NCBI RefSeq assembly: GCF_014905115.1
Contig: NZ_CP041235.1
Span: forward strand, 1,674,001-1,738,000
Source: Sulfurimonas sediminis
Lineage (GTDB): Bacteria; Campylobacterota; Campylobacteria; Campylobacterales; Sulfurimonadaceae
Length of the DNA: 64,000 bases
Reading direction: 5' to 3'
Positions 1 to 64,000 of the stretch are shown here, one piece after another (the stretch's first letter is position 1; the number at the start of each line of letters is the position of its first letter). The notes beneath the pieces were generated by a model, which made no database searches, had not been told where the DNA came from, and saw only the letters and a program-made list of their open reading frames with translations. The position numbers were made by a program, and so were the translations under genes.

Positions 1-181
1 TAATCTCATCTGCACCCCAAAAAAACTTTTCAAATTTGTTTGAACTTGTAGGTGCGACTATTGCCGCAACAGATGGTGTTTCTCTTTTGATTGTGTAATC
101 ATAGTCAAGCATTCTCTGGATAGCAGTTTTGTTGTTATTCCAAAAAATTGCTTGTGTATCTCTAGTAAATAATTTTCCCAT
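1..181 (-). CDS. aclA: ATP-citrate lyase large (alpha) subunit, 5' part only
   Basis: Only the first 60 codons lie in the window; the gene runs off the left edge. The ATG is at 179-181 with a good AAGGAGA ribosome site about 5 bases upstream. The start reads MGKLFTRDTQAIFWNNNKTA, followed by a segment containing SVAAIVAPTSSNKFEKFFWG, which matches the N-terminus I expect for AclA of autotrophic Campylobacterota. With AclB it cleaves citrate to acetyl-CoA and oxaloacetate using ATP and CoA, the key cytoplasmic step of the reductive TCA cycle. It starts 9 bases after the aclB stop, so the two are co-transcribed, small subunit first. Confidence rests on the adjacent aclB and the N-terminal match. 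Confidence 0.9.
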   Translation of the reverse strand, partial: MGKLFTRDTQAIFWNNNKTAIQRMLDYDYTIKRETPSVAAIVAPTSSNKFEKFFWGADEI

Positions 182-190
182 CTCTTCTCC

Positions 191-1531
191 TTACTTCTCT
201 TCTAATGCCATACGCACGATGTCTGTCACATGTGTTTCCGGACCATATACTTCAATGTTTAAACCTAATCTGTCAGCAGCTTCTTTAATGTCTTTTAAAC
301 CTTTTTCATAGTTTGGACCACCACGTCTGACATAAATTTTTATACCTACATCTTTCATTTTATCAGCGTAATTTTCAAAAGCCTGAATAATACCTGTAAA
401 TGTTTTTGCAACATCTGTAAAATTTGCAATCGCTCCACCAATGATTAAGATTTTATCACGACCTTCGGGATCTTTTTCTCTTGTCATTAAATCAAGAAGC
501 GTTTCAGCATAAAATTTTGTTTCACCTGTTGTTGGACCACCTGAGTATTCACCATAGTTCGCTAAATCTTCAATACCCGCAAAATCAGCAATAGTATCAG
601 CGTATACAACTGAAGCACCACCACCGGCAACCATAGTCCAGATTCTAGCTTCAGGCTTCAGTAGTGTAAGCTTGAGTGAAGCACCTGTTTTTGCATCTGC
701 TTCCTCGATTGCTTCAACTTCCGGAGATTTTGCTTCCATACCAAATGCAGTTGGATATTCAACATCACCCCACTCTTCTACCATCATAAATCCGGCAGTA
801 TCATCCAGTTTTGCAACCATGTCTAAAAGCTCAATTTTTGTTCCTTGCATAACAAATGGATTAATTTCAAGGTATGCAAAATTTAGTTCACGATACGCTT
901 TAAAGAAACCGATTGCAAATTTTGCAAAATTTTCTTTATCTTCTTCTTTTACATCTGCAGGAATATTTGCTTTTATTTTCTCAGCGATCTCTTCTTCTGT
1001 AGCAGTAATTGGGAATGCAACTTCGGTAACTTTTTCATCCCATCCCTCTTCAACTTCCATACCACCTTCAGCTGACATGTAGAGAACATCTTCATCGCCT
1101 ACCACAGTTGCTGAAATATAATACTCTTCAGACTGATCATGCGGAGTAAATGGCTCAACAATAAAGTGAGTCAACCTGTCTACTTTTGGCTCACCAGTTG
1201 GAGTGTCACCATCAAAAGAAAAATAGACTGCCACATCTTCTTTCGCCTTTTCGTCAATCCATGCGGCTGCTTTTTCTAAAGTAACATCACCCGGCTTTTG
1301 ATCTTTAAAAAGCACTAAATTATTTTTACCACGTTTACCAAACAGCATATCCGGTTTTACAACTAATGGTTTTTCTTTTAACCATGGTTTTTCTTTTGCA
1401 GCTTCAAGTAGTTCCGCACCTGATGTCACCAGAACCGTCTCGTATGCATAAGTGAAATCTGGAAAGTATTTATTCCAATGTTTTGCTAAAATTGACTTCG
1501 CGTCATATTCTCGTATCGCTTTTTGAGCCAT
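191..1531 (-). CDS. aclB: ATP-citrate lyase small (beta) subunit
   Basis: This 446-aa cytoplasmic protein has an ATP-grasp-like N-terminal half (about residues 1-240, with KPLVVKPDMLFGKRGKNNL and the LNFAYLEINPFVM metal/ATP segment) and a succinyl-CoA-ligase-like C-terminal half (about 250-446, with MVAGGGASVVYADTIADF and LIIGGAIANFTDVAKTF). This is the arrangement and length of AclB in two-subunit ATP-citrate lyases. It directly precedes aclA. The ATG at 1531 has a GGGAG ribosome site. Together the subunits make the citrate-cleaving enzyme of the reductive TCA cycle, implying autotrophic CO2 fixation. The 87-bp upstream gap should hold the operon promoter; a TAGAAT-like -10 is visible but no convincing -35. 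Confidence 0.95.
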   Translation of the reverse strand: MAQKAIREYDAKSILAKHWNKYFPDFTYAYETVLVTSGAELLEAAKEKPWLKEKPLVVKPDMLFGKRGKNNLVLFKDQKPGDVTLEKAAAWIDEKAKEDVAVYFSFDGDTPTGEPKVDRLTHFIVEPFTPHDQSEEYYISATVVGDEDVLYMSAEGGMEVEEGWDEKVTEVAFPITATEEEIAEKIKANIPADVKEEDKENFAKFAIGFFKAYRELNFAYLEINPFVMQGTKIELLDMVAKLDDTAGFMMVEEWGDVEYPTAFGMEAKSPEVEAIEEADAKTGASLKLTLLKPEARIWTMVAGGGASVVYADTIADFAGIEDLANYGEYSGGPTTGETKFYAETLLDLMTREKDPEGRDKILIIGGAIANFTDVAKTFTGIIQAFENYADKMKDVGIKIYVRRGGPNYEKGLKDIKEAADRLGLNIEVYGPETHVTDIVRMALEEK

Positions 1532-1618
1532 AGAAACTCCCTATTTTGATATTTGTGGATTATTCTATCATAAAGTATCCAACAAATATCTTTGGTTTAT
1601 ATTAAGCATTAAATAGAT

Positions 1619-2812
1619 TTATTTATTGTTTATTTTAGTAACATTAGCCTTATACAGTATTTTATTTTTGTAACGTATCGTAACATCACTTCTTATACTT
1701 GAATGAGGTTGCAGTTCTTGTAAAACATTTTCATCACATTTATCAATAAAATAAAATTTTAATCTTTTTTGCATATCCTGGCTGGTTTTCACACACGATA
1801 TATTCATTGCTTTTAACTTGGTTGCAAGTTTTTTGGCAATATGCATTTTATATGCAAAATGTTTTTTTGGATTGTCTAAAAGTAAATACAGTTCTTTGTT
1901 AAACATTACAATTAAGGTATTAAAAATTAAAAATACAAAGGCCAACACAAATATTGCTCTGTATCTTTTTCTGAAGTTTGTCAGTCTTACCCTGTATGAA
2001 TGTGCAAAAGTTTTTGCCGCCAAGGGCAGCGCTAAAATCAGATAAGGTGCAAACAGTTCAAGTTCAACACGTTGTCTAAATGACAGGAGTAAAGAAAACA
2101 ATAAGGCAGTTGATGCTATATACCATATTTTGTCATTCTCGTCATTAAGGTAACCACGATACAGCGTATAAAAAATATATATAAAGATAACAGGGGTAAA
2201 AATAGCACTGTAAACTCCGATTGTATCTAAAAAATGACCACTTGGCACACCCGATATATTCAAACCGTAGATATAAACAGATAAGCCTGCAAGAAAAAGA
2301 TTGTATAAAAACAATATTTTATTTTTTTGAAATAAATAAAATATTGCAAGTCCTACAAACAAATAAACAAAACCCGCATCTAAAAGTGCATACAGGAATA
2401 ACAACATATTTACATAGTAATCATTTAATTTTTGACTTACATATACATACAAAAATAATCCGAAAATAATCAAGCCGGCATGACTGACGACAAGAGCAGC
2501 ACTGACAACCCCAGGCAAAAGTACAAATACTGCTACTAACCATAACCTGTTTCTCTCTAATGCCAAGTATTTTGCAGAAATGACATATAAAAGCCATGCG
2601 CTTAAAAGATGTAAAAGTATCATCACAAACCGTAATGCAAAATCATTTTGTCCAAATATTTTTAATGAAAGTTTCACCAGTTGCTGTAAGAAAGAAGCAT
2701 CTCCGTACAAAAGTGATGCTTCAGAGGGAGAAATGGAAATTTGTGTAGTTTGAAAAATAAGAATAGATGCATCCAATCCAAGTATCAGGAATAAGATGAT
2801 TCGATATTTCAT
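1619..2812 (-). CDS. Polytopic membrane protein, GT-C/ArnT-like glycosyltransferase
   Basis: A 397-aa protein with about nine hydrophobic membrane segments between residues 1 and 310 and a soluble, lysine-rich C-terminal tail of about 85 residues. The first periplasmic loop (SPSEASLLYGDASFLQQLVK, then FGQNDFALRFVMILLHLLSA) resembles the first loop of GT39/ArnT-type glycosyltransferases, where an acidic residue is catalytic and the N-D-F-ALR-pattern is common. The function is therefore guessed as a lipid-linked sugar transferase; no substrate can be named. The start ATG overlaps the stop of the upstream trpG/pabA-like gene by four bases, so the two are translationally coupled, though no functional link is obvious. 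Confidence 0.55.
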   Translation of the reverse strand: MKYRIILFLILGLDASILIFQTTQISISPSEASLLYGDASFLQQLVKLSLKIFGQNDFALRFVMILLHLLSAWLLYVISAKYLALERNRLWLVAVFVLLPGVVSAALVVSHAGLIIFGLFLYVYVSQKLNDYYVNMLLFLYALLDAGFVYLFVGLAIFYLFQKNKILFLYNLFLAGLSVYIYGLNISGVPSGHFLDTIGVYSAIFTPVIFIYIFYTLYRGYLNDENDKIWYIASTALLFSLLLSFRQRVELELFAPYLILALPLAAKTFAHSYRVRLTNFRKRYRAIFVLAFVFLIFNTLIVMFNKELYLLLDNPKKHFAYKMHIAKKLATKLKAMNISCVKTSQDMQKRLKFYFIDKCDENVLQELQPHSSIRSDVTIRYKNKILYKANVTKINNK

Positions 2813-3375
2813 AATTTTAGAAAATTTCCAATAATTTCATGTCCGTATTCACTCATTATTGATTCAGGATGAAACTGCACACCGTAAATATCTTTATCTT
2901 TTATTTTTAATGCCATTATTTCATCATCATCCATACTGAAGGCTGTCGGTTCGATACTCTCTGGTATGCTCTTTTTATCAACTATCAGAGAATGATAACG
3001 TGTTGCCGTAAATTCATCCGGCAGAGTCTCAAAGAGTTTACATGGAGAGTGTTTAATCTTTGATGTTTTACCGTGCATCATATTTTTGGCACGTACGATA
3101 TCTGCACCAAAAGCCTGTGCAATACTCTGGTGCCCTAAACATATACCAAGAATCGGCAATTTGTCCTGAAAATAATTTATCACTTCCAGGGTTACACCTG
3201 CCTCATCAGGAGAAGCCGGTCCGGGAGAAATTATAATTTTTTCCGGATGAAGATTTTCTATCTCCTGCACACTCATCTCATCATTACGTATAATTTTCAA
3301 ATCCGCTCCAAGTTCCCTGCAATACTGAACAATATTGTATGTAAAACTGTCATAATTGTCTATCATTAAAATCAA
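2809..3375 (-). CDS. Anthranilate / aminodeoxychorismate synthase glutaminase subunit
   Basis: A 188-aa class I glutamine amidotransferase that supplies ammonia to chorismate-using synthases for tryptophan (TrpG) or p-aminobenzoate (PabA) synthesis. Family landmarks are all present: the N-terminal LMIDNYDSFTYNIVQY, the oxyanion loop IISPGPASPDEAG, the nucleophile cysteine in LGICLGHQSIAQAFGA, and the His/Glu pair in GVQFHPESIMSEYG. The start is taken as TTG at 3375, because an AGGA ribosome site lies about 6 bases before it and the family normally begins MIL-IDNYDSF; the in-frame ATG at 3366 is too far from that site. No trpE or pabB is adjacent, so TrpG and PabA cannot be separated; Campylobacterota often use one protein for both. 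Confidence 0.9.
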   Translation of the reverse strand: MILMIDNYDSFTYNIVQYCRELGADLKIIRNDEMSVQEIENLHPEKIIISPGPASPDEAGVTLEVINYFQDKLPILGICLGHQSIAQAFGADIVRAKNMMHGKTSKIKHSPCKLFETLPDEFTATRYHSLIVDKKSIPESIEPTAFSMDDDEIMALKIKDKDIYGVQFHPESIMSEYGHEIIGNFLKL

Positions 3376-3435
3376 AATTTTTCCTGCTGAGTAATCTATA
3401 TATTTTTTGTAGTATAGCTATATTGCTCTTGTATT

Positions 3436-4479
3436 TTACTTATTAGCTTCTTTATTCAATTCAATATTCTCACCTGTTCCAAGCAGGACTCCTATCCATT
3501 GTGTATTTTGATTGGCATCAAAAATAATCTTTGCCATTATAGTTAAAGGAATGGACAAAAGCATGCCTACTATGCCCAAAAGCCATCCCCAAAACATGAG
3601 TGAAAGAAAAATTATCAGGGTGGACAGTCCTAAACCTTTTCCCATAATTTTAGGTTCAACAATTGATCCTATGACTATATTTATCACACTATACAACACC
3701 ATTACTGCCAAAGCGCTCATGCCTCCTAGTTGTACTAAAGTAATTAAAACTGCAGGAATAGCTGCAATTATTGAGCCTATATTTGGGATAAAGTTGAGCA
3801 TAAAAGCCAATACTCCCCATAAAAAGGCATAATCTGTACCTAAAAAATAGAGACTCATCCATATGATGGCACCGGTAAACAATGAGATGAGTGCTTTGAG
3901 TACCATATAGTTTTTTATTTTAGAAAAAATTCTTTCTATATGAGCCATTGTCTCTTGATGTCCGTCAGCCAGTTCCACTTTTTTTACAAAATACTGTGAT
4001 TCAAGCAGCATAAATATTACTGTTAAAATAATGATAAAACCATTTGTAAACATAGCACCCATACTTTGAATAATACTTGTTGCGAATTTCATCGCCTGTT
4101 TCATATTTATCAGGTTTGCGATATCTTCAGTTGAAATTTCTATGCCGAAAGAAGCGGTATAGTGTGAAATAAGCTGATAATATTGCGCAAGTTTTTGTGC
4201 ATATGTATCAATATTGGCACTAAAATCATGCACTGAGTTGCCTACAAGTTTTGCAATCAGTGCCAAAAACAGAATAAAAACTGTTATTACCAAAGTAACT
4301 GACACAATATCCGGTATCGACTTTGACTTAAAATAATTATACAAAGGAGAGAGGATAATGGCAATAAACAAAGAGAGTAAAAACGGAATGATAATGACTG
4401 ATGCACTTTTTATGCCTGCCAGAACAATCACAACACTTGCCATAACTATAAAATAATAGCCTATTTTATGCTCTTTCAT
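3436..4479 (-). CDS. AI-2E family transporter (PerM/TqsA-like)
   Basis: A 347-aa inner-membrane protein with hydrophobic segments near residues 8-45, 55-85, 145-165, 200-255 and 260-325, the eight-helix layout of the AI-2E family. The conserved C-terminal region is clear: FLWGVLAFMLNFIPNIGSII, VEPKIMGKGLGLSTLIIFLS and LMFWGWLLGIVGMLLSIPL. Family members have been linked to autoinducer-2 export or to Na+/Li+-H+ antiport; the substrate here is unknown. It follows the orphan DppC-like permease by 10 bases and may be the last gene of the long flagellar-region transcript. Confidence 0.85.
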   Translation of the reverse strand: MKEHKIGYYFIVMASVVIVLAGIKSASVIIIPFLLSLFIAIILSPLYNYFKSKSIPDIVSVTLVITVFILFLALIAKLVGNSVHDFSANIDTYAQKLAQYYQLISHYTASFGIEISTEDIANLINMKQAMKFATSIIQSMGAMFTNGFIIILTVIFMLLESQYFVKKVELADGHQETMAHIERIFSKIKNYMVLKALISLFTGAIIWMSLYFLGTDYAFLWGVLAFMLNFIPNIGSIIAAIPAVLITLVQLGGMSALAVMVLYSVINIVIGSIVEPKIMGKGLGLSTLIIFLSLMFWGWLLGIVGMLLSIPLTIMAKIIFDANQNTQWIGVLLGTGENIELNKEANK

Positions 4480-4489
4480 AAGTTCGCCT

Positions 4490-5287
4490 TTAAGTTTTTA
4501 TCTCTTTCTGGTTTGTAATCTGCTGTAAATAGTTTGAAATATTAATAAGTGAAAAAGTGACTAAAAAAATCATTAAACCTGGGAAAAAACTCACCCACCA
4601 GGCAATGTCAATAACATCTTTTCCTCCACTTAGAATTGTCCCCCAGCTCATCTGCGGGGCGACAATTCCCAATCCCAAAAAGCTCAACCCTGATTCCGCC
4701 AAAATAGCACCGCCCACACCGAAAGTAAAACTTACAAAATAGATCGGAGCCAAAAGAGGGGCATAATATTTTAAAAGTATTTTTAATGTATTTACCCTTG
4801 CGATGTTGAGTATTTTAATATAAGGCTGGGAAGTAATCTTAAAACTCTCAGAGCGTATCAGCCTGGCAGTTGTCATCCACCCTGTTATTGATATGATAAC
4901 AATCAGAACCAAAGCAGAAGCATTGACATAACTGACCAGTGCAAGCAGTAAAAAAAATGTTGGAAATGTCAAAAACAAGTCAACAATGATAACAAATGTT
5001 TTATCTACGCTTCCTTTGAAATATCCGGCCATCGAACCCAGAATCAGTCCAATAAAAGAAGCGACAAAAGCACTCCCTACCCCAATAACAAGAGAAACCT
5101 CTCCTCCGGCAATAAGCCGAGCCAATATATCTCTTCCCAGCCTGTCCGTGCCTAAAGGGTGCATCAAAGAAGGCGCCAACAAAATTGCTTTTGCATCTAA
5201 AACATAGGGGTTGATATGGTATAGTTGTGATCCGAAAAACGAAAACAGAAAAATAAAGATAAGGATAAATATACTGAATTTAGGCAT
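4490..5287 (-). CDS. ABC transporter permease, DppC/OppC type, orphan
   Basis: A 265-aa inner-membrane permease of the dipeptide/oligopeptide/nickel group. It has an N-terminal membrane helix, the signature HPLGTDRLGRDILARLIAGG, and a binding-protein-dependent transport domain (about 70-255) with the C-terminal landmark AESGLSFLGLGI-P-MSWGTIL. This half of the permease normally pairs with a DppB partner, ATPases and a solute-binding protein, none of which is encoded nearby. It lies 4 bases downstream of flgK, so it is probably expressed from the flagellar transcript. Either its partners lie elsewhere or it is a relic; the frame is intact and conserved, favouring function. Confidence 0.85.
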   Translation of the reverse strand: MPKFSIFILIFIFLFSFFGSQLYHINPYVLDAKAILLAPSLMHPLGTDRLGRDILARLIAGGEVSLVIGVGSAFVASFIGLILGSMAGYFKGSVDKTFVIIVDLFLTFPTFFLLLALVSYVNASALVLIVIISITGWMTTARLIRSESFKITSQPYIKILNIARVNTLKILLKYYAPLLAPIYFVSFTFGVGGAILAESGLSFLGLGIVAPQMSWGTILSGGKDVIDIAWWVSFFPGLMIFLVTFSLINISNYLQQITNQKEIKT

Positions 5288-5291
5288 AAAG

Positions 5292-7172
5292 CTATTGTTT
5301 AATGCCTAAAAGTGTCTGCATCATCTGATCAACAGTAGTAATCACTTTTGCCGCAGCACCATAGGAAGTCTGATACTTGATGAGATTTGTCATCTCTTCA
5401 TCAATACTTACTTTTGTAATAGAATTATACTCCATCTCTGTCGCATTAAATTGCGTAGAAACAGTTTCATTCCTTGTTATGGCTGAATTTGTCGAGATGC
5501 CTACATAGGTACTGGTAATATCAAACATCCCGTATGTTGTCGTATCATACTGTTCATTTCCTACCTGAAATTTATAGGATTCAAACTGTTGCTGAACCAT
5601 ATCAAGCGCGACTCTGTTATCACCTGCATTGGATGAATAGCCAGCATGTAATTGTGTCGGATTGTTCCTGTATTGTGTATTTAGACGAATATCTCTTGCA
5701 TTACTCCCCTCAAAAAAGGAACCAAGCCCTATCGCACCTGCAAAATTTGTTCCTGATGCAAATGTATTATCAGGCAAGTTGTCAACAACGGCAAATGTAT
5801 ACCCTTGCGAATTGGCAGCTGCATTCATACTGAGTTCAAGTTTTATATCACCATTCGCATTGGGTGCATAATTAAACACCATATAATCATCAACATCATT
5901 ATTGGCATTTGCATCACTGTTGTCATCTTTATTTGCGATAATTTGTCCCTCAATTGAGTTGGAACCACTGATACCCGACATAGAAGTTGCAGCATCAATG
6001 TTTATCGTCCTTTTTGCCACTTCATTGCCATCTATATCATACACTAACACATCAAAAGAACCGGGATTAATATTTAAAGGGGAAGTCACCAAAGGAGTTG
6101 CCGGATTAATATTGATATAATTTGATTCCATTCGGGATCTGGCACTTTTTGCATACAGGTTATTTGTTGATTCAATAAGGCCCTTGGCAAAAGCATCAAG
6201 ATCTGAAACAACATTTTGCAATACACCATCTGTTGGCATGCCACTTGTTGTATCTATAGCCCGACCTCTGAGATTAAAAATTGCTCCTATCTTTCCATTG
6301 TTTATCTCTTCTTCCATAGGAATAAGTGTACCGTCCTGTCTTTCATATGAAAGTTCATAAAATCCATACGGATTATTCCCTTTTTCAATAGTGAGCGGAT
6401 GATATGTACTGCCGTCAACAAGATTAAAACCATTAACACTAAGCGTATAACTTCCGGTTCTTGTATTTGAATTGGAATCTATCTGAATATTTGATTCTAA
6501 CTGTCCTTGATTTACCTCAGCACCTATCAGCCTGGATAAACTTCTTTCTATAACATTTCTTTTATCCCGTAAATCATTTGCAGTGTATCCTCCGCCTGCT
6601 TCAGCGACATCAATGGACTTATTGAGATCTGCCAACTGCTGAGCCAGGCTGTTTACCTCAGTAATGTTAACATCAAGCTGGTCATTTACCTGCATTTGTA
6701 AATTTAAAACCTGGTTTTGTGTTTGGGTTATATGCTGTGTCAGTGTTTCGGTCTGTTTTGCCAAAGCAACTTTGATGGAATCATTATTTGGATTATCAGC
6801 AAAAGTCTGCCACATATTATAGTATTCGGCCAGATCCGCTTTAATACCGACACCATCTATTTCAGGAAAATATGTTGAAAGTTCTTCAAGTGTTTGTCTT
6901 TCAAAATCACTGTATTCTTTATCTGCAGAAACACTGCTGTATCTGTCAAACACAAAATTGTCAAATACTCTTTTGATATCCTGTATTTCAACGCCATTTC
7001 CAACATTTCCTGCACTCGTAATCAAAGGATTTGCAGCTGAAGTGATTACTCTTTGACGAGTATATCCTTCATTTTCCGCATTTGCTATATTGTTTCCTGT
7101 TGTATTTATCCCGACCTGTGCTGCGCTTAGTCCGCTGTATCCGATACTGAGTGTATTAAAAATTGAAGCCAT
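5292..7172 (-). CDS. flgK: Flagellar hook-associated protein 1
   Basis: A 626-aa secreted structural protein forming the first junction ring between hook and filament. The N-terminal D0 helix (SIFNTLSIGYSGLSAAQVGI, then the flagellar rod/hook motif NNIANAENEGYTRQRV) and the C-terminal D0 helix (VSIDEEMTNLIKYQTSYGAA, ending in VDQMMQTLLGIKQ) are both complete, which identifies FlgK. The middle, about residues 200-560, is variable and Asn/Asp-rich, as expected for surface-exposed domains. It begins 1 base after the FlgN-like chaperone gene, its expected secretion partner, in a flgI-J-M-N-K array. Confidence 0.95.
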   Translation of the reverse strand: MASIFNTLSIGYSGLSAAQVGINTTGNNIANAENEGYTRQRVITSAANPLITSAGNVGNGVEIQDIKRVFDNFVFDRYSSVSADKEYSDFERQTLEELSTYFPEIDGVGIKADLAEYYNMWQTFADNPNNDSIKVALAKQTETLTQHITQTQNQVLNLQMQVNDQLDVNITEVNSLAQQLADLNKSIDVAEAGGGYTANDLRDKRNVIERSLSRLIGAEVNQGQLESNIQIDSNSNTRTGSYTLSVNGFNLVDGSTYHPLTIEKGNNPYGFYELSYERQDGTLIPMEEEINNGKIGAIFNLRGRAIDTTSGMPTDGVLQNVVSDLDAFAKGLIESTNNLYAKSARSRMESNYININPATPLVTSPLNINPGSFDVLVYDIDGNEVAKRTINIDAATSMSGISGSNSIEGQIIANKDDNSDANANNDVDDYMVFNYAPNANGDIKLELSMNAAANSQGYTFAVVDNLPDNTFASGTNFAGAIGLGSFFEGSNARDIRLNTQYRNNPTQLHAGYSSNAGDNRVALDMVQQQFESYKFQVGNEQYDTTTYGMFDITSTYVGISTNSAITRNETVSTQFNATEMEYNSITKVSIDEEMTNLIKYQTSYGAAAKVITTVDQMMQTLLGIKQ

Positions 7173-7173
7173 T

Positions 7174-7602
7174 TTAAACCCTTACTTCCAATATTGTAGA
7201 GTCTTTGGATGCAACCTTGGTGTACCCCTGCATTTCAGTCGGCACCAATCTTTCCAGGAATGTATTGTATAAATTACTCACGACAACTACTAACTTTGCA
7301 TACTGTTTATTCACTGTTCTGAGTTCTGATAAGCTTTTTTTCAGTTCATCCAGTAGTTGATGCTGTGTTTCATCTAATAATTGGGGCAGTTCGACATCCG
7401 GATGGGATGTAATTAACGCAGAAATTTCATAATCTATCATTGCTTTTTTTGATTCAAAGCTTTTTAGTTTTTCTTCTTTTATGGAGAGTCTTTCAAATTG
7501 ATGGTCATGTTGCGCTTTTTGGATATCTTTGATATCTGATTTTGTTATTGAAATTAAATCTTCTAAATCCTGTAAAGCACTCTGCAAATGATGACTCAAC
7601 AT
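7174..7602 (-). CDS. flgN: FlgN-like flagellar export chaperone
   Basis: A 142-aa, highly charged, almost entirely helical cytoplasmic protein. Sequence similarity within FlgN is weak, so the call rests on size, the helical/coiled N-terminal region (residues 1-65, with SIKEEKLKSFESKKAMIDYE), a central Leu/Gln-rich stretch (PQLLDETQHQLLDELKKSL), and position between flgM and flgK, the classic place for the chaperone of FlgK/FlgL. It would hold hook-associated proteins unfolded and deliver them to the export gate. The flgK start follows its stop directly. Confidence 0.75.
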   Translation of the reverse strand: MLSHHLQSALQDLEDLISITKSDIKDIQKAQHDHQFERLSIKEEKLKSFESKKAMIDYEISALITSHPDVELPQLLDETQHQLLDELKKSLSELRTVNKQYAKLVVVVSNLYNTFLERLVPTEMQGYTKVASKDSTILEVRV

Positions 7603-7625
7603 GCCATTCTCCTGTTAATTTATTT

Positions 7626-7832
7626 CTAAAGTAACTCATCTGCCATTTTTTTAGATAATGCAGACAAATCTACTTTGTATTGTCCTGAGTCTATAGACTC
7701 TTTGATTTGTTCGACTTTACTGCTTTTGTTTTCCATAGCAGTGACTGAAGTACTCTCTTTTTTTTGTGTGTTTGAAAGTGTACTGTTCATATAGGCACTC
7801 CCCAACACTGAATTATTTACTTTTGAAATCAT
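7626..7832 (-). CDS. flgM: Anti-sigma-28 factor FlgM
   Basis: A 68-aa protein typical of the short FlgM of this phylum. The C-terminal half (SSKVEQIKESIDSGQYKVDL, then SALSKKMADELL) carries the FlgM pattern: a helix, the I-SGxYxVD turn and a final amphipathic helix that binds FliA. The N-terminal half is Ser/Thr/Asn-rich and probably disordered. FlgM holds sigma-28 inactive until the hook is complete and is then exported. It sits between flgJ and flgN and is preceded by a sigma-28-like promoter, consistent with autoregulation. Confidence 0.88.
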   Translation of the reverse strand: MISKVNNSVLGSAYMNSTLSNTQKKESTSVTAMENKSSKVEQIKESIDSGQYKVDLSALSKKMADELL

Positions 7833-7874
7833 AATTCATCCTTTATATAATAAGTTTGTTTTATTGCTATTGTT

Positions 7875-7904
7875 ATATCGGCAATAACCAGAACTTATTA
7901 AGTT
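7875..7904 (-). promoter_or_regulatory. Sigma-28 (FliA)-type promoter of flgM
   Basis: On the minus strand the gap between flgJ and flgM contains GCCGATAT (7882-7875), a near-perfect FliA -10 element. It is preceded by an AT-rich TTAATAAG (7901-7894) with 11 bases between, the spacing of the sigma-28 consensus. It lies about 43 bases upstream of the flgM start. The -35 match is only partial. An odd-length palindrome, AACTTATTAAGTT, covers the -35 region. Confidence 0.65.
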
Positions 7905-7908
7905 GATT

Positions 7909-8220
7909 TTATGAATTCTTTTGAGATAAATAATCATAAAGCATTTGCGAAAACCCGAAACTTCCGGCACTTGCTTTAGAAAGCTCATCTCTGTACATTG
8001 ATTTATATATTTTATCTCCCGGATCATTTTGTGATGAAAAAAGATTCTTCTCATCTTTCATCGCATTATCCATCAGCATTTTCACTATAACAGCTTCAAA
8101 AGCATCTGTCTGCTCTCTCAGAGCTTTATCCTGCGCCTTTTCATCAATCTTTGGTATTGCTTTATTTGCTGTAGCCATTTGTGCCTGGGCATTGACAGCA
8201 TTCATTGCGTAACTCATCAT
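7909..8220 (-). CDS. flgJ: FlgJ-like rod-binding protein (no muramidase domain)
   Basis: A 103-aa protein corresponding to the rod-binding domain of FlgJ: ALREQTDAFEAVIVKMLMDN, then GDKIYKSMYRDELSKA and SFGFSQMLYDYL. The C-terminal peptidoglycan hydrolase domain found in enterobacterial FlgJ is absent, as is usual in Campylobacterota, where a separate enzyme opens the cell wall. It acts in the periplasm as a scaffold for rod assembly. The ATG overlaps the flgI stop, so the two are translationally coupled. Two adjacent ATG codons (8220 and 8217) are possible starts. Confidence 0.85.
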   Translation of the reverse strand: MMSYAMNAVNAQAQMATANKAIPKIDEKAQDKALREQTDAFEAVIVKMLMDNAMKDEKNLFSSQNDPGDKIYKSMYRDELSKASAGSFGFSQMLYDYLSQKNS

Positions 8221-9269
8221 ATCACCTTCAATTCTGCAGATATACTGCCTGCACTTTTCATCGCTTCAAGTATAGATATAATATCTTTTGGTGAAGCTCC
8301 AAGTTTTTGCAAAGATCTTACAAGATTTGCCACTGTTGTTGTTCCCTCTTTGGTATAAACTTCATTCTCGTTTAAACCGATAACCAGATTATTATCAACA
8401 CTCATTGAACCTGCAGGCTTTGAAAGCTTTTTCTGTTCAACAATTTTTATAGTAATATCTCCGTGTGTTAAAATTACCGGCTTGAGTTCTATATTTACTC
8501 CAGCAACAATTGTTCCTGTTCTTTCGTTTATGATGATTTTGTCTTTTGGGTGATAATCCATGTTGATCTCTTGAACCTCAGCCAAAAACTCTATCATAGA
8601 ACGATTTTGTGGACATTTCAGTTTTATACTTCTTGAGTCCATTGCTATTGCTAACTGTGTATGATAATAATCATTGATCGCCTTTTGGATTCCAACAGCA
8701 TTCCTGAACCCTGATTCTTTAAGAGACAATGTTGCATATTTTTGATGAAAGAGGTCAATATTGATTTCTCTTTCAATTATCCCTCCGTTAAAAACAATTC
8801 CTGTAGTAGGGTGTGACGCATTTCCTGCACCTCTTGTGTTGAGTCCGCCTATACTGATGGCTCCTTGTGCCAAAGCATAAATTTTCCCGTCAACCCCTTT
8901 TAAAGGTGTCATTAAAAGTGTTCCCCCTTCTAGGGATTTTGAGTCTCCTATAGAAGAAACGGTCACATCTATTTTATCACCCTGTCTGGCAAAAGGTTTC
9001 ATAGTAGCGGTTACCACAACAGCAGCAACATTTTTGGACATGATGTCAATTGGATTCATGTTTATATTCATTGCACGAAGCATATTAGAGATAGACTGAA
9101 GAGTAAACCTTGAGGTAGTCCCGTCTCCGGTTTTTTTCAATCCCACAACAAGGGAATAGCCTATAACCTGATTGTCTCTGACGCCTACAATATTTGACAC
9201 ATCCGATATCTTTGTTGCATAAAGAGTAGAGAAAAAGAGTATAAACAGTAAAATAAATTTCATTGGCAA
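8217..9269 (-). CDS. flgI: Flagellar P-ring protein
   Basis: A 350-aa periplasmic protein with a signal peptide (about residues 1-18, hydrophobic core FILLFILFFSTLYA). The body is classic FlgI: IVGVRDNQVIGYSLVVGLKK, GTGDGTTSRFT-type loop, KNVAAVVVTA, FARQGDKIDVTVSSIGD, LEGGTLLMTPLKG and the C-terminal KLGASPKDIISILEAMK. FlgI assembles into the bushing ring around the rod in the peptidoglycan layer. It is followed by flgJ with a stop/start overlap and starts 30 bases after rsmD. Confidence 0.95.
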   Translation of the reverse strand: MPMKFILLFILFFSTLYATKISDVSNIVGVRDNQVIGYSLVVGLKKTGDGTTSRFTLQSISNMLRAMNINMNPIDIMSKNVAAVVVTATMKPFARQGDKIDVTVSSIGDSKSLEGGTLLMTPLKGVDGKIYALAQGAISIGGLNTRGAGNASHPTTGIVFNGGIIEREINIDLFHQKYATLSLKESGFRNAVGIQKAINDYYHTQLAIAMDSRSIKLKCPQNRSMIEFLAEVQEINMDYHPKDKIIINERTGTIVAGVNIELKPVILTHGDITIKIVEQKKLSKPAGSMSVDNNLVIGLNENEVYTKEGTTTVANLVRSLQKLGASPKDIISILEAMKSAGSISAELKVI

Positions 9270-9299
9270 TCCTTACATGTAAAGATAAACCAGCAAATT

Positions 9300-9899
9300 T
9301 TATTCCATATTATTGTTTATGAGGTATGTTAACGTGGTATTACCAAATTTTTTTGATTTTTTCACCTTGTATATGCCTAAAAATTCAGGAATCTTTAGAC
9401 CGCTCATATGTTCCACAATAATCATCTTTACATGTAAAGCAGGCAGTTTTTCTATAAGTTGCATAGTTTTTTCATAAATCTCTTCCATGCCCTCACGGAT
9501 ACTGAAGGGAGGGTCTACGTAAAAGAATGCGTCTTCATTCGATTTTTTCAGTCTTGAGAGAACTGACTGAATATTTTCAAAACTGTCTCCTGCAAAGACT
9601 TCACAGGCAGATGGGTCTGTCTGTGAAATATTTTTTTGCAGTGTTTTTAATGCTTCTTTGTCTTTTTCCATAAAATATATTTTTTTTGCACCACGGCTGA
9701 GTGCTTCAAGACCAATTGAGCCACTCCCTGAAAAAACTTCAACAAAGTTTGCATCAATTATCTCAAACTGCAAAGTATTAAAAAAAGATTCCAAAACTAT
9801 AGACTTGGAACTTCGTGTAGTAACTTTTGACGGGAGCAAAAGTTTTTTCCCCTTATATTTTCCTGCAATAATCTTCTTGCTCAGTTGTTTACTTTTCAT
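9300..9899 (-). CDS. rsmD: 16S rRNA (guanine966-N2)-methyltransferase
   Basis: A 199-aa cytoplasmic S-adenosylmethionine-dependent methyltransferase. It has the RsmD start (IIAGKYKGKKLLLPS), the SAM-binding motif I VEVFSGSGSIGLEALSRGA, the acidic FMEKDKEAL loop, and the catalytic DPPF (in FFYVDPPFSIREGM), the RsmD form of the N/D-PP-Y/F tetrad. It modifies G966 of 16S rRNA during small-subunit assembly. The start overlaps the end of the preceding 124-aa gene by 11 bases. Confidence 0.9.
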   Translation of the reverse strand: MKSKQLSKKIIAGKYKGKKLLLPSKVTTRSSKSIVLESFFNTLQFEIIDANFVEVFSGSGSIGLEALSRGAKKIYFMEKDKEALKTLQKNISQTDPSACEVFAGDSFENIQSVLSRLKKSNEDAFFYVDPPFSIREGMEEIYEKTMQLIEKLPALHVKMIIVEHMSGLKIPEFLGIYKVKKSKKFGNTTLTYLINNNME

Positions 9900-10263
9900 A
9901 AAATGCTTTCACCGCTCTTAAAATATTTTTCTGATACTCTTTTGTTAATAACTCAATTCTTTTTTCCAATACTTCAAAGTTCATTCTCTCACTTGTATTC
10001 TCATCTTCGGACTGAGTATTTGTACTCTCAGGATAGAGTTCATTATATTTTTTTTCCAAGGCCAGAATAAGCTGTGACTTTGAAAAAGGTTTTAATAAAT
10101 CTGCTCCTTCTTTCGTTGAAATATAAAAACATCGGCGCTCATTCAAGCACTCTTCATCACGAATGATTATGTCACTTTTTTTTGGTGAACTTAAATACTT
10201 TGCCAAAAAAAGTTCTAATGACTTTTGCAAAAGCGGAGACTGGCATTCAACAGCTACTTTCAT
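9889..10263 (-). CDS. Small unknown protein, possible degenerate receiver domain
   Basis: I do not recognise this 124-aa protein as a named family. Residues 1-78 have the strand-helix order of a response-regulator receiver: MKVAVECQSPLLQKSLELFL for beta1-alpha1, SDIIIRDEE at the beta3 position, RRCFYISTKE at beta4, and LLKPFSKSQLILALEKKY, which resembles the Lys-Pro-Phe end of beta5-alpha5. The acidic pair after beta1 is missing, so it could not be phosphorylated in the normal way. The C-terminal 45 residues are charged and helical. It sits between a pseudo-exonuclease and rsmD with overlaps or 4-base gaps on either side. Confidence 0.5.
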   Translation of the reverse strand: MKVAVECQSPLLQKSLELFLAKYLSSPKKSDIIIRDEECLNERRCFYISTKEGADLLKPFSKSQLILALEKKYNELYPESTNTQSEDENTSERMNFEVLEKRIELLTKEYQKNILRAVKAFYEK

Positions 10264-10267
10264 AACA

Positions 10268-10969
10268 CTATCCTCTCAAATAATACTCAAGCGAGTACTT
10301 TAAATCTTCATCTAAATCTTCTAAAGAGAACATCCAGTTCACATAATTACTATCATGTTGGACTATCTCTTCTATATATTTTCCCATATATTTTCCAAAA
10401 GGAAATTTTTCTAAAAGCACTTTTTGAAAACTTAATTCTTTCATCTTTTCTACTGTTGCATACTCAAGTAAATATTCAAACAATAATTTTGTAACAAATA
10501 CATCATTGAGTGCATTATTGGAGCATAAAGCATCTTTAATTCCATACTTCTGTTTAAGTGCATCCTCTTGTCTGTACAGCTTGAGTTCATAGCGTAAAAA
10601 CTGCAATGAAAACTGTTCACACTCTTTGATAAGATGTTTTGTAACTTTTAATGTATCTATTACATCCCCTAGCCATTGCAGACCAGAAACAGCAAATTTT
10701 TCCAAAATAAATTGTACATTATGTGCAATTAAAGTATTTTCAAAAGTACTGTTTTTTTGTAATACTTCATATACTTGCGTCATTTTAAAAGTTTTTTTGT
10801 CTTTGATCATTTCATTGGTAATATGATGAATACTTGAAGCTGACGGCGGTATCTTTTTTCCTTCGTTTATAAGTTCGTAAAATACCTTTTCATCTTCTAA
10901 TAATGCAACAGAGCACACAACATCGTCTGCCTCAATCCCTGTAGTCTGCACATCTGTAAAAATCAACAT
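10268..10969 (-). CDS. DEDDh exonuclease-like protein with altered active site, DUF3820-like C-terminus
   Basis: A 233-aa protein with the fold pattern of the DnaQ/epsilon exonuclease family (residues 1-175). Non-catalytic landmarks are intact: IHHITNEMI after motif I and VIDTLKVTKHL before motif III. The catalytic positions are not. Motif I reads FTDVQTTG (Glu to Gln at residue 8), motif II reads AHNVQFILEKF (Asp to Ile), and motif III reads NNALNDVFVT (His to Asn). At least three metal or catalytic ligands are lost, so nuclease activity is unlikely. The C-terminus (FPFGKYMGKYIEEIVQHDS, then NYVNWMF) resembles the small DUF3820 module found on some nucleases. It overlaps the upstream membrane gene by 7 bases. 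Confidence 0.7.
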   Translation of the reverse strand: MLIFTDVQTTGIEADDVVCSVALLEDEKVFYELINEGKKIPPSASSIHHITNEMIKDKKTFKMTQVYEVLQKNSTFENTLIAHNVQFILEKFAVSGLQWLGDVIDTLKVTKHLIKECEQFSLQFLRYELKLYRQEDALKQKYGIKDALCSNNALNDVFVTKLLFEYLLEYATVEKMKELSFQKVLLEKFPFGKYMGKYIEEIVQHDSNYVNWMFSLEDLDEDLKYSLEYYLRG

Positions 10970-11523
10970 TTTTTTACCTGAACTTTTTTACATTTTACAC
11001 TGAGTACAATGAAAGAAAAAAAACCGGCAATTAGAATAAATATATGCAGAACATACATATTAAACCATGTAAATACACTCTCGTATGAACTAAAAAGCTT
11101 CATAACGATCACTGCTACAATCATTTCTCCCGCAACTGTCCATATCATCAGCATAAACCATTTTCGCCATACCTTCAATAAATCACCATATCCAATTTTA
11201 TCTATGGTTTTTCCAGCTTCTTCATTCGTCTCTTCTTTCGAGCAACCTAACAAGATAAACATATATCCTTGTATGCATTTATTAAAAATATATTTTAAAC
11301 TTCTAAATAAAATAACCAAAAGAGCAAAATTCCATGACACCATAAACCAGAATTTAAATATAGTCAAAAGTGCCATTTTTATTTCACTGTCCAATGTACC
11401 TGTTCCCTGGCTTATGTATATCACCAGTGTTATACAAGCGGCAATAAAAAAAGTCAGCAACGCTGTATACAATGTCAGTTTTAGCGCCCACTGCAACCAT
11501 ATAGAAAAATAAAACCTACTCAT
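10963..11523 (-). CDS. Hypothetical four-helix membrane protein
   Basis: A 186-aa protein with four strong hydrophobic segments near residues 10-35, 50-75, 118-140 and 150-175, separated by a charged cytoplasmic-type loop (SKEETNEEAGKTIDKIGYGD). It ends in a basic tail. No family is recognised. It overlaps the genes on both sides (7-8 bases), placing it inside the same transcript as rsmD and the flagellar genes. Function unknown. Confidence 0.65.
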   Translation of the reverse strand: MSRFYFSIWLQWALKLTLYTALLTFFIAACITLVIYISQGTGTLDSEIKMALLTIFKFWFMVSWNFALLVILFRSLKYIFNKCIQGYMFILLGCSKEETNEEAGKTIDKIGYGDLLKVWRKWFMLMIWTVAGEMIVAVIVMKLFSSYESVFTWFNMYVLHIFILIAGFFSFIVLSVKCKKVQVKKC

Positions 11524-11947
11524 TCTCCTGCCCGAATCTATTTAGCATGTCATGATAATGTTCAAGTGTCATAAAACTTTTTTCAAACCTGTAGCGAATG
11601 ACAAATTCCACTACCTTCTCTTTTAATTCAGTGGTAACATTCTCAACTCTTCCAAAATATGCCAAAGAGATATTTTTACTTTTTTTTATTGCATTTTTGT
11701 CATAGTCAATTGCTAAAATTTGTAAATACTTTCCTTTTTTAATCGTACCAAGATTCTCCTCGTTGAGCGATACACCCGAAAGGTTCACAGCTTTAAAATG
11801 AAATAAATCTTCAAATTTTGCTACTTTTTTATCTATATCCAACTCCCCAAACAGCTTTTGTAATATTTTTAAATTTTGCTTTCTTGCCGTCTCATAACCG
11901 GAAATTTTATTTGTTAAATGTTTCAATCTGTCTAATGCGGAACTCAT
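11516..11947 (-). CDS. Hypothetical conserved-looking protein
   Basis: A 143-aa soluble protein, lysine-rich, with a helical N-terminus (ALDRLKHLTNKISGYETARK) and a central beta-rich stretch (LQILAIDYDKNAIKKSKNIS). I recognise no family. It is the first gene of a long minus-strand array running to the flagellar genes; a TATACT-type -10 lies about 25 bases upstream. It overlaps the next membrane gene by 8 bases. Confidence 0.6.
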   Translation of the reverse strand: MSSALDRLKHLTNKISGYETARKQNLKILQKLFGELDIDKKVAKFEDLFHFKAVNLSGVSLNEENLGTIKKGKYLQILAIDYDKNAIKKSKNISLAYFGRVENVTTELKEKVVEFVIRYRFEKSFMTLEHYHDMLNRFGQENE

Positions 11948-11969
11948 TTGTAAATCCTTTAAAAAATTA

Positions 11970-12018
11970 AGTATATCAAAAATAAACTGTTTATATAATC
12001 ATATTAATTAGATATAAT
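11970..12018. promoter_or_regulatory. Divergent -10 elements between the 143-aa gene and murA
   Basis: The 107-bp divergent gap holds TATAAT (12013-12018, plus strand, in an AT-rich TTAGATATAATGCC context) about 37 bases before murA, and TATACT (11975-11970, minus strand) before the unknown 143-aa gene. Neither has a clear -35 hexamer, which is normal for the sigma-70 promoters of this phylum. Confidence 0.5.
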
Positions 12019-12054
12019 GCCAATTATAAAATTTATGAAAATATAAAGAGACCT

Positions 12055-13317
12055 ATGGATTATTTAAAAATAAAAAACAGTGCTTCACTCGAAGGTACTA
12101 TAAATATCTCAGGTGCAAAGAATGCATCTTTACCTCTTATTGCTATGTGCATACTAGCCAAAAACAGTGTACATATGAAAAACTTGCCACAGGTTGTAGA
12201 TATAAAAACGCTTTTAAAGCTCCTGTCAAATCTCGGTGCTACCTGTGAATTTTCACAAGACAGCGTTATAGTCAACACACTGGATCTGCACGAAACAAAA
12301 GCCACCTATGATATAGTAAAAACCATGCGTGCTTCTATTTTGGTTTTGGGACCGATTTTAGCACGTTTTGGGCATTGTGAAGTCTCTTTACCCGGAGGAT
12401 GTGCAATTGGACAGCGCCCAATTGATCTGCATCTTAAAGCCTTGGAACAGATGGGGGCAAAAATAGCTATCAAAGCAGGATACATCGAAGCAAGAACGCC
12501 AAATGGTTTGCATGGATGTGAAATAATTTTTGACAAAGTCACCGTTACAGGTACTGCAAACATTGTTATGGCCGCCGCCCTTGCCAAGGGAGTAACAACG
12601 ATTACAAATGCAGCCAGAGAACCTGAAGTTGTCCAATTATGCGAAGTACTCAATGCCAGCGGCGTGAAAATAAACGGCATAGGCACAGCAATACTCGAAA
12701 TACACGGCACAGACGGGCAACTGCTCAATATCAATGAGTTTTCTATCATTCCCGACAGGATAGAAGCCGGAACATACCTTTGTGCGGGAGCCATAACAAA
12801 ATCACAACTCACATTGACGAATGTTGAACCGAAACATTTGGGCGCAGTTTTATCCAAACTTGAAGAGATGGGCAGTACTTTTACCCTCACAGACACTACA
12901 ATTACAATTCACCCTGCCGCGCATATCAAACCTGTTAAAATTGTGACACAGGAATATCCCGCATTTCCAACAGACATGCAGGCACAGTTTTTGGCACTTG
13001 CTACACAGGCAGACGGTGTTTCAATTATAGAAGAACGACTTTTTGAAAACAGATTTATGCATGTCAGTGAGTTACAGCGTATGGGTGCCGATATAACATT
13101 AAACGGTCATATTGCAACAGTGAGTGGAAAAAGCAAGTTGTGTGGGACTGATGTCATGGCAACGGATTTACGTGCATCAAGCGCATTGGTCCTTGCTGCA
13201 CTTGTTGCAACCGGAGAAACACATGTACACCGCATCTACCACCTGGATCGTGGATATGACTCACTTGAGAAAAAACTTTACCAAGTCGGCGCCAATATAC
13301 AAAGACTTAAAGAGTAA
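12055..13317 (+). CDS. murA: UDP-N-acetylglucosamine 1-carboxyvinyltransferase
   Basis: A 420-aa cytoplasmic enzyme that transfers enolpyruvate from PEP to UDP-GlcNAc, the first committed step of peptidoglycan synthesis. Landmarks: [20 protein letters not shown] at the N-terminus with the catalytic Lys-Asn pair, the active-site loop [20 protein letters not shown] with the Cys that fosfomycin alkylates at residue 116, [16 protein letters not shown], and [19 protein letters not shown] followed by [14 protein letters not shown]. Full length. It is transcribed alone on the plus strand and meets hspR tail to tail. Confidence 0.96.
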
Positions 13318-13347
13318 GTTACCTACCCTACTCTTTCCCTACTCTTT
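13309..13347. terminator. Shared murA/hspR terminator region with an 11-bp duplication
   Basis: AAAGAGTA (13309-13316, including the murA stop) pairs with TACTCTTT (13329-13336) to give an 8-bp stem with a 12-base loop. A tandem copy of CCCTACTCTTT (13326-13336 and 13337-13347) offers a second, alternative right arm and carries the hspR stop. The region lies between convergent genes and may end transcripts from both sides; the T-run is short. Confidence 0.45.
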
Positions 13348-13713
13348 AAAAACTATCATCTCATATAAACTTTTTTTCGTTACAAGTGACTTTTCGGGAG
13401 CAACAGAATGTGCATTTTTAGCTACTTCAACTTCATGACGAAGTTCTGCTATCTCTTTTTCCATTGCATCTATTGTTTCTTTCAAATTAAGAATAATATC
13501 CACACCTGCCAGGTTCACACCCAATTCACGTGTCAATCGCAAAATTAATTTAATTTTATCAATATCCCTTTGCGAGTAGAGTCGTATCCGTCCGTCAGAA
13601 CGAGATGGATTTATTAAGTTTTCCCTCTCATACTGTCGTAGAGTTTGAGGGTGTATATCTAATATTTTTGCAACAATGCTTATCAAATAAACCGGTTCAT
13701 CATAATGGTGCAT
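13339..13713 (-). CDS. hspR: Heat-shock repressor HspR, MerR family
   Basis: A 124-aa DNA-binding repressor. The MerR helix-turn-helix is clear in VYLISIVAKILDIHPQTLRQ then YERENLINPSRSDGRIRLYS, and the ELGVNLAGVDIILNLKE segment that follows is typical of HspR. The C-terminal third is a coiled coil that mediates dimerisation. It follows cbpA by 15 bases, the same cbpA-hspR order known in Campylobacter and Helicobacter. HspR binds HAIR inverted repeats; one overlaps the promoter of this operon and another that of grpE-dnaK, so it likely represses both. Confidence 0.93.
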   Translation of the reverse strand: MHHYDEPVYLISIVAKILDIHPQTLRQYERENLINPSRSDGRIRLYSQRDIDKIKLILRLTRELGVNLAGVDIILNLKETIDAMEKEIAELRHEVEVAKNAHSVAPEKSLVTKKSLYEMIVFKE

Positions 13714-13728
13714 AGCGATACCCTCCTT

Positions 13729-14625
13729 TTATACTGTCTTTGGTAATTTTTCTTTCATAATTTCTACTAATTCAGGGTCGAGATCTTCAACTTTTGGTAA
13801 TACAATATTTGCTTTTAGATACAAATCACCTCTTTGTTTCGTTTTGCGATTCATAGCCCCCATACCTTTGACACGAAAGCGTTGTCCGTTTTTCGTATTT
13901 TGCGGTATTTTGAGTTTAATCTCTTTTTCCAGAGTCTGTACAGATATTTTGTCACCAAAAAGTGCCGCATACAAAGGCACATCAATAGTTTTGACTAAAT
14001 CATCCCCTTCTCTCTCATACTCCGGACTCGGTGCGACATGTATACGCAAAAAGAGGTCTCCGACTCTGCTGTTTTGCGCATGTCCTTTGCCTTTGACACG
14101 CATCCTCTCACCGTCTTTTACACCGGCAGGAATTTTGATGTCAAAACGCTCGCCGTTTACCGAAACAGAGTGAGAGCCGCCTAAAATTGCTACGGCAAAC
14201 GGGATGGTAACATTTGCTTCTATATCAAGGTTTGGTTCTTGATAGCGTTGCCCTCCGCCAAACCCGGAACTGCTAAAACCTGAGGCTCCGCCTCCTGCAC
14301 CGCCAAAGCCTCCAAATCCGCCGCCACCGGAAAACATCTGACGCAGTATTTCATCAAGATCTACATTTCCACCCTGACTTTGAGAAAAATCATGGAAATT
14401 CTGACCACCGAACATTGCATCACCGTACTGATCATACTGTGCTTTTTTCTCTTTGTCACTTAGCACTTCATAGGCTGCATTTATTTCTTTAAATTTTTCT
14501 TCCGCACTCGGATCTTTATTAACATCCGGATGATATTTGCGGGCTAACTTTCTGTAGGCTTTTTTGATTTCTGATTCACTTGCATTTGGAGATACTTCCA
14601 ATGTATCATATAATGATTTGCTCAT
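13729..14625 (-). CDS. cbpA: DnaJ-family co-chaperone CbpA type
   Basis: A 298-aa J-domain protein. The J domain (residues 4-68) contains the DnaK-stimulating HPD in [17 protein letters not shown] Gly/Phe-rich linker follows (about 85-130) and then the two beta domains of the DnaJ C-terminus (about 133-290, with [20 protein letters not shown]). The Cys-rich zinc domain of true DnaJ is absent, which makes this CbpA/DjlA-like. It stimulates DnaK ATPase and binds unfolded protein. It is co-transcribed with hspR from a promoter carrying an HspR-type operator. Confidence 0.92.
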
Positions 14626-14673
14626 ATTTATTCCTTCTAATTTATTTAATTATTATAGATTCTCATTAGTGGA

Positions 14674-14708
14674 ATTATATCATATTACTTGAGTGTATGT
14701 CAATCAAG
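14674..14708 (-). promoter_or_regulatory. cbpA-hspR promoter with HAIR-like HspR operator
   Basis: On the minus strand a -35 TTGACA (14703-14698) is followed after 18 bases by a -10 TATAAT (14679-14674), about 50 bases before cbpA. Over the -35 lies CTTGAGT-N7-AATCAAG (14688-14708, plus-strand reading), which matches the HAIR inverted repeat CTTGAGT-N7-ACTCAAG at 13 of 14 positions. HspR binding here would block RNA polymerase, giving classical autoregulation. Confidence 0.8.
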
Positions 14709-14724
14709 GTAAAGAAACCTTGAT
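14703..14724. repeat. 8-bp inverted repeat after purH
   Basis: ATCAAGGT-AAAGAA-ACCTTGAT forms a perfect 8-bp stem just downstream of the purH stop. It has no T-run, so it is a weak terminator at best. It shares bases with the distal half of the HAIR-like operator and the -35 of cbpA, so purH transcription readthrough and cbpA initiation overlap physically. Confidence 0.5.
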
Positions 14725-14728
14725 AGAT

Positions 14729-16267
14729 TTAATGTAAGAAGTGGCGGATACCTGAAAAGTAGAGACTCATACCAAATTCATCGGCTGCGGCTATTATTTC
14801 TTCGTCACGAATAGAGCCTCCTGGCTCTATAATGTTTTTGACCCCTGCTGCCGCGGCTGCATCAATAGAATCACGAAACGGAAAGAATGCTTCACTTGCA
14901 AGGGCTGCGCCTGTTACGTCAAGCCCCATATCTTTTGCTTTTTTAAGCGCACACTGCGCAGCATCTACACGACTGGTCATGCCCATACCGACAGCAACCA
15001 TTGCGGAATTTTTCACATAGACGACACAGTTTGATTTTGTCAGGGATGCTACCTTATAGGCAATTTCAAGATCTTTCATCTCTTCAGGTGTTGCTGCATT
15101 TTTACTCATAAGTTTTGCATTTTTCACTTCATCATCCTGTACCTTGTCCGCATCCTGAAAAATAAATCCGCCGTCTATATGTTTAAAGTCTTTTTTATCA
15201 TTCGCCAAAATTAAGTTATCCGCACCCATCTCAAAAAGTTTAATTCTTTTCTTTGCTGCAAATACTTCCTGTGCTTCTTCGGTAATACGTCCCGCTATAA
15301 TCACTTCAATGAATATTTCATTCATTTTCTCAGCAAGCGCTTTATCAACTGTACCGTTTACTGCAACCACACCGCCAAAAGCAGATACCGGGTCACACTT
15401 GAGTGCTTCTGTATATGCTTCGAGTAATGTATCTTTGATTGCAAAGCCACAGGGGTTGCCGTGTTTTGAGATACAAACAGCATTTTCATCCCCAAAGGCG
15501 GCCGCAATTTTAACTGCACCGTTTAAATCATTTAAGTTGTTAAAACTTGCTTCGCCTTTGAGCGTCTTGAAATTATTTGAGAAATGTTTGTCAAACTCAT
15601 ACAGTGCACCTTTTTGATGAGGATTTTCACCATAACGGGTGTTCATTACTTTATTGCCGACTACAAACTGCTTTTCACCAAAACCTTCGTTAAATCGCTC
15701 ATTCATGTAATTGGCTATCATAGAATCATAGGCTGCAGTATGCTCATAGGCTTTTATCATAAAAGCTCGGCGAAACTCTTTTGTGTTTTTTTCATTTTCA
15801 ATCGCATCTATGACAAGATCATAATCATTTACATCTGTGACAATAATAACAGAATCAAAATTCTTAGCAGCCGAGCGTACCATTGCCGGACCGCCAATGT
15901 CAATGTTTTCTATAATCTCATCAAAATCATCAGTCCTCTCAATTGTCTCTTTAAAAGGATACAGATTGACACATACCAGATCAATCGCTTCCACCCCAAG
16001 CTCTTTTGCCTGATCCAAATGCGACTGTTTGTCACGACGATGCAAAATCCCACCGTGAACAAAAGGATTCAAGGTTTTCACACGCCCTTCAAAACATTCC
16101 GGGAACTTTGTTATCTCATCAATTTCAACAGCATCCACCCCGTTTTCTTTTAACAACCTGTATGTTCCGCCGGTAGAAATTATCTCATATCCGTTTTTTA
16201 CCAATGATTTACAAAAATCTACAACACCGTTTTTATCACTTACACTTACTAACGCTCTTTTTTTCAT
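14729..16267 (-). CDS. purH: Bifunctional AICAR formyltransferase / IMP cyclohydrolase
   Basis: A 512-aa enzyme catalysing the last two steps of IMP synthesis. The N-terminal MGS-like cyclohydrolase domain (1-190) has [45 protein letters not shown] and [17 protein letters not shown]. The C-terminal AICAR transformylase domain (200-512) has [14 protein letters not shown], the catalytic Lys-His in [13 protein letters not shown], and [20 protein letters not shown]. Full length. It is divergent from pfkA and separated from cbpA by the promoter region described above. Confidence 0.96.
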
Positions 16268-16357
16268 TTGACGCCTTGATTTAAAATATTACTGTTATTT
16301 TATCTAAATAGAGTTTAGAAGATGGTAAACTTAAAAAAATAATTTAAGGAAGCTATA

Positions 16358-17332
16358 ATGAAGCAAAATATTGCCATACTCTGTTCTGGCGGAGATGTCT
16401 CCGGCATGAATCCGGCATTGAAAAGATTTGTTGAATACAGTTTACAAAATAATTTAACGCCCTACTTCGTATATGACGGATACGAAGGACTTATTGATAA
16501 CAATATTCAAAAAGCAAGTTATTGTGATGTTTCGGGCATTATTAATCGTGGAGGCACTAAAATAGGAAGTGCCAGAAGCAAAAGATTTATGCAGGTGGAG
16601 TATAGAAACATAGCAAAACAAAACCTCGATGCGTTACATGTAACAATGCTTATTGTTCTTGGGGGAGATGGTTCTTTTCGTGGTTTACATCAGTTTTACA
16701 AAGAGCATAACATAAAGTTTTGCGGTGTTCCCTCTACTATTGACAATGATATTTCAGGCACAGACTACTGTTTAGGAGTAGACACGGCACTCAATATGAT
16801 AAAATTCTCAATAGACTCCATCAGAGATACGGCATCTTCTTTCAAAAGAGCCTTCGTTATTGAAACCATGGGAAACAAATGCGGCTACCTTGCGCTTGTA
16901 TCTCATTTGACATCCGGTTCTGAGCTTTGTTTAATTCCTGAAACAGCATATAATTTAAATGAGTATGAGCAAAAGTTCAAACAAGAGATACAAAACGGAC
17001 GAAGATATTTTATTGCTGTTGTAGCAGAAGGAATAAAAGAGGATTCTAAAGAAATAGCACGATGGTTTGAAGAAAAAATCGGCATTGAATCAAGAGTAAA
17101 TGTGCTTGGTCACCTGCAGCGAGGAGGAAACCCGACAGTAAAAGACAGACTTATGGCATATAAATTTATAACCTATGCGATAGATGCTCTACTGGATAAT
17201 AAAAATGAAACTATAGTTTGTTATACAAAAGAGGGGTTCAGGTATAAAGAGATTAATGCGGTTGTGAACACACCCTATCAATTAGATGAAGAGCTTATAA
17301 AATTTATAAACTCTCCAAAAGCAACCGAGTGA
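16358..17332 (+). CDS. pfkA: 6-phosphofructokinase, ATP-type signature
   Basis: A 324-aa phosphofructokinase-family protein. It has the nucleotide loop LCSGGDVSGMNPALKRF, the phosphate-binding VLGGDGSFRG, the catalytic Asp in VPSTIDNDISGTD then LGVDTALN, and the sugar-phosphate site LGHLQRGGNPTVKDRL. The GGDGS form is associated with ATP-dependent rather than PPi-dependent enzymes. It would convert fructose 6-phosphate to the 1,6-bisphosphate. C. jejuni and H. pylori lack this enzyme, so its presence beside reductive-TCA genes is noteworthy; it may serve glycogen or storage-sugar breakdown. The ATG has an AAGGA site 6-7 bases upstream. It abuts the lipoprotein gene tail to tail with no spacer. 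Confidence 0.9.
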   Translation: MKQNIAILCSGGDVSGMNPALKRFVEYSLQNNLTPYFVYDGYEGLIDNNIQKASYCDVSGIINRGGTKIGSARSKRFMQVEYRNIAKQNLDALHVTMLIVLGGDGSFRGLHQFYKEHNIKFCGVPSTIDNDISGTDYCLGVDTALNMIKFSIDSIRDTASSFKRAFVIETMGNKCGYLALVSHLTSGSELCLIPETAYNLNEYEQKFKQEIQNGRRYFIAVVAEGIKEDSKEIARWFEEKIGIESRVNVLGHLQRGGNPTVKDRLMAYKFITYAIDALLDNKNETIVCYTKEGFRYKEINAVVNTPYQLDEELIKFINSPKATE

Positions 17333-17920
17333 CTAGAAGTCACCTTGTGCAGCACGAGCAGGAATTCCTTCCATTGCGTCTTTTACTTTTAAAGCAGCTT
17401 CTAGCATTTTTGGAGGTAACGGGTATCCGCCATGAATTGCAAGAGTCATATCCATACTGATTAAGTAAGCATCACCATTACCATAACGAACATACATAAT
17501 TCTACATGGCATAAAACCACCATAGTAACGTGAATAATTTAAGAATATTTTTGCAGTCGTAAGGTTACACAAAGACCAGATTCTCGCTTCTGCCACTTCA
17601 TTCGGCTTAGCATCCTCTTTTGTATACATTTTCACATAACCAGTCAGTCTCATGTTGTACTCTTCAGTAAGTGCCGCAATTGATTCTTTTACATCATCAC
17701 CACTCACACCTTCTTCAACTTTCCACTCTTTCATCATCGCACGTGCAGGATCACCATACTTTGCAACTTTTGTGAACATGTCATCATATGCATCCATAGC
17801 TTTGTCATCAAGTTTATGCTGACTCGTCACTGCCGTCCAGCCCATATGCATTGTAGAACATCCTGTTGCAAAAAATGCAACACTCAGTGCAATTAGTGCA
17901 GTTAATATATTTTTTTTCAT
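17333..17920 (-). CDS. Lipoprotein, weakly DUF302-like
   Basis: A 195-aa protein with a lipoprotein signal (VAFFATGC, acylated Cys at residue 21), so it is probably tethered in the periplasm or outer membrane. The C-terminal part (WSLCNLTTAKIFLNYSRYYG, then GFMPCRIMYVRYGNGDAYLI and a closing ALKVKDAMEGI) resembles the end of DUF302 proteins, which carry a similar N-K-A...L-PCR pattern. No catalytic motif is visible. A TATAAT -10 lies on the minus strand at 17957-17952. The stop is directly next to the pfkA stop on the other strand. Function unknown. Confidence 0.6.
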   Translation of the reverse strand: MKKNILTALIALSVAFFATGCSTMHMGWTAVTSQHKLDDKAMDAYDDMFTKVAKYGDPARAMMKEWKVEEGVSGDDVKESIAALTEEYNMRLTGYVKMYTKEDAKPNEVAEARIWSLCNLTTAKIFLNYSRYYGGFMPCRIMYVRYGNGDAYLISMDMTLAIHGGYPLPPKMLEAALKVKDAMEGIPARAAQGDF

Positions 17921-17951
17921 TTATCTTTTCCTTTGTGATATTTTCGTGATA

Positions 17952-17957
17952 ATTATA
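17952..17957 (-). promoter_or_regulatory. -10 element of the lipoprotein gene
   Basis: TATAAT on the minus strand in the context CAGTATATAATTATC, about 32 bases before the lipoprotein ATG and between it and the purL stop. No clear -35 is seen. Confidence 0.45.
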
Positions 17958-17996
17958 TACTGAAAACAATTAAAGTTTTATAAGTTTTAACTATTA

Positions 17997-20213
17997 CTAC
18001 AAATCTTGCTCTATGATTTTCTTGAATGTATGAAAATAGTTCTCTTTAAGCTCTTTCATACTCATATTTACATCATTTATGCGAACATTCTCTCCGCCGA
18101 CTGTTCCAATCTTTTCAAAAGAGATTGCTTCACGCATCATTGCTTCAAAAGCTTCACAGTTTTCAGGTTTTACTTCAATAATTGCACGGCTCATACTCTC
18201 TGCAAAAATATCTCTGTCATCCGCAACACTCATATCGACATCACAGCCAAGTCCGCTTGTAGCAGCCATTTTGGCAAGTGCTATTGCCACACCGCCGCTG
18301 CTTGCATCTTTTGCACATTCCAGAAGATGTTTTTTGTTTGCTTCTATGACCAAATCCCAAAGAGCCAGCTCTTTTTTGTAATCAATCTCCGGTATAACAC
18401 CCGCAACAGTATTGTAAAGTTCTTTCATATATAAGGAACCGCCAAACTCTGATTTGCTTTCACCAACAAGATAGAGTGTATTGCCCTCAGTTTGAAAACT
18501 TGACATAAGCACGTTGTTTTGATCATCATTTACACCGACTGTTGCAATAGAAGGTGTCGGAAAAACAGAAACACCGTTTGTTTCATTGTATAATGAAACA
18601 TTTCCACCGATAACCGGTGTAGTAAGCTCGGCACATGCTTCTTTAATACCTAAACATCCCTCACCGAATTGCCACATAACTTCAGGATTTTCAGGATTTC
18701 CGTAATTAAGACAGTCGGTAATGGCAAGCGGTCTTGCACCACTCATGGCTACATTACGCCCGGATTCAACAACAGCTGCCGCTGCTCCCATTTTTGGATC
18801 TATATAACAATATCGAACATTACAGTCAGCTGACATGGCCAAAGCTTTTTTGTTCTCTTTTACGCGAATGACTGAAGCATCGAGCATACCTCCGTTTTTC
18901 ACGGTATTTGTCTGTACCATAGAATCATATTGTGTGTAAATCCATGATTTGTCAACTACTTCCATAGATTTTGTCAGTTTTTCAAATGCTTCCTGATTTG
19001 ACACTCTGTCAAAATCATCAATACTTACTTTGTGAATATCATCAAGATAAGCAGGTTTTTTCATAGGACGGTTTAATTCAGGAGCTTCCTCGCTCACAGG
19101 ATCAACCGGAACCTCGGCACATTTTTCTCCATGCCAAAAAAGCTCCATTTTTCCGGTATCTGTTACTTCACCTATGACAGCAGCATCCAAATCCCATTTT
19201 TCAAAAATATCAATAATTGCCTGCTCTGAGCCTTTTTTGGCGCACAAAAGCATACGCTCTTGCGATTCACTGAGCATAAAATCATAAGGAGTCATATTTT
19301 CTTCACGGGCAGGAACCTTGTCAAGATGCATAATCATGCCCGAACCTGAACGTCCCGCCATTTCAAATGAGGACGAAGTAAGTCCGGCAGCTCCCATATC
19401 CTGAATTCCGATGACATGATCCGTTTTAAAAAGCTCCAGACATGCTTCCAAAAGCAGTTTTTCGGTAAAAGGATCCCCTACCTGAACCGTCGGACGCAAA
19501 GATTTGCTCTCTTCGGTAAAACTGTCCGAACTCATAACAGCTCCGCCAAGACCGTCACGACCTGTTTTTGCTCCTACATAAAGGACTGGATTTCCTGTTC
19601 CCTCTGCCTTGCCGTAAAATATTTCGTCACTTTTGGCAATCCCTAAAGTAAAAGCATTGACAAGGATGTTTCCGTTGTAGCACTCATCAAAACTGGTTTC
19701 ACCACCGATGGTCGGAACACCCATACAGTTACCGTAACCACCAATTCCCTCAGTCACACCACGGACCAGATAGCGTTGATGCTTGGAAACATCGTCTTTG
19801 TTTAAAACATTACCAAAACGCAGTGCATTCAAGTTGGCAACAGGACGGGCACCCATTGTAAAAACATCACGCATAATTCCACCGACACCGGTTGCCGCGC
19901 CCTGATAAGGTTCTATAAAACTCGGATGATTATGTGACTCCATCTTAAAAACTGCCGCATATCCATCACCAATATCAATAACACCGGCATTTTCACCAGG
20001 TCCCTGAATAACCCATGGTGCTTTGGTAGGAAACCCTTTTAAATGGACTTTCGAAGATTTATACGAGCAGTGTTCACTCCACATGGCTGAAAATATACCC
20101 AATTCAACCAAATTCGGTTCACGTCCTAAAATCTCTTTAATGTGTATATAGTCTTCTTGCGAAAGCTTATGGTTGGCTAACTGTTCATCAATGTTTTGTA
20201 ATTGTTGGCTCAC
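17997..20213 (-). CDS. purL: Phosphoribosylformylglycinamidine synthase II
   Basis: A 738-aa cytoplasmic enzyme of the small, Bacillus-type PurL class that works with PurS and PurQ to make FGAM in purine synthesis. Landmarks: [19 protein letters not shown] with the catalytic His, the ATP/Mg segment [59 protein letters not shown] and the duplicated half with [20 protein letters not shown]. The GTG start at 20213 has an AGGAA site about 6 bases upstream. Before the insertion sequences arrived it followed the greB-like gene by about 62 bp. Confidence 0.96.
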
Positions 20214-20246
20214 GGGGGTTTCCTAAAAATTGGTTTTTAAAAATGA

Positions 20247-20252
20247 ATTATA
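20247..20252 (-). promoter_or_regulatory. -10 element upstream of purL
   Basis: TATAAT on the minus strand in the context TTGGATATAATTCA, about 34 bases before the GTG start. It suggests purL has its own promoter and need not depend on readthrough from the greB-like gene now separated by two insertion sequences. Confidence 0.45.
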
Positions 20253-20294
20253 TCCAAGCAATGGTAAAAGTTGTTTTAATGAAAAGAAAAATCA

Positions 20295-20303
20295 CTTTTT
20301 GTA
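20295..20303 (+). repeat. Target-site copy 1 (CTTTTTGTA), left of first IS
   Basis: CTTTTTGTA sits immediately outside the left end of the first ISAs1-type element. Identical 9-mers sit between the two elements (21559-21567) and after the second (22875-22883). The length fits the 8-10 bp duplications made by this family. Removing both elements and two of the three copies restores an open frame for the end of the greB-like gene. Confidence 0.9.
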
Positions 20304-21558
20304 CACCCCAATCCTAAAAAAACAGGAATTTAAAAGAAGAACAATAATTGCTTAAACTCTAAAAAACTAAAGTGATTACATATGGCAACAAAAACAAGAG
20401 AAAAATTAGCGAAAAAGCGTTCTATAAGAGGGTATGCAGATCAAGCCCAATCAAATCAACTTTTAAAATTGTTTTCAGAGGTGACAGACTATCGGAAACC
20501 TCAAGGTAAAAGACACCGACTAGAACATATTTTATATCTTTCAGTATTGGCTGGATTGATGGGAGCAACTGACTATAAGCAAATATCTATTTGGATAGAG
20601 AAGCATATTCAAAAAGAACAAGTTAAAAGATTATTAGGTGTAGAGTTTATATTAACACCAAAGAAAAGTTTGGTTTCTGATGTGTTAGCGAAAGTTGATA
20701 GCCAAGAAGTTGAAGTTGTTTTTAGGAAATGGATAAGAACCTATGTCGATACAAGAGGAAAGCACCTGAGCGTAGATGGCAAGGTTATGAATGGCAGCAA
20801 ATACAAAGATAAGAGATCAATAGAAGTAGTTGGTGCTGTTTTATCTGAGATAGGGGTAATAATTGCTCATCAACAAATAGCAGAGAAGTCGAATGAAATA
20901 CCTGCCCTTCAGGCTATGATAGGGGAATTGGGAGATGAATTTATCTTTACTTTTGATGCAATGAATACCCAAAAAAACTCTTGATGCTATCGAAAATAGT
21001 GGTTCAAAATATATTGCCAAGGTAAAAGATAATCAAAAAACCTTACTTGATAAAATAGATGAAATTTCAAGAGATATAAAACCGACAAATATTTACAAGG
21101 CTAAACCTGTCCAACAATCTAATGAATGGATTAATAGGAAGGTGTTTGTATATCAACCAACTACTTTTTATCATAATGGCATAACTCATATTCGCTCAAT
21201 AATAAAAGTTATAAAAAAAGTAGAGTCAACAAATCATAAAACTGGCGAGATTACTAATAGCACTAGAATTCAATTCTGTATTGCAAATTTTCATGAAAGT
21301 GCAGAATTCTTTCACAATAAAATTTTACACCATTGGAAAGTGGAAACCATGCATCAATACAAAGATAATTCACTTTTAGAAGATGCTCATAATTGTCATT
21401 TAAATCCATTTTTAATGACTATTCTTAGAAGTATGATTTTGAATATTTTACACCTTAATGGTGCAAAATCTATACAAGAACAACTCATCAACAATAGATG
21501 GGATTTGGATGACTCTATCGCTCAAATATTAAAATTGAGTTTTTAGAGGATTGTGGTG
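20304..21558 (+). mobile_element. ISAs1-family insertion sequence (element 1)
   Basis: A 1255-bp element bounded by terminal inverted repeats CACCCCAATCCT (left, 20304-20315) and CACCACAATCCT (right, read inward from 21558), 11 of 12 bases matching. It is flanked on both sides by the 9-bp direct repeat CTTTTTGTA. It encodes one ISAs1-type transposase on the plus strand, interrupted by a single frameshift. Ends and target duplication are intact, so it is a complete element whose autonomy depends on that frameshift. Confidence 0.9.
20382..21546 (+). pseudogene. ISAs1-family transposase, one frameshift
   Basis: Two overlapping frames together give a full-length DDE transposase of the ISAs1 (H-repeat-like) group. 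The first frame (20382-20984) has the N-terminal FSEVTDYRKPQGKRHRLEHI helper domain, the first Asp in HLSVDGKVMNGSK, and the second in FTFDAMNTQK, then hits a stop. The second frame continues from about 20977 with TLDAIENSGSKYIAKVKDNQ, then the glutamate region HHWKVETMHQYKDNS and a stop at 21546. The break is at a run of seven A residues (20971-20977); one base fewer restores the frame. It could be a real mutation, transcript slippage or a base-call error. Confidence 0.88.
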
Positions 21559-21567
21559 CTTTTTGTA
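21559..21567 (+). repeat. Target-site copy 2 (CTTTTTGTA), shared between the two IS
   Basis: This 9-mer is simultaneously the right flank of element 1 and the left flank of element 2. Sharing one copy means the second element inserted exactly into one of the duplicated targets of the first, or the reverse. Confidence 0.9.
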
Positions 21568-21608
21568 TAGGTAAATCCCACGAAAAATAAAACAAATCTT
21601 AATCAATA
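21568..21608 (+). repeat. Left terminal inverted repeat of IS element 2
   Basis: A 41-bp arm matching the right arm at 22834-22874 in inverse orientation with one mismatch (C/T at position 26). The last codons and stop of the transposase lie within it. Confidence 0.88.
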
Positions 21609-22797
21609 TAGTTTGATTCAATCAATTGAACACTAAAATCATCACGATAAAGAGCATTTCTTTTAATATCTGCCATTGTAGTTTTACCGGTTAGGAGTAC
21701 CTTTTTATCTTTGTTCTCATTTAAAAACAACTGATAAAGATTAACAGTAAAACTTCTAAGAATAGCTATAGAGAAAGGCTCTTTATATGCTATATGGTCA
21801 TCTTCTTCAGTAAGCATATCTAAGTGATAGTGATATGTTTCCACTCTCCAATGTTGCAGTATCTTTTGAAGAAACTCTTTTGCAGTTGTTTTAAAGTTAG
21901 CCATTAAATATTGAGTTGAAATTGTAACTTCACCAGTCTGTGCATTTGTTAATGTTTTCGTCACTTTAATGAGTGATTGAATATTTTGAAAGTTCTCATG
22001 ATACATAACTAAATCAGCACTTTTATTTTGAAAAACTTCTACTTTTCGAGAGACTCTTTTGTTGTTTTCAGTTAAATAGCTATCTTCATCATCAACTCTA
22101 TCTGTAGGCTGATTAAACTCTTCTATGGTCTTTATAGCTTTCTCTTTGAGGTGTTTCTGGTTATCTTTGAGTTTTGCTATATATCTGTTACCTTGCTCAT
22201 CAATAGTGTTGAGAATCTCTGATTGAGTAAGCAGTGCATCAAAGGAAAATATCTGTCCTTCATTGCTAAAAATATTATCGTTTAAAACCTCTTTGAGTGC
22301 AGTAATTTCGCTACTCTTATTTTATCTAAAAACTTGTGAGCAAACACTATTTTTATATCTTTATCCAAGATATTTAGTATTGCTTTATGTCTTTCCTGTG
22401 TGTATTGACCATTCACGTCGCTACCTCTCAGCCACTTCCCGTCAATAGCAATATTTTCTTGTGCAATGAATGGAAAAAGAACTCTCTAAATACTTTTTCC
22501 AAAGCATTATTATCTGTGTTTATCAATAAACGATGATATGTTGATTTGGAAGGAATCGTTATCTCTTCTTTATCAAAAATCTCTTTGAGTATTGCATTGT
22601 CTTTGTTATATATCATCCATGAAAATATATCCTTAAAAGTTGTATTTCCTTTGATAAGTGCAAAAAGTGTCATGAAAAGAACTTCGTGCAATGGATATTC
22701 TATCTTCCCTGTATCTACTCTATAGTCTGGGATACTTTTTAGCGATTCAAGTAAGGCTTTTGTGCGTGTTAATTTGATGGTAAACTCCTTGTTTTAG
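21599..22797 (-). pseudogene. ISAs1-family transposase, multiply frameshifted
   Basis: Reading the minus strand, three pieces join into one ISAs1-type transposase. Piece 1 (to about 22440) contains SLKSIPDYRVDTGKIEYPLH, then EVLFMTLFALIKGNTTFKDI. Piece 2 (about 22455-22310) contains AIDGKWLRGSDVNGQYTQER with the first catalytic Asp. Piece 3 (about 22310-21599) contains IFSFDALLTQSEILNTIDEQ, AKLKDNQKHLK and the Glu-region LQHWRVETYHYHLDM. The shifts near 22450 and 22310 abolish a single product, and no ATG begins piece 1. Non-functional. Confidence 0.85.
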
Positions 22798-22833
22798 GAG
22801 TCTAAGCAATATTTCTTCCAGTTCTTTTGAATC

Positions 22834-22874
22834 TATTGATTAAGATTTATTTTATTTTTCGTGGGATTTACCTA
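22834..22874 (-). repeat. Right terminal inverted repeat of IS element 2
   Basis: Inverse partner of 21568-21608. Its outermost bases now supply the stop codon of the truncated greB-like gene (TAA at 22870-22868). Confidence 0.88.
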
Positions 22875-23380
22875 CTTTTTGTACGAATATTCTTTTTCAA
22901 AGAAAAGATATTTTTATACTCTATTTTTTCAATTTCATACTCTTTTGTCTGATTTGGCAACTTGACTTTGATCTCATCACCTACACTTTTGCCAAGCAAT
23001 GCTTTTGCTATAGGAGAATGAATAGATATAAGTCCGTTTTCCGGTTCACTTTCAAGCACACCACACAAAGTATAAATCTCTTTTTCGTCAGTTACAAGAT
23101 CAACAAGTGTAACTGTACTGCCAAAAGCAACGCTTTTATGTACATGTAAAGAAGGGTCAATGATTTGTGAGTTTTGAATCATTTTGTTAAGATAAAAAAG
23201 CCTCTTGTCAATAAAGCGCAATTTCTCTTTTGCAGCTTGATAATCGGCATTTTCACTTCTATCACCCAATGCTGCTGCTACAAGTTTTTCATGAGCCACC
23301 TTGGGTTTTTCAACTTCGAGCAAATATTTAAATTCTTCCGTCAGCTTATCATACCCTTCAATGCTCATAGGTTCTTTCAT
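22868..23380 (-). CDS. greB: GreB-type transcript cleavage factor, C-terminus replaced by IS end
   Basis: A 170-aa GreA/GreB-family protein that rescues backtracked RNA polymerase by stimulating transcript cleavage. The N-terminal coiled coil (1-75) has MSIEGYDKLTEEFKYLLEVE and ALGDRSENADYQAAKEKLRF, then IDKRLFYL; the GDRSENADY-IDRR form is GreB-like. The C-terminal domain (82-155) has SIHSPIAKALLGKSVGDEIK. The ATG at 23380 aligns with E. coli GreB's start and has AGGAAC upstream. The last codons have been altered: with the IS pair removed the tail reads through NIRTKS into DFSFH and stops at 20276-20278; now it ends NIRTKSR inside the IS. The change lies outside the folded domains, so function is probably kept. 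Confidence 0.85.
   Translation of the reverse strand: MKEPMSIEGYDKLTEEFKYLLEVEKPKVAHEKLVAAALGDRSENADYQAAKEKLRFIDKRLFYLNKMIQNSQIIDPSLHVHKSVAFGSTVTLVDLVTDEKEIYTLCGVLESEPENGLISIHSPIAKALLGKSVGDEIKVKLPNQTKEYEIEKIEYKNIFSLKKNIRTKSR
22875..22883 (+). repeat. Target-site copy 3 (CTTTTTGTA), right of second IS
   Basis: This copy lies inside the coding sequence of the greB-like gene and is followed by its intact body. It is the original chromosomal sequence on the gene side of the insertion. Confidence 0.9.
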
Positions 23381-23392
23381 CAACTGTTGTTC

Positions 23393-23719
23393 CTAATGCT
23401 CGTACCCTATAATATAATATGTTTCTTTATTTGGCAACTTGTCTGTTTTTACCTTGAATTTTCTACTGAAATGCTGTATTTTTTCATGTGCTTCCTGCGC
23501 TAACTCAGGAGTAGGTGATTCTACTTTTATTTTAAAGTAGTCTTTTGTATTGGATAAAGCGACATAGGCATTATTTACTTTGAGATGATCATTTAAATCC
23601 AAAATATGCTTCTCTATTTTTTCATATCCTGGAGTATTTTTTTGAATTCTTTTGAGTTGCTGCACTAAAGCTTCATTTGGTACATATCGCAGTTGCGTCA
23701 ACATTGCATCATTTTGCAT
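23393..23719 (-). CDS. Hypothetical 108-aa protein
   Basis: A small, soluble, charged protein. It begins QNDAMLTQLRYVPNEALVQQ and ends KLPNKETYYIIGYEH; the second half (VNNAYVALSNTKDYFKIKVE) looks like an alpha-beta domain. No family recognised. It lies 12 bases upstream of the greB-like gene on the same strand and they probably share a transcript. Confidence 0.55.
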   Translation of the reverse strand: MQNDAMLTQLRYVPNEALVQQLKRIQKNTPGYEKIEKHILDLNDHLKVNNAYVALSNTKDYFKIKVESPTPELAQEAHEKIQHFSRKFKVKTDKLPNKETYYIIGYEH

Positions 23720-23753
23720 ATCTGTTTCCTTGTAAAATTTTTATGAAAAATAA

Positions 23754-23789
23754 TAACAGTTTTTTGTAAACAGGTATAAAGAACTGTTA
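23754..23789. repeat. 8-bp inverted repeat in the 165-bp gap before the HDOD gene
   Basis: TAACAGTT (23754-23761) and AACTGTTA (23782-23789) are exact inverse copies 20 bases apart, in the divergent gap between the 108-aa gene and the HDOD gene. A TATAAT-like -10 for the HDOD gene lies near 23819. The repeat could be an operator; nothing else is seen in this gap. Confidence 0.35.
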
Positions 23790-23884
23790 CTGCTTCAGTA
23801 TGTATTTAGCTATTGAGACTATAATTACACATAGGGTTCTTGAAGATACTCTATAAAGACTATATTTTACAAGAGAGAAATTAA

Positions 23885-24688
23885 ATGACTGAAGATATAT
23901 TAAAAAAAATCAAACAACTCCCACCGCTTCCGGAATCTGCTCTTCAAATAGAGAAAGTTTACAAAGATCCAAACTCTACATTTAATGATATGGCAAAAAT
24001 TTTAGAAAAAGACCCTCTTTTGACAGCCGATATCCTTAAAGCGGCAAATTCGCCTCTTTACGGTTTTTCCAGAGAAATAAATGCTATCAGTCAGGCAGTC
24101 GGTCTTTTTGGGATGGGTACTGTTCGCGGATTTGCATTAGCTTCAATCGTGAAAAAAAGCTTTGCACTGGATCTCTCTCCTTACGGTATTACAAATGAAA
24201 TGTTCTCTGAACTCTCAAAAAAACAGCATGCGCTTACTACTGCATGGTGTCTAAAAAGAGAAAACAGGCTCATGGGTATTTTATCGCCTGCTGCCTTTTT
24301 GGTAGAAATCGGAAAAGTACTTATTGCACAGCAGATTATAACAGACAAAAAAGAAGCAGAGTTCAAAGCAGCTATGCAGGAGTTACAGGATGTTGAAGCT
24401 GCCGAAAAAGAGATTGTAGGCGTAGATACACCTGAAGTCAGTGCTACAATATTTGCACAATGGAAATTTGAAGAGGGACTTGTTGATGTTATACGCAACT
24501 GTCAAAATCCTGACGCAGCCAAAGAAGAAGATAAAAAAGCTGCACAGATTCTTCATGTAGTACGTATCACTGTTCCTATAAACGGCATAATCACAAACGA
24601 GAGTATTCAAGCTGCAAAAGAGTTAATAGAAAAATACGGACTTGATATGGAGAGTTTCGATCAAGCCCTGGAACATATAAAGAGTTAA
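23885..24688 (+). CDS. HDOD domain signalling protein
   Basis: A 267-aa cytoplasmic protein made almost entirely of one HDOD domain (about 5-215). Family landmarks: IKQLPPLPESALQIEKVYKD, the MAKILEKDPLLTADILKAAN segment with SPLYGFSREI, and AVGLFGMGTVRGFALASIV. HDOD proteins are HD-like folds without the metal-binding His-Asp pair and act in signalling and regulation of motility or stress; the partner here is unknown. It is followed after 5 bases by rnr, so it may be co-expressed with RNase R. Confidence 0.88.
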   Translation: MTEDILKKIKQLPPLPESALQIEKVYKDPNSTFNDMAKILEKDPLLTADILKAANSPLYGFSREINAISQAVGLFGMGTVRGFALASIVKKSFALDLSPYGITNEMFSELSKKQHALTTAWCLKRENRLMGILSPAAFLVEIGKVLIAQQIITDKKEAEFKAAMQELQDVEAAEKEIVGVDTPEVSATIFAQWKFEEGLVDVIRNCQNPDAAKEEDKKAAQILHVVRITVPINGIITNESIQAAKELIEKYGLDMESFDQALEHIKS

Positions 24689-24693
24689 ATGCA

Positions 24694-26634
24694 TTGAAAT
24701 CACTACTTATACGCCTCACTCATGGACTCAATGAACAAGACATCACGGAAGAAGAACTCCCTGTAGTACGCGAATGGCTTGCAAAAAAATACCTGACACA
24801 CAAGCATAATATATATAAATTCAACTCCAAATACCGTGCCGGAGTTCTAGGACTTGTCCAAAAAGGAACAGCATATTTACATGTAATAGGCGAGAATATT
24901 AAAGACCTCTATATCAATGAAAACAATCTCGGACTTGCCAATGAAGGGGATTTGGTCATTGCGCAGAGACTTTTAGGCCACAGAGGGCAGCCAAGTGCCA
25001 AAATAGTAGAGATAGTCGGGAAAGAACAGACCTACAGTGTCGCCTATATTATAGAAAAAGAGGGACGAAAAGCTTTGGTTGATCTTAAAACCGAGTATCC
25101 CGTCGGTGCTGAAATGGCAACAGAAGAGCTCAATAACTGTGCGATGGGTGACCTTTTTAAAGTTGACAACAATGAAAATAAAATCATGGAAAAAATAGGC
25201 AACATCAAAGACCCGAAATCTGATGAGAAAATTGTTCTTGCCCAGTTTAACAAGCATGATGCATTTGATGAAGAGGTTTTAAAAATCGCCCGCTCTTTCA
25301 AGCCTGTTGATGCTTCAAAATATCCAAAACGAAAAGATTTAAGAGATTTGACATTTTGTACGATAGACCCTGTGACTGCAAAAGATTTTGACGATGCCAT
25401 CTACTGGGATGACAAAAACACAACCCTCTATGTTGCCATCGCAGATGTCAGTGAATATGTCACACCTTTTGGTCCCATAGATACCGAAGCAATTTACAGA
25501 AGTTTTTCTATTTACCTGCCGCATCGTTCTATTCCTATGCTGCCAAGAGAGCTCAGTGAAACCTTATGTTCTTTGCAACCCCATGTTGACAGACTTGCCT
25601 ATGTATTTGAAATCAAACTTGATGTAAAAACTCTTGAAGTCGTAAAATCTGAAGTTTATGAGGCACTTATGCACTCTGACAGAAGATTTAACTATGAAGA
25701 GATTGACCTCTTTTTAGAAAATAGACTCCAGGCAAAAACACAAGAAGAAAAAGAGATATTTGCCTGGATAAAAAAGCTCAAAACAGTCACAGACAGATTA
25801 CGGGCAAAACGTCTGCAGGAAGGTTTTGACTTTCATTCTACAGAAATAGAGATGACTCTGGATGAAAACACAAACCTTGTAGCCACAACCCTTGCCCAAG
25901 AAACTCCTTCTCACGGGCTCATAGAAGACTGTATGCTCTTAGCAAACAAAGAAGCGGCAAAACGCTATAAACGGGGGCTTTTTAGGATTCATGAACCGCC
26001 AAGTCAGGCAAAACTTCAGAAGCTTTATCAAGAACTGGCCGGCATAGGCATACATGTAGAGATTAAAAACACTATCAAAGAAACGATAGATTCCATCCAG
26101 AAACAGGCCAAAGAGATGGGTATTGAAGCGGAAGTGGATACCCTTATTATTCAGTCTCAGATGCAGGCACGATATTCCCCTGTAAATGTCGGACACTTTG
26201 GGCTGGGTTTTAAAGAGTACACCCATTTTACCTCGCCCATCAGAAGGTACAGTGATTTAATTGTGCACAGACTTTTAAAAGCGATTAACAGAGGCGACAC
26301 ACAGGAACAGTCTTATGTTTTAAGAAATATTGAATCACTCAGTATGGCTATCAGTGAAAAAGAGCGTGAGGCGATGATCATAGAGTCCGAATACAAAGCA
26401 CGCAAATATGCAAGATGGGCAGCGCAGAATCTGCACAAAGAGTTTAAAGCAAGAATCACGAGCACAGATCCGGAGCTGCGGGCAGAGCTGCATGATGAAA
26501 TCATTGGCGCAAGACTGCATTTTACCTCGGGTGCGGATGTGACACTGTTTGAAGATGTCATTGTACGAATTGATAAAGTCAATATAGCAAGAGCACGAAT
26601 ATATGCCTCGGTAGTCGGGAAAATAGAAAAATAA
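24694..26634 (+). CDS. rnr: Ribonuclease R / RNase II family exoribonuclease
   Basis: A 646-aa 3'-5' exoribonuclease. A cold-shock-like RNA-binding region (about 40-190) precedes the RNB catalytic domain (about 210-530), which has the metal-binding TFCTIDPVTAKDFDDAIYWD, SIYLPHRSIPMLPRELSETL and FGLGFKEYTHFTSPIRRYSD. The length matches the short RNase R of Helicobacter and Campylobacter, which is smaller than the E. coli enzyme; no clear C-terminal S1 domain is visible. The start is TTG at 24694; the nearby ATG at 24689 is out of frame and stops at once. Its stop overlaps the holA ATG (TAATG), the same rnr-holA junction seen in Helicobacter. Confidence 0.93.
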   Translation: MKSLLIRLTHGLNEQDITEEELPVVREWLAKKYLTHKHNIYKFNSKYRAGVLGLVQKGTAYLHVIGENIKDLYINENNLGLANEGDLVIAQRLLGHRGQPSAKIVEIVGKEQTYSVAYIIEKEGRKALVDLKTEYPVGAEMATEELNNCAMGDLFKVDNNENKIMEKIGNIKDPKSDEKIVLAQFNKHDAFDEEVLKIARSFKPVDASKYPKRKDLRDLTFCTIDPVTAKDFDDAIYWDDKNTTLYVAIADVSEYVTPFGPIDTEAIYRSFSIYLPHRSIPMLPRELSETLCSLQPHVDRLAYVFEIKLDVKTLEVVKSEVYEALMHSDRRFNYEEIDLFLENRLQAKTQEEKEIFAWIKKLKTVTDRLRAKRLQEGFDFHSTEIEMTLDENTNLVATTLAQETPSHGLIEDCMLLANKEAAKRYKRGLFRIHEPPSQAKLQKLYQELAGIGIHVEIKNTIKETIDSIQKQAKEMGIEAEVDTLIIQSQMQARYSPVNVGHFGLGFKEYTHFTSPIRRYSDLIVHRLLKAINRGDTQEQSYVLRNIESLSMAISEKEREAMIIESEYKARKYARWAAQNLHKEFKARITSTDPELRAELHDEIIGARLHFTSGADVTLFEDVIVRIDKVNIARARIYASVVGKIEK

Positions 26635-27602
26635 TGTATAAAAACGAGTTTGACAAACATATACAGAACAAGAGTATCTCAAACAGCTTTATTTTTTTTG
26701 GAGAGAGTACCTTCTTGATAGATATGTACACAAAAATGCTGACAAATATAGAAGAAGCAAATATACTCAGCTATTACCATGACGAATATGATTTTAACTC
26801 TGCAAAAGCACACCTTTCACAGGGTTCGCTCTTTGGAGACAGAAATATCCTTGTTATAAAAAGCGAAAAAAAAATTCCAAAAAAAGAGCTTGATCTGTTT
26901 TTATCATTATGTGACAAAAACAGAGAAAATATTTTTGTCTATGCCTATTATGGATCAGACCATAAAACCTACAATAATAAAAAAGCTTTTGCCAAAACAA
27001 ATGTCATGAGTGTAAGATTTTTTCATCCAAAAGAGTATGAAGCACAAAATATTATTTATGCACTTGCCCAAGAAAAACATGTCAATATTGATAAATTTAC
27101 AATTTCACATCTGCTAAAAATTCACAATGGAGATGTTGCGCTTGCATCGAATGAAATAGAAAAGTTTCGTGTTTATGACAGAACCATTACCACTAAAGAT
27201 GTTGACAATCTGGTATATGGACTTGCAAGTATCAATCTTGACGACTTTATAACAAAACTGCTTGACAAAAAAGATTTTCGTCCTGATTTACTCAATATAC
27301 TGGAGCATGGCGAAGATGAAATAAGAATTATTACAGCAATTACCGCCTATTTAACGCAGCTTTATATGTTTAACATATATATTCGCATAAACGGTGCACC
27401 TAATGCTTTAGAAATTTTAGGTTATCCTGCACCCTCTTTTGTAGTGGAACAAAAAGCCTCTGCAGCAATTAAGATAAAACCGCAGACATATTCAAAACTA
27501 CATGAACTACTCTTAAACAGTGAGCTTCAGATGAAAAGTTCAAGTGGTGACAAAAGCGCAATTCTCTTTTCAAGCTTAATCCGATTACAAAAACTGCTTT
27601 AG
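26634..27602 (+). CDS. holA: DNA polymerase III delta subunit
   Basis: A 322-aa clamp-loader subunit. Sequence conservation in HolA is low, so the call combines the pattern (AAA+-like N-terminal ISNSFIFFGESTFLIDMYTK, the central FDFNSAKA-SLFGDRNILVIKSE region, LLKIHNGDVALASNEIEKFR, and the helical collar with DEIRIITAITAYLTQLYMF) with length and position directly after rnr, where holA lies in Helicobacter. It opens the sliding clamp during loading. The ATG overlaps the rnr stop by one base. Confidence 0.85.
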   Translation: MYKNEFDKHIQNKSISNSFIFFGESTFLIDMYTKMLTNIEEANILSYYHDEYDFNSAKAHLSQGSLFGDRNILVIKSEKKIPKKELDLFLSLCDKNRENIFVYAYYGSDHKTYNNKKAFAKTNVMSVRFFHPKEYEAQNIIYALAQEKHVNIDKFTISHLLKIHNGDVALASNEIEKFRVYDRTITTKDVDNLVYGLASINLDDFITKLLDKKDFRPDLLNILEHGEDEIRIITAITAYLTQLYMFNIYIRINGAPNALEILGYPAPSFVVEQKASAAIKIKPQTYSKLHELLLNSELQMKSSSGDKSAILFSSLIRLQKLL

Positions 27603-27628
27603 AAAACTATTTTTAAATATTTGTAGTG

Positions 27629-27634
27629 TATAAT
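27629..27634 (+). promoter_or_regulatory. -10 element of the Fur-family gene, possible leaderless start
   Basis: TATAAT in the context GTAGTGTATAATCC ends 6 bases before the ATG at 27641, where transcription would be expected to begin. No ribosome-binding sequence precedes that ATG. If this -10 is used, the mRNA would be leaderless or nearly so. Confidence 0.4.
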
Positions 27635-27640
27635 CCTATT

Positions 27641-28048
27641 ATGAATAATTATACAGATATATTACGTCAACATCGTTTAAAAGCAACACCGCAAAGATTA
27701 GAAATTGCAAATGCACTTCATACCAATGGACACATGACAATAGAAAGCCTGTATGAAGTCATGCTCAAAAAATTTAATTCTATCTCCCTGGCTACTATTT
27801 ATAAAAATATTAATCTTATGCTGGAGAATGCTTTTATACAGGAAGTGAAAATTCCAAATGAAAAATCAGTATACGAGCTCACCAAAGAGACACATTCCCA
27901 TGTAATCTGCAGACAATGCCATACAATTCAAGATATTGTACTGGACTTATCACAAACTGCACAACTTGCTTCGCAGGCTTCTCATTTCAAGATTGACAAA
28001 GCCGACCTGGTTCTCTCAGGACTTTGTCAAAAGTGTCAACAACTTTAA
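27641..28048 (+). CDS. Fur-family regulator, PerR-like
   Basis: A 135-aa metal-dependent DNA-binding repressor. The winged helix (residues 1-80) has LRQHRLKATPQRLEIANALH and NSISLATIYKNINLMLENAF; the dimerisation domain has two CxxC zinc motifs, HVICRQCHTIQDI and LSGLCQKCQQL. The HSHVICRQC and short C-terminus look more like peroxide sensor PerR than iron regulator Fur, but this cannot be fixed by eye. The start is taken as ATG at 27641; a GTG at 27626 would add five residues but would lie across the probable -10. Confidence 0.85.
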   Translation: MNNYTDILRQHRLKATPQRLEIANALHTNGHMTIESLYEVMLKKFNSISLATIYKNINLMLENAFIQEVKIPNEKSVYELTKETHSHVICRQCHTIQDIVLDLSQTAQLASQASHFKIDKADLVLSGLCQKCQQL

Positions 28049-28070
28049 CATATACTCAGTACAATTGCTG

Positions 28071-28076
28071 TATAAT
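28071..28076 (+). promoter_or_regulatory. -10 element of prs
   Basis: TATAAT in TTGCTGTATAATACA, 32 bases before the prs ATG, in the 59-bp gap after the Fur-family gene. An AGAAGGA ribosome site follows close to the start. Confidence 0.5.
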
Positions 28077-28107
28077 ACAACATTAATTTTTCCAAGAAGG
28101 AACTCCT

Positions 28108-29034
28108 ATGCGTGGTTATAAAATTTTTGCAGGATCTGCCAGTGTTGATTTTGCGAAAGAGATTTGTAGTATTTTAGATATTCCCTTAGCGAAAGCTGAT
28201 GTTAAAAAGTTCAGCGACGGTGAAATTTCGGTCCAGATTGCAGAATCTGTCCGTGGTCGTGATGTATTTATCGTACAGTCGACCGGTGCTCCCTCAAATG
28301 ACAATCTTATGGAACTGTTGATTTTGACTGATGCGCTTAAACGCTCATCAGCTTCAAGTATTACAGCGGTTGTCCCTTATTACGGTTATGCGAGACAGGA
28401 CAGAAAGGCGGCTCCCCGTGTCCCGATTACTGCAAAACTTGTAGCAAACCTCTATGAAACTGCCGGCATAGACAGAGTCGTAACTATAGACCTGCATGCC
28501 GGACAGATTCAGGGATTTTTTGATATTCCTGTTGACAATCTGTACGGTTCCATTACCTTTGAGCAGTATATAAAAAGCAAAAACCTCAAAAATCCCATTA
28601 TCGCTTCTCCTGACATCGGCGGGGTTGCACGTGCGAGATACTTTGCATCCCGAATGGGTCTTGAAATGGTTATCGTTGACAAACGCCGTGAAAAAGCAAA
28701 TGAAAGTGAAGTGATGAATATCATCGGAAATGTCGAAGGACATGATGTTATTATGATAGACGATATGGTTGACACGGCAGGAACAATGGTCAAAGCGGCT
28801 ACTGCTCTTAAAAACAAAGGAGCTGTTTCTGTGATGGCATGTGCGACACATGGTGTTCTCAGCGGAAATGCCTACCAAAATCTTGAGAACGGTGAGCTTG
28901 ATGAACTCATTATAACCAATACTTTAGAATCAAAACCTCATTCAAAAATAAAAGTCTTGAGTGTTGCACCGCTTTTTGCCGAAGTAATTCGCAGAGTCTA
29001 TCACAACGAGAGTGTGAACAGTCTTTTTGCATAG
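28108..29034 (+). CDS. prs: Ribose-phosphate pyrophosphokinase
   Basis: A 308-aa cytoplasmic enzyme that makes PRPP from ribose 5-phosphate and ATP for purine, pyrimidine, histidine and tryptophan synthesis. Landmarks: [20 protein letters not shown], the flexible loop [60 protein letters not shown] and the PRPP loop [18 protein letters not shown]. The length is typical of class I enzymes. It is followed 8 bases later by lepA. Confidence 0.96.
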
Positions 29035-29042
29035 GAGTATCA

Positions 29043-30833
29043 TTGAAAAACATTAGAAACTTCTCAATCATTGCCCATATTGACCATGGAAAAAGCACCT
29101 TGGCTGACAGAATTATACAAGAGTGTGGTTCTGTTACCGAGCGAGAAATGGGTACGCAGATGATGGATACCATGGATATAGAACAGGAACGCGGCATCAC
29201 CATCAAAGCCCAATCCGTTCGCCTTGATTATGTAAAAGACGGAGAACATTATATTCTCAATCTTATAGACACACCGGGTCATGTTGATTTTTCGTATGAA
29301 GTGAGCAAGTCTTTGGCTTCTTCTGACGGAGCCCTGCTTATCGTTGATGCCGCACAGGGTGTTGAGGCACAGACAATTGCCAATGTCTATTTGGCACTCG
29401 ACAATGACCTTGAACTGATTCCCGTTATTAACAAAATAGACCTTCCTGCAGCTGACCCTGACAAAGTTGCCGAAGAGATAGAAACATCCATAGGAATAGA
29501 TGCCACAGATGCTGTCCTTGTGAGTGCTAAAACAGGTGTGGGAATTCGTGAACTTATTGACGCCATTGTTGAAAGAATTCCTGAACCGAAGGGAAACCCT
29601 GATGCACCGACAAAAGCGATTATTTACGATTCCTGGTTTGACCAGTATCTTGGTGCCCTGGCACTTGTTCGTGTTTTTGACGGAGAAATAAGAAAAAACC
29701 AGACAATTAAACTGATGTCAAACGGTGAAGAGCATCAGGTACTTGACTTGATGTACCCGCATCCTCTGAAAAAAATCAAAACACAGGCTATAAAGAGCGG
29801 TGAAATAGGCATCGTGATTTTAGGACTTAAAGAAGTGAGTGTGGTAAGTGTCGGAGACACCATCACTGATGCAAAAAATCCCACTGCCGAACCGGTTGGG
29901 GATTATGAGCCTGCAAAACCTTTTGTATTTGCCGGACTCTACCCTATAGATACCGACAAATTTGAAGACTTAAGAGATGCACTTGACAAACTTAGACTCA
30001 ATGATTCTTCCCTCTCTTATGAACCTGAAACATCTATAGCACTTGGCTTTGGTTTTCGTGTAGGCTTTTTGGGTATGCTGCATATGGAAGTTATTAAAGA
30101 GCGCCTCGAGAGAGAATTCGGACTTGATCTGATTGCCACAGCCCCTTCGGTTGTCTACCATGTGTACCTTAACAACGGGGAGATGGTAAAAGTGCAAAAC
30201 CCTTCAGAGTTACCTGAAGTCAATCATATCGACAGAATAGAAGAGCCTTATGTGAAAGCCACAGTAATTACTCCTAGTGAATATCTGGGAAACATCATGA
30301 ATCTTTTGGTTTCAAAACGCGGTATTCAAAACAAAATGACCTACCTCAACGAAGAGAGAGTAATGCTTGAGTATGAAATCCCGATGAATGAAATAGTCGT
30401 GGATTTTTATGATACGCTCAAGTCCATCTCCAAAGGCTATGCTTCTTTTGACTATGAACCGACCCAATTCAAAGAGGGCGACCTTGTCAAACTTGATGTC
30501 AAGGTTGCCGGAGAGGTCGTGGATGCGCTCAGTGTGATTGTCCCGCGAACCTCTGCGCTTTCTCGAGGACGAACTCTTGTAAAAAACATGAAAGAGCTTA
30601 TTCCCCGTCAACTTTTTGAAGTAGCTGTGCAGGCATCTCTGGGCAATCAGGTCATAGCCCGCGAGACAGTCAAATCAATGGGAAAAAATGTCACTGCCAA
30701 ATGTTACGGCGGAGATATTACCCGTAAACGAAAACTCCTTGAAAAACAAAAAGCAGGGAAAAAACGTATGAAATCCATAGGCAAGGTGCAACTGCCGCAA
30801 GAGGCTTTTATGTCTGTTTTAAAAATGGACTAA
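29043..30833 (+). CDS. lepA: Elongation factor 4
   Basis: A 596-aa translational GTPase that back-translocates or remodels stalled ribosomes. G motifs: [16 protein letters not shown] (G1), [13 protein letters not shown] (G2), [13 protein letters not shown] (G3) and [14 protein letters not shown] (G4). The LepA-specific C-terminal domain is complete, ending [20 protein letters not shown]. The start is TTG at 29043, preceded by AGGAG 5-6 bases away; a downstream ATG would remove the G1 region. Probably co-transcribed with prs and comF. Confidence 0.95.
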
Positions 30834-30843
30834 AGCAGATTTT

Positions 30844-31419
30844 ATGAAATGTATAGTGTGTGAAAGTTATGCTTTTGCACATATATGTTCTACATGTAAA
30901 ACAACTTTTCTCTCCCCTGCTCTTTACAAAAGAACTCTCGCTAACGGTGTTGACATCCTCTCTTTTTACAAATACGAAGAGATAAAAGAACTGCTGTTTA
31001 CAAAACATACAGAACTGGGTTTTTATGTTTACACTATTTTGGCAAAACTCAGTTTTAAAAAATTTGCCAAAGAGTTTCATACAAAAGAAAAATTTGTCTC
31101 TTTGGCAGTGGATGATACCAGCAGAGGCGGCTACTCACACACAGCCATACTCAACAATCATCTAAAAACCTACAACATCCAACCCCTTTTTAATAAACTC
31201 AGAGCCACCAATCAAATATCCTATTCCGGACAGACCAAGCTTTTTAGAGAACAAAATCCAAGAAATTTTCTCCTGAAAAAGTTCAAAGGCGACAGTATCA
31301 TTTTAGTCGATGATATTGTCACAACAGGGCAAACACTTACACAGGCCTGTACAAAAGTTGAAGAACAGGGCAAAACCGTCAGTTTCTGCCTTACGCTCAC
31401 AGATGTAAGTCTAAAATAG
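30844..31419 (+). CDS. ComF-family phosphoribosyltransferase-like protein
   Basis: A 191-aa protein with an N-terminal four-cysteine zinc knuckle (CIVCESYAFAHICSTCK) and a C-terminal phosphoribosyltransferase fold with the PRPP-loop ILVDDIVTTGQTLTQACTKV. ComF proteins help natural transformation in Gram-positive and some Gram-negative bacteria (ComF/GntX), with an unclear biochemical role; whether this strain is competent cannot be told. It lies 10 bases after lepA and overlaps the end of the AsmA-like gene on the other strand by 9 bases. Confidence 0.85.
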   Translation: MKCIVCESYAFAHICSTCKTTFLSPALYKRTLANGVDILSFYKYEEIKELLFTKHTELGFYVYTILAKLSFKKFAKEFHTKEKFVSLAVDDTSRGGYSHTAILNNHLKTYNIQPLFNKLRATNQISYSGQTKLFREQNPRNFLLKKFKGDSIILVDDIVTTGQTLTQACTKVEEQGKTVSFCLTLTDVSLK

Positions 31420-33432
31420 TCCTTTTATGAGATTCCCTACATCTTTTCCTATTCTTTTTTGTATCTCTTTTTTAATGGCTTTTGTTGCCTCTTTTTTGAT
31501 AATCTGCTTTGCGTCTACCCCGATTTTTGGTTTGTTAATATTTCCTTTTAACGTAACGCTCAAAGGGTTACCGTTCGCATTAATATCTATTTTTGCATCA
31601 ATTGTATTGGCTTTCGTGTCAATTTTTGTATTTTTTGCCACAATGGAAGATGTATTTGACTTTAAATCCAAAGAGGCAACAATTTTTTCTTTCTTGATTT
31701 TTGCATACACATCCCCTTTAAAACGCTGTTTGTACAAATCTATATGTGCATATTTTTTTGTCAAATCAAGCACCTGGTTAGGCATAAACGCACCTTCAAA
31801 AAATAATCCTTTAAAGTCACCTTTTTCATCTGCGAGATTATAAAGAAATTTTCCGTCTACAGAAGCCTTAAATATTTTAGGATACAGCAGCATATCAAGA
31901 ATATCCAAAGTCTGTAGTGATTTTAAATTTGCAACAAAATCATCATTGTGCAGTTTTACATCAAGTTTGCCACCGGCTACATTTGAAAAAAGTGTAAAAT
32001 CCAAATCTTTTGCTTTTTTCAATACTCCATTAGCGACCAAAGCACTTTTGAGATGCCGTTGCGTTGCAAAATAGAGTTGCTCAAGATTAGGAATTTTTAC
32101 GGCATAGTCAGTTTGGAAGGAAGCCTCTTTTGTATTAAAACGTGCTTTTTTAATGACAAAATTTGCAAGCGTTGAAGAAAAATTTAATTTTGTGTCAATG
32201 ATATTCTTGCTGAGTACTGTATGGGTTGTAGCATGAAACTTTGTTCTTGGCATCATACTTTTAAACTTATATGCTTTGGTGATGTACCTTGTGTCTACCA
32301 ATCCTTTTGTAATCTGAGATGTCACAACACCCTGCAGATTTTTCGGATCAGCATTGCTGATATTTACATGCATAGTAAACAACGCATCTGCGTAATGAGG
32401 CTGTTTGAGCATATAAAGCAGTTTTTGAAGTTTAAGACCTTTTATATCCGCTTCAATGCTTTTTGGTGTAAAATCATGCAGTGTTGCTACAAATGCTGTG
32501 TTTGAAGCGGCCAAATCACTTTTTCCTTTGAGCATCATTTCTTCTTTATTACCGACTACTGTTCCGTTGAGATTTAATTTTCCTCTTATATCAGCCGAAG
32601 TTATCGGTTTTAAAACAGCCAGCTCTTTTACACGCAATGCGTATTTTGCCTTTACATGTAACGGTGCCGGAACTATATTGCCTTGCGATGTCATTTTGGC
32701 AAGGTTTGAATTGAGCTTGTATTTATAATCAATTGCATCGCCTTTGAGCTTTGCATCCAAATTCATAGCAAATGCTGTTGGAGGAATAGTGATATTGAAA
32801 TCTTTTTTCATCACACTTGCGTTTAATTTTCCGTTTTTCGTAACAAGAAAAATATCACCGTCAAGTTGATGCGGTGTGATGTTTTTAAAATTGACATTCA
32901 GATTCACATCCGCACCTGCATACGGTTTTTGATTAAGCATATGCAGTAAAGAGGCTAAATCAGCCGTATCTACTTTGGCTATGATTGCACTTGGATTGAG
33001 ATTTGCCATAACAACTTTATAGTCTGTTTTACTTTTGGCAACATCACTCTTTCCTAACACAGTAAACAGTTTGTCATTCCCTTTTACGGTTCCGTTCGTA
33101 AAAAAAGAATCTTGCAGCTGTATTGAAGTCAAAGGCTGCAGCGTTGCAAGTTCCCCAAAATCAACACTGTATTGAATATCAAAAGATTTTGAAAGAATCG
33201 AATATGTTCCTGCAGCTTTAATTGTATTGTTCTCATTTAACTGCAAAACTATTTGAAAATCATTCATTGATAAAGAAAAAACCTTTAGTTTGGAATCAAG
33301 TTTCGTCTCTTCTCTAATTTTGCTCTCTATAGCGGGTTTTATCAATGAGTTGCCAAAACCCGTAAACAGTATGACATACACGAAAATAAATATACCTACA
33401 ATGCCAGCAAAAAACCAAGTTAAATATTTCAT
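31411..33432 (-). CDS. AsmA-like periplasmic protein
   Basis: A 673-aa protein with one N-terminal membrane anchor (YLTWFFAGIVGIFIFVYVIL) and a long periplasmic body of repeating beta segments. Three stretches share a theme: DIRGKLNLNGTVVGNKEEMM, and near-copies built on L-NGTVKGND and G-SDLAASN-A-VATLHDF. This fits the AsmA/TamB/YhdP group of bridge-like lipid-transport proteins that span the periplasm. The C-terminal end is amphipathic and lysine-rich (KEATKAIKKEIQKRIGKDV). Its role in outer-membrane lipid balance is inferred from the family. It is divergent from grpE. Confidence 0.7.
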   Translation of the reverse strand: MKYLTWFFAGIVGIFIFVYVILFTGFGNSLIKPAIESKIREETKLDSKLKVFSLSMNDFQIVLQLNENNTIKAAGTYSILSKSFDIQYSVDFGELATLQPLTSIQLQDSFFTNGTVKGNDKLFTVLGKSDVAKSKTDYKVVMANLNPSAIIAKVDTADLASLLHMLNQKPYAGADVNLNVNFKNITPHQLDGDIFLVTKNGKLNASVMKKDFNITIPPTAFAMNLDAKLKGDAIDYKYKLNSNLAKMTSQGNIVPAPLHVKAKYALRVKELAVLKPITSADIRGKLNLNGTVVGNKEEMMLKGKSDLAASNTAFVATLHDFTPKSIEADIKGLKLQKLLYMLKQPHYADALFTMHVNISNADPKNLQGVVTSQITKGLVDTRYITKAYKFKSMMPRTKFHATTHTVLSKNIIDTKLNFSSTLANFVIKKARFNTKEASFQTDYAVKIPNLEQLYFATQRHLKSALVANGVLKKAKDLDFTLFSNVAGGKLDVKLHNDDFVANLKSLQTLDILDMLLYPKIFKASVDGKFLYNLADEKGDFKGLFFEGAFMPNQVLDLTKKYAHIDLYKQRFKGDVYAKIKKEKIVASLDLKSNTSSIVAKNTKIDTKANTIDAKIDINANGNPLSVTLKGNINKPKIGVDAKQIIKKEATKAIKKEIQKRIGKDVGNLIKGLF

Positions 33433-33558
33433 AATATTTCTCCATAAATTTGTAGTATAATGATACTCAAGTGAAGCTTCATTACAGTTTTAAAAAGACG
33501 AAAAACAAACTTGATATAATGTGACTAAAGTTATTTTATATAAATTACACAACTGTTA

Positions 33559-33588
33559 CTTGACATTATTACACTCAATGTGTATAAT
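33559..33588 (+). promoter_or_regulatory. grpE-dnaK promoter with HAIR-like operator
   Basis: A perfect consensus promoter: TTGACA (33560-33565), 17 bases, TATAAT (33583-33588), 39 bases before grpE. Overlapping its -35 is CTTGACA-N7-ACTCAAT (33559-33579), which matches the HAIR repeat CTTGAGT-N7-ACTCAAG at 11 of 14 positions and is placed as in the cbpA promoter. HspR repression of grpE-dnaK is therefore likely. A further -10-like TATAAT lies upstream near 33516. Confidence 0.75.
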
Positions 33589-33626
33589 ACGTTATCTTTT
33601 CAAGAAAAAAGGAGATATGAATCATT

Positions 33627-34163
33627 ATGTCTGAAAAAGAAAATACGAATACAAATAATAACGAGATAGAGAATGATGAAGTCGCTGCTGAAGCTGAAGC
33701 AGTTGAAAACGAATTAGATTTACTGCAAAAAGAACTCGCAGAACTAAAAGACAAATATGCACGTGTTCATGCTGATTTTGACAATATCAAAAAGAGACTT
33801 GAGCGTGAAAAATATACTGCGGTTGAATATGCAAACGAAAAATTTGCAAAAGATATGATTCCTGTAGTGGATTCTCTTGAAATGGCTTTAAAATCTGCCG
33901 AAGCAGATGCTGATCCTCAGGAACTTATAGAAAAACTCAAAGAGGGTATTGAACTTACACTCAAGCAGTTTACTACAGCACTGGAAAAACACGGTGTAAC
34001 AATGGTATCACATGAAGAGCCGTTTGATCCAAATATTCACAATGCGGTACAGAGTGTTGACAGTGATGAAGTTGAAAGTGGACAGATTGTTCAAACTTTT
34101 CAAAAAGGTTACAAGTACAAAGAGAGACCATTAAGAGAAGCTATGGTTGTTGTTGCAAACTAA
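33627..34163 (+). CDS. grpE: Nucleotide exchange factor GrpE
   Basis: A 178-aa co-chaperone that releases ADP from DnaK. A long acidic N-terminal tail and coiled coil (1-90, with LQKELAELKDKYARVHADFD) lead to the beta domain with EKHGVTMVSHEEPFDPNIHN and the closing GYKYKERPLREAMVVV. The ATG at 33627 is used although AAGGAG lies 12 bases away; a five-codon frame from ATG at 33617 ends across the grpE start. There is no hrcA upstream, unlike the hrcA-grpE-dnaK order in Campylobacter and Helicobacter. Confidence 0.94.
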   Translation: MSEKENTNTNNNEIENDEVAAEAEAVENELDLLQKELAELKDKYARVHADFDNIKKRLEREKYTAVEYANEKFAKDMIPVVDSLEMALKSAEADADPQELIEKLKEGIELTLKQFTTALEKHGVTMVSHEEPFDPNIHNAVQSVDSDEVESGQIVQTFQKGYKYKERPLREAMVVVAN

Positions 34164-34174
34164 CTTGCAGTAAA

Positions 34175-34190
34175 TGCAACCTAGGTTGCA
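34175..34190. repeat. 16-bp perfect palindrome between grpE and dnaK
   Basis: TGCAACCTAGGTTGCA is a perfect palindrome 12 bases after the grpE stop, followed by nine A residues. An upstream TTGCA (34165-34169) can pair with the left TGCAA instead, so two mutually exclusive hairpins are possible in the mRNA. There is no T-run, so it is not a standard terminator; an RNA-processing signal or protein site is possible. Confidence 0.55.
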
Positions 34191-34271
34191 AAAAAAAATT
34201 TTAAAAGAGCGTACAATTACACTGTTTTAAAAAATATAAAATTCAATTAAACTTAAAAAAAGGAAGAAAAA

Positions 34272-36158
34272 ATGAGCAAAGTAATAGGTATAGATTTAGG
34301 AACAACAAATTCATGTGTGGCAGTATATGAGGGTGGTGAAGCGAAAATCATTCCAAATGCAGAAGGGAAAAACACAACACCTTCAGTTGTTGCATTTACA
34401 GATAAGGGAGAGGTTTTAGTCGGAGATCCGGCAAAACGTCAGGCTATCACAAATCCGGAAAAAACAATTTCATCTGTCAAAAGAATCATGGGTCTTATGA
34501 TGAATGAAGAGAATGCAAAACTTGCACAGGAAAAAGTAACATATAAGATAGTAGACAAAGACGGTATGGCAGCAGTTGATGTTGCAGGAAAAGTCTACAC
34601 ACCACAGGAGATTTCAGCAAAAATTCTTTCAAAACTAAAAGAAGATGCAGAAAGCTATCTTGGAGAAAAAGTTACTGATGCTGTAATTACCGTTCCGGCA
34701 TACTTTAATGACAGCCAAAGAAAGGCAACAAAAGATGCGGGAACAATTGCAGGACTGAATGTGCTTCGTATTATCAATGAGCCGACTGCATCAGCACTTG
34801 CATACGGTTTAGAGAAAAAATCTGATGAAGATGTATTGGTATATGACCTTGGTGGTGGTACATTTGATGTAACTACACTTGAAATTTCTGACGGAACATT
34901 TGAAGTGCTTTCAACTGATGGAAATGCATTCCTTGGTGGTGATGACTTTGACAACAAAATTGTTGACTGGTTAGCAAGTGAATTCAAAGGAAGTCACGGA
35001 ATTGATCTTAAAAATGACAAAATGGCACTACAGCGTTTAAAAGATGCTGCTGAAAATGCGAAAAAAGAGTTAAGTTCGGCGACAGAAACTGAAATCAACT
35101 TGCCGTTTATCACAATGACAGAAGCAGGTCCACAACACCTGGTTGTAAAACTGACTCGTGCAAAATTTGAGGGAATGATTGAGCCACTTGTTGATGAGAC
35201 TATGGATCATGTTCAGATTGCAATGAAAGATGCAGACTTAAGCAAAGGTGACATCAAAGAGATCATCATGGTTGGTGGTTCTACTCGTGTTCCTTTGGTA
35301 CAAAAAAGAGTTTCTGACTACTTTGACGGCAAAGAGTTAAACAAATCAGTAAACCCTGATGAAGTTGTTGCAGCGGGTGCGGCTATTCAAGGTGGTGTAT
35401 TACGCGGAGATGTAAAAGATGTTCTTTTACTTGATGTTACACCATTATCACTTGGTATTGAAACACTTGGCGGTGTTGCAACAAAAGTTATCGAAAAAGG
35501 AACTACAATTCCTGTAAAAAAATCTCAAATCTTCTCAACTGCAGAAGACAACCAGCCGGCCGTTAGCATTAACGTTGTGCAGGGTGAGAGAGAGTTTGCA
35601 AAAGACAACAAATCTTTAGGTCTGTTTGAACTGACTGATATTCCGGCAGCACCACGCGGTGTACCTCAAATTGAAGTAACATTTGATATTGATGCCAATG
35701 GTATCTTAACAGTCAGCGCAATTGACAAAGGTACAGGAAAAGAGCAAAAAATTACAATCTCAGGTGCTTCAGGATTGAGTGAAGAAGAGATTGAAAAAAT
35801 GGTTCAAGATGCAGAAGCACACAAGGCTGAAGATGAAGCGAGAAAAGCTGTTGTTGAACTCAAAAATCAGGCAGATGCATTGATTGCACAAACTGAAAAA
35901 TCAATGAAAGAGATGGGTGACAATCTTGCAGCTGATGAAAAAGCAAAAATAGAAGCAGCCATCAATGATCTTCAAGATGTTCTAAAAGATGAAAACGCTA
36001 CAAAAGAGCAAATTGAAGAGAAAGTAAAAGCTCTTACAGAAGCAAGCCATAAAATGGCAGAGCAGATGTATAAAAAAGAGCAAGGCGGTGAAGCCGGAGC
36101 TGCAGATGCGGCAAAGAAAAAAGAGGATGACGACGTTATCGATGCTGAGATAGAGTAA
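34272..36158 (+). CDS. dnaK: Chaperone DnaK (Hsp70)
   Basis: A 628-aa cytoplasmic Hsp70. The ATPase domain has [59 protein letters not shown] and [19 protein letters not shown]; the linker is [19 protein letters not shown]; the substrate domain and lid run to an Ala/Lys-rich tail ending [10 protein letters not shown], a normal DnaK end. The ribosome site AAGGAAG is well placed. It follows grpE by 108 bp and shares its stress-controlled promoter, working with GrpE and the CbpA protein. Confidence 0.97.
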
Positions 36159-36169
36159 TTTACTCTATC
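36149..36169 (+). terminator. Hairpin overlapping the dnaK stop
   Basis: GATAGAGTA-ATT-TACTCTATC forms a perfect 9-bp stem with a 3-base loop and contains the dnaK stop codon. Downstream is T/C-rich (CTCTTTCTTATTT) rather than a pure T-run. It is the likely end of the grpE-dnaK transcript and lies between convergent genes. Confidence 0.6.
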
Positions 36170-36183
36170 TCCATCCCTCTTTC

Positions 36184-36696
36184 TTATTTAAAATCCTTCT
36201 TGGCAATCTGCCAAGCAGAATAAAAATCAACTATTTTTCCACCGTATTTTTTTTGAAATGCTTTTGCATTATCTAAAGATTTAAATGCATATTTACTCAC
36301 TCTACTCATAGTTGCAGGTTTTTTACTCCCGACAACATAATAAGCTTCAGTAACCGGTATAAATTTTAAAGAACTCACATCAACAACCTGAGGATTTTCA
36401 AGTTCAGCACCCTCTTTTATATCTTTTGTTAAACAATGAATAGAACAGTATTGATGTGTTATCCCGTTCTCTTTTGCCGCATGATTTGTTTTATAGAACT
36501 TTACCAAATTCATACCGCATATATGGCAAGATTCTTTATCTTTTCCTTTTTGTAATAAAACAGCTTTTTCCTTAGAAACACTTTGGAACATTCTATGCAC
36601 CGTTTTTTTTGTTTTATGAGGGGTTGCTTTGTGCAATGAAGTGCTACATCCCGTCATCAATACGAGAGACAGTGAAACAAGTAGTGTTTTAACCAT
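36184..36696 (-). CDS. NosL-family copper-binding lipoprotein
   Basis: A 170-aa protein with a lipoprotein signal (LVLMTGC, Cys at 17). The mature part has the NosL features: CHICGMNLVKFYKTNHAA with the Cys-x2-Cys-Gly-Met metal motif, a second pair in YCSIHCLTKDI, and the AYYVVGSKKPATMSRVSKYA and YGGKIVDFYSAW ends. NosL delivers copper to nitrous oxide reductase; many NosL-like proteins occur without nos genes, as here, and probably handle Cu(I) in the periplasm. It is divergent from a thioredoxin-like gene. Confidence 0.85.
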   Translation of the reverse strand: MVKTLLVSLSLVLMTGCSTSLHKATPHKTKKTVHRMFQSVSKEKAVLLQKGKDKESCHICGMNLVKFYKTNHAAKENGITHQYCSIHCLTKDIKEGAELENPQVVDVSSLKFIPVTEAYYVVGSKKPATMSRVSKYAFKSLDNAKAFQKKYGGKIVDFYSAWQIAKKDFK

Positions 36697-36760
36697 GTAT
36701 TTTCCTTTATTTTTTTAACATTTTATCAGTTTATTATTACATTAGTGTTAAGCTTGTCTT

Positions 36761-37258
36761 ATGCTAAAAAAAATAAAACACTACCTCAAAGAAATTATCT
36801 TTTTTGTAATTACGATGACTCTTTTTGCAAATGCTTTAAGTTTGTACAGAAGTCAGGATTTATCACATAGTCCCTTAAGTGTTGAGAGCTTTAAACTTAT
36901 AAATAATCAAGAGTATCAAGTAGTAAAAAACAAACCGGTTTTAGTACACTTTTTGGCCAGTTGGTGTCCTACATGTAAGCTTGAAGCTTCAAATATAGAA
37001 TTTTTATCACACTATTTTGAAGTCATTACCATAGCTGTGAAGTCAGGGAGTGATGAAAAGCTTCAAAAATATCTTGATGAAAACAATTACACTTTCAAAG
37101 TTGTCAATGACCAAAATGGAAAACTCTCCTCAATATTTCATATTTCCGGATTTCCCACTACATTTATCTATGACAAAAACAAAAAAATGGTATTTAGCGA
37201 AGTTGGGTACACTTCAACACCGGGGCTCTATTTAAGAATGCTGTGGGCAGGTAAATAA
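36761..37258 (+). CDS. Membrane-anchored periplasmic thioredoxin-like protein (TlpA/ScsD type)
   Basis: A 165-aa protein with an N-terminal membrane helix (IIFFVITMTLFANALSLYRS) and a thioredoxin fold. The active site is WCPTC in VLVHFLASWCPTCKLEASNI, and the cis-proline is in SGFPTTFIYDKN. Family members reduce or transfer disulfides in the periplasm; ScsD-like ones are tied to copper tolerance and cytochrome maturation. Divergent pairing with the NosL-like lipoprotein suggests a joint role in copper handling, which is inference. Confidence 0.85.
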   Translation: MLKKIKHYLKEIIFFVITMTLFANALSLYRSQDLSHSPLSVESFKLINNQEYQVVKNKPVLVHFLASWCPTCKLEASNIEFLSHYFEVITIAVKSGSDEKLQKYLDENNYTFKVVNDQNGKLSSIFHISGFPTTFIYDKNKKMVFSEVGYTSTPGLYLRMLWAGK

Positions 37259-37276
37259 CTGTAGGGCATTGATATA

Positions 37277-37957
37277 TTAAAGCATCATATATCCAATACC
37301 CCGTATGGTTTTTATGTACTCTTTTGTATTTGCAGGATCAATTTTCTCTTTTAACCTTTTAACCGCAACGTTAACAGTTTTGCGGTGAATGTTTTCTGAA
37401 TCTTTCCATATATGTTTCAGCAGGTAATCTCTGTCTAAAACTCTGCCTCGATGTTGTATAAGAAGTTGCAAAAGAGCTGTTTCCTGTTTTGTCAGATTAA
37501 TATTTTGATCTTGTACAGTGAGTCTTTGTAAACTGAGGTCCAACTGCATATCTTTATACCGTAATTGTTCCACAATATTTTTTGTTTGCATGTCAGAACG
37601 TTTCAAAACTGCTTTAACACGCAGAAGAAGTTCCTCTATATCAAATGGTTTTGTCATATAATCATCACCACCTTTTAAAAACCCGTGTTTAATATCTTCT
37701 TGTGAGTTTTTAGCAGAGAGAAAAATAACAGGTATGTTAATATTTTTGTTACGAAGCATTTCAACATATAAGCTGCCTTCAATTTCAGGAAGTGATCTGT
37801 CCATCAAAATCAAATCAATTGATTCTTGCACTAAAGCTTCCCGTACATGTTTTGTATTCAAAAATCCCATAACATCATAACCGGCTGATTGCAGTGTATA
37901 CTCCAACAGCTCTAATATATCACTGTCATCATCAACAATAAGAATATGCTTTTTCAT
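37277..37957 (-). CDS. Response regulator, OmpR/PhoB family, orphan
   Basis: A 226-aa transcription factor. The receiver (1-118) has the acidic pocket in ILIVDDDSDILELLEYTL, the phospho-acceptor Asp53 in DLILMDRSLPE, and the switch Lys in DDYMTKPFDIEELLLRVK. The winged-helix domain (about 130-224) has NLTKQETALLQLLIQHRGRV, VNVAVKRLKEKIDPANTKEY and IRGIGYM. The start at 37957 has GGAG 5 bases upstream; a longer frame lacks a ribosome site. No histidine kinase is adjacent. It follows the TonB-dependent receptor by 67 bp and may be part of that operon, making it a candidate regulator of the Pho-box-like repeats upstream. Confidence 0.9.
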   Translation of the reverse strand: MKKHILIVDDDSDILELLEYTLQSAGYDVMGFLNTKHVREALVQESIDLILMDRSLPEIEGSLYVEMLRNKNINIPVIFLSAKNSQEDIKHGFLKGGDDYMTKPFDIEELLLRVKAVLKRSDMQTKNIVEQLRYKDMQLDLSLQRLTVQDQNINLTKQETALLQLLIQHRGRVLDRDYLLKHIWKDSENIHRKTVNVAVKRLKEKIDPANTKEYIKTIRGIGYMML

Positions 37958-37993
37958 AGAAGCTCCATTATTTATTTTTCTCTGCATTTAAAT

Positions 37994-38013
37994 TTTTACA
38001 TCACTCTGTAAAA
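37994..38013. repeat. Hairpin between the receptor gene and the response regulator
   Basis: TTTTACA and TGTAAAA flank a 6-base loop. It is AT-rich with only a short T-run on the minus strand, so it could be a weak terminator of the receptor transcript or an operator for the response-regulator gene. Confidence 0.4.
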
Positions 38014-38024
38014 CAAAATGATGT

Positions 38025-41000
38025 TTAATACTTATAGCTGAAGGAAAAGCTATAAAACCGGCCGGTACGGAATTTTTTGGTAACATTGGATCGGCTTCCC
38101 TGATACCAAATTGTCTCTTCGTCAAGAAGGTTCTTTAATCTTAGTCTCAGGGCAATATGGTTCTTAAATTTTTCTATCCAAACAAAATCAACAATTTGCG
38201 GAGGTACCTCATAATGGTCAGGATAACGCTCACCTGCATCAATCATACCGACTTTACGGATACGTTCACCCATTTTATTGTACGAAAGTGTTACACTTCT
38301 ATCTTTCTTTTCATAACCAACGGTTACATTCACAACAGTAGGCGAGAGCCCTTGCAACTCTCTTTTATTTGTTGTATACAGTTCTTGCTGCTGAGGCGTA
38401 AGATTGACTTCTGATTTCGTATAGGAAAAATTTCCAGAAAAATACCATCGTTTAAAAGAGTTGGCAATAAAATCAAAATTTTTTCTCCCATCAAGTTCAA
38501 TCCCATAAAGTGTTGCATAGTCTGCATTGGCATAACTGTATCTTGGCAAAGAAGAGGTGGGTAACAAAACATCCTCAATAGGTTTATCTAAATATTTGTA
38601 GAATGTACCAAAAGTTATATTCTCTGTTGATGAAAAATAGTGAGAAAATCTCAGATCATAGTTTGTTATGTCTGTATTTTTCAAATCCGGATTCCCCTTT
38701 ACTGTTGCTATGTCATAGGGATGAAAATACTCGGTATCTGTAAATTCTCTTAAATCCGGAACAATATACGTTTGTGAATAGGCAAAGTTTATCTGATTCT
38801 TTTTATCAAAAATATACTTGAATGTCATACTTGGTAAAACAGAATTGAAAGACAAGTTTTCAGGCACTTTTTCTATTGGTATAAACAGGTTGTTAAAATT
38901 TGTATACTGATAAACAGTTTGTTGAAAGTCTGTACTTCTGGCACCTATCAGGAGCTCTGTCTTCTTTGTAGGTTTTAAGAACAGGTTTGCATACGTACTC
39001 GTCTCATCAACCTCAGCATCATACCAGTACGCTGGTTGAAAAGAGATATCAAGAGAAAAATCATCAAGATATTTATTATAGATTGTATCTATATCCTCAG
39101 TTAGTCTTCCTGCATTGCTTGACTGATTCACACGATATTTGTTATAACGGGATTCTCTTGTTTTTGCACTGTTGCTCCAACCGATTTCGAGATAATCATC
39201 CTTGCTCAGAAGTTCAAATTCTGTTCTGTTTTTAAGATAAAATGCCATCAGGTCATCATTTGTTGTAAGATTTAAAAAAACATTTGGTGCATATCTGTCC
39301 AGGTAAGGATCTCCAATCTGTACACCATCCAATCCTATATTTCTAAAATAGGTATATCGGTAGTTTGAAGGCTGGTCAAGAAGGGCCTGCGTTATTTCAG
39401 CACCAAAAGAAAATTTATTTTTTAAATCAACAACACTGTAAAGCATATCTCCTGAAAATTGACTGGCAAGCAGTGTTCTTTCTTCCCAGTTTAAATCATA
39501 AGTAATTCTCCAGTCGTCATTTGATCCTGCAACACCATCTGTAATTTTCGTTACCTTTTCAGATATTTTGCTGTAAAGCTGTGTGAACTTTAAATTTAAA
39601 ACATTGGCATAACTATAATGAACATTTAAAATTGCAGAGTTTTTATACTGATCAACCGTTTTGTATACATCTCCTTCTTGATTTGGTGTTTCATAGAGTG
39701 TATCAGTTGCCTGGTTATAATTATAATTGTAATACTTCTCCTCTCTATACGTATGATCCTGACCATAAGAGTAGTTTGCAAAAACTGCAATATGCCCTCT
39801 GTTAGCAATATCTTGATTATACGCTCCTTCTATTGACACTTTTCCGCCAGGAGCTAATGTCTGTGGAGTAATATTAAAACTTCTCTGTGTAATCTGTTGC
39901 ATATACTCAGCATTATTTGCCGGATCAAAAGAGGGAACACGCTCACCTACAACAATTTTTGAATCTTTTAAAATATCAGAAGGTATAGCTCTGTACCCGT
40001 TATCATACCCAAGCCAATCAGTAGAGCTGCCTTCATAGTTTGCTACCTTTTTTCCGGTATAAGAGTTCATTTTCAGTTCTGTTGTAATTCTAAAATAGTT
40101 CTCTTTTGCCTGTTCTTTTGTTCGGATATTCACATATCCTCCGCCAAAGCTTGCCGGTATATCTGCCGTTGCACTCTTTTGCACCTGCATAGACCCAATA
40201 ACCGCTGCCGGAAATATATCCAAAGGAACCGTTCTTCTTTGCGGGTCCGGAGACGGCAGTGGCATAGAGTTCATTTCAACATTTGAGTATCTTCCTCCCA
40301 AACCACGGACATAAACATCACTTCCGTCAACTATCGTCACACCGGTAATTCGCTTTAATGCTCCGGCTGCATCACTGTCTCCTTGTCTGGCAATCTGCTC
40401 ATTGCCCACAATATTTGTAATAGCATTGGCATTTTTTTCTTCATTCATGGTTGCAGCAATACTTCCCTTTACCTGAGGCGCCAAAACAATAAATTCTTCA
40501 AGTTCCATACTTGCAGGTGTCAATTTTACAGTGACTTTATGTGTTTTGTCTTTTTTTACTCTGATGTTATTCAGGGTTTGCGCACTGTATTCTGAATGGA
40601 CTATTGAAATACTTAGATTTGTATCCGCCGGTATAGTAATACTGAAACTGCCGTTTTCATCAGTTCTTGCATCTATATCAGTACCTTTGACAAAGATTCT
40701 TGCATTTGCCACACCTTTGCCGTCTTCCTCACTGAGAACGCTTCCTTGCAAGATTGCAAAATTTTTGGCAACTATACTGTTTGTATCACCTACCGGTGTA
40801 TCAATTTCCACATAGGGTACAGCACTGTTTTCTTTAAAAGTCGCAATAAGCTGTGTATCTCGGGAATCTTTAATAGTAACAGTTTTTTTTGTATATCCGA
40901 GATTATGGTCTTGATTATCTTTGGCAAAAATCTCTATCTGATGTTTTCCTGTTTCCAAAACAATCTCTACACTTCCATCTTCATCAGTATAATATTTATA

Positions 41001-41141
41001 TTTTCCATCGACTAAAATCTCATTGTTTTCCAGTGGCATCCCGTTTAAAAAGGAAAATACGGAAGCCGAACCCGTATCTTCTGCATAAAGACTGCCTATG
41101 CTACACAGAGTTATCAGTAATATCTTAAATAACTGTTTCAT
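38025..41141 (-). CDS. TonB-dependent outer-membrane receptor with N-terminal regulatory-type domains
   Basis: A 1038-aa outer-membrane gated channel. Signal peptide 1-20; a beta domain of PEGA or similar type (about 25-105); a carboxypeptidase-regulatory-like domain (about 128-208, GVANARIFVKGTDIDARTDE); a candidate TonB box ELEEFIVLA near 213; plug (about 235-345) with VTIVDGSDVYVRGLGGRYSN and TADIPASFGGGYVNIRTKEQ; then a barrel ending KFRTGRFYSFSFSYKY. The ligand cannot be read from sequence. It directly follows the TPR gene at the end of the DUF3450-ExbB-ExbD-TonB operon, so it is presumably energised by that dedicated system. Confidence 0.92.
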   Translation of the reverse strand: MKQLFKILLITLCSIGSLYAEDTGSASVFSFLNGMPLENNEILVDGKYKYYTDEDGSVEIVLETGKHQIEIFAKDNQDHNLGYTKKTVTIKDSRDTQLIATFKENSAVPYVEIDTPVGDTNSIVAKNFAILQGSVLSEEDGKGVANARIFVKGTDIDARTDENGSFSITIPADTNLSISIVHSEYSAQTLNNIRVKKDKTHKVTVKLTPASMELEEFIVLAPQVKGSIAATMNEEKNANAITNIVGNEQIARQGDSDAAGALKRITGVTIVDGSDVYVRGLGGRYSNVEMNSMPLPSPDPQRRTVPLDIFPAAVIGSMQVQKSATADIPASFGGGYVNIRTKEQAKENYFRITTELKMNSYTGKKVANYEGSSTDWLGYDNGYRAIPSDILKDSKIVVGERVPSFDPANNAEYMQQITQRSFNITPQTLAPGGKVSIEGAYNQDIANRGHIAVFANYSYGQDHTYREEKYYNYNYNQATDTLYETPNQEGDVYKTVDQYKNSAILNVHYSYANVLNLKFTQLYSKISEKVTKITDGVAGSNDDWRITYDLNWEERTLLASQFSGDMLYSVVDLKNKFSFGAEITQALLDQPSNYRYTYFRNIGLDGVQIGDPYLDRYAPNVFLNLTTNDDLMAFYLKNRTEFELLSKDDYLEIGWSNSAKTRESRYNKYRVNQSSNAGRLTEDIDTIYNKYLDDFSLDISFQPAYWYDAEVDETSTYANLFLKPTKKTELLIGARSTDFQQTVYQYTNFNNLFIPIEKVPENLSFNSVLPSMTFKYIFDKKNQINFAYSQTYIVPDLREFTDTEYFHPYDIATVKGNPDLKNTDITNYDLRFSHYFSSTENITFGTFYKYLDKPIEDVLLPTSSLPRYSYANADYATLYGIELDGRKNFDFIANSFKRWYFSGNFSYTKSEVNLTPQQQELYTTNKRELQGLSPTVVNVTVGYEKKDRSVTLSYNKMGERIRKVGMIDAGERYPDHYEVPPQIVDFVWIEKFKNHIALRLRLKNLLDEETIWYQGSRSNVTKKFRTGRFYSFSFSYKY

Positions 41142-42422
41142 TTATAAACACTCCAGACTGTTGTTTGTACATTTTTCTATATTTTTTCTAATGATTGTTG
41201 CTTTATTAAAAAGCTCGCTGTTTGAAATATGCTTCAGCTCTTTTTCGGCATTTTTGTAATCACCTGCCATATAATACGAATAGGCAAGAGCATACCGAAG
41301 ATTATCATCATCAAGCATTTTATAACGAAGCAGCGCTTTTTTCAGTCCTATAATCTTTCTAAACTCTTGCGCATCAAGGTAAAGTGCTATTTTTTGTTTC
41401 AATTTTTCCACCTTGTCTATATTGTGCGTATTAAGATAGAGTGCATGTGTAGTTTGTCCCACACGTCTATTCATCTCCACAGCATCCTTGAGATACTTTT
41501 TGTCAAAATAAGAACTCTCTTCAAAGAGATTTGCTGTCGTAAATTTCATATCTTTTTTAAGATATAAATGCCCCAGCAAAAAACTTAATTTTGCATTTTT
41601 TGGAAATTTCAGTTTCGCATCTTCGAGTATTTCAACAGCACTGTCAATCTGGTTTGCCTCAAGAAGCATCTGTGCAAGTGCTATATACTCTTTTGGACTA
41701 CTGTTGACTTGCTGCATATACTCTTTTGCTGTTTTTATGGCGGATTGATACAATCCAAAATCAGCAAGATAGTAAAATTTTTGTTTCAGCAATACAGTAC
41801 TGCTTTTTGGAAAGAGTTTCATACCTGTACTCAATGCTTTAATGGCACTGTCATACGCTTTGGTTTTGTAATAACATTCCGCTCTCAAAGTAAAAAGCTC
41901 AGCACGGTTTTTTCCTTTTTCACCTGCATTGTCAAGACTTTTGACTGTGTTTTTGTAATCTTTAATCTTGTGATACTCTGAAGCCAGATACATGTAAAGC
42001 TGTTCTAACTTTTCCTGTCGTTTCTTTTTAGGATTAAATTCCGGTTGTCTGCTTTTTTCCTTTTCATGACTTCCTATAGAAAAAAGATACTTCTCCTGTA
42101 TTTCAACTTTCGGAGCTTTAAACTCTTTTATTTTTGTAGCTTCTATTGCCTCTCTATAAGCTTGTATTGCCTCTTTTGTTTTTCCTTCTTTAGAGTATAA
42201 AACACCCAGGACCGTATAATATTTAGCCGCATCAAAAGTTGGAGATTTTTGATTTACAATATCCAGTTCCTCATGTGCTTTTTCATATTTCCCGTCATAT
42301 ATCATTAATGTCGCAAGTGCAATATGATCAATAGAAACCGCATCATCCTTTTTGGCAATAACATGACTGCTTAAAAGCAGTGTTAGCAACAAACTCTGTA
42401 ATATTTTTGTAAACATTTGCAT
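41142..42422 (-). CDS. Periplasmic TPR protein of the TonB system
   Basis: A 426-aa protein with a signal peptide (ILQSLLLTLLLSSHVIA) and at least eight tetratricopeptide-like repeats, for example YTVLGVLYSKEGKTKEAIQA, LYMYLASEYHKIKDYKNTVK and RYALAYSYYMAGDYKNAEKE. TPR proteins lie at this position in Vibrio- and Shewanella-type TonB2 clusters and are thought to link inner-membrane TonB parts to receptors. It starts 4 bases after the tonB stop and its stop abuts the receptor's ATG, so all are one transcript. Confidence 0.85.
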   Translation of the reverse strand: MQMFTKILQSLLLTLLLSSHVIAKKDDAVSIDHIALATLMIYDGKYEKAHEELDIVNQKSPTFDAAKYYTVLGVLYSKEGKTKEAIQAYREAIEATKIKEFKAPKVEIQEKYLFSIGSHEKEKSRQPEFNPKKKRQEKLEQLYMYLASEYHKIKDYKNTVKSLDNAGEKGKNRAELFTLRAECYYKTKAYDSAIKALSTGMKLFPKSSTVLLKQKFYYLADFGLYQSAIKTAKEYMQQVNSSPKEYIALAQMLLEANQIDSAVEILEDAKLKFPKNAKLSFLLGHLYLKKDMKFTTANLFEESSYFDKKYLKDAVEMNRRVGQTTHALYLNTHNIDKVEKLKQKIALYLDAQEFRKIIGLKKALLRYKMLDDDNLRYALAYSYYMAGDYKNAEKELKHISNSELFNKATIIRKNIEKCTNNSLECL

Positions 42423-42425
42423 TCC

Positions 42426-43061
42426 CTACTGAAATCTAATTTTTTGTTTAGCCCACATTTTCACAGGCTTACCTTTATATCTAGCAGGGCTAAATCTCCA
42501 TGAGTAAACAGCATCAAGCGCTGCTTGGTCAAATATTCCGGTTGGCTGAGATTCTAAAACTTTGGCAATCTCGACATTTCCGTCTTTTCCAATAAGAATA
42601 TTAATAACCACATACCCTTTGATACCATTTTTTGCAGCATCTTCAGGATACTCCAATGGTGGTCTTGATACAATGCTTGGTTTTACATCCACCGTATTTT
42701 CATTCATAATTGTATCTTGCACAATATCTTCAAGCAGTTTATTCGCATCACCTGCGATATTGTCAGTTTGAAACTCCGGAATATCCATAGCAATACCTGC
42801 CAATGATGAGTCTAAATTTGGCAACGGTGCTTTTGGCTGCGCCTTTTTTGGCCTTGGTTTTTGTTTAGGTTTTGGTTTTTCAGGTGTTACTTTGGTTTTC
42901 ACACTTTTTATCTGTCGTATCTCTTTTTTAACAACAGGCTCTTTTTTTTCGATATTTTTGTTAAAGGAAACAACAAGCACAACCATCAAAATTCCGCCAA
43001 AGAGCATAATAAGAAGTGCTGATAAAGTTCTTCCTTTTGTTGAATATTTTTTTTCAGGCAT
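42426..43061 (-). CDS. tonB: TonB energy transducer
   Basis: A 211-aa protein with a cytoplasmic N-terminus, one membrane helix (LSALLIMLFGGILMVVLVVS), a Lys/Pro-rich periplasmic spacer (PEKPKPKQKPRPKKAQPKAP) and the C-terminal TonB domain (RPPLEYPEDAAKNGIKGYVV, FDQAALDAVYSWRFSPARYK). It passes proton-motive energy from ExbB/ExbD to the outer-membrane receptor. The ATG at 43061, 7 bases after the exbD stop, is chosen over a longer frame starting at 43130 that would overlap exbD by 62 bases. Confidence 0.93.
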   Translation of the reverse strand: MPEKKYSTKGRTLSALLIMLFGGILMVVLVVSFNKNIEKKEPVVKKEIRQIKSVKTKVTPEKPKPKQKPRPKKAQPKAPLPNLDSSLAGIAMDIPEFQTDNIAGDANKLLEDIVQDTIMNENTVDVKPSIVSRPPLEYPEDAAKNGIKGYVVINILIGKDGNVEIAKVLESQPTGIFDQAALDAVYSWRFSPARYKGKPVKMWAKQKIRFQ

Positions 43062-43068
43062 TATTTGT

Positions 43069-43473
43069 TTATCCCATCTCTTTAGTGGTAGAAACCGCGA
43101 CATCTTTAGCACCACTTTGGCGTATTTCATCTACAACATCAATAAGAACATTGACGGCAATAGTGTCATCGCTTACAACCAATACCGATTTTTCTGTTGA
43201 TGCGCGTAAAAGGTCTCTGAGTTTGCTCTGTATCGCCCATAATTTTACCGGTTGGTTATCTATATAAATTTCACTGTTATTATCTATATATACCCGTATA
43301 ACCTTTGTTGACGCAAGCGATGCTGATGCTGCTGAAGGACGGTTTAAATCTAATTTCATATCTTTTACAAACGTCGTCGTCACCATAAAAAATATAAGAA
43401 GAATAAAAACCATATCTATTAGTGGCGAAACATCAACAGTATCTACGTTTTGGCTTTTTTGTCTAAATCTCAT
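43069..43473 (-). CDS. exbD: ExbD-family proton-channel protein
   Basis: A 134-aa inner-membrane protein: short cytoplasmic start, one membrane helix with the essential Asp (DVSPLIDMVFILLIFFMVTT), then a periplasmic domain (about 45-134, IYIDNQPVKLWAIQSKLRDL). ExbD sits in the pore of the ExbB pentamer and uses the proton gradient to drive TonB. It overlaps the upstream exbB gene by 4 bases. Confidence 0.94.
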   Translation of the reverse strand: MRFRQKSQNVDTVDVSPLIDMVFILLIFFMVTTTFVKDMKLDLNRPSAASASLASTKVIRVYIDNNSEIYIDNQPVKLWAIQSKLRDLLRASTEKSVLVVSDDTIAVNVLIDVVDEIRQSGAKDVAVSTTKEMG

Positions 43474-44087
43474 TTTTCATCCTTTGTACTGAGTATGTCC
43501 ACAATTTGTTCAAATTCAAGTATGAACTGCTCTTCTTTTTTATCTAAAATTTTTCCTATAATCAAACCCGGTACGGCGACAACAAGACCAAGCTCTGTTG
43601 TAAACAAAGCTTTTGAAATACCGCCGGCAATAGAGTCTCCCTGTGAAAACATAGAGCTTGACTGCAGTGCGTCAAAAGTTTCAATCATTCCTGCAACAGT
43701 TCCCAAAAGTCCTACAAGAGGAGCCAGAATGACTATTGTTTTTACCAAAATTGAGTATTTTCCTATTAGTATTATGTATGGAAAAATCGCATCATAAATA
43801 AATGCCCGTGGCTTTTTACCAATACTTTGCGCTGTTTTATATGCTTGTATCGAATCAGCAACAACATAGTCTAAAAGACCGGAATATTTTTTTTCGCTGC
43901 CTCTTTTTTCATGTTTTTCTATAAGACGTCTTACATTGCCACGCGTCCCTCTTTTAAGAGTAAGATAGCGATAACCGATGCCGTACCACAAAAGCAGATT
44001 CAGTGCGAAAAGTACCCACATGATGATTCCACCAGAGTTCATAATATTTATGAACTGATTCCAGTAGACTAATATCTCGTTCATCAT
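43470..44087 (-). CDS. exbB: ExbB-family (MotA/TolQ/ExbB) proton-channel protein
   Basis: A 205-aa inner-membrane protein with three membrane helices: GGIIMWVLFALNLLLWYGIG, and the pair in KTIVILAPLVGLLGTVAGMI and FTTELGLVVAVPGLIIGKIL, the last two being the MotA/TolQ/ExbB signature. Its short form matches ExbB2 of TonB2-type systems. It overlaps exbD and the longer ExbB paralogue by 4 bases each. Confidence 0.93.
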   Translation of the reverse strand: MMNEILVYWNQFINIMNSGGIIMWVLFALNLLLWYGIGYRYLTLKRGTRGNVRRLIEKHEKRGSEKKYSGLLDYVVADSIQAYKTAQSIGKKPRAFIYDAIFPYIILIGKYSILVKTIVILAPLVGLLGTVAGMIETFDALQSSSMFSQGDSIAGGISKALFTTELGLVVAVPGLIIGKILDKKEEQFILEFEQIVDILSTKDEK

Positions 44088-45394
44088 TTTTCTTTATGAA
44101 CCTCATATTCATTCACGATATGCAGGGCAGCCTGTTCCATAGAATCTTTGATATTCTGTGCCCAACCACTGAGTAAATTTCCTAAAAGCAGTAACGGAAT
44201 GGCTACTATCAAACCTAACATTGTTGTAACAAGTGCCTCTGAAATACCCCCTGAGAGTAATTTTGGATCTCCCGTACCAAATTCTGTAATGATGTCAAAG
44301 GTAGCTATCATACCGGTCACTGTTCCAAGCAGTCCCAGAAGCGGTGCCACAGCAGCCAAAACCAGTACAAAGTTACCAAATCTGTCAATATGGCTTGATT
44401 CGTTTAAAATATTTTCTGTCACAATGTCTTCTATGTGGTCTCTGTCTTTGTCTATGTTTCGGAGTGTTGCTTTAATGACACGGGCCGTTGAACCTTTATA
44501 GCCTTTAATCGCTTCGAGTGCTTCTTGCGGCTTGTTATTTCGAAGCTTTTCTACGACTGTATTTGTAATTTCTTTTACATTGGAACCCGCACGTATCAAA
44601 AGTACGGTTCTGATGAGTATAAGCAGTAAACCTAAAGCACCCAGAATTAAGATGATATATCCAATCGTACCACCGCCCTTAATAGTATCTTCCAAGGTCT
44701 TTTCTTTCTTGTACTCTACATCTTTATCAAGATTTTCATAAATAAATATTTTAATATCTTTTCTTGGAGTGCCTTTTGCAAAAGCCAAAGCATCGGCACT
44801 GGCATCCTGGTTCCAAATTTTATACTCACCGTTGCCTGCCGGGGCCAAGGCACCCTTTGCTTTGTCAGTAACTCCATATGCTGCGATATTTCCAATTTTA
44901 ATGATAGTTCCATCTGTTTTTGTACCATCTGTAAGATAGAATTTTCCATTCTCTTTTTCTAAAGAAGAGAGTTGCTTATAAAGATGTGCTCCGTCTACAA
45001 AAGCCTTTCTCGTGACTTTTAGAATATCTGCATCTTTTTTGTCGTTTACTTCTATATTATACTCGTCAAGGAGTGATTTCGCTTGAATGAGTACACTTGC
45101 AATAATCTCTTTATTTGATCTTTTATCATCAAGTTTGACAGAAAGTTTTTGCATTTGATTTTCTAGGTTTTTCTCTTCCTGAGAAAGCTTCACATATCTG
45201 TTTTGCAAGTTCTGTACTTTTTGCTTTGTTGTGGCTACCTCTTTTGTTTGAAACAATTTCTCTTGGCGCAGTCTTTTTTCAAGTTCTGTTTTTTGTGCTT
45301 TTAAAAAAGTAAACTCTTTTTCGTAAGCATCTCTTAATTCATCTGCACTCAATAGTGTTGATAACAGTAAAAACAATGTAAGTAAAATTTTCAT
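44084..45394 (-). CDS. TtpC-like long ExbB paralogue
   Basis: A 436-aa protein with a signal-like N-terminus (ILLTLFLLLSTLLSA), a periplasmic coiled coil (about 20-95, LRQEKLFQTKEVATTKQKVQ), a beta region (about 140-225), then a MotA/TolQ/ExbB channel domain (about 240-430; IGYIILILGALGLLLILIRT, LAAVAPLLGLLGTVTGMIAT, ALVTTMLGLIVAIPLLLLGN). In Vibrio the equivalent TtpC is needed for TonB2 function. It begins one base after the DUF3450 gene ends and overlaps exbB by 4 bases. Confidence 0.9.
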   Translation of the reverse strand: MKILLTLFLLLSTLLSADELRDAYEKEFTFLKAQKTELEKRLRQEKLFQTKEVATTKQKVQNLQNRYVKLSQEEKNLENQMQKLSVKLDDKRSNKEIIASVLIQAKSLLDEYNIEVNDKKDADILKVTRKAFVDGAHLYKQLSSLEKENGKFYLTDGTKTDGTIIKIGNIAAYGVTDKAKGALAPAGNGEYKIWNQDASADALAFAKGTPRKDIKIFIYENLDKDVEYKKEKTLEDTIKGGGTIGYIILILGALGLLLILIRTVLLIRAGSNVKEITNTVVEKLRNNKPQEALEAIKGYKGSTARVIKATLRNIDKDRDHIEDIVTENILNESSHIDRFGNFVLVLAAVAPLLGLLGTVTGMIATFDIITEFGTGDPKLLSGGISEALVTTMLGLIVAIPLLLLGNLLSGWAQNIKDSMEQAALHIVNEYEVHKEK

Positions 45395-46171
45395 TTAGTT
45401 GCTCCCTTGTAAAACTAAAGCATTCGGTAATTCAAAGAAACCGGTTTTTATCTGTTTTTGGAGCGCATCAAACAGTGCAACTATTTTTTCTATATCTTTA
45501 GGGTCAGTTATATGTCTGTAGATATAATTATTATCTTCTTTCACAACATAGCCAACTTCATTGCTCGGCGTAGAAAAGAACAGAGCGACAGAACCGAGTT
45601 TTGCTATTTTTGCCAAAACCTGTTTTCCTTTAAAGTCAATCTGCTGTTTAAAGAGTCCTATCTCTTTTGTAATCCTGATAGTATCGTCATAGCTTGCCCA
45701 TGTAAGTGCAAGAGCCTTTTCGTTTGTTATAAGGCCCTCATTCATATCCGTTTTAATCTTGTGCAGTGCATTCACTCTTTCCTGTACCATAAAGGGAATT
45801 CCCTCTCGTATGGATTTTTCCAATAAGGCAAGTGCATCGAGAACTAAGGGTTTGAGATCTTTGTTCCCGTCAGAAGTCTTTTTGATTTTCTGTTTTATCT
45901 TTTCAAGATCATTTTCTGTCAGTTTAATCGCAGTTGCTTTTCTATTAATTTGCGCCTGCAGATCAATAATCTGCATTGACAGAGATTTCATCTCAGAGTT
46001 GTATCTCTGTTTGTTTTCTTTGATGTTGGAATAAATTCTTTCAACATCCCCTCGCAATTTAATAATTGATGTTGCAAGCTCTTCATTGGGCGTAGCAGCA
46101 GATAGTGGTACAGATAATAAAGTTGCTGATAAAGCAATTGAATAGATTATCTTCTTATGATAAAAGATCAT
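45395..46171 (-). CDS. DUF3450 periplasmic protein, first gene of the TonB operon
   Basis: A 258-aa protein with a signal peptide (IALSATLLSVPLSA), an N-terminal coiled coil (about 30-100, YNSEMKSLSMQIIDLQAQIN) and a helical body (FMVQERVNALHKIKTDMNEG, ALFFSTPSNEVGYV). These are DUF3450 features; the family commonly precedes TtpC in TonB2-type clusters. Biochemistry is unknown; it may form a periplasmic partner for the TtpC coiled coil. It is the first gene after the Pho-box-like repeat array, with a strong terminator of the preceding gene just upstream. Confidence 0.88.
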   Translation of the reverse strand: MIFYHKKIIYSIALSATLLSVPLSAATPNEELATSIIKLRGDVERIYSNIKENKQRYNSEMKSLSMQIIDLQAQINRKATAIKLTENDLEKIKQKIKKTSDGNKDLKPLVLDALALLEKSIREGIPFMVQERVNALHKIKTDMNEGLITNEKALALTWASYDDTIRITKEIGLFKQQIDFKGKQVLAKIAKLGSVALFFSTPSNEVGYVVKEDNNYIYRHITDPKDIEKIVALFDALQKQIKTGFFELPNALVLQGSN

Positions 46172-46218
46172 GTTTTCTCCGTCGTTATAATTAATTTAAG
46201 CGAAGAATATCAGAAGTA

Positions 46219-46258
46219 GGTTTTAGAAAGATTACAGGAAGATTACATAATGGTTACA
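46219..46258 (-). promoter_or_regulatory. Pho-box-like direct repeats before the DUF3450-TonB operon
   Basis: On the coding strand, TGTAACC (46258-46252), TGTAATC (46247-46241), TGTAATC (46236-46230) and a weaker TAAAACC (46225-46219) are spaced exactly 11 bases apart. Half-site TGTAAY and the 11-bp period match the TGTMAY direct repeats of PhoB boxes. A TATTCT -10 candidate lies 9-10 bases downstream (46209-46204), the distance seen in PhoB-activated promoters that lack a -35. Confidence 0.65.
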
Positions 46259-46261
46259 ATG

Positions 46262-46293
46262 AAAAACAACCAGACATTTAAATGCCTGGTTGT
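46262..46293 (-). terminator. Intrinsic terminator of the beta-helix lipoprotein gene
   Basis: ACAACCAG and CTGGTTGT (46266-46273 and 46286-46293) enclose CATTTAAATG with one A/C mismatch, giving an 18-bp near-perfect stem. On the minus strand it is followed by TTTTT. It starts 12 bases after the lipoprotein stop, so the lipoprotein gene and the DUF3450 operon are separate transcripts. Confidence 0.85.
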
Positions 46294-46304
46294 TCTCATA
46301 AAGA

Positions 46305-48455
46305 CTAGTTTAATTTGTTACCCGCACCGTTTTCAAAAACAGCTTGAAGATCAGTAGCAGAATCTCCATTGAATTTTAATGGATTGGAACCGATCAAAGA
46401 GACATTCTCAAACGATGTATTTGCTATATCTGCAGTACCTACCGAATAAATTGCAGCATATGTGGAATTAATATCATACATAACCGTACCATTTTTAAAG
46501 TGTCCGCCGATACCGTCTTTTTTGAAATAGATTGCACCCTCTTTTGCAGTATTAGCAGCCGAAGAAGCTACATAAATATCAAAGTTATCAAATGTTGCTA
46601 CAGTATTCCCTGACATTTCAATACCGGAGTTTCCTGTAGTCTGGTGAATTGTAAGGTTTGTTACCGTTCCGCTGTATCCGTCATCAATATCGAAGTGATC
46701 ATCACTACACTCAGAAACATCTACATTTGTAAGGTTGACTGTACCGCCCCAGATCTCTATACAGTCGTCATCAGATTTGTTTACTGTGATATTTTCAACA
46801 ACAGTGCCTGAACCAACACCAACCATAGACAAACCGTTCACCTCTTTATCTACTTCCATAGTAATACCGGAGTTAAGAATTTTTACATTTCTTAAAACAC
46901 CTGAATTATCAGCCAAATCTGTAGAATCCGCAGTAAAAGCAGGATTTACTTCATATGGCTGTACTTGAGAATTTCCGGCTTTACCGATAAGTGTTAAACC
47001 ACCCCATTGACCCCACTCGTCAGCACCACCGTCATAAGCAGTCTCACTCATAAATACAATAGGCTTGTCAAAAGTACCATCAGCAATAATTTTTGCACCT
47101 TTATCAATAATCATGTATGATGTAGCTGCACCTGTTCCTGATTTACCAATGATTACAGTTCCCGGCTCGATTGTAAGTGTCGCTCCGTTTGTTACCGTTA
47201 CAAGACCGTTGAGTCTCCATACTTTGTCTGCTGTTAAAGTCATATCTGCTGTAATGTCTCCTGAAAGATCCGTTTTTGCGACTGTTGCATTCAGTTTATT
47301 CGTAGTATCACTTGTAAAAACAGTCTGAAGGTCAGTTGCAGAATTTCCGGCAGGGTCTCCATTGAATTTTAATGGGTTGGAACCGATCAAAGAGACATTA
47401 GTAAAAGATGTATTTGCTATATCTGCAGTCCCTACCGAATAAATTGCAGCATATGTGGAATTAATATCATACATAACCGTACCATTTTTAAAGTGTCCGC
47501 CGATACCGTCTTTTTTGAAATAGATTGCACCCTCTTTTGCAGTATTAGCAGCCGAAGAAGCTACATAAATATCAAAGTTATCAAATGTTGCTACAGTATT
47601 CCCTGACATTTCAATACCGGAGTTTCCTGTAGTCTGGTGAATTGTAAGGTTTGTTACCGTTCCGCTGTATCCGTCATCAATATCGAAGTGATCATCACTA
47701 CACTCAGAAACATCTACATTTGTAAGGTTGACTGTACCGCCCCAGATCTCTATACAGTCGTCATCAGATTTGTTTACTGTGATATTTTCAACAACAGTGC
47801 CTGAACCAACACCAACCATAGACAAACCGTTCACCTCTTTATCTACTTCCATAGTAATACCGGAGTTAAGAATTTTTACATTTCTTAAAACACCTGAATT
47901 ATCAGCCAAATCTGTAGAATCCGCAGTAAAAGCAGGATTTACTTCATATGGCTGTACTTGAGAATTTCCGGCTTTACCGATAAGTGTTAAACCACCCCAT
48001 TGACCCCACTCGTCAGCACCACCGTCATAAGCAGTCTCACTCATAAATACAATAGGCTTGTCAAAAGTACCATCAGCAATAATTTTTGCACCTTTATCAA
48101 TAATCATGTATGATGTAGCTGCACCTGTTCCTGACTTACCAATGATTACAGTTCCCGGCTCGATTGTCAATGTCGCTCCGTTTGTTACCGTTACAAGACC
48201 GTTGAGTCTCCATACTTTGTCTGCTGTTAAAGTCATATCTGCTGTAATGTCTCCTGAAAGATCCATCTTTGTTACTGTTGCAGTGTTCGGTGTTGTTGTA
48301 TTCGCATCCGGTATTGTTGTGTCTGGAGCTGGTGTTGTTGTGTCTGGAGTTGGCGTTGTTGTATCTGTGGTACCGCCACCACCGCCACCACAACCACTAA
48401 AACCGATTGCTGTTGCTGTTACTAAACTAAGTGTTATCAATTTGAACTTGTTCAT
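46305..48455 (-). CDS. Lipoprotein with two near-identical beta-helix-like repeats
   Basis: A 716-aa protein with a lipoprotein signal (ATAIGFSGC, Cys at 22), a Gly/Thr/Pro/Asp linker (23-62) and two 331-residue modules (65-395 and 396-716). Each module has short, regularly spaced beta segments such as NGATLTIEPGTVIIGKSGTG, KAGNSQVQPYEVNPAFTADS, NDDDCIEIWGGTVNLTNVD-type and GNSGIEMSGNTVATFDNFDI, the pattern of a right-handed parallel beta-helix. Acidic pairs (SDDDCIE, SDDHFDIDD) may bind Ca2+. It is expected on the cell surface or in the periplasm. Function unknown; neighbouring TonB system and the shared repeat operator suggest a common regulon. Confidence 0.8.
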   Translation of the reverse strand: MNKFKLITLSLVTATAIGFSGCGGGGGGTTDTTTPTPDTTTPAPDTTIPDANTTTPNTATVTKMDLSGDITADMTLTADKVWRLNGLVTVTNGATLTIEPGTVIIGKSGTGAATSYMIIDKGAKIIADGTFDKPIVFMSETAYDGGADEWGQWGGLTLIGKAGNSQVQPYEVNPAFTADSTDLADNSGVLRNVKILNSGITMEVDKEVNGLSMVGVGSGTVVENITVNKSDDDCIEIWGGTVNLTNVDVSECSDDHFDIDDGYSGTVTNLTIHQTTGNSGIEMSGNTVATFDNFDIYVASSAANTAKEGAIYFKKDGIGGHFKNGTVMYDINSTYAAIYSVGTADIANTSFTNVSLIGSNPLKFNGDPAGNSATDLQTVFTSDTTNKLNATVAKTDLSGDITADMTLTADKVWRLNGLVTVTNGATLTIEPGTVIIGKSGTGAATSYMIIDKGAKIIADGTFDKPIVFMSETAYDGGADEWGQWGGLTLIGKAGNSQVQPYEVNPAFTADSTDLADNSGVLRNVKILNSGITMEVDKEVNGLSMVGVGSGTVVENITVNKSDDDCIEIWGGTVNLTNVDVSECSDDHFDIDDGYSGTVTNLTIHQTTGNSGIEMSGNTVATFDNFDIYVASSAANTAKEGAIYFKKDGIGGHFKNGTVMYDINSTYAAIYSVGTADIANTSFENVSLIGSNPLKFNGDSATDLQAVFENGAGNKLN
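46308..47270 (-). repeat. Repeat unit 2 (C-terminal) of the lipoprotein gene
   Basis: DNA copy offset by exactly 993 bp from unit 1. Long stretches, including 234 consecutive bases checked by translation, are identical; differences cluster near the unit ends (for example around 46360-46420). Confidence 0.85.
47271..48263 (-). repeat. Repeat unit 1 (N-terminal) of the lipoprotein gene
   Basis: A 993-bp unit encoding residues 65-395. Only scattered single-base differences from unit 2 are visible, for example ATT/ACT and TAAG/TCAA near 48134-48170. The near identity points to a recent duplication or ongoing gene conversion. Confidence 0.85.
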
Positions 48456-48510
48456 TGAAGAATCTCCGTAATTAAATTTATGAAATGATATACCTTCATG
48501 ATTTCAGCAA

Positions 48511-48539
48511 CATAACAATTTAGTAACGATTTGGTTACA
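48511..48539 (-). promoter_or_regulatory. Pho-box-like direct repeats before the lipoprotein gene
   Basis: On the coding strand, TGTAACC (48539-48533), CGTTACT (48528-48522) and TGTTATG (48517-48511) are spaced 11 bases apart, in the same orientation to the gene as the array before the DUF3450 operon and with the same distal TGTAACC. Matches are weaker than in the other array. The 169-bp gap up to the cytochrome gene holds nothing else I can identify. Confidence 0.5.
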
Positions 48540-48624
48540 GACTCTATTTATGCCGCATTAATGTAATAAAATTAAATGAAAATTCTTTTTGAGTAAGGTT
48601 GGAGTCAGAAGTGTCGGGACAGGT

Positions 48625-48987
48625 TTATGAACCAAACCCGCCCAGTATATCGTCCTGTACATCTTCAACAGGGACTTCTTTGTGATTGGAAAGAAAAAAG
48701 GACAAATCGTCAATATCCTGATCACTCAGTTTTTTCGCAAACTGAGCCATCATTTGCTGTGAAACACTGCTGGCCTTTCCTTCGCGAAAATCAATTAGTT
48801 TCTTTTTCAGGTAGCTGCTTTTTTTGTTTGCAAGTCTCGGATAGGTACTGCTTCCTTCGGCAGAGGGTCCATGACAACTTGAACAGGCATTGGCAAAGAA
48901 AAGCATTTCACCACGATTGTAAGCATCTGAATCTGCATATATTTTCGTTAGCAGGATAACAAATAAAAAAATAAACCTCATTCTCAT
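48625..48987 (-). CDS. Small class I cytochrome c
   Basis: A 120-aa periplasmic protein with a signal peptide (FIFLFVILLTKIYA), one haem site CSSCH in FFANACSSCHGPSAEG, and a downstream Met ligand candidate in QQMMAQFAKKLSDQDIDDLS. Size and order fit the c553 type that shuttles electrons between membrane complexes and terminal oxidases or reductases. It is transcribed alone, divergent from the Bat operon. Confidence 0.88.
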   Translation of the reverse strand: MRMRFIFLFVILLTKIYADSDAYNRGEMLFFANACSSCHGPSAEGSSTYPRLANKKSSYLKKKLIDFREGKASSVSQQMMAQFAKKLSDQDIDDLSFFLSNHKEVPVEDVQDDILGGFGS

Positions 48988-48995
48988 CTCCTCTT

Positions 48996-49004
48996 TGCTA
49001 TAAT
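48996..49004 (+). promoter_or_regulatory. Extended -10 promoter of the Bat operon
   Basis: TGCTATAAT (48996-49004) is an extended -10 element 22 bases before the TTG start of batA, in the 39-bp divergent gap. Confidence 0.5.
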
Positions 49005-49026
49005 TGTATCAAAAAGTAGTGATAAA

Positions 49027-49938
49027 TTGAATAATTTTACCTTTGAATATCCTTATGTTTTCATCCTTTTACTTTTGGTAATCTGCATATACAAATGTCC
49101 GCTTACGCTCAAAAAAATTATTTTCCCGCACATACATCTCTTTTCAAAAAAAACCTCTTTCATCAACAAGGAAAAACTGCTCTATTCTCTGATTCTCTCT
49201 TCTATGATTTTTGCACTTGCCTCACCGATTATATATGACCAAAAAAGTTCTTCAAAGCGAAAAGGAAGAGATTTGGTTTTTGCTCTTGATACCAGCGGTT
49301 CCATGGCACAAAGCGGTTTTGATCCGGACAATTCGCAAAAAAGAAAATTTGATGCACTCAAAGAGCTCTTAGCGTCATTTATATCCAAACGTTACAATGA
49401 CAATGTCGGTGTAGCAATATTTGGAAGCTATGCCTACCCTGCCATTCCTTTGAGCTATGACATGAAGAGTGTTGCATTTTTACTGGATTTTTTTGATGTG
49501 GGCATTGCAGGAGAAAGCACCGCTATTGGAGAAGGACTGGCGACAGCTCTTAAAATACTCAAAAAAGGCAAAGCAAAAGAAAAAGTGATTATTCTAGTGA
49601 CAGACGGCTATCAGAACAGTGGTGCTGTTTCTGTAAAAGAAGCAGTACAAAGAGCAAAAAAACAACATGTGAAAATTTATACCATAGGGATAGGAGACAC
49701 CTCTTCTTTTGATGCCAATCTTCTCAAACTCATAGCAAAAAATACAAGTGCAAAAATGTTTGCGGCTAAAGATGTCAAGATGCTGCAAGAGGTTTATCAG
49801 GAAATTGACAAACTCGAACCAAGTGCCATTCGGTCAAAACATTATCTTCATAAACAAAACCTCTTTATCTATCCGCTTACTTTGGCATTGCTCCTGCTGC
49901 TGTATCTCATTGCAAAACAGAAAAAGGAAGTTTTATGA
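49027..49938 (+). CDS. batA: BatA-like von Willebrand factor A protein
   Basis: A 303-aa inner-membrane protein with two N-terminal membrane segments, a von Willebrand A domain (about 83-255) with the metal site DTSGSMAQ and the second Asp-Gly in ILVTDGYQNSGA, and a C-terminal membrane helix (IYPLTLALLLLLYLIAK). The start is TTG at 49027. Bat (Bacteroides aerotolerance) proteins form a membrane complex thought to protect the envelope or act as metal-dependent chaperones with a MoxR ATPase. No moxR or DUF58 gene is adjacent here. It overlaps the next gene by 4 bases. Confidence 0.88.
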   Translation: MNNFTFEYPYVFILLLLVICIYKCPLTLKKIIFPHIHLFSKKTSFINKEKLLYSLILSSMIFALASPIIYDQKSSSKRKGRDLVFALDTSGSMAQSGFDPDNSQKRKFDALKELLASFISKRYNDNVGVAIFGSYAYPAIPLSYDMKSVAFLLDFFDVGIAGESTAIGEGLATALKILKKGKAKEKVIILVTDGYQNSGAVSVKEAVQRAKKQHVKIYTIGIGDTSSFDANLLKLIAKNTSAKMFAAKDVKMLQEVYQEIDKLEPSAIRSKHYLHKQNLFIYPLTLALLLLLYLIAKQKKEVL

Positions 49939-51506
49939 CACTTTTGTATCCCTGGGTTCTTTCTTTTGTGATTCCACTCTATTTTTACTATAAGAATGAT
50001 ATAAAAGAAACACAGCAAAAGACAAAACGGCAAAAGAACCTGCTCTACCTTTCTCTGTTATTTATGCTCTTCGCACTCAGCCGACCGGTCATTATAAACA
50101 AACCGATCGAGCAAAAATTTGATGCACAGGATTATATAATAGCCCTTGATGCATCTTTTTCAATGCAGGCGGATGATCTGAAGCCAACACGTTATGAAGT
50201 GGCAAAAAAAAATATTGCCTCTTTGCTTAGACAACTGAATCAGGATCGGTTCAGTATTTTTGCCTTCACCTCCAATGCCATGCTCATATCACCGCCGACA
50301 ACAGACAGTACCATCAGTATGATGGCCCTCAATTCTTTGGAGCCAAAATATATATTAACCAAAGGAACCTCCCTGCTCTCTTTGTTTCAAAGTATTGCCA
50401 AGACCTCCTATAAACAAAAAAATCTCATTATTTTCACTGACGGGGGCGAGGACAAAGATCTTGCCAGCCTCGTTGATATATGTAAAAAAAACACCATCAT
50501 TCCCTATATCGTTGCAACAGGTTCAACAAAAGGGACCACACTGAAAAAGAACAACAAAGCTATTTTGGACAATAACGAGAACCTGGTCATCTCAAAGACA
50601 AACCCTCTTTTAAAACCATTGGCACAGGAGTGCGGGGGAAAATATTATACATTAAACAGTACAGATACAGATATTACACAAGCAATCATAAATGATCTTC
50701 AAAAACAGGACACTGCCGTACAATCAAAAACAAAAGTACTCAGCTATCAAGAACTTTTTGTTTTTCCTCTTTCTATGGCAATATTGAGTTTTTTTCTTTC
50801 TGTGACAAAACTACACCAACTTTTTGTTTTTCTGCCTCTGCTCTTCATACCTTATCCGGTTCATGCTGCATCACTGTTTGATTTTTATCATTACAAGAAA
50901 GCAAAAGAGGCATATCAACAAAAGAACTATACAGCAGCTGCACAGGAGTTTCTCAAACTCTCTCCCTCCGTAGAGAGCTACTACAACAGTGCGGTCGCGT
51001 ATTGCAAAGCAAAAAACTACAAAAAAGCTGTTGCCCTTTTTTCACAGATTCACTCTCCTAATCCAAAGCTCAAACAAAACATTTTTTACAATCTCGGAAA
51101 CTGTGCAGTTGCCTTAAAAAAATACAGCAGAGCTAAGCAATATTATCAAAAATCATTGGCGCTTGGATTCGACAAAGATACTTTTGACAATCTTATGCTT
51201 TTATACAAACTAGGCCTGCAGGATGAAAAAAAACTCGCACAGATGCTTCCAAAAAACAGCAAACAGCAAAAAGAGCAGCCAAAACAGAAACAGACACAGA
51301 AAAAAAATACAAATCAAAGCAGTGCATCAAATTCTCAGCAAAAAGCTTCTCAAAAAAGCAGTGGCAGTGGAAAAAACAGCAAAAAGAAAAGGGAGAACCA
51401 AAATCTTCTCCATGTAAAGAAGAAAAACAAATCAAAATACAAGCTGGGATACAGAGCTTATGAACTAATAAACAAAGGATATACAAATGAAAAACACCCT
51501 TGGTAA
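49935..51506 (+). CDS. BatB-BatC fusion: VWA domain plus TPR
   Basis: A 523-aa protein combining two proteins that are separate in many Bat clusters. Residues 1-300 are BatB-like: membrane helices at both ends and a von Willebrand A domain with DASFSMQADD and IFTDGGEDKD. Residues 320-420 are BatC-like TPRs (YHYKKAKEAYQQKNYTAAAQ, IFYNLGNCAVALKKYSRAKQ). The tail (about 435-500) is a Lys/Gln/Ser-rich low-complexity stretch, as in BatC. It overlaps batA by 4 and batD by 20 bases. Confidence 0.85.
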   Translation: MTLLYPWVLSFVIPLYFYYKNDIKETQQKTKRQKNLLYLSLLFMLFALSRPVIINKPIEQKFDAQDYIIALDASFSMQADDLKPTRYEVAKKNIASLLRQLNQDRFSIFAFTSNAMLISPPTTDSTISMMALNSLEPKYILTKGTSLLSLFQSIAKTSYKQKNLIIFTDGGEDKDLASLVDICKKNTIIPYIVATGSTKGTTLKKNNKAILDNNENLVISKTNPLLKPLAQECGGKYYTLNSTDTDITQAIINDLQKQDTAVQSKTKVLSYQELFVFPLSMAILSFFLSVTKLHQLFVFLPLLFIPYPVHAASLFDFYHYKKAKEAYQQKNYTAAAQEFLKLSPSVESYYNSAVAYCKAKNYKKAVALFSQIHSPNPKLKQNIFYNLGNCAVALKKYSRAKQYYQKSLALGFDKDTFDNLMLLYKLGLQDEKKLAQMLPKNSKQQKEQPKQKQTQKKNTNQSSASNSQQKASQKSSGSGKNSKKKRENQNLLHVKKKNKSKYKLGYRAYELINKGYTNEKHPW

Positions 51507-52638
51507 GATATTTTTGCTTTTTATACTTTTTGCCGTCTCACTTTTTGGTGCAGGCCAGTTGGCAACCTACAAACTTACAACCAATAAAAAAAGTGTCCAT
51601 ATCAAAGAACCTCTCCTCATTACCTTTGAGGCGGAGCAAAAAAACCACACTGATCATATGTTCTTTTCCTTTAATGTGCAAAAAAGCCCTGACTATGAAG
51701 TAAAACTTTTACAAAAAAGTATACAGGACAAAGGCTACCACAACACGAAGACAACCTTTAAGTTTGTTCTTTTTCCCCTCAAGGCAAAAACACTTCATAT
51801 AAATTTTGATTTTATTATTCGTACCGCCAGTGACAAAGCTGTCAAGCAAAGTTACGTGGATGATCATGATGACAGTATAGCCATCAGCACCTATGATACA
51901 AAAATAGCACTCAAACCTTTAACACTCAAGGTGGAAAAATTTAAAAAACATGTTGACCTGGTAGGAGACTTTAAAATCAGCTCTGCAATTGACACCAATG
52001 AAATTGAGCAGTACGGGATTGTCAATCTGCATTATATACTCTCCGGTACCGGTTACAAAGAAACAGCGTTGAATATCCTCAAAACACAGATTGAAAATGT
52101 AAGCATATTTTCAAAAAGAAAAGACAAACTTTCCAGGCTTACGGAAAATGGGTATATTATCAATACAGAGTATATATATGCCCTCAGCGCAGCAGATGAT
52201 TTTACAATCCCCTCTTTTGCGTTAGAAGTTTATTCCCCTCGCAAAAACAGCTATTACACCCTCCACACAAAAGCATATAAAGTCAAAGTAAAAAAAATCG
52301 ATCCTGCACTCTTGTTAGACAAAACAAATGCACCAAAAAAAGAAACCTGGATAAATTTTACGCAGATTAAAACTTTTTTCATATACATACTGCTCTTTTT
52401 AAGCGGATTTCTTACTGCAAAGTTCACTCAAAAAAACTTTTTTTCAAAAAAACAAAAGGAAGAATTTGAAGATATTAAAGAAGCTAAAACAGCCAAAGAA
52501 CTGCTGTTGCTTTTAATTATGCAGTATCCGGGCAAGGGAATGGATGAATATATTGCGAATCTTGAAGAAAATATTCATCAGAAGCATCCCCTTAATCTCA
52601 GCAAAATAAAAAAAGAGATACTCAAAAAACTTAGGTAA
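51487..52638 (+). CDS. batD: BatD-like oxygen-tolerance protein
   Basis: A 383-aa protein with a signal peptide (FLLFILFAVSLFGAGQLATY), a large beta-rich periplasmic region (about 25-290, with QYGIVNLHYILSGTGYKETA), one membrane helix (FFIYILLFLSGFLTAKFTQ) and a cytoplasmic helical tail. Length, layout and position after BatA/B/C identify BatD, though the sequence is divergent. It overlaps the unknown 152-aa gene on the other strand by 8 bases at its 3' end. Confidence 0.78.
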   Translation: MKNTLGKIFLLFILFAVSLFGAGQLATYKLTTNKKSVHIKEPLLITFEAEQKNHTDHMFFSFNVQKSPDYEVKLLQKSIQDKGYHNTKTTFKFVLFPLKAKTLHINFDFIIRTASDKAVKQSYVDDHDDSIAISTYDTKIALKPLTLKVEKFKKHVDLVGDFKISSAIDTNEIEQYGIVNLHYILSGTGYKETALNILKTQIENVSIFSKRKDKLSRLTENGYIINTEYIYALSAADDFTIPSFALEVYSPRKNSYYTLHTKAYKVKVKKIDPALLLDKTNAPKKETWINFTQIKTFFIYILLFLSGFLTAKFTQKNFFSKKQKEEFEDIKEAKTAKELLLLLIMQYPGKGMDEYIANLEENIHQKHPLNLSKIKKEILKKLR

Positions 52639-53089
52639 AAAACTCGATATAGACTTTATCAAGATATTTTTTTGCTTTTTCTGCCTTTTGAATTTTTGGT
52701 TCAAAAATCTCTTTCATTGCCGGGTAATTTTGCACATACTCATTGTATAAAGTACATTTCATATCCATATGCTTTTTAAACTGATCCACAACAGCAAGCA
52801 TATCTTCGGGTGTAGCAATCCACTGCATAAAATTTTTAAACATTCTCTCACGAACATCTATTGCAAAAGATTCTCCCAGTTCAGCAGCTATGCGTTTTAA
52901 ATCCCATCTTGAAAAATAGATACCGCTTTTTGCCGGAGGCATAATCTCTGCATAAATGGCCTTTAAATAGTCTGGATAGTCTTCATATTCATCTTCTGCG
53001 CAACTTCCGTCATCACAGGCAGCCTGCATTGCCTGTTTTTGCATCATTTCAAATTCGTTTCTTAATTCATTTAAATCTTTTATATCCAT
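52631..53089 (-). CDS. Unknown protein, last gene of the molybdoenzyme operon
   Basis: I recognise no family for this 152-aa protein. It is soluble, acidic at the start (with CDDGSCAEDEYEDYPDYLKA) and otherwise helical (YFSRWDLKRIAAELGESFAI, DMLAVVDQFKKHMDMKCTLY). The paired cysteines near residues 25-30 could bind metal. Position as the last gene after a TorD-type chaperone, a polyferredoxin and the AroE-like protein suggests a maturation or electron-transfer accessory role, which is inference. Confidence 0.6.
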   Translation of the reverse strand: MDIKDLNELRNEFEMMQKQAMQAACDDGSCAEDEYEDYPDYLKAIYAEIMPPAKSGIYFSRWDLKRIAAELGESFAIDVRERMFKNFMQWIATPEDMLAVVDQFKKHMDMKCTLYNEYVQNYPAMKEIFEPKIQKAEKAKKYLDKVYIEFFT

Positions 53090-53099
53090 TATTATCTTC

Positions 53100-53525
53100 C
53101 TATCTTATATATTTTTCAAATATTTCTTTTGCTAAAGCTTCGCCAAGCAATGTATTGTTTTTCTCAAGATACGTTCCAATCAGTCGCTCACCGTCTCTTA
53201 GAACAAAATCACACTTGTTATACACCTGTACAAATTCATCTGCTTCGTCCAACAGTTCTACTGCACTCTCCTGGTATTCCTTTGCTATATATGCTCCGTT
53301 GACATGGGATTTTTTCATATTTGAAAGTGTATAATAAAAGTCATCTTCACGTATATTCATCGGTATCATCATGGCATCGGCATTATTTGCTTTTATCTCT
53401 TTGTTGAGTAAAACAAACAGTCTGTTTGGACTGGCATGTTCAGCAATAAGCCCAAAGAGTTTTGTCTCTTTTTTAATCCCGTCATCCGCATTCATTGTCT
53501 CGACTTCTGCCATTCTTTCACTCAT
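53100..53525 (-). CDS. Shikimate-dehydrogenase N-domain-like protein, catalytic residues replaced
   Basis: A 141-aa protein resembling only the substrate-binding N-terminal domain of AroE. The order is kept: LFGLIAEHASPNRLFVLLNK against G-IG-P-SHSLSP-IHN, then ADAMMIPMNIREDDFYYTLS, then VNGAYIAKEYQESAVELLDE against G-NVT-PYKE, and a final DGERLIGTYLEK against G-L-GYNTD. The catalytic Lys position is Gln, the Asn-Val-Thr is Tyr-Ile-Ala, and the GYNTD Asp is lost. The NADP domain is missing, so it cannot be a shikimate dehydrogenase. The ATG at 53525 overlaps the upstream stop (ATGA) and has a GGGGGA site; an upstream in-frame ATG at 53537 is less likely. Confidence 0.65.
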   Translation of the reverse strand: MSERMAEVETMNADDGIKKETKLFGLIAEHASPNRLFVLLNKEIKANNADAMMIPMNIREDDFYYTLSNMKKSHVNGAYIAKEYQESAVELLDEADEFVQVYNKCDFVLRDGERLIGTYLEKNNTLLGEALAKEIFEKYIR

Positions 53526-54622
53526 TGTATCCCCCATAGTTCTTTTGCTTCTTCTTCTTCAATCCGGCATCTGTTACAGATTTTCTCTCCACCCTGATAG
53601 GCAAAAAAGTTCCCGCATTCATCACATCTTTTAATGTCAAAACGCACCAAAGTCTCAATTTTCGGTTCAAAAAAAGTGCTGAGCGAAAATGTTTTTCTCA
53701 GCGTTAAAGAATTTGGTTCACAAACATCATGACAGCTGTGACACTGTACACAGGCAAGCGGATTAAAATCAATTTTACTGCCTCTGTGATCTGAGCTTAG
53801 AGCACCGGTTGGACAGATTCTATAACACATCTGACAATTGGTACATGTAATCTCATCCAGATCCTTTTGTGAAATAAATGAGATGTCCTCTACCGAAATC
53901 GTATGATACATTTCGGGCACTTTGGCACGCTTCATAGCCATAAGCAGCAGGCTTCGCCTGTCCGGTATAGTCTTCTCTTTTATTTTCATGATATCTTTTG
54001 CTGTAACTGTATGTCTCTTTACGTTCGTATCACTCGCATCAACTTCATTTTGCAGTTGCTGTTTGATAGATATTGCAGTTTTAACACCCTCTTTTGAGAG
54101 CAGTTTGCGCCGGCTTAAAGTATCACTTTCTTTTTTTATTTCAAAATTCAATGCTGCAACACTCAGGCTTTTTTCCTGTTGCATCGCTTCAAGCAGGAAA
54201 TTCACCTCCTCTGCTCTGTTGTTTATAACAGCAAGATTTGTTTTTGCTATTTCACACTCGCCACAGGGTCCCACATCCAGAGTGATTTTTTCTGCAGATA
54301 TCAATGCAAGACTCAACAACTCTTCAACACTCAATGAGGCTATACAGGGAAAATTTTCATCTTTACATGTAAGCACACTCTTTTCATCTTCCAAAAACTG
54401 GAAAATATAATTCATTGGGTTAAAATCATCCAGTGTATATGCCGCAGTAGGGCAAACCGCATCACAGCCTCCACAGCCTACACATTCACTCGGTGTGAAG
54501 GAGATTGTAGAGTTTTCCAGATGAATTGTTTGGACAGGGCATGCAGTTACACATTTGTCACATATTGCAAACTTGTTTGAAGTATGCACACATTTGCTGA
54601 CATCTAAAGTTAAAAGGCTCAT
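53522..54622 (-). CDS. Cytoplasmic polyferredoxin of the molybdoenzyme operon
   Basis: A 366-aa iron-sulfur protein without signal peptide. Near the N-terminus, ICDKCVTACPVQ and CVGCGGCDAVCPTAA give two 4Fe-4S sites; a second pair lies near residues 265-315 (CTNCQMCYRICPTGA, CVQCHSCHDVCEPN). The C-terminus has a zinc-ribbon-like set, CDECGNFFAYQGGEKICNRC. A mid-region GPCGECEIAKTNLA adds further cysteines. It may pass electrons or help insert clusters during enzyme maturation. It overlaps the TorD-like gene by 4 bases. Confidence 0.8.
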   Translation of the reverse strand: MSLLTLDVSKCVHTSNKFAICDKCVTACPVQTIHLENSTISFTPSECVGCGGCDAVCPTAAYTLDDFNPMNYIFQFLEDEKSVLTCKDENFPCIASLSVEELLSLALISAEKITLDVGPCGECEIAKTNLAVINNRAEEVNFLLEAMQQEKSLSVAALNFEIKKESDTLSRRKLLSKEGVKTAISIKQQLQNEVDASDTNVKRHTVTAKDIMKIKEKTIPDRRSLLLMAMKRAKVPEMYHTISVEDISFISQKDLDEITCTNCQMCYRICPTGALSSDHRGSKIDFNPLACVQCHSCHDVCEPNSLTLRKTFSLSTFFEPKIETLVRFDIKRCDECGNFFAYQGGEKICNRCRIEEEEAKELWGIQ

Positions 54623-55269
54623 GCTTGGTGATTGTATCCGCTGTTTTTTAATTCTGTGAGGTATTCAAAGTCACTCATAAGGAACTCCAAAGCCAAATCA
54701 GCCGCATCAAAATAAAAAGCTGTGCCTGCCTCACTTTTCACATTGAGCAAATACATTGGTGCCCACTCTAAAATATGGTCTCGCATAAAACCGTACTGAA
54801 TTTGTGCAATCTCCTGTGCCACTTTGGAATTACCCTCTTCAAGTGCCTTTAGCTCTGCTCTGCAGAGTTCATACATAAATTCCAGCTCAATCGCTATATG
54901 ATCTGCCGCCATAACACGTGCCTTGTCAAGCTGTACATTAAATTCAAAAGCATTAAAAATAGCTTGTACAGGGTTGTCTCCACCTGTTTCAAGCATCTGG
55001 TCATCTCTCGTGTAAAACGATTCATACGGAATAAGATGCAGTAGGAAAAGGTTAGTAAAATCAACATTCAAATATCTTTCTATCAAATCTTTTGAATCAA
55101 GCTCTTTTCTTTTTTTCCATTCTTTGAATGTTGGAAAAAAAGAGAGCATATTTTCGTCTTCTTCTATTGATTTTAATAGCCCTTCATCAATTTCACTCAT
55201 CATAATTCTTGAGATAAGTGCATACAAATTTATTCTTGCAGTCTGCTCTTGTTTTAAATCATTATTCAT
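54619..55269 (-). CDS. TorD-family molybdoenzyme chaperone
   Basis: A 216-aa all-helical cytoplasmic protein. The TorD signature is visible as LIPYESFYTRDDQMLETGGD, corresponding to the P-E-S-Y-(L)-(D) stretch, followed by ADHIAIELEFMYELCRAELK, the family's D-H-(I)-ELEF-LC motif. Such chaperones bind the Tat leader and guard cofactor insertion in their partner enzyme, here the catalytic subunit just upstream. The ATG at 55269 is used; the GTG 54 bases earlier lies inside a hairpin and gives an odd N-terminus. Confidence 0.88.
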   Translation of the reverse strand: MNNDLKQEQTARINLYALISRIMMSEIDEGLLKSIEEDENMLSFFPTFKEWKKRKELDSKDLIERYLNVDFTNLFLLHLIPYESFYTRDDQMLETGGDNPVQAIFNAFEFNVQLDKARVMAADHIAIELEFMYELCRAELKALEEGNSKVAQEIAQIQYGFMRDHILEWAPMYLLNVKSEAGTAFYFDAADLALEFLMSDFEYLTELKNSGYNHQA

Positions 55270-55313
55270 TAAAAATGTGCCTTTTGGAAATTTTCTTATA
55301 ACAGAAGTATAGT

Positions 55314-55337
55314 AAAGCCACACTTGAAGTGGGCTTT
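55314..55337 (-). repeat. Intercistronic hairpin between catalytic subunit and chaperone genes
   Basis: AAAGCC-CAC-TTCAA-GTG-T-GGCTTT folds with one bulge 11 bases after the catalytic-subunit stop. There is no T-run. It could stabilise the upstream mRNA and lower chaperone expression relative to the enzyme. Confidence 0.5.
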
Positions 55338-55347
55338 AACTTTGTTG

Positions 55348-58300
55348 TTAAACGTCTTTAATATTGAACTCGTAAGCCTTCTGGCTTGGTTTTACCGGAC
55401 GTTTAATATGATATGGACGGCGTAGTTTGTCTGCCGCAGTCAACGGACGAGTCAATTGATCTCTCCATGCCTGATAGACTTTAAAGTTGTTTTCATAGTT
55501 AACTTTAATATCACCTATCTTGTCATCAGCACCTGCTTTGGTGATGATAACTTTTTGGTGCCAGCCATGATTTCCTGCAATAGGATCCGGATGACAAGGC
55601 GCTACAGCATTCTGCCATGCACCACTGAGACCATCCCACCAGATATTATCAAGATCTTTATTGTACTCTTTAAACTGCCATGCCTCATGTGGTTTGATAC
55701 CCTCAGTCGGTTTCATTGTTCCGACTTTTCCGTCATCAGTCATTTCATACTTAGGAGAACCTAAGCTCATAATGCCTAACTGGTGCTCAAAACCTGGAAT
55801 AGCTACAGAGTCTTTGAGTTTCCAACGACCGGCATGGTGTGAACATGCAAGAACACCAGGACGTGTTGCTTCAGTTGGTACAGCCATTGCAATAAAATAA
55901 CCGCTTTTGATACCCGTAAGCGTATCCTGAATTTGAACCTTAATCGCATCACCACGTTTAATACCGAGTTTTTCGGCATCTTTTGTATAAATCCAGACAG
56001 GATTATGGTTTTGTGAAATCTCCATCAAGTGTTTGGAGTTCACAGAACGCGTGTGAATATTGTATGGCAGACGATAAATCGTATTTAATGCAAACTCATT
56101 ATCCGCTTTCATGTGTTTGTGGTGTACCTGTGTTACAAGGTGTACCATTTTATCACTCTCTGCATCATTTCTTGGGTAGATTGGAATTGCATATTCCGGC
56201 CATTTCCACTCTTCTGCCAGCCACTCAGAGAAGAACTCAAGTTTTTTACTTAATGAATGAAAGCCTTCACGCAATTTTCCATCAGTTTCAATACCGATAG
56301 ATTTTTTGAAATTACCGTCTTTTACCCATAATGCACCAAACTCATCTTTAGTTACTTCGTCTTTAGAATATTTATGACCGTGTGCATGGTAATATGTTCC
56401 ATCAAATTCAAGTTCTTCTTCCTGAGGCTTATATACATCAGTTTTTTCTGTCCAGGCACCATGATCTCTCATATAGCTGTACACAGGAAACTCTTCTTTT
56501 GCATACAGTTTTGTCGCTTCGGCTTTTAATTTCGGTAAAAGACTCATCGCCGCATCAAAATACTCTGGAACAGTTACCGCACGAGACGGATCTTTTTTAC
56601 TTGCCCAGTATTTTCTGATTCCCAATGAACCATCCGGATCTACATAATCTACGATTAGATTTGGCCAGAATTCACTCTCTTCCCATACTTCACCCAGACC
56701 AAATTTCATATGTGCTTCAAGTGTAGCACGTTCCGGTCTTTTTGCTTTCCACCCTGATTTTTCAGCAGCTACACGAAGAACAGCCTGACGGAACTCTATA
56801 CGCTGTTCCGGTTTTGAAGGTGTTGACTGTTGATCATTTCTTTCACCCGCCAGTCCAACAGGCAGTACATAATCACAGTACCAGTTTGTTTCAGACCAGG
56901 TAGGAGACAGGTTAAATGACAATTCAAACTTATCTTCACGCTTGAGTGCTTCTATCCATCTGAATCCATCCGGATTAATCCATAAAGGATTGTGCATTCT
57001 TGGAATATAAACAGCCATAGACTTAGGAATCTTCAACCCACGTTTTGTCCATTTTTCATGCCACGCGTCATCCATCATGATTTGTGGCATCATATAACCC
57101 ATTTCGTATGTTGAAATAGGATACTCCGGCGGCCATGCAATTTCATTCCATGCATCAGTTTTTTCAGGATGCTTCCCTGCAACTGTGGCTTTGTCACCTT
57201 TTCCTGCAACTGAAATTTCATGCCAGTGGTGCATACCCACTCCACCGATATCTCCACGCATAGCGCCAACAAAAACAAGAGGCAGGAAACCTGCACGTGT
57301 ATTCATCCAGCCACCACGGTGACCAATCGGTCCTGCACGCCATAAATATGTAGCAACTTTAGCTCCTGCAGGTACAAACATTTCCCACAGTTCATCTAAC
57401 TTATACTCCATGCCTTCAAGTTTACACTCTTTTGCAACAAACTCTTTTGTATACGGAGCATACAACTCTTTTGCCACTTCAATAAAAGACTCGTAACTGT
57501 CGTCTTTTGGCATTTTCGAAATATAACCATAACCAATCATCTTTTGAAGATAATCTTTGTTGGCCATCAGTCTGTCCCAGTTAACCCACTCTTTTACAAA
57601 TTCATGATTGACAATATCCGAACCGTCTTTTTTCTTTTCATTTAAAATACGATTTGTCAAGTATAAGTAAAGCGCAGCTTCTGTTCCCGGCCAACATGGA
57701 ATCCATAAATCTGCCATACCTGCAGAGTTACTCATTCTAGGGTCAATAACAACCATTTTTGCACCGCGTTTACGCGCTTCTGCAATCAAACCTGCTGATT
57801 GCTGGAAATAGTGACCTGCATCTGCCGCATGTGATGATTGTAAAAATATCAGATCTGCATTTGCCCAGTCTGGTGAGTTTCTGTCATCATTCGCCCATTG
57901 GATAGTTCCCTGACGGGCTCCTGCTGAACAGATATTTGTATGTGAATTGTATCCGTCAATCCCTAAAGACTGTGGTACACGCGGACCAAAACCATTTTCA
58001 TTTGGACGACCGACATGATACATGATAGATTTTTTAGAAATCTCATCACCTTTTGCAAGTGTGTCATGCATTTTCTTACCAATGGCAGCCATCGCTTCAT
58101 CCCAAGTGACACGAACCCACTTTCCTTCACCACGCTTGGAACCCGGCGCACGTTTAATAGGAAACGGAATACGATCCGGATCATACATTTGAGAAGTTAC
58201 AGCATACCCTTTGGCACAGTTTCTACCGCGAGAACCTGTATGTAACGGATTACCCATATATTTTCTTACCGTCATAGTATCTTTGTTAACCCATGCAGTC

Positions 58301-58623
58301 AGACCACAACCTGCTTCACAGTTTGAACAAACTGTAGGAACGATTGTATAATTGTTTACCTGGATACCGTCAGGATTTTCAGCACTTCTTACACCATGGC
58401 GCTCAATACCGCCACGTTTCCAGTCATCTCCGTCAAGCTCCGCAAAATTGTCCCACTCTGATTGGTCAGGATAAAAAGAAATTGTATCAGGGGTGTTTGT
58501 AAACTTACTTTGGCTAACAGATTCGGCAATTGCATCTGTTGCAAATACCCCTTTAGCTATGGCTACACCAGCTACGCTGAATGCAGCACCTTTTAAAAAT
58601 GTTCTTCTACTTTGTAAATACAT
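55348..58623 (-). CDS. Molybdopterin oxidoreductase catalytic subunit, Tat-exported
   Basis: A 1091-aa periplasmic enzyme of the DMSO-reductase superfamily. A Tat leader (SRRTFLKGAAFSVAGVAIAK) precedes a 4Fe-4S site at Cys99-x2-Cys102-x3-Cys106-x29-Cys136 (VCSNCEAGCGL ... RNCAKGY). The probable Mo/W ligand is Cys232 in SHTNICSAGARQG, as in polysulfide, thiosulfate and related reductases. The C-terminal cofactor domain is complete (CHPDPIAGNHGWHQKV). It is much longer than Wolinella PsrA (about 760). With the NrfD-type anchor, polysulfide/sulfur, tetrathionate or sulfite are possible substrates; sequence alone does not decide. It starts 13 bases after the NrfD gene. Confidence 0.88.
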   Translation of the reverse strand: MYLQSRRTFLKGAAFSVAGVAIAKGVFATDAIAESVSQSKFTNTPDTISFYPDQSEWDNFAELDGDDWKRGGIERHGVRSAENPDGIQVNNYTIVPTVCSNCEAGCGLTAWVNKDTMTVRKYMGNPLHTGSRGRNCAKGYAVTSQMYDPDRIPFPIKRAPGSKRGEGKWVRVTWDEAMAAIGKKMHDTLAKGDEISKKSIMYHVGRPNENGFGPRVPQSLGIDGYNSHTNICSAGARQGTIQWANDDRNSPDWANADLIFLQSSHAADAGHYFQQSAGLIAEARKRGAKMVVIDPRMSNSAGMADLWIPCWPGTEAALYLYLTNRILNEKKKDGSDIVNHEFVKEWVNWDRLMANKDYLQKMIGYGYISKMPKDDSYESFIEVAKELYAPYTKEFVAKECKLEGMEYKLDELWEMFVPAGAKVATYLWRAGPIGHRGGWMNTRAGFLPLVFVGAMRGDIGGVGMHHWHEISVAGKGDKATVAGKHPEKTDAWNEIAWPPEYPISTYEMGYMMPQIMMDDAWHEKWTKRGLKIPKSMAVYIPRMHNPLWINPDGFRWIEALKREDKFELSFNLSPTWSETNWYCDYVLPVGLAGERNDQQSTPSKPEQRIEFRQAVLRVAAEKSGWKAKRPERATLEAHMKFGLGEVWEESEFWPNLIVDYVDPDGSLGIRKYWASKKDPSRAVTVPEYFDAAMSLLPKLKAEATKLYAKEEFPVYSYMRDHGAWTEKTDVYKPQEEELEFDGTYYHAHGHKYSKDEVTKDEFGALWVKDGNFKKSIGIETDGKLREGFHSLSKKLEFFSEWLAEEWKWPEYAIPIYPRNDAESDKMVHLVTQVHHKHMKADNEFALNTIYRLPYNIHTRSVNSKHLMEISQNHNPVWIYTKDAEKLGIKRGDAIKVQIQDTLTGIKSGYFIAMAVPTEATRPGVLACSHHAGRWKLKDSVAIPGFEHQLGIMSLGSPKYEMTDDGKVGTMKPTEGIKPHEAWQFKEYNKDLDNIWWDGLSGAWQNAVAPCHPDPIAGNHGWHQKVIITKAGADDKIGDIKVNYENNFKVYQAWRDQLTRPLTAADKLRRPYHIKRPVKPSQKAYEFNIKDV

Positions 58624-58636
58624 TTATACTTTCTCC

Positions 58637-59560
58637 TTAACTCATTGGTAATAATTGTGGAATAACTAGCCAAACATGTTTAACTACCCACAGACCTACG
58701 ATAGCCAAAATAGCTGCGAGGTTTAAAAGACTGCTACTATTACTCACTCGTGAAAGCGCAACCAGTATCATTGGTAAGATATATGCAACCCACTGTCCAA
58801 TCCAGAACATTGTAGCATACTCACCATCGCCTTTAACATAGCCTAAGATAGCTGCAACTTCTTCAGCTTTCATAGCACCGAAAATGTACTCTGACATGTA
58901 AATGATAAATGCCATTAAGGCACTTAATCCTAAAATCGCTCCAAAGAAATTTTTTGTCTCATCGCTTAATTTAGAGCCGCCGAGAAGGATAATTGCCGCA
59001 GAACCGGAAAGTGTTGCTGCTAAAATCATTTGTGCTGATTCTGTCGGCATTTGCCATAATTCTCGTGCTGTTGCTTCAGCCATAATACCGGCAGTATAAA
59101 GTGTTACAGGAATTGCTAAAAGCGTCACCCAAAAAAGTGTTTTATCAAAGAACACAGTAGGTTGCTTTGTTAATAAACATTTTTCTTTTCTTATCATTAC
59201 TGCAATCATAACAAATTCTAAACCTACGAACAGAGTTGCCATCCAGGCACCGACTGTAATTGCTGATGTCCAGTGAGGATAAAAGAATATATGCCACATT
59301 CTCCACATTTGGTGCAGATCCAACCATGTGAAAACCAGGAAAATATTCATAAAGATAAAAGAAGTAATCATAACAGGCGTTCTCAGTCCGTTCATTTCAC
59401 TCGGATTTTTCTTCAATAAAAGAAAAAGCATAAATACCAGACCGGTACCGATACTTTTTGCCCACATATTCATTGTTACATACCAACCCCAGAATATATC
59501 AGGAATTGCAACATCTAGAGTTACTACAGCATTTGTTGCTGCTAAAGTTTCATGTACCAT
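58637..59560 (-). CDS. NrfD/PsrC-like quinone-interacting membrane anchor
   Basis: A 307-aa protein with eight hydrophobic segments (for example FIFMNIFLVFTWLDLHQMWR, VTLLAIPVTLYTAGIMAEAT, LAAILAIVGLWVVKHVWLV), the NrfD fold. It starts without a signal peptide and with a WGWYVTMNMWAKSIGTG segment typical of the first helix. It would exchange electrons between menaquinone and the iron-sulfur subunit. Its ATG overlaps the stop of the iron-sulfur gene (TAATG). Confidence 0.88.
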   Translation of the reverse strand: MVHETLAATNAVVTLDVAIPDIFWGWYVTMNMWAKSIGTGLVFMLFLLLKKNPSEMNGLRTPVMITSFIFMNIFLVFTWLDLHQMWRMWHIFFYPHWTSAITVGAWMATLFVGLEFVMIAVMIRKEKCLLTKQPTVFFDKTLFWVTLLAIPVTLYTAGIMAEATARELWQMPTESAQMILAATLSGSAAIILLGGSKLSDETKNFFGAILGLSALMAFIIYMSEYIFGAMKAEEVAAILGYVKGDGEYATMFWIGQWVAYILPMILVALSRVSNSSSLLNLAAILAIVGLWVVKHVWLVIPQLLPMS

Positions 59561-60195
59561 TAGTGATGCCCCCCTAGTGGAAGTGTTGTAATATTGTTAA
59601 ACAGGTTATACCCTTCTTCTCTTCTTGATGCAAGAGGATTAAGACTCGCTTGTCCTGCTCCGACATAATAATGATGAGGATTTGTTCCCTTTTCAGGTTT
59701 ACGAACCTGTACATCTCTGTGATCTTGAATATATCTTGAAATATTTGATGCAGGATCTTCCAAATCACCAAAAATATTTGCTTCTACCGGACAGGCAACC
59801 ACACAGGCCGGCATCATCGACGATGCAATACGGTGTGCACAGTAGGTACACTTATCAGCAGTCTGCGTTTCAGGATCAATGTATATTGCACCGTACGGAC
59901 AGGCCATAACACAACCGGCACAGCCGATACATCTCTCTTTGTCAATGTTTACAATACCATTGTCAATATAGTGAAGAGCCGATACCGGACAAATTCTTTC
60001 ACATGGTGCATTTTCACAATGATTACATCTAAGAGGGGTGAATGTTCTCTTAGTTTCAGGGAAAGTTCCCACATCTACATATTTAACACGAAGTCTCCAT
60101 GTACTCAGTGGAACTTCATTCTCCACTTTACATGCGATCTCACAACCTTTACAACCCATACACAGGTGTAAATCAACTAGGAAACCTAATTGCAT
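59560..60195 (-). CDS. Four-cluster iron-sulfur electron-transfer subunit
   Basis: A 211-aa DmsB/PsrB-like ferredoxin with four 4Fe-4S sites: LCMGCKGCEIACK, CNHCENAPCERICP, CIGCAGCVMACP and CTYCAHRIASSMMPACVVAC. It has no leader and is probably exported with the catalytic subunit by hitch-hiking. It passes electrons between the NrfD anchor and the molybdoenzyme. It is the first gene of the operon, giving the order iron-sulfur, anchor, catalytic, rather than the A-B-C order of Wolinella psr. Confidence 0.92.
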   Translation of the reverse strand: MQLGFLVDLHLCMGCKGCEIACKVENEVPLSTWRLRVKYVDVGTFPETKRTFTPLRCNHCENAPCERICPVSALHYIDNGIVNIDKERCIGCAGCVMACPYGAIYIDPETQTADKCTYCAHRIASSMMPACVVACPVEANIFGDLEDPASNISRYIQDHRDVQVRKPEKGTNPHHYYVGAGQASLNPLASRREEGYNLFNNITTLPLGGHH

Positions 60196-60261
60196 ATATT
60201 CTCCTTTGGCCTTCAGTGGCTTTTTTTAAGATTTATAACTACGACTTATTAACACTAAAAG

Positions 60262-60289
60262 AAGCCCTTATGCACGGCATTTCAGGCTT
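60262..60289. terminator. Candidate bidirectional terminator between hisD and the molybdoenzyme operon
   Basis: AAGCC and GGCTT (60262-60266 and 60285-60289) enclose an inner ATGC-ACG-GCAT stem. On the plus strand it is followed by seven T residues; on the minus strand by TTCTTTT. It lies in the 263-bp gap between hisD and the molybdoenzyme operon and likely separates them. No plus-strand gene ends here. Confidence 0.5.
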
Positions 60290-60402
60290 TTTTTACTGTA
60301 GATATATTAACGCATGAACCTTAAAGAAGTAATAAAAGAGTGATATATTTTTGATAATTTTTTCAGTATGGGTATATCGGGGAAATTAATATTTCAAAGA
60401 TT

Positions 60403-60439
60403 TATATTAGTTATAAAATAAAATTTTATAACTAATATA
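60403..60439. repeat. 17-bp-arm AT-rich palindrome after hisD
   Basis: ATATTAGTTATAAAAT (60404-60419) and its exact inverse (60423-60438) are separated by AAA; one more base pair closes the outside. It lies 20 bases after the hisD stop and about 210 bp before the molybdoenzyme operon. No T-run follows, so an operator or an mRNA 3'-end structure are both possible. Confidence 0.6.
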
Positions 60440-60458
60440 TTATAATCAGACTGCTTAT

Positions 60459-61748
60459 TTATTTTAGGCGAACACGAACAGACTGTTCATGAGCGGTTAA
60501 TCCTTCTGTATTTGCAATCAAAGCACACTCTTCTCCAATCTCATTGATAGCATTTTTACTAAATGAAATAATAGAACTTTTTTTCATAAAATTTTCAACA
60601 CCAAGCGGTGAATAAAATTTTGCTGTACCCCCCGTAGGAAGCGTGTGGTTTGGTCCTGCAACATAGTCGCCTATAGCCTCAGGTGTGTTGTGTCCCAAGA
60701 ATATTGCTCCGGCATGCTTGATATACGGCAAAAGTTCAAAAGGGCTCATCGTAGCGACTTCAAGATGTTCGGGTGCTATTTTGTTCATCAAATCAACCGC
60801 TTCATCCATATCTTTTGTCACGATGATTGCGCCTCTTTCTTCTATAGATTTTCGGGCTATCTCTTGGCGTGGAAGTTTTGTAAGCCATATTTCAATTTCG
60901 TCTTTTACAGCATCAGCCAGTTTTTGTGAAGGTGTAATCAAAATAGAACTTGCCATTTCGTCATGTTCTGCCTGAGAAAGCAAATCTATAGCCAGATGGT
61001 TGGCATTGGCACTCTCATCTGCCAAAATACCTATTTCACTCGGCCCGGCTATCATGTCAATATTGACTTCGCCGAAAACCATTTTTTTAGCCGTTGCCAC
61101 AAAAATATTTCCAGGCCCTGTAATAACATCCACTTTCGGAATTGTCTCGGTTCCATACGCCATTGCCGCGATAGCACTTGCTCCACCCACTTTGTAGACC
61201 TCACGCACACCGCAAAGATGACAGGCAGCGAGCAAAAGCTCATTTGGTTCATTATCCGGTGTCGGCGTACAGATAACAATGTTTTCAACACCCGCAACCT
61301 GAGCAGGAATAACGTTCATAAGCAAAGATGAAGGGTAGGCTGCTTTTCCTCCGGGAATATAAAGCCCCGCGCTCTCAACCGGAGTCACCTGCTGTCCTAA
61401 AATCGTTCCGTTTGCTTCTGTATCAAACCATGATTTCGGTTTTTGCTTTTCATGATATGCTTTTATTCTGTCATAGGCAAGATGCAGGGCATCTTTAAGC
61501 TTTTTGTCAATATTTTCATAGGCTTTTTGCATAGATGCTGTCGTTATTTTTAAGTCTGCATCATTTTTTGGTGTCCAGTTGTCAAACTTGCTGATATGTG
61601 ATCGCAAAGCCAGGTTTTTATCTGTTTTGATATCTTCGATAATATCACCTACTATGCCACTTACATGGGCAATATCCATCTTTCCGCGCGCTAAAAGCTC
61701 TTCAAACTTTCCGTCAAAATCATTATCAGTCGATTTTACAAATATCAT
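60459..61748 (-). CDS. hisD: Histidinol dehydrogenase
   Basis: A 429-aa zinc enzyme that oxidises histidinol to histidine in the last two steps of histidine synthesis. Landmarks: VESAGLYIPGGKAAYPSSLL, VYKVGGASAIAAMAYGTETI, VDVITGPGNIFVATAKKMVF, IDMIAGPSEIGILADESANA and LSQAEHDEMASSILI with zinc ligands, and the C-terminal NHTLPTGGTAKFYSPLGVEN. Full length. Its start overlaps the stop of the thioredoxin-like gene by one base. Confidence 0.96.
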   Translation of the reverse strand: MIFVKSTDNDFDGKFEELLARGKMDIAHVSGIVGDIIEDIKTDKNLALRSHISKFDNWTPKNDADLKITTASMQKAYENIDKKLKDALHLAYDRIKAYHEKQKPKSWFDTEANGTILGQQVTPVESAGLYIPGGKAAYPSSLLMNVIPAQVAGVENIVICTPTPDNEPNELLLAACHLCGVREVYKVGGASAIAAMAYGTETIPKVDVITGPGNIFVATAKKMVFGEVNIDMIAGPSEIGILADESANANHLAIDLLSQAEHDEMASSILITPSQKLADAVKDEIEIWLTKLPRQEIARKSIEERGAIIVTKDMDEAVDLMNKIAPEHLEVATMSPFELLPYIKHAGAIFLGHNTPEAIGDYVAGPNHTLPTGGTAKFYSPLGVENFMKKSSIISFSKNAINEIGEECALIANTEGLTAHEQSVRVRLK

Positions 61749-62182
61749 TACTTCTTCACTCTCTTTTGGTTTGTATTAAATTCTTTTTGCACTATCTCTA
61801 ATGCCTGTAAAAACACATCTTTTTTTGCATATCCTAAAAGTGGCTGAAACATGGGGTCACCGTTTGGTAACAAAAACCATATTCCCGGAAGCCCCGGAGT
61901 ATTTTGTGCCAGGACAGCCGGAATATAATCTCTTTTGTCCGTCCATGAACGTACAGCAATAAAATTTTTATTTATCTTCTGCACAACTTTTTCATCTTTA
62001 AGTGTTGTTTTATCAAGGAGCAGACAATATTTACAAGAGTGACTTGAAATAATAAAAAGCACAGGCTTATGCTCTTTTTGTGCCTGAGCCATCCCCTCTT
62101 GATAATCTTTTGCCCAGTGTATCTCATCAGCCATCAAAGATGTTGTAAGTACAAATGCCAGTACCAATAATAATTTACCCAT
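61748..62182 (-). CDS. Periplasmic thioredoxin-like protein (SoxW-like)
   Basis: A 144-aa protein with a signal peptide (LLLVLAFVLTTSLMA) and a compact thioredoxin fold: KPVLFIISSHSCKYCLLLDK carries the CKYC active site, and NTPGLPGIWFLLPNGDPMFQ the proline loop. It belongs to the Thioredoxin_7/SoxW-like set that acts on disulfides in the periplasm. It overlaps aroK by 8 bases and hisD by 1, so it is expressed with amino-acid synthesis genes without an obvious functional link. Confidence 0.82.
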   Translation of the reverse strand: MGKLLLVLAFVLTTSLMADEIHWAKDYQEGMAQAQKEHKPVLFIISSHSCKYCLLLDKTTLKDEKVVQKINKNFIAVRSWTDKRDYIPAVLAQNTPGLPGIWFLLPNGDPMFQPLLGYAKKDVFLQALEIVQKEFNTNQKRVKK

Positions 62183-62690
62183 GTTTTTTTACCTTTTTTA
62201 AGAGTTCTTTTGCACATTCCTGTGCTGATTTTTCAGTCACATCTATGATGATATCTGCCAACTTCAGATACTGAGGTCGTCGTTCATCATAAAGTTTTTT
62301 TGCTTTTTTCAAATCAGCAAGCAACGGTCTTTTTTTCAACTTTCTTTTTGCATTGGGGTGTTCTTTTAATCGTTTAATGATAGCATCAAAAGGAGAATCC
62401 AATAAAACAATTGTACCTATTTTTTGTAAATTAGTCTGCTTATAAAAACCGCCGCCTGTAGAAATGAGTGTATCATGCACACTTGTTTCCAGCCATTTTG
62501 CAACCCGTTTTTCCAGTTTTCTAAAATACTCTTCACCGTTTTCTTCAAATATCTTTTTAATTTTTCTGTTTTCCATACTTTCTATAATGTCGTCAGTGTC
62601 TATCGTCATATACGAAGAATATTTGAGCGCTTCACGCGCTATGCTTCCTTTGCCTACACCCATGAAACCTATCAGTACAATGTTTTTCAT
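62175..62690 (-). CDS. aroK: Shikimate kinase
   Basis: A 171-aa P-loop kinase phosphorylating shikimate. The Walker A region reads VLIGFMGVGKGSIAREAL, where the usual final Lys-Ser/Thr is Lys-Gly-Ser; the shikimate site has DTDDIIESMENRKIKKIFEE, the substrate loop is STGGGFYK, and the lid carries RPLLADLKKAKKLYDERRP. The ATG at 62690 fits the family's MKNIVLIGFMG start; a frame four codons longer begins at 62702. It is divergent from the CtpA-type protease. Confidence 0.92.
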   Translation of the reverse strand: MKNIVLIGFMGVGKGSIAREALKYSSYMTIDTDDIIESMENRKIKKIFEENGEEYFRKLEKRVAKWLETSVHDTLISTGGGFYKQTNLQKIGTIVLLDSPFDAIIKRLKEHPNAKRKLKKRPLLADLKKAKKLYDERRPQYLKLADIIIDVTEKSAQECAKELLKKVKKHG

Positions 62691-62759
62691 TTGATATCCC
62701 ATACAAATTTAAAATGATTTTATCATATTTAGCATAAAAGTTTTCCATTTATCAACTGT

Positions 62760-62768
62760 TGGTATAAT
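62760..62768 (+). promoter_or_regulatory. Extended -10 promoter of the ctpA-like gene
   Basis: TGGTATAAT (62760-62768) is a perfect extended -10, 33 bases before the ATG at 62801. Upstream is T-rich rather than a -35 consensus. Confidence 0.55.
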
Positions 62769-62800
62769 ATCTTCTTTAAAAAATCAACAGTAGGTTTATT

Positions 62801-64000
62801 ATGAAAAACAAAAAGTTTATCACTCTAGGGTTTGCATCGGTTGCGACATCAATAGCGCTTATGTTTTCTTCTTCTTTATTTGCAGAAAGTTCCATAAAAG
62901 ATGCACAGGCTTCTAGACTTCAGGCTTTGGAAAAATTCACAAAAGTCATCAGCATAGTACAACAATATGATGTTGATGATGTGACGATAGAAGAACTTAT
63001 AGACAAAGCCCTTGACGGTATGATGAAAAATCTTGATGCCCATTCAAATTATCTGACAGAAAAAGATTACAAACGCCTAAAAGTACAAACAGAAGGTGAA
63101 TTTGGCGGTCTGGGAATTACTGTTGGCATGAAAGACGGTGCACTCACAGTTATCTCTCCTATTGACGGAACACCGGCAGACAAAGCAGGGCTTAAAGCAG
63201 GTGATATAATTTTAAAAATTGATGACAAGTCAACCATCGGCATGACTATAGATGAAGCGGTATCCCTTATGCGGGGAAAAGTCGGAGAACCTATTGATTT
63301 ACTGATAGTCAGAGAGGGAGAACTCAAGCCTCTTTCTATCCATATTGTCCGTGATATCATCAAAATAGAATCTGTACATGCAAAAGTAATTAATAATGAT
63401 ATTTTATACATACGCGTTGCCAGTTTTGACAAAAAAGTTGTAGAAGATGTTACGAAAGAGATAAACAAACGCAAAGCCTCCACGAAGGGTATTATTTTAG
63501 ACTTAAGAAACAATCCCGGCGGATTACTCGACCAGGCAGTAGGTTTGGTTGACTCTTTTGTCGACAGCGGAGTGATAGTTTCCCAAAAAGGAAGACGAAA
63601 AATTGAAAACAAAACCTACAGCGCTCATGCGTCAAACACTCTCACAAAGGTTCCTTTGGTTGTTTTAGTCAATGGGGGAAGTGCCAGTGCCAGTGAGATT
63701 GTAAGTGGTGCACTGCAAGACCACAAACGCGCTGTGCTCGTAGGAGAAAATACTTTTGGAAAAGGAAGTGTACAGGTTGTCCTGCCTATTACAAAAACTG
63801 AAGCGATAAAACTCACAATAGCAAGATACTATCTCCCAAGTGGAAGAACTATTCAAGCCGTAGGTGTGAAGCCTGACGTAGTCGTTACTCCAGGTGAGCT
63901 TAAAACACATAAAAACGAATTTGCCATAAAAGAAGCTGACCTGAAAAAACACCTGCAAGAAGAACTTGAAAAAGTTGACGGAAAAAAAGAAGAGACTAAA
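62801..64000 (+). CDS. Carboxyl-terminal processing protease (CtpA/Prc type, S41), 3' end outside the window
   Basis: The first 400 codons are present; the frame is open to the window edge. A signal peptide (ITLGFASVATSIALMFSSSL) precedes an N-terminal helical region, a PDZ domain (about 95-180, GEFGGLGITVGMKDGALTVI, PADKAGLKAGDIILKIDDKS) and the S41 catalytic domain with LDLRNNPGGLLDQAVGLVDS, the serine region LVNGGSASASEIVSGAL (Ser294-298) and the Lys in GENTFGKGSVQ near 320. It trims or degrades periplasmic proteins in envelope quality control. Length to this point fits the family, with only the C-terminal tail missing. Confidence 0.93.
   Translation, partial: MKNKKFITLGFASVATSIALMFSSSLFAESSIKDAQASRLQALEKFTKVISIVQQYDVDDVTIEELIDKALDGMMKNLDAHSNYLTEKDYKRLKVQTEGEFGGLGITVGMKDGALTVISPIDGTPADKAGLKAGDIILKIDDKSTIGMTIDEAVSLMRGKVGEPIDLLIVREGELKPLSIHIVRDIIKIESVHAKVINNDILYIRVASFDKKVVEDVTKEINKRKASTKGIILDLRNNPGGLLDQAVGLVDSFVDSGVIVSQKGRRKIENKTYSAHASNTLTKVPLVVLVNGGSASASEIVSGALQDHKRAVLVGENTFGKGSVQVVLPITKTEAIKLTIARYYLPSGRTIQAVGVKPDVVVTPGELKTHKNEFAIKEADLKKHLQEELEKVDGKKEETK

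Follow-up and report, generated by a model that had tools for sequence, protein, structure and literature searches.

A TonB apparatus encoded together with its own receptor, between a PhoB-like regulator gene and a gene for a large lipoprotein, raises the question of what such a locus imports and under which circumstances. The locus belongs to a 64,000-nucleotide stretch of the Sulfurimonas sediminis genome (contig NZ_CP041235.1, positions 1,674,001 to 1,738,000), which we call the window and whose numbering is used below. A preliminary description had read it as an uptake system that responds to phosphate limitation. Drawing on gene content, repeats, conservation, co-occurrence and linkage to pst, all read from the sequence, we consider it likely that the cluster is a phosphate-starvation-induced, TonB-energised outer-membrane uptake module.

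The ORF list and Pfam, which identified the genes below (with NCBIfam and a tree for the regulator, sequence comparison for the lipoprotein and folding for the hairpin), confirmed a tight minus-strand array of seven genes that ends with the receptor and is followed by a kinase-less regulator:

46305..48455, minus strand: beta-helix lipoprotein (ElpS/FI-like), 716 aa
46262..46296, minus strand: intrinsic-terminator-like hairpin with T-run, between the lipoprotein gene and the operon
45395..46171, minus strand: DUF3450 protein (TtpB type), 258 aa
44084..45394, minus strand: ExbB-like protein with a long N-terminal part (TtpC type), 436 aa
43470..44087, minus strand: ExbB/TolQ-family protein, 205 aa
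43069..43473, minus strand: ExbD, 134 aa
42426..43130, minus strand: TonB, 234 aa
41142..42422, minus strand: TPR protein (TtpD type), 426 aa
38025..41141, minus strand: TonB-dependent receptor with CarboxypepD_reg-like domain, plug and barrel, 1038 aa
37277..37987, minus strand: PhoB-paralogue response regulator, no kinase adjoining

Neighbouring genes of the array either overlap or are separated by 0-3 bp, and 37 bp lie between the receptor and the regulator. The TonB ORF as called overlaps its neighbour by 62 bp and its true start may be later; for the regulator, an in-frame ATG at 37957 is as possible a start as the called one at 37987. The arrangement is that of TtpB/C/D-type TonB2 systems, with DUF3450 first, a second, long ExbB-like protein, ExbB-ExbD-TonB, and a TPR protein after tonB. 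The sole NCBIfam match of the receptor, TIGR01782, was below its cut-off, and a search by sequence matched the receptor to no solved structure. The hairpin ahead of the operon has a folding energy of -21.4 kcal/mol (75-base fold) and carries a T-run, which makes two transcripts, and hence the proposed separate transcript for the lipoprotein, reasonable.

A pattern search assessed with shuffles found the 11-bp repeats previously noted at both transcription units, perfect at the operon and with one mismatch at the lipoprotein gene:

46231..46258, minus strand: perfect PhoB-type triple repeat ahead of the TonB operon, TGTAACCATTATGTAATCTTCCTGTAAT
48512..48539, minus strand: PhoB-type triple repeat ahead of the lipoprotein gene, TGTAACCAAATCGTTACTAAATTGTTAT

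None of 500 base shuffles reached the score of the 240-bp region upstream of either the operon or the lipoprotein gene. When the whole genome (2.32 Mb) was searched for three TGTWAY units at 11-bp spacing, the only perfect triple was the one ahead of the TonB operon, and just three triples had one mismatch: one at the lipoprotein gene, one at a pst-locus gene for a porin-like protein and one within a coding region. Triples with two mismatches numbered 22 versus 19 in a reversed-pattern control, and double repeats with one mismatch 40 versus 36. Two-mismatch triples are so close to the control count that they are uninformative by themselves; the matches upstream of pstS, pstC and an acyltransferase gene carry two mismatches each, where the genome-wide count is near chance. 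As the counts were near those of the control, we dropped the naming of further regulon members from mismatch lists. The regulator gene has no box in its own upstream region in this genome (456 of 500 shuffles as good). The porin-like protein of the pst locus was at first labelled 'OprP'; this name was dropped too, because Pfam assigned neither the protein nor one relative to a family. The pst-side porin of another relative belongs to Porin_5 according to Pfam.

The cluster was then followed through 397 genomes of the class Campylobacteria, matched for DUF3450 and for the lipoprotein. Thirteen of the 33 DUF3450 matches were weak (E 8e-7 to 7e-4) and were set aside, which left 20 cluster genomes; among the weak matches, G343 holds a different cluster, and all but G273, G391, G117 and G292 served below as a negative control. 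The lipoprotein occurs in 19 genomes, every one of which belongs to these 20 with their strong DUF3450 match. In the 19 strong relatives, its gene is directly upstream of the operon in 16, downstream in one and at a contig end in two, so that the lipoprotein indeed keeps company with the TonB operon. The pst genes adjoin the cluster in 9/19 relatives. Of 21 plasmid records found to carry a homologous lipoprotein, ten were opened, and a TonB receptor adjoined it in nine. The cluster is dispensable, as it is missing from G129, a closely related sister genome whose pst proteins are 86-95% identical.

With relatives and window pooled, and the relatives not independent of each other, a box scoring at least 13.5 is present upstream of 19 of 22 DUF3450 genes, 17 of 23 lipoprotein genes, 10 of 12 pstS genes and all eight pstC genes, compared to 20 of 339 other genes. 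The rank p against other genes is about 3e-12 for DUF3450 and 9e-12 for the lipoprotein, kinship of the relatives being ignored. The TtpC, ExbB, ExbD, TonB, TPR and receptor genes had a box in 0 of 19-22 regions each. Counted by locus, 3/20 DUF3450 and 4/18 lipoprotein regions show no convincing box, with some starts uncertain or truncated. Weakly related DUF3450 operons served as a negative control, namely the nine weak-match loci in which the DUF3450 gene was located (G343 among them; the gene of a tenth was not located), and these had a box in 0/9 cases, at least 135 of 500 shuffles being as good. The repeats are kept ahead of the orthologous units in most relatives (15/18 DUF3450 and 14/18 lipoprotein regions without twice-fetched stretches). 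Together with the constant company of the lipoprotein and the linkage to pst, this conservation supports the phosphate-linked reading.

A more careful look at the regulator changes part of the picture. It scored 173.6 bits against NCBIfam TIGR02154, under the 296.2-bit cut-off, and its top two families were PhoB models, both below cut-off. In a tree that carries long-branch warnings for other rows, it falls outside the phoR-adjacent PhoB group, in a separate clade of ten cluster regulators (support 100/99). No regulator gene adjoins the pst-phoU-phoR locus, and the window regulator might have been the missing PhoB of this genome. We rejected this possibility, as a second PhoB-like protein, C1:600635-601315, groups with the phoR-adjacent PhoBs of relatives. 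Judged by these comparisons, the cluster regulator is a kinase-less PhoB paralogue and not the main PhoB, which refines the orphan PhoB-like regulator initially proposed. The supported clade of ten, and a second PhoB-like protein that tracks the cluster (16/20 cluster genomes versus 0/10 others, Fisher p 3e-5, at a threshold of E <= 1e-50 set after the list was seen), would also be expected if this regulator, rather than PhoB, controlled the cluster via an unrelated signal, the repeats being Pho-box-like solely through the paralogy of the regulator with PhoB. However, the regulator and the other PhoB have nearly the same recognition-helix region (14/16 residues shared in the alignment), the same boxes occur at the pstS and pstC genes of relatives, and 4/20 cluster genomes have no paralogue, which leaves such a control very unlikely.

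The lipoprotein consists of two copies of a domain of about 325 residues, with 938 of 966 aligned bases identical in DNA:

47271..48263, minus strand: beta-helix domain, copy one
46305..47270, minus strand: beta-helix domain, copy two, near-identical in DNA to copy one

The protein has the motif GFSGC, which by inspection we take to be lipobox-like, followed by a Thr/Pro linker. Its Pfam matches are weak and all below cut-off, Beta_helix being the best; the SusD family is absent among them, and a search by sequence matched the protein to no solved structure. The beta-helix fold is thus a prediction from these matches and from the pectin-lyase-type fold class given for one Flavobacterium relative in the portion of PMC8115612 used here. 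Two motifs, DDxxE and DDxxD, are invariant across 37 aligned domain copies, and these residues are acidic, unlike the basic ones expected of a direct phosphate binder. The receptor gene that accompanies the lipoprotein gene is the last one of the downstream operon, at a distance of about 5 kb. Inspection of the ORF list showed no T2SS genes among the flanking ORFs (34-52 kb of the window).

Comparable pairs are on record. Caulobacter produces ElpS (CC0170), a surface lipoprotein adjoining a TonB-dependent receptor, CC0171, with a link to phosphate starvation (excerpts of PMC2996285), and several of its TonB receptors are described as being under PhoB control (parts of PMC11208175). There, a T2SS lies beside the pair, whereas here it is absent and energiser genes are in the operon. 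Pho-type boxes precede both transcripts here, whereas CC0171 is reported, in the same excerpts, to be expressed in rich as well as poor media and not to depend on phosphate, and its deletion left ElpS production going. Homologues of the window lipoprotein in two Alphaproteobacteria (Indioceanicola and Sphingomonas, 30-38% identity) show the Caulobacter order of lipoprotein, receptor and T2SS; the Indioceanicola gene has no box upstream (424 of 500 shuffles as good). In Flavobacterium, the FI, FII and FIII lipoproteins (31-36% identity to the Caulobacter protein) and TonB-dependent receptors (PUSIII/PUSIV) are strongly induced on phosphate depletion, with one pair inside the phoBR operon, and one ElpS/FI lipoprotein is the top induced transcript and most abundant secreted protein of phosphate-starved cells, with no known function; the portion of PMC8115612 at hand mentions no dedicated TtpB/C/D energiser, and the phylum is a different one. 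SusCD/PusCD systems differ in their SusD-family binding protein, for which Pfam gave no counterpart here. By sequence and context, the lipoprotein-receptor pair appears to match the phosphate-starvation pairs ElpS/CC0171 and FI-FIII/TBDT.

The lipoprotein could bind or cleave a phosphate-carrying polymer (polysaccharide, nucleic acid or a phytate-like compound), and the receptor could import the fragments for PhoX-type phosphatases, all under PhoB. Consistent with such scavenging, Flavobacterium relatives were modelled as polygalacturonase-like (PMC8115612, in part), overproduction of ElpS raised secreted phosphatase activity (PMC2996285, in part), and the two acidic motifs are invariant. A PhoX-family phosphatase is found in 19/20 cluster genomes as opposed to 0/10 cluster-less genomes of the same genus, these ten having been picked from 20 ahead of the phosphatase searches. 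However, PhoX, PhoD and PhoA are all absent from this genome by genome search, so the phosphatase link of the relatives fails to hold here, and the lipoprotein matches no solved structure and, at the Pfam cut-off, no hydrolase domain. We regard scavenging as a tentative option, somewhat short of probable.

The energiser, in turn, matches that of Vibrio TonB2, and the cluster appears to be made of parts of known kinds. According to the sections of PMC6957404 used here, Vibrio TonB2/TonB3 comprise the same six genes (TtpB-TtpC-ExbB-ExbD-TonB-TtpD), DUF3450 first and TPR last; TtpB2 and TtpD2 are essential for TonB2 uptake; TonB3 carries a receptor gene too, and no iron substrate was found for it. 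Vibrio TonB2 differs in its Fur-box promoter and siderophore import, where the present cluster has boxes of the Pho type, a beta-helix lipoprotein and, in relatives, linkage to pst.

The cargo might nevertheless be iron or another metal, with uptake merely co-regulated with phosphate starvation, for instance in order to supply phosphatase metal cofactors. PhoX does require metal cofactors, and siderophores are what known DUF3450-type TonB2 systems import. The adjoining pst genes, the phosphate-linked lipoprotein pairs of two other phyla and the absence of PhoX from this genome all speak against a metal, and we find this reading unlikely.

Nor is the composition confined to Campylobacterota: an Alteromonas plasmid (pBGP9, NZ_OX359244.1) has the full gene set beside phoBR, in the order phoB-phoR-phosphate binding protein-oxygenase-lipoprotein-receptor-DUF3450-ExbB-ExbB-ExbD-TonB-TPR, and nearly the whole composition is present in Pseudoalteromonas. 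On pBGP9, lipoprotein and receptor come first and the receptor is only 29% identical. Box-like repeats precede its phoB (1 of 500 shuffles as good), DUF3450 (1/500) and, marginally, lipoprotein (16/500) genes, and there is no box upstream of the phosphate-binding-protein gene (379/500). Among the papers listed in searches of the open-licence PMC literature, we found none that describes this composition in Campylobacterota.

In the best explanation, a phosphate-starvation-induced module, we infer PhoB binding, induction, surface location, ligand and direction of transport. When phosphate is scarce, the triple repeats would be bound by phosphorylated PhoB, by the PhoB paralogue of the cluster after cross-phosphorylation by PhoR, or by both, and two transcripts would be switched on. 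The first would supply a beta-helix lipoprotein, anchored at the surface, for the capture of a ligand that carries phosphorus, probably via the conserved acidic (metal-type) site of the protein. The second would provide the receptor that admits this ligand and a dedicated TonB2-type motor (TtpB/DUF3450, TtpC, ExbB, ExbD, TonB and TtpD/TPR) driven by proton-motive force. Phosphate would then cross into the cell through Pst; 'self-contained', as the system was initially called, is too strong, as the genome has its pst locus elsewhere, and the steps inside the cell presumably fall to that locus.

A bolder proposal, possible but rather less than probable, is a complete dedicated TonB phosphorus machine, in which a SusD-like beta-helix lipoprotein with a metal-bridged acidic ladder would hand a phosphate-bearing ligand to the receptor, with its own TtpB/C/D-TonB motor and tuning by the kinase-less PhoB paralogue. 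Such a module would recur in marine Gammaproteobacteria as well as Campylobacterota, Alphaproteobacteria and Bacteroidota would have reduced versions of it, and phosphorus, not iron, would be the cargo of an entire branch of the DUF3450-type TonB systems. The present cluster could tie a TonB group known mainly for iron to the nutrition of phosphorus, and a branch that boxes, co-occurrence and proximity to pst join to the phosphate regulon has a cargo that can be tested directly. It would also supply a role for the ElpS/FI lipoproteins and show how chemolithotrophic Campylobacterota meet phosphorus shortage.

The Sulfurimonas sediminis genome is a single contig of 2.32 Mb (window at C1:1674001-1738000). 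Open reading frames and Pfam matches show that the minus-strand array encodes, end to end, a DUF3450 protein, a long ExbB-like protein, ExbB, ExbD, TonB, a TPR protein and a TonB-dependent receptor of 1038 residues, with a PhoB/OmpR-type regulator next in line. The lipoprotein upstream of the operon, separated from it by a terminator-like hairpin, has 716 residues in two domains that are nearly identical (938 of 966 aligned bases agree). As a genome search found one DUF3450 gene and three ExbD genes, this is one of several TonB sets and probably a dedicated one. The three named loci found by the DUF3450 protein search are Sulfurimonas metagenome assemblies. Plus-strand genes at window positions 49027-52638 look like an aerotolerance operon of the BatA/BatB/BatD von Willebrand type.

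Both transcripts are preceded by three TGTAAY-like units at 11-bp spacing. The operon triple is the only perfect match genome-wide and the lipoprotein triple is one of three with a single mismatch, another of which precedes, at the pst locus, a gene for a porin-like protein that is transcribed divergently from pstS:

1980347-1986086, pst locus, pstS-pstC-pstA-pstB-phoU-phoR (Pfam)

Triples with two mismatches precede pstS, pstC and an acyltransferase gene close by, but such triples are as frequent as in the reversed-pattern control, and hence it is position alone that argues for these matches. An acyltransferase-GNAT fusion beside the pst locus (L024, G000:C1:1989682-1991394) has a two-mismatch Pho-type triple and resembles an ornithine-lipid synthase, which would make it a case of phosphate-sparing lipid remodelling. 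A one-mismatch PhoB-type double repeat, a match type of chance frequency genome-wide, lies at window positions 61855-61872 within a thioredoxin-like ORF (61748-62182).

When 397 genomes of the class were searched with the DUF3450 protein, 33 had a match, 20 of them strong (E ≤1e-45, S. sediminis included) and 13 weak. The gene neighbourhood was then read in the 19 strong relatives. The DUF3450, TtpC, ExbB, ExbD, TonB and TPR genes occur in all 19; in genome G332 a contig end truncates the TPR gene, and in genome G372 DUF3450 is joined to the lipoprotein reading frame. At the latter locus (L084, G372:C3, 1051-2406) the broken lipoprotein frame continues in frame into DUF3450, apparently owing to a deletion or frameshift, or to an assembly error. 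The receptor is on the same contig in 18 of the 19. An adjacent regulator is present in 15, a count that includes G332, whose regulator neighbours a receptor gene on a different contig, and G239, whose regulator has a split frame. The preliminary description had named a consistent separation of the lipoprotein from the operon in relatives as evidence against its reading. No such separation is seen: the lipoprotein is directly upstream in 16 of 19 relatives (frame broken in G372), downstream of the receptor in one (G060) and past a contig end in two, and its domain, found in 19 of the 397 genomes, is confined to the strong DUF3450 set. In G357 the domain is only a fragment on another contig, and in G196, the one strong-set genome without it, the locus runs into a contig end. 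Further beta-helix domain copies lie away from the cluster at G327:C19:51805-52512 and G295:C17:21479-22114.

At least one pst gene was present in the stretch fetched around the cluster in nine relatives (in G357 nothing more than a PstS-like protein, 43% identical); none was seen there in the other ten, some of which are limited by contig ends. The order in G326 is receptor-regulator-porin-pstSCAB-phoU-phoR, and the cluster neighbours in G365 are a PHO4-family permease, PhoB and pst genes. G129, a close sister of S. sediminis, has the pst locus (proteins 86-95% identical) without the cluster, which was thus gained or lost recently.

For each start in the relatives, the top-scoring triple within the surrounding 240 bp was taken. 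A threshold of 13.5 was reached by 19 of 22 DUF3450 and 17 of 23 lipoprotein regions, window included (15 of 18 and 14 of 18 once twice-fetched stretches were removed), by 10 of 12 pstS and all eight pstC regions, and by 20 of 339 other genes, where several high scorers are porin-like genes at pst loci; no gene inside the operon reached it in the relatives' regions scored. Because the relatives share history, the rank p-values of about 1e-12 are no more than a guide. Locus by locus, at most 9 of 200 base shuffles were as good for 17 of 20 DUF3450 and 14 of 18 lipoprotein regions. As a negative control, nine DUF3450 operons of weak relationship, taken from elsewhere in the class, were scored, and none has a box (135 or more of 500 shuffles did as well).

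The best-scoring models for the cluster regulator are PhoB, under their cut-offs. Of 30 genomes searched, 17 have phoR immediately next to the gene for a PhoB that is 49-54% identical to the cluster regulator; in S. sediminis the PhoB of this kind (600635-601315) lies away from phoR. Ten cluster regulators, including that of the window, form one clade (100/99) in a tree whose well-supported branches force at least two label changes across the whole set and which carries a long-branch warning on other rows. Furthermore, a second PhoB-like protein occurs in 16 of 20 cluster genomes versus none of ten same-genus genomes without the cluster (Fisher p 3e-5), the recognition-helix region aligns with that of the genome's other PhoB at 14 of 16 residues and, by inspection, the receiver retains the Asp at its usual place. 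Hence, the cluster regulator is most readily interpreted as a second PhoB travelling with the cluster, and PhoR would probably phosphorylate it. Locus L022 (18196-19566) has tandem PhoB-like regulators past the receptor, one resembling the cluster paralogue and the other the main PhoB.

PhoX-family proteins, matched partially (about 235-390 of 515 positions) over the Pfam cut-off, occur in 19 of 20 cluster genomes versus none of ten cluster-less genomes chosen from the same genus (p 4e-7; counting this genus alone, 7 of 8 versus 0 of 10, p 3e-4), the single cluster genome lacking them being that of the window. PhoD occurs in 7 of 20 versus 0 of 10 (p 0.06) and PhoA in none of the 30 genomes searched. 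The receptor of S. sediminis cannot feed PhoX, PhoD or PhoA. Among three PhoX upstream regions scored, a box-like triple stands in one (equalled by 2 of 300 shuffles) and is lacking in the other two (51 and 54 of 300). The association fits a phosphorus-scavenging lifestyle and does not imply that the receptor feeds PhoX.

The lipoprotein domain is present in one to three copies per relative. In an alignment of 37 copies cut out by hand from Campylobacterota, Alpha- and Gammaproteobacteria, D168, D169, E172, D190, D191, D194 and E143 (domain numbering) are invariant; the 22-residue offset of acidic residues fits neighbouring beta-helix coils and suggests a putative metal site. A protein search found 21 plasmid records with a homologue, and nine of ten opened have a neighbouring TonB receptor, the exception being Marinobacter. 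The order CC0170 (ElpS)-CC0171-gsp is printed for Caulobacter in PMC2996285, and the Indioceanicola and Sphingomonas pairs likewise precede T2SS genes. According to PMC8115612, Flavobacterium lipoproteins 31-36% identical to the Caulobacter protein are strongly induced by phosphate depletion, one pair lying within the phoBR operon. The homologues' context and the Flavobacterium comparison are good but indirect grounds for placing the window lipoprotein in the ElpS-type family.

The composition extends beyond Campylobacterota: similar unions without the private paralogue exist in marine Gammaproteobacteria. The Alteromonas order is phoB-phoR-binding protein-oxygenase-lipoprotein-receptor-DUF3450-ExbB-ExbB-ExbD-TonB-TPR; three Pseudoalteromonas records have the energiser genes ahead of lipoprotein and receptor, DUF3450 not being listed in the first and the TPR-position gene being annotated as hypothetical in the other two. 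Box scores vary outside Campylobacterota. Good boxes precede the lipoprotein genes of Sphingomonas and Pseudoalteromonas as well as DUF3450 and phoB of Alteromonas (equalled by 1-3 of 500 shuffles). The box of the Alteromonas lipoprotein is marginal (16 of 500), and there is none before the Indioceanicola lipoprotein (424 of 500) or the Alteromonas binding-protein gene (379 of 500). The parts of the cluster are of already known kinds; in our searches of open-licence PMC papers we found no account of a single phosphate locus that joins a TtpB/C/D TonB set and an ElpS-type pair with a private PhoB paralogue.

In summary, the sequence evidence indicates that the cluster is very likely under phosphate control. 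Judged from the families involved, it is likely a TonB-driven uptake system, whose cargo is likely to be phosphorus-bearing, whether orthophosphate or an organic or polymeric form.
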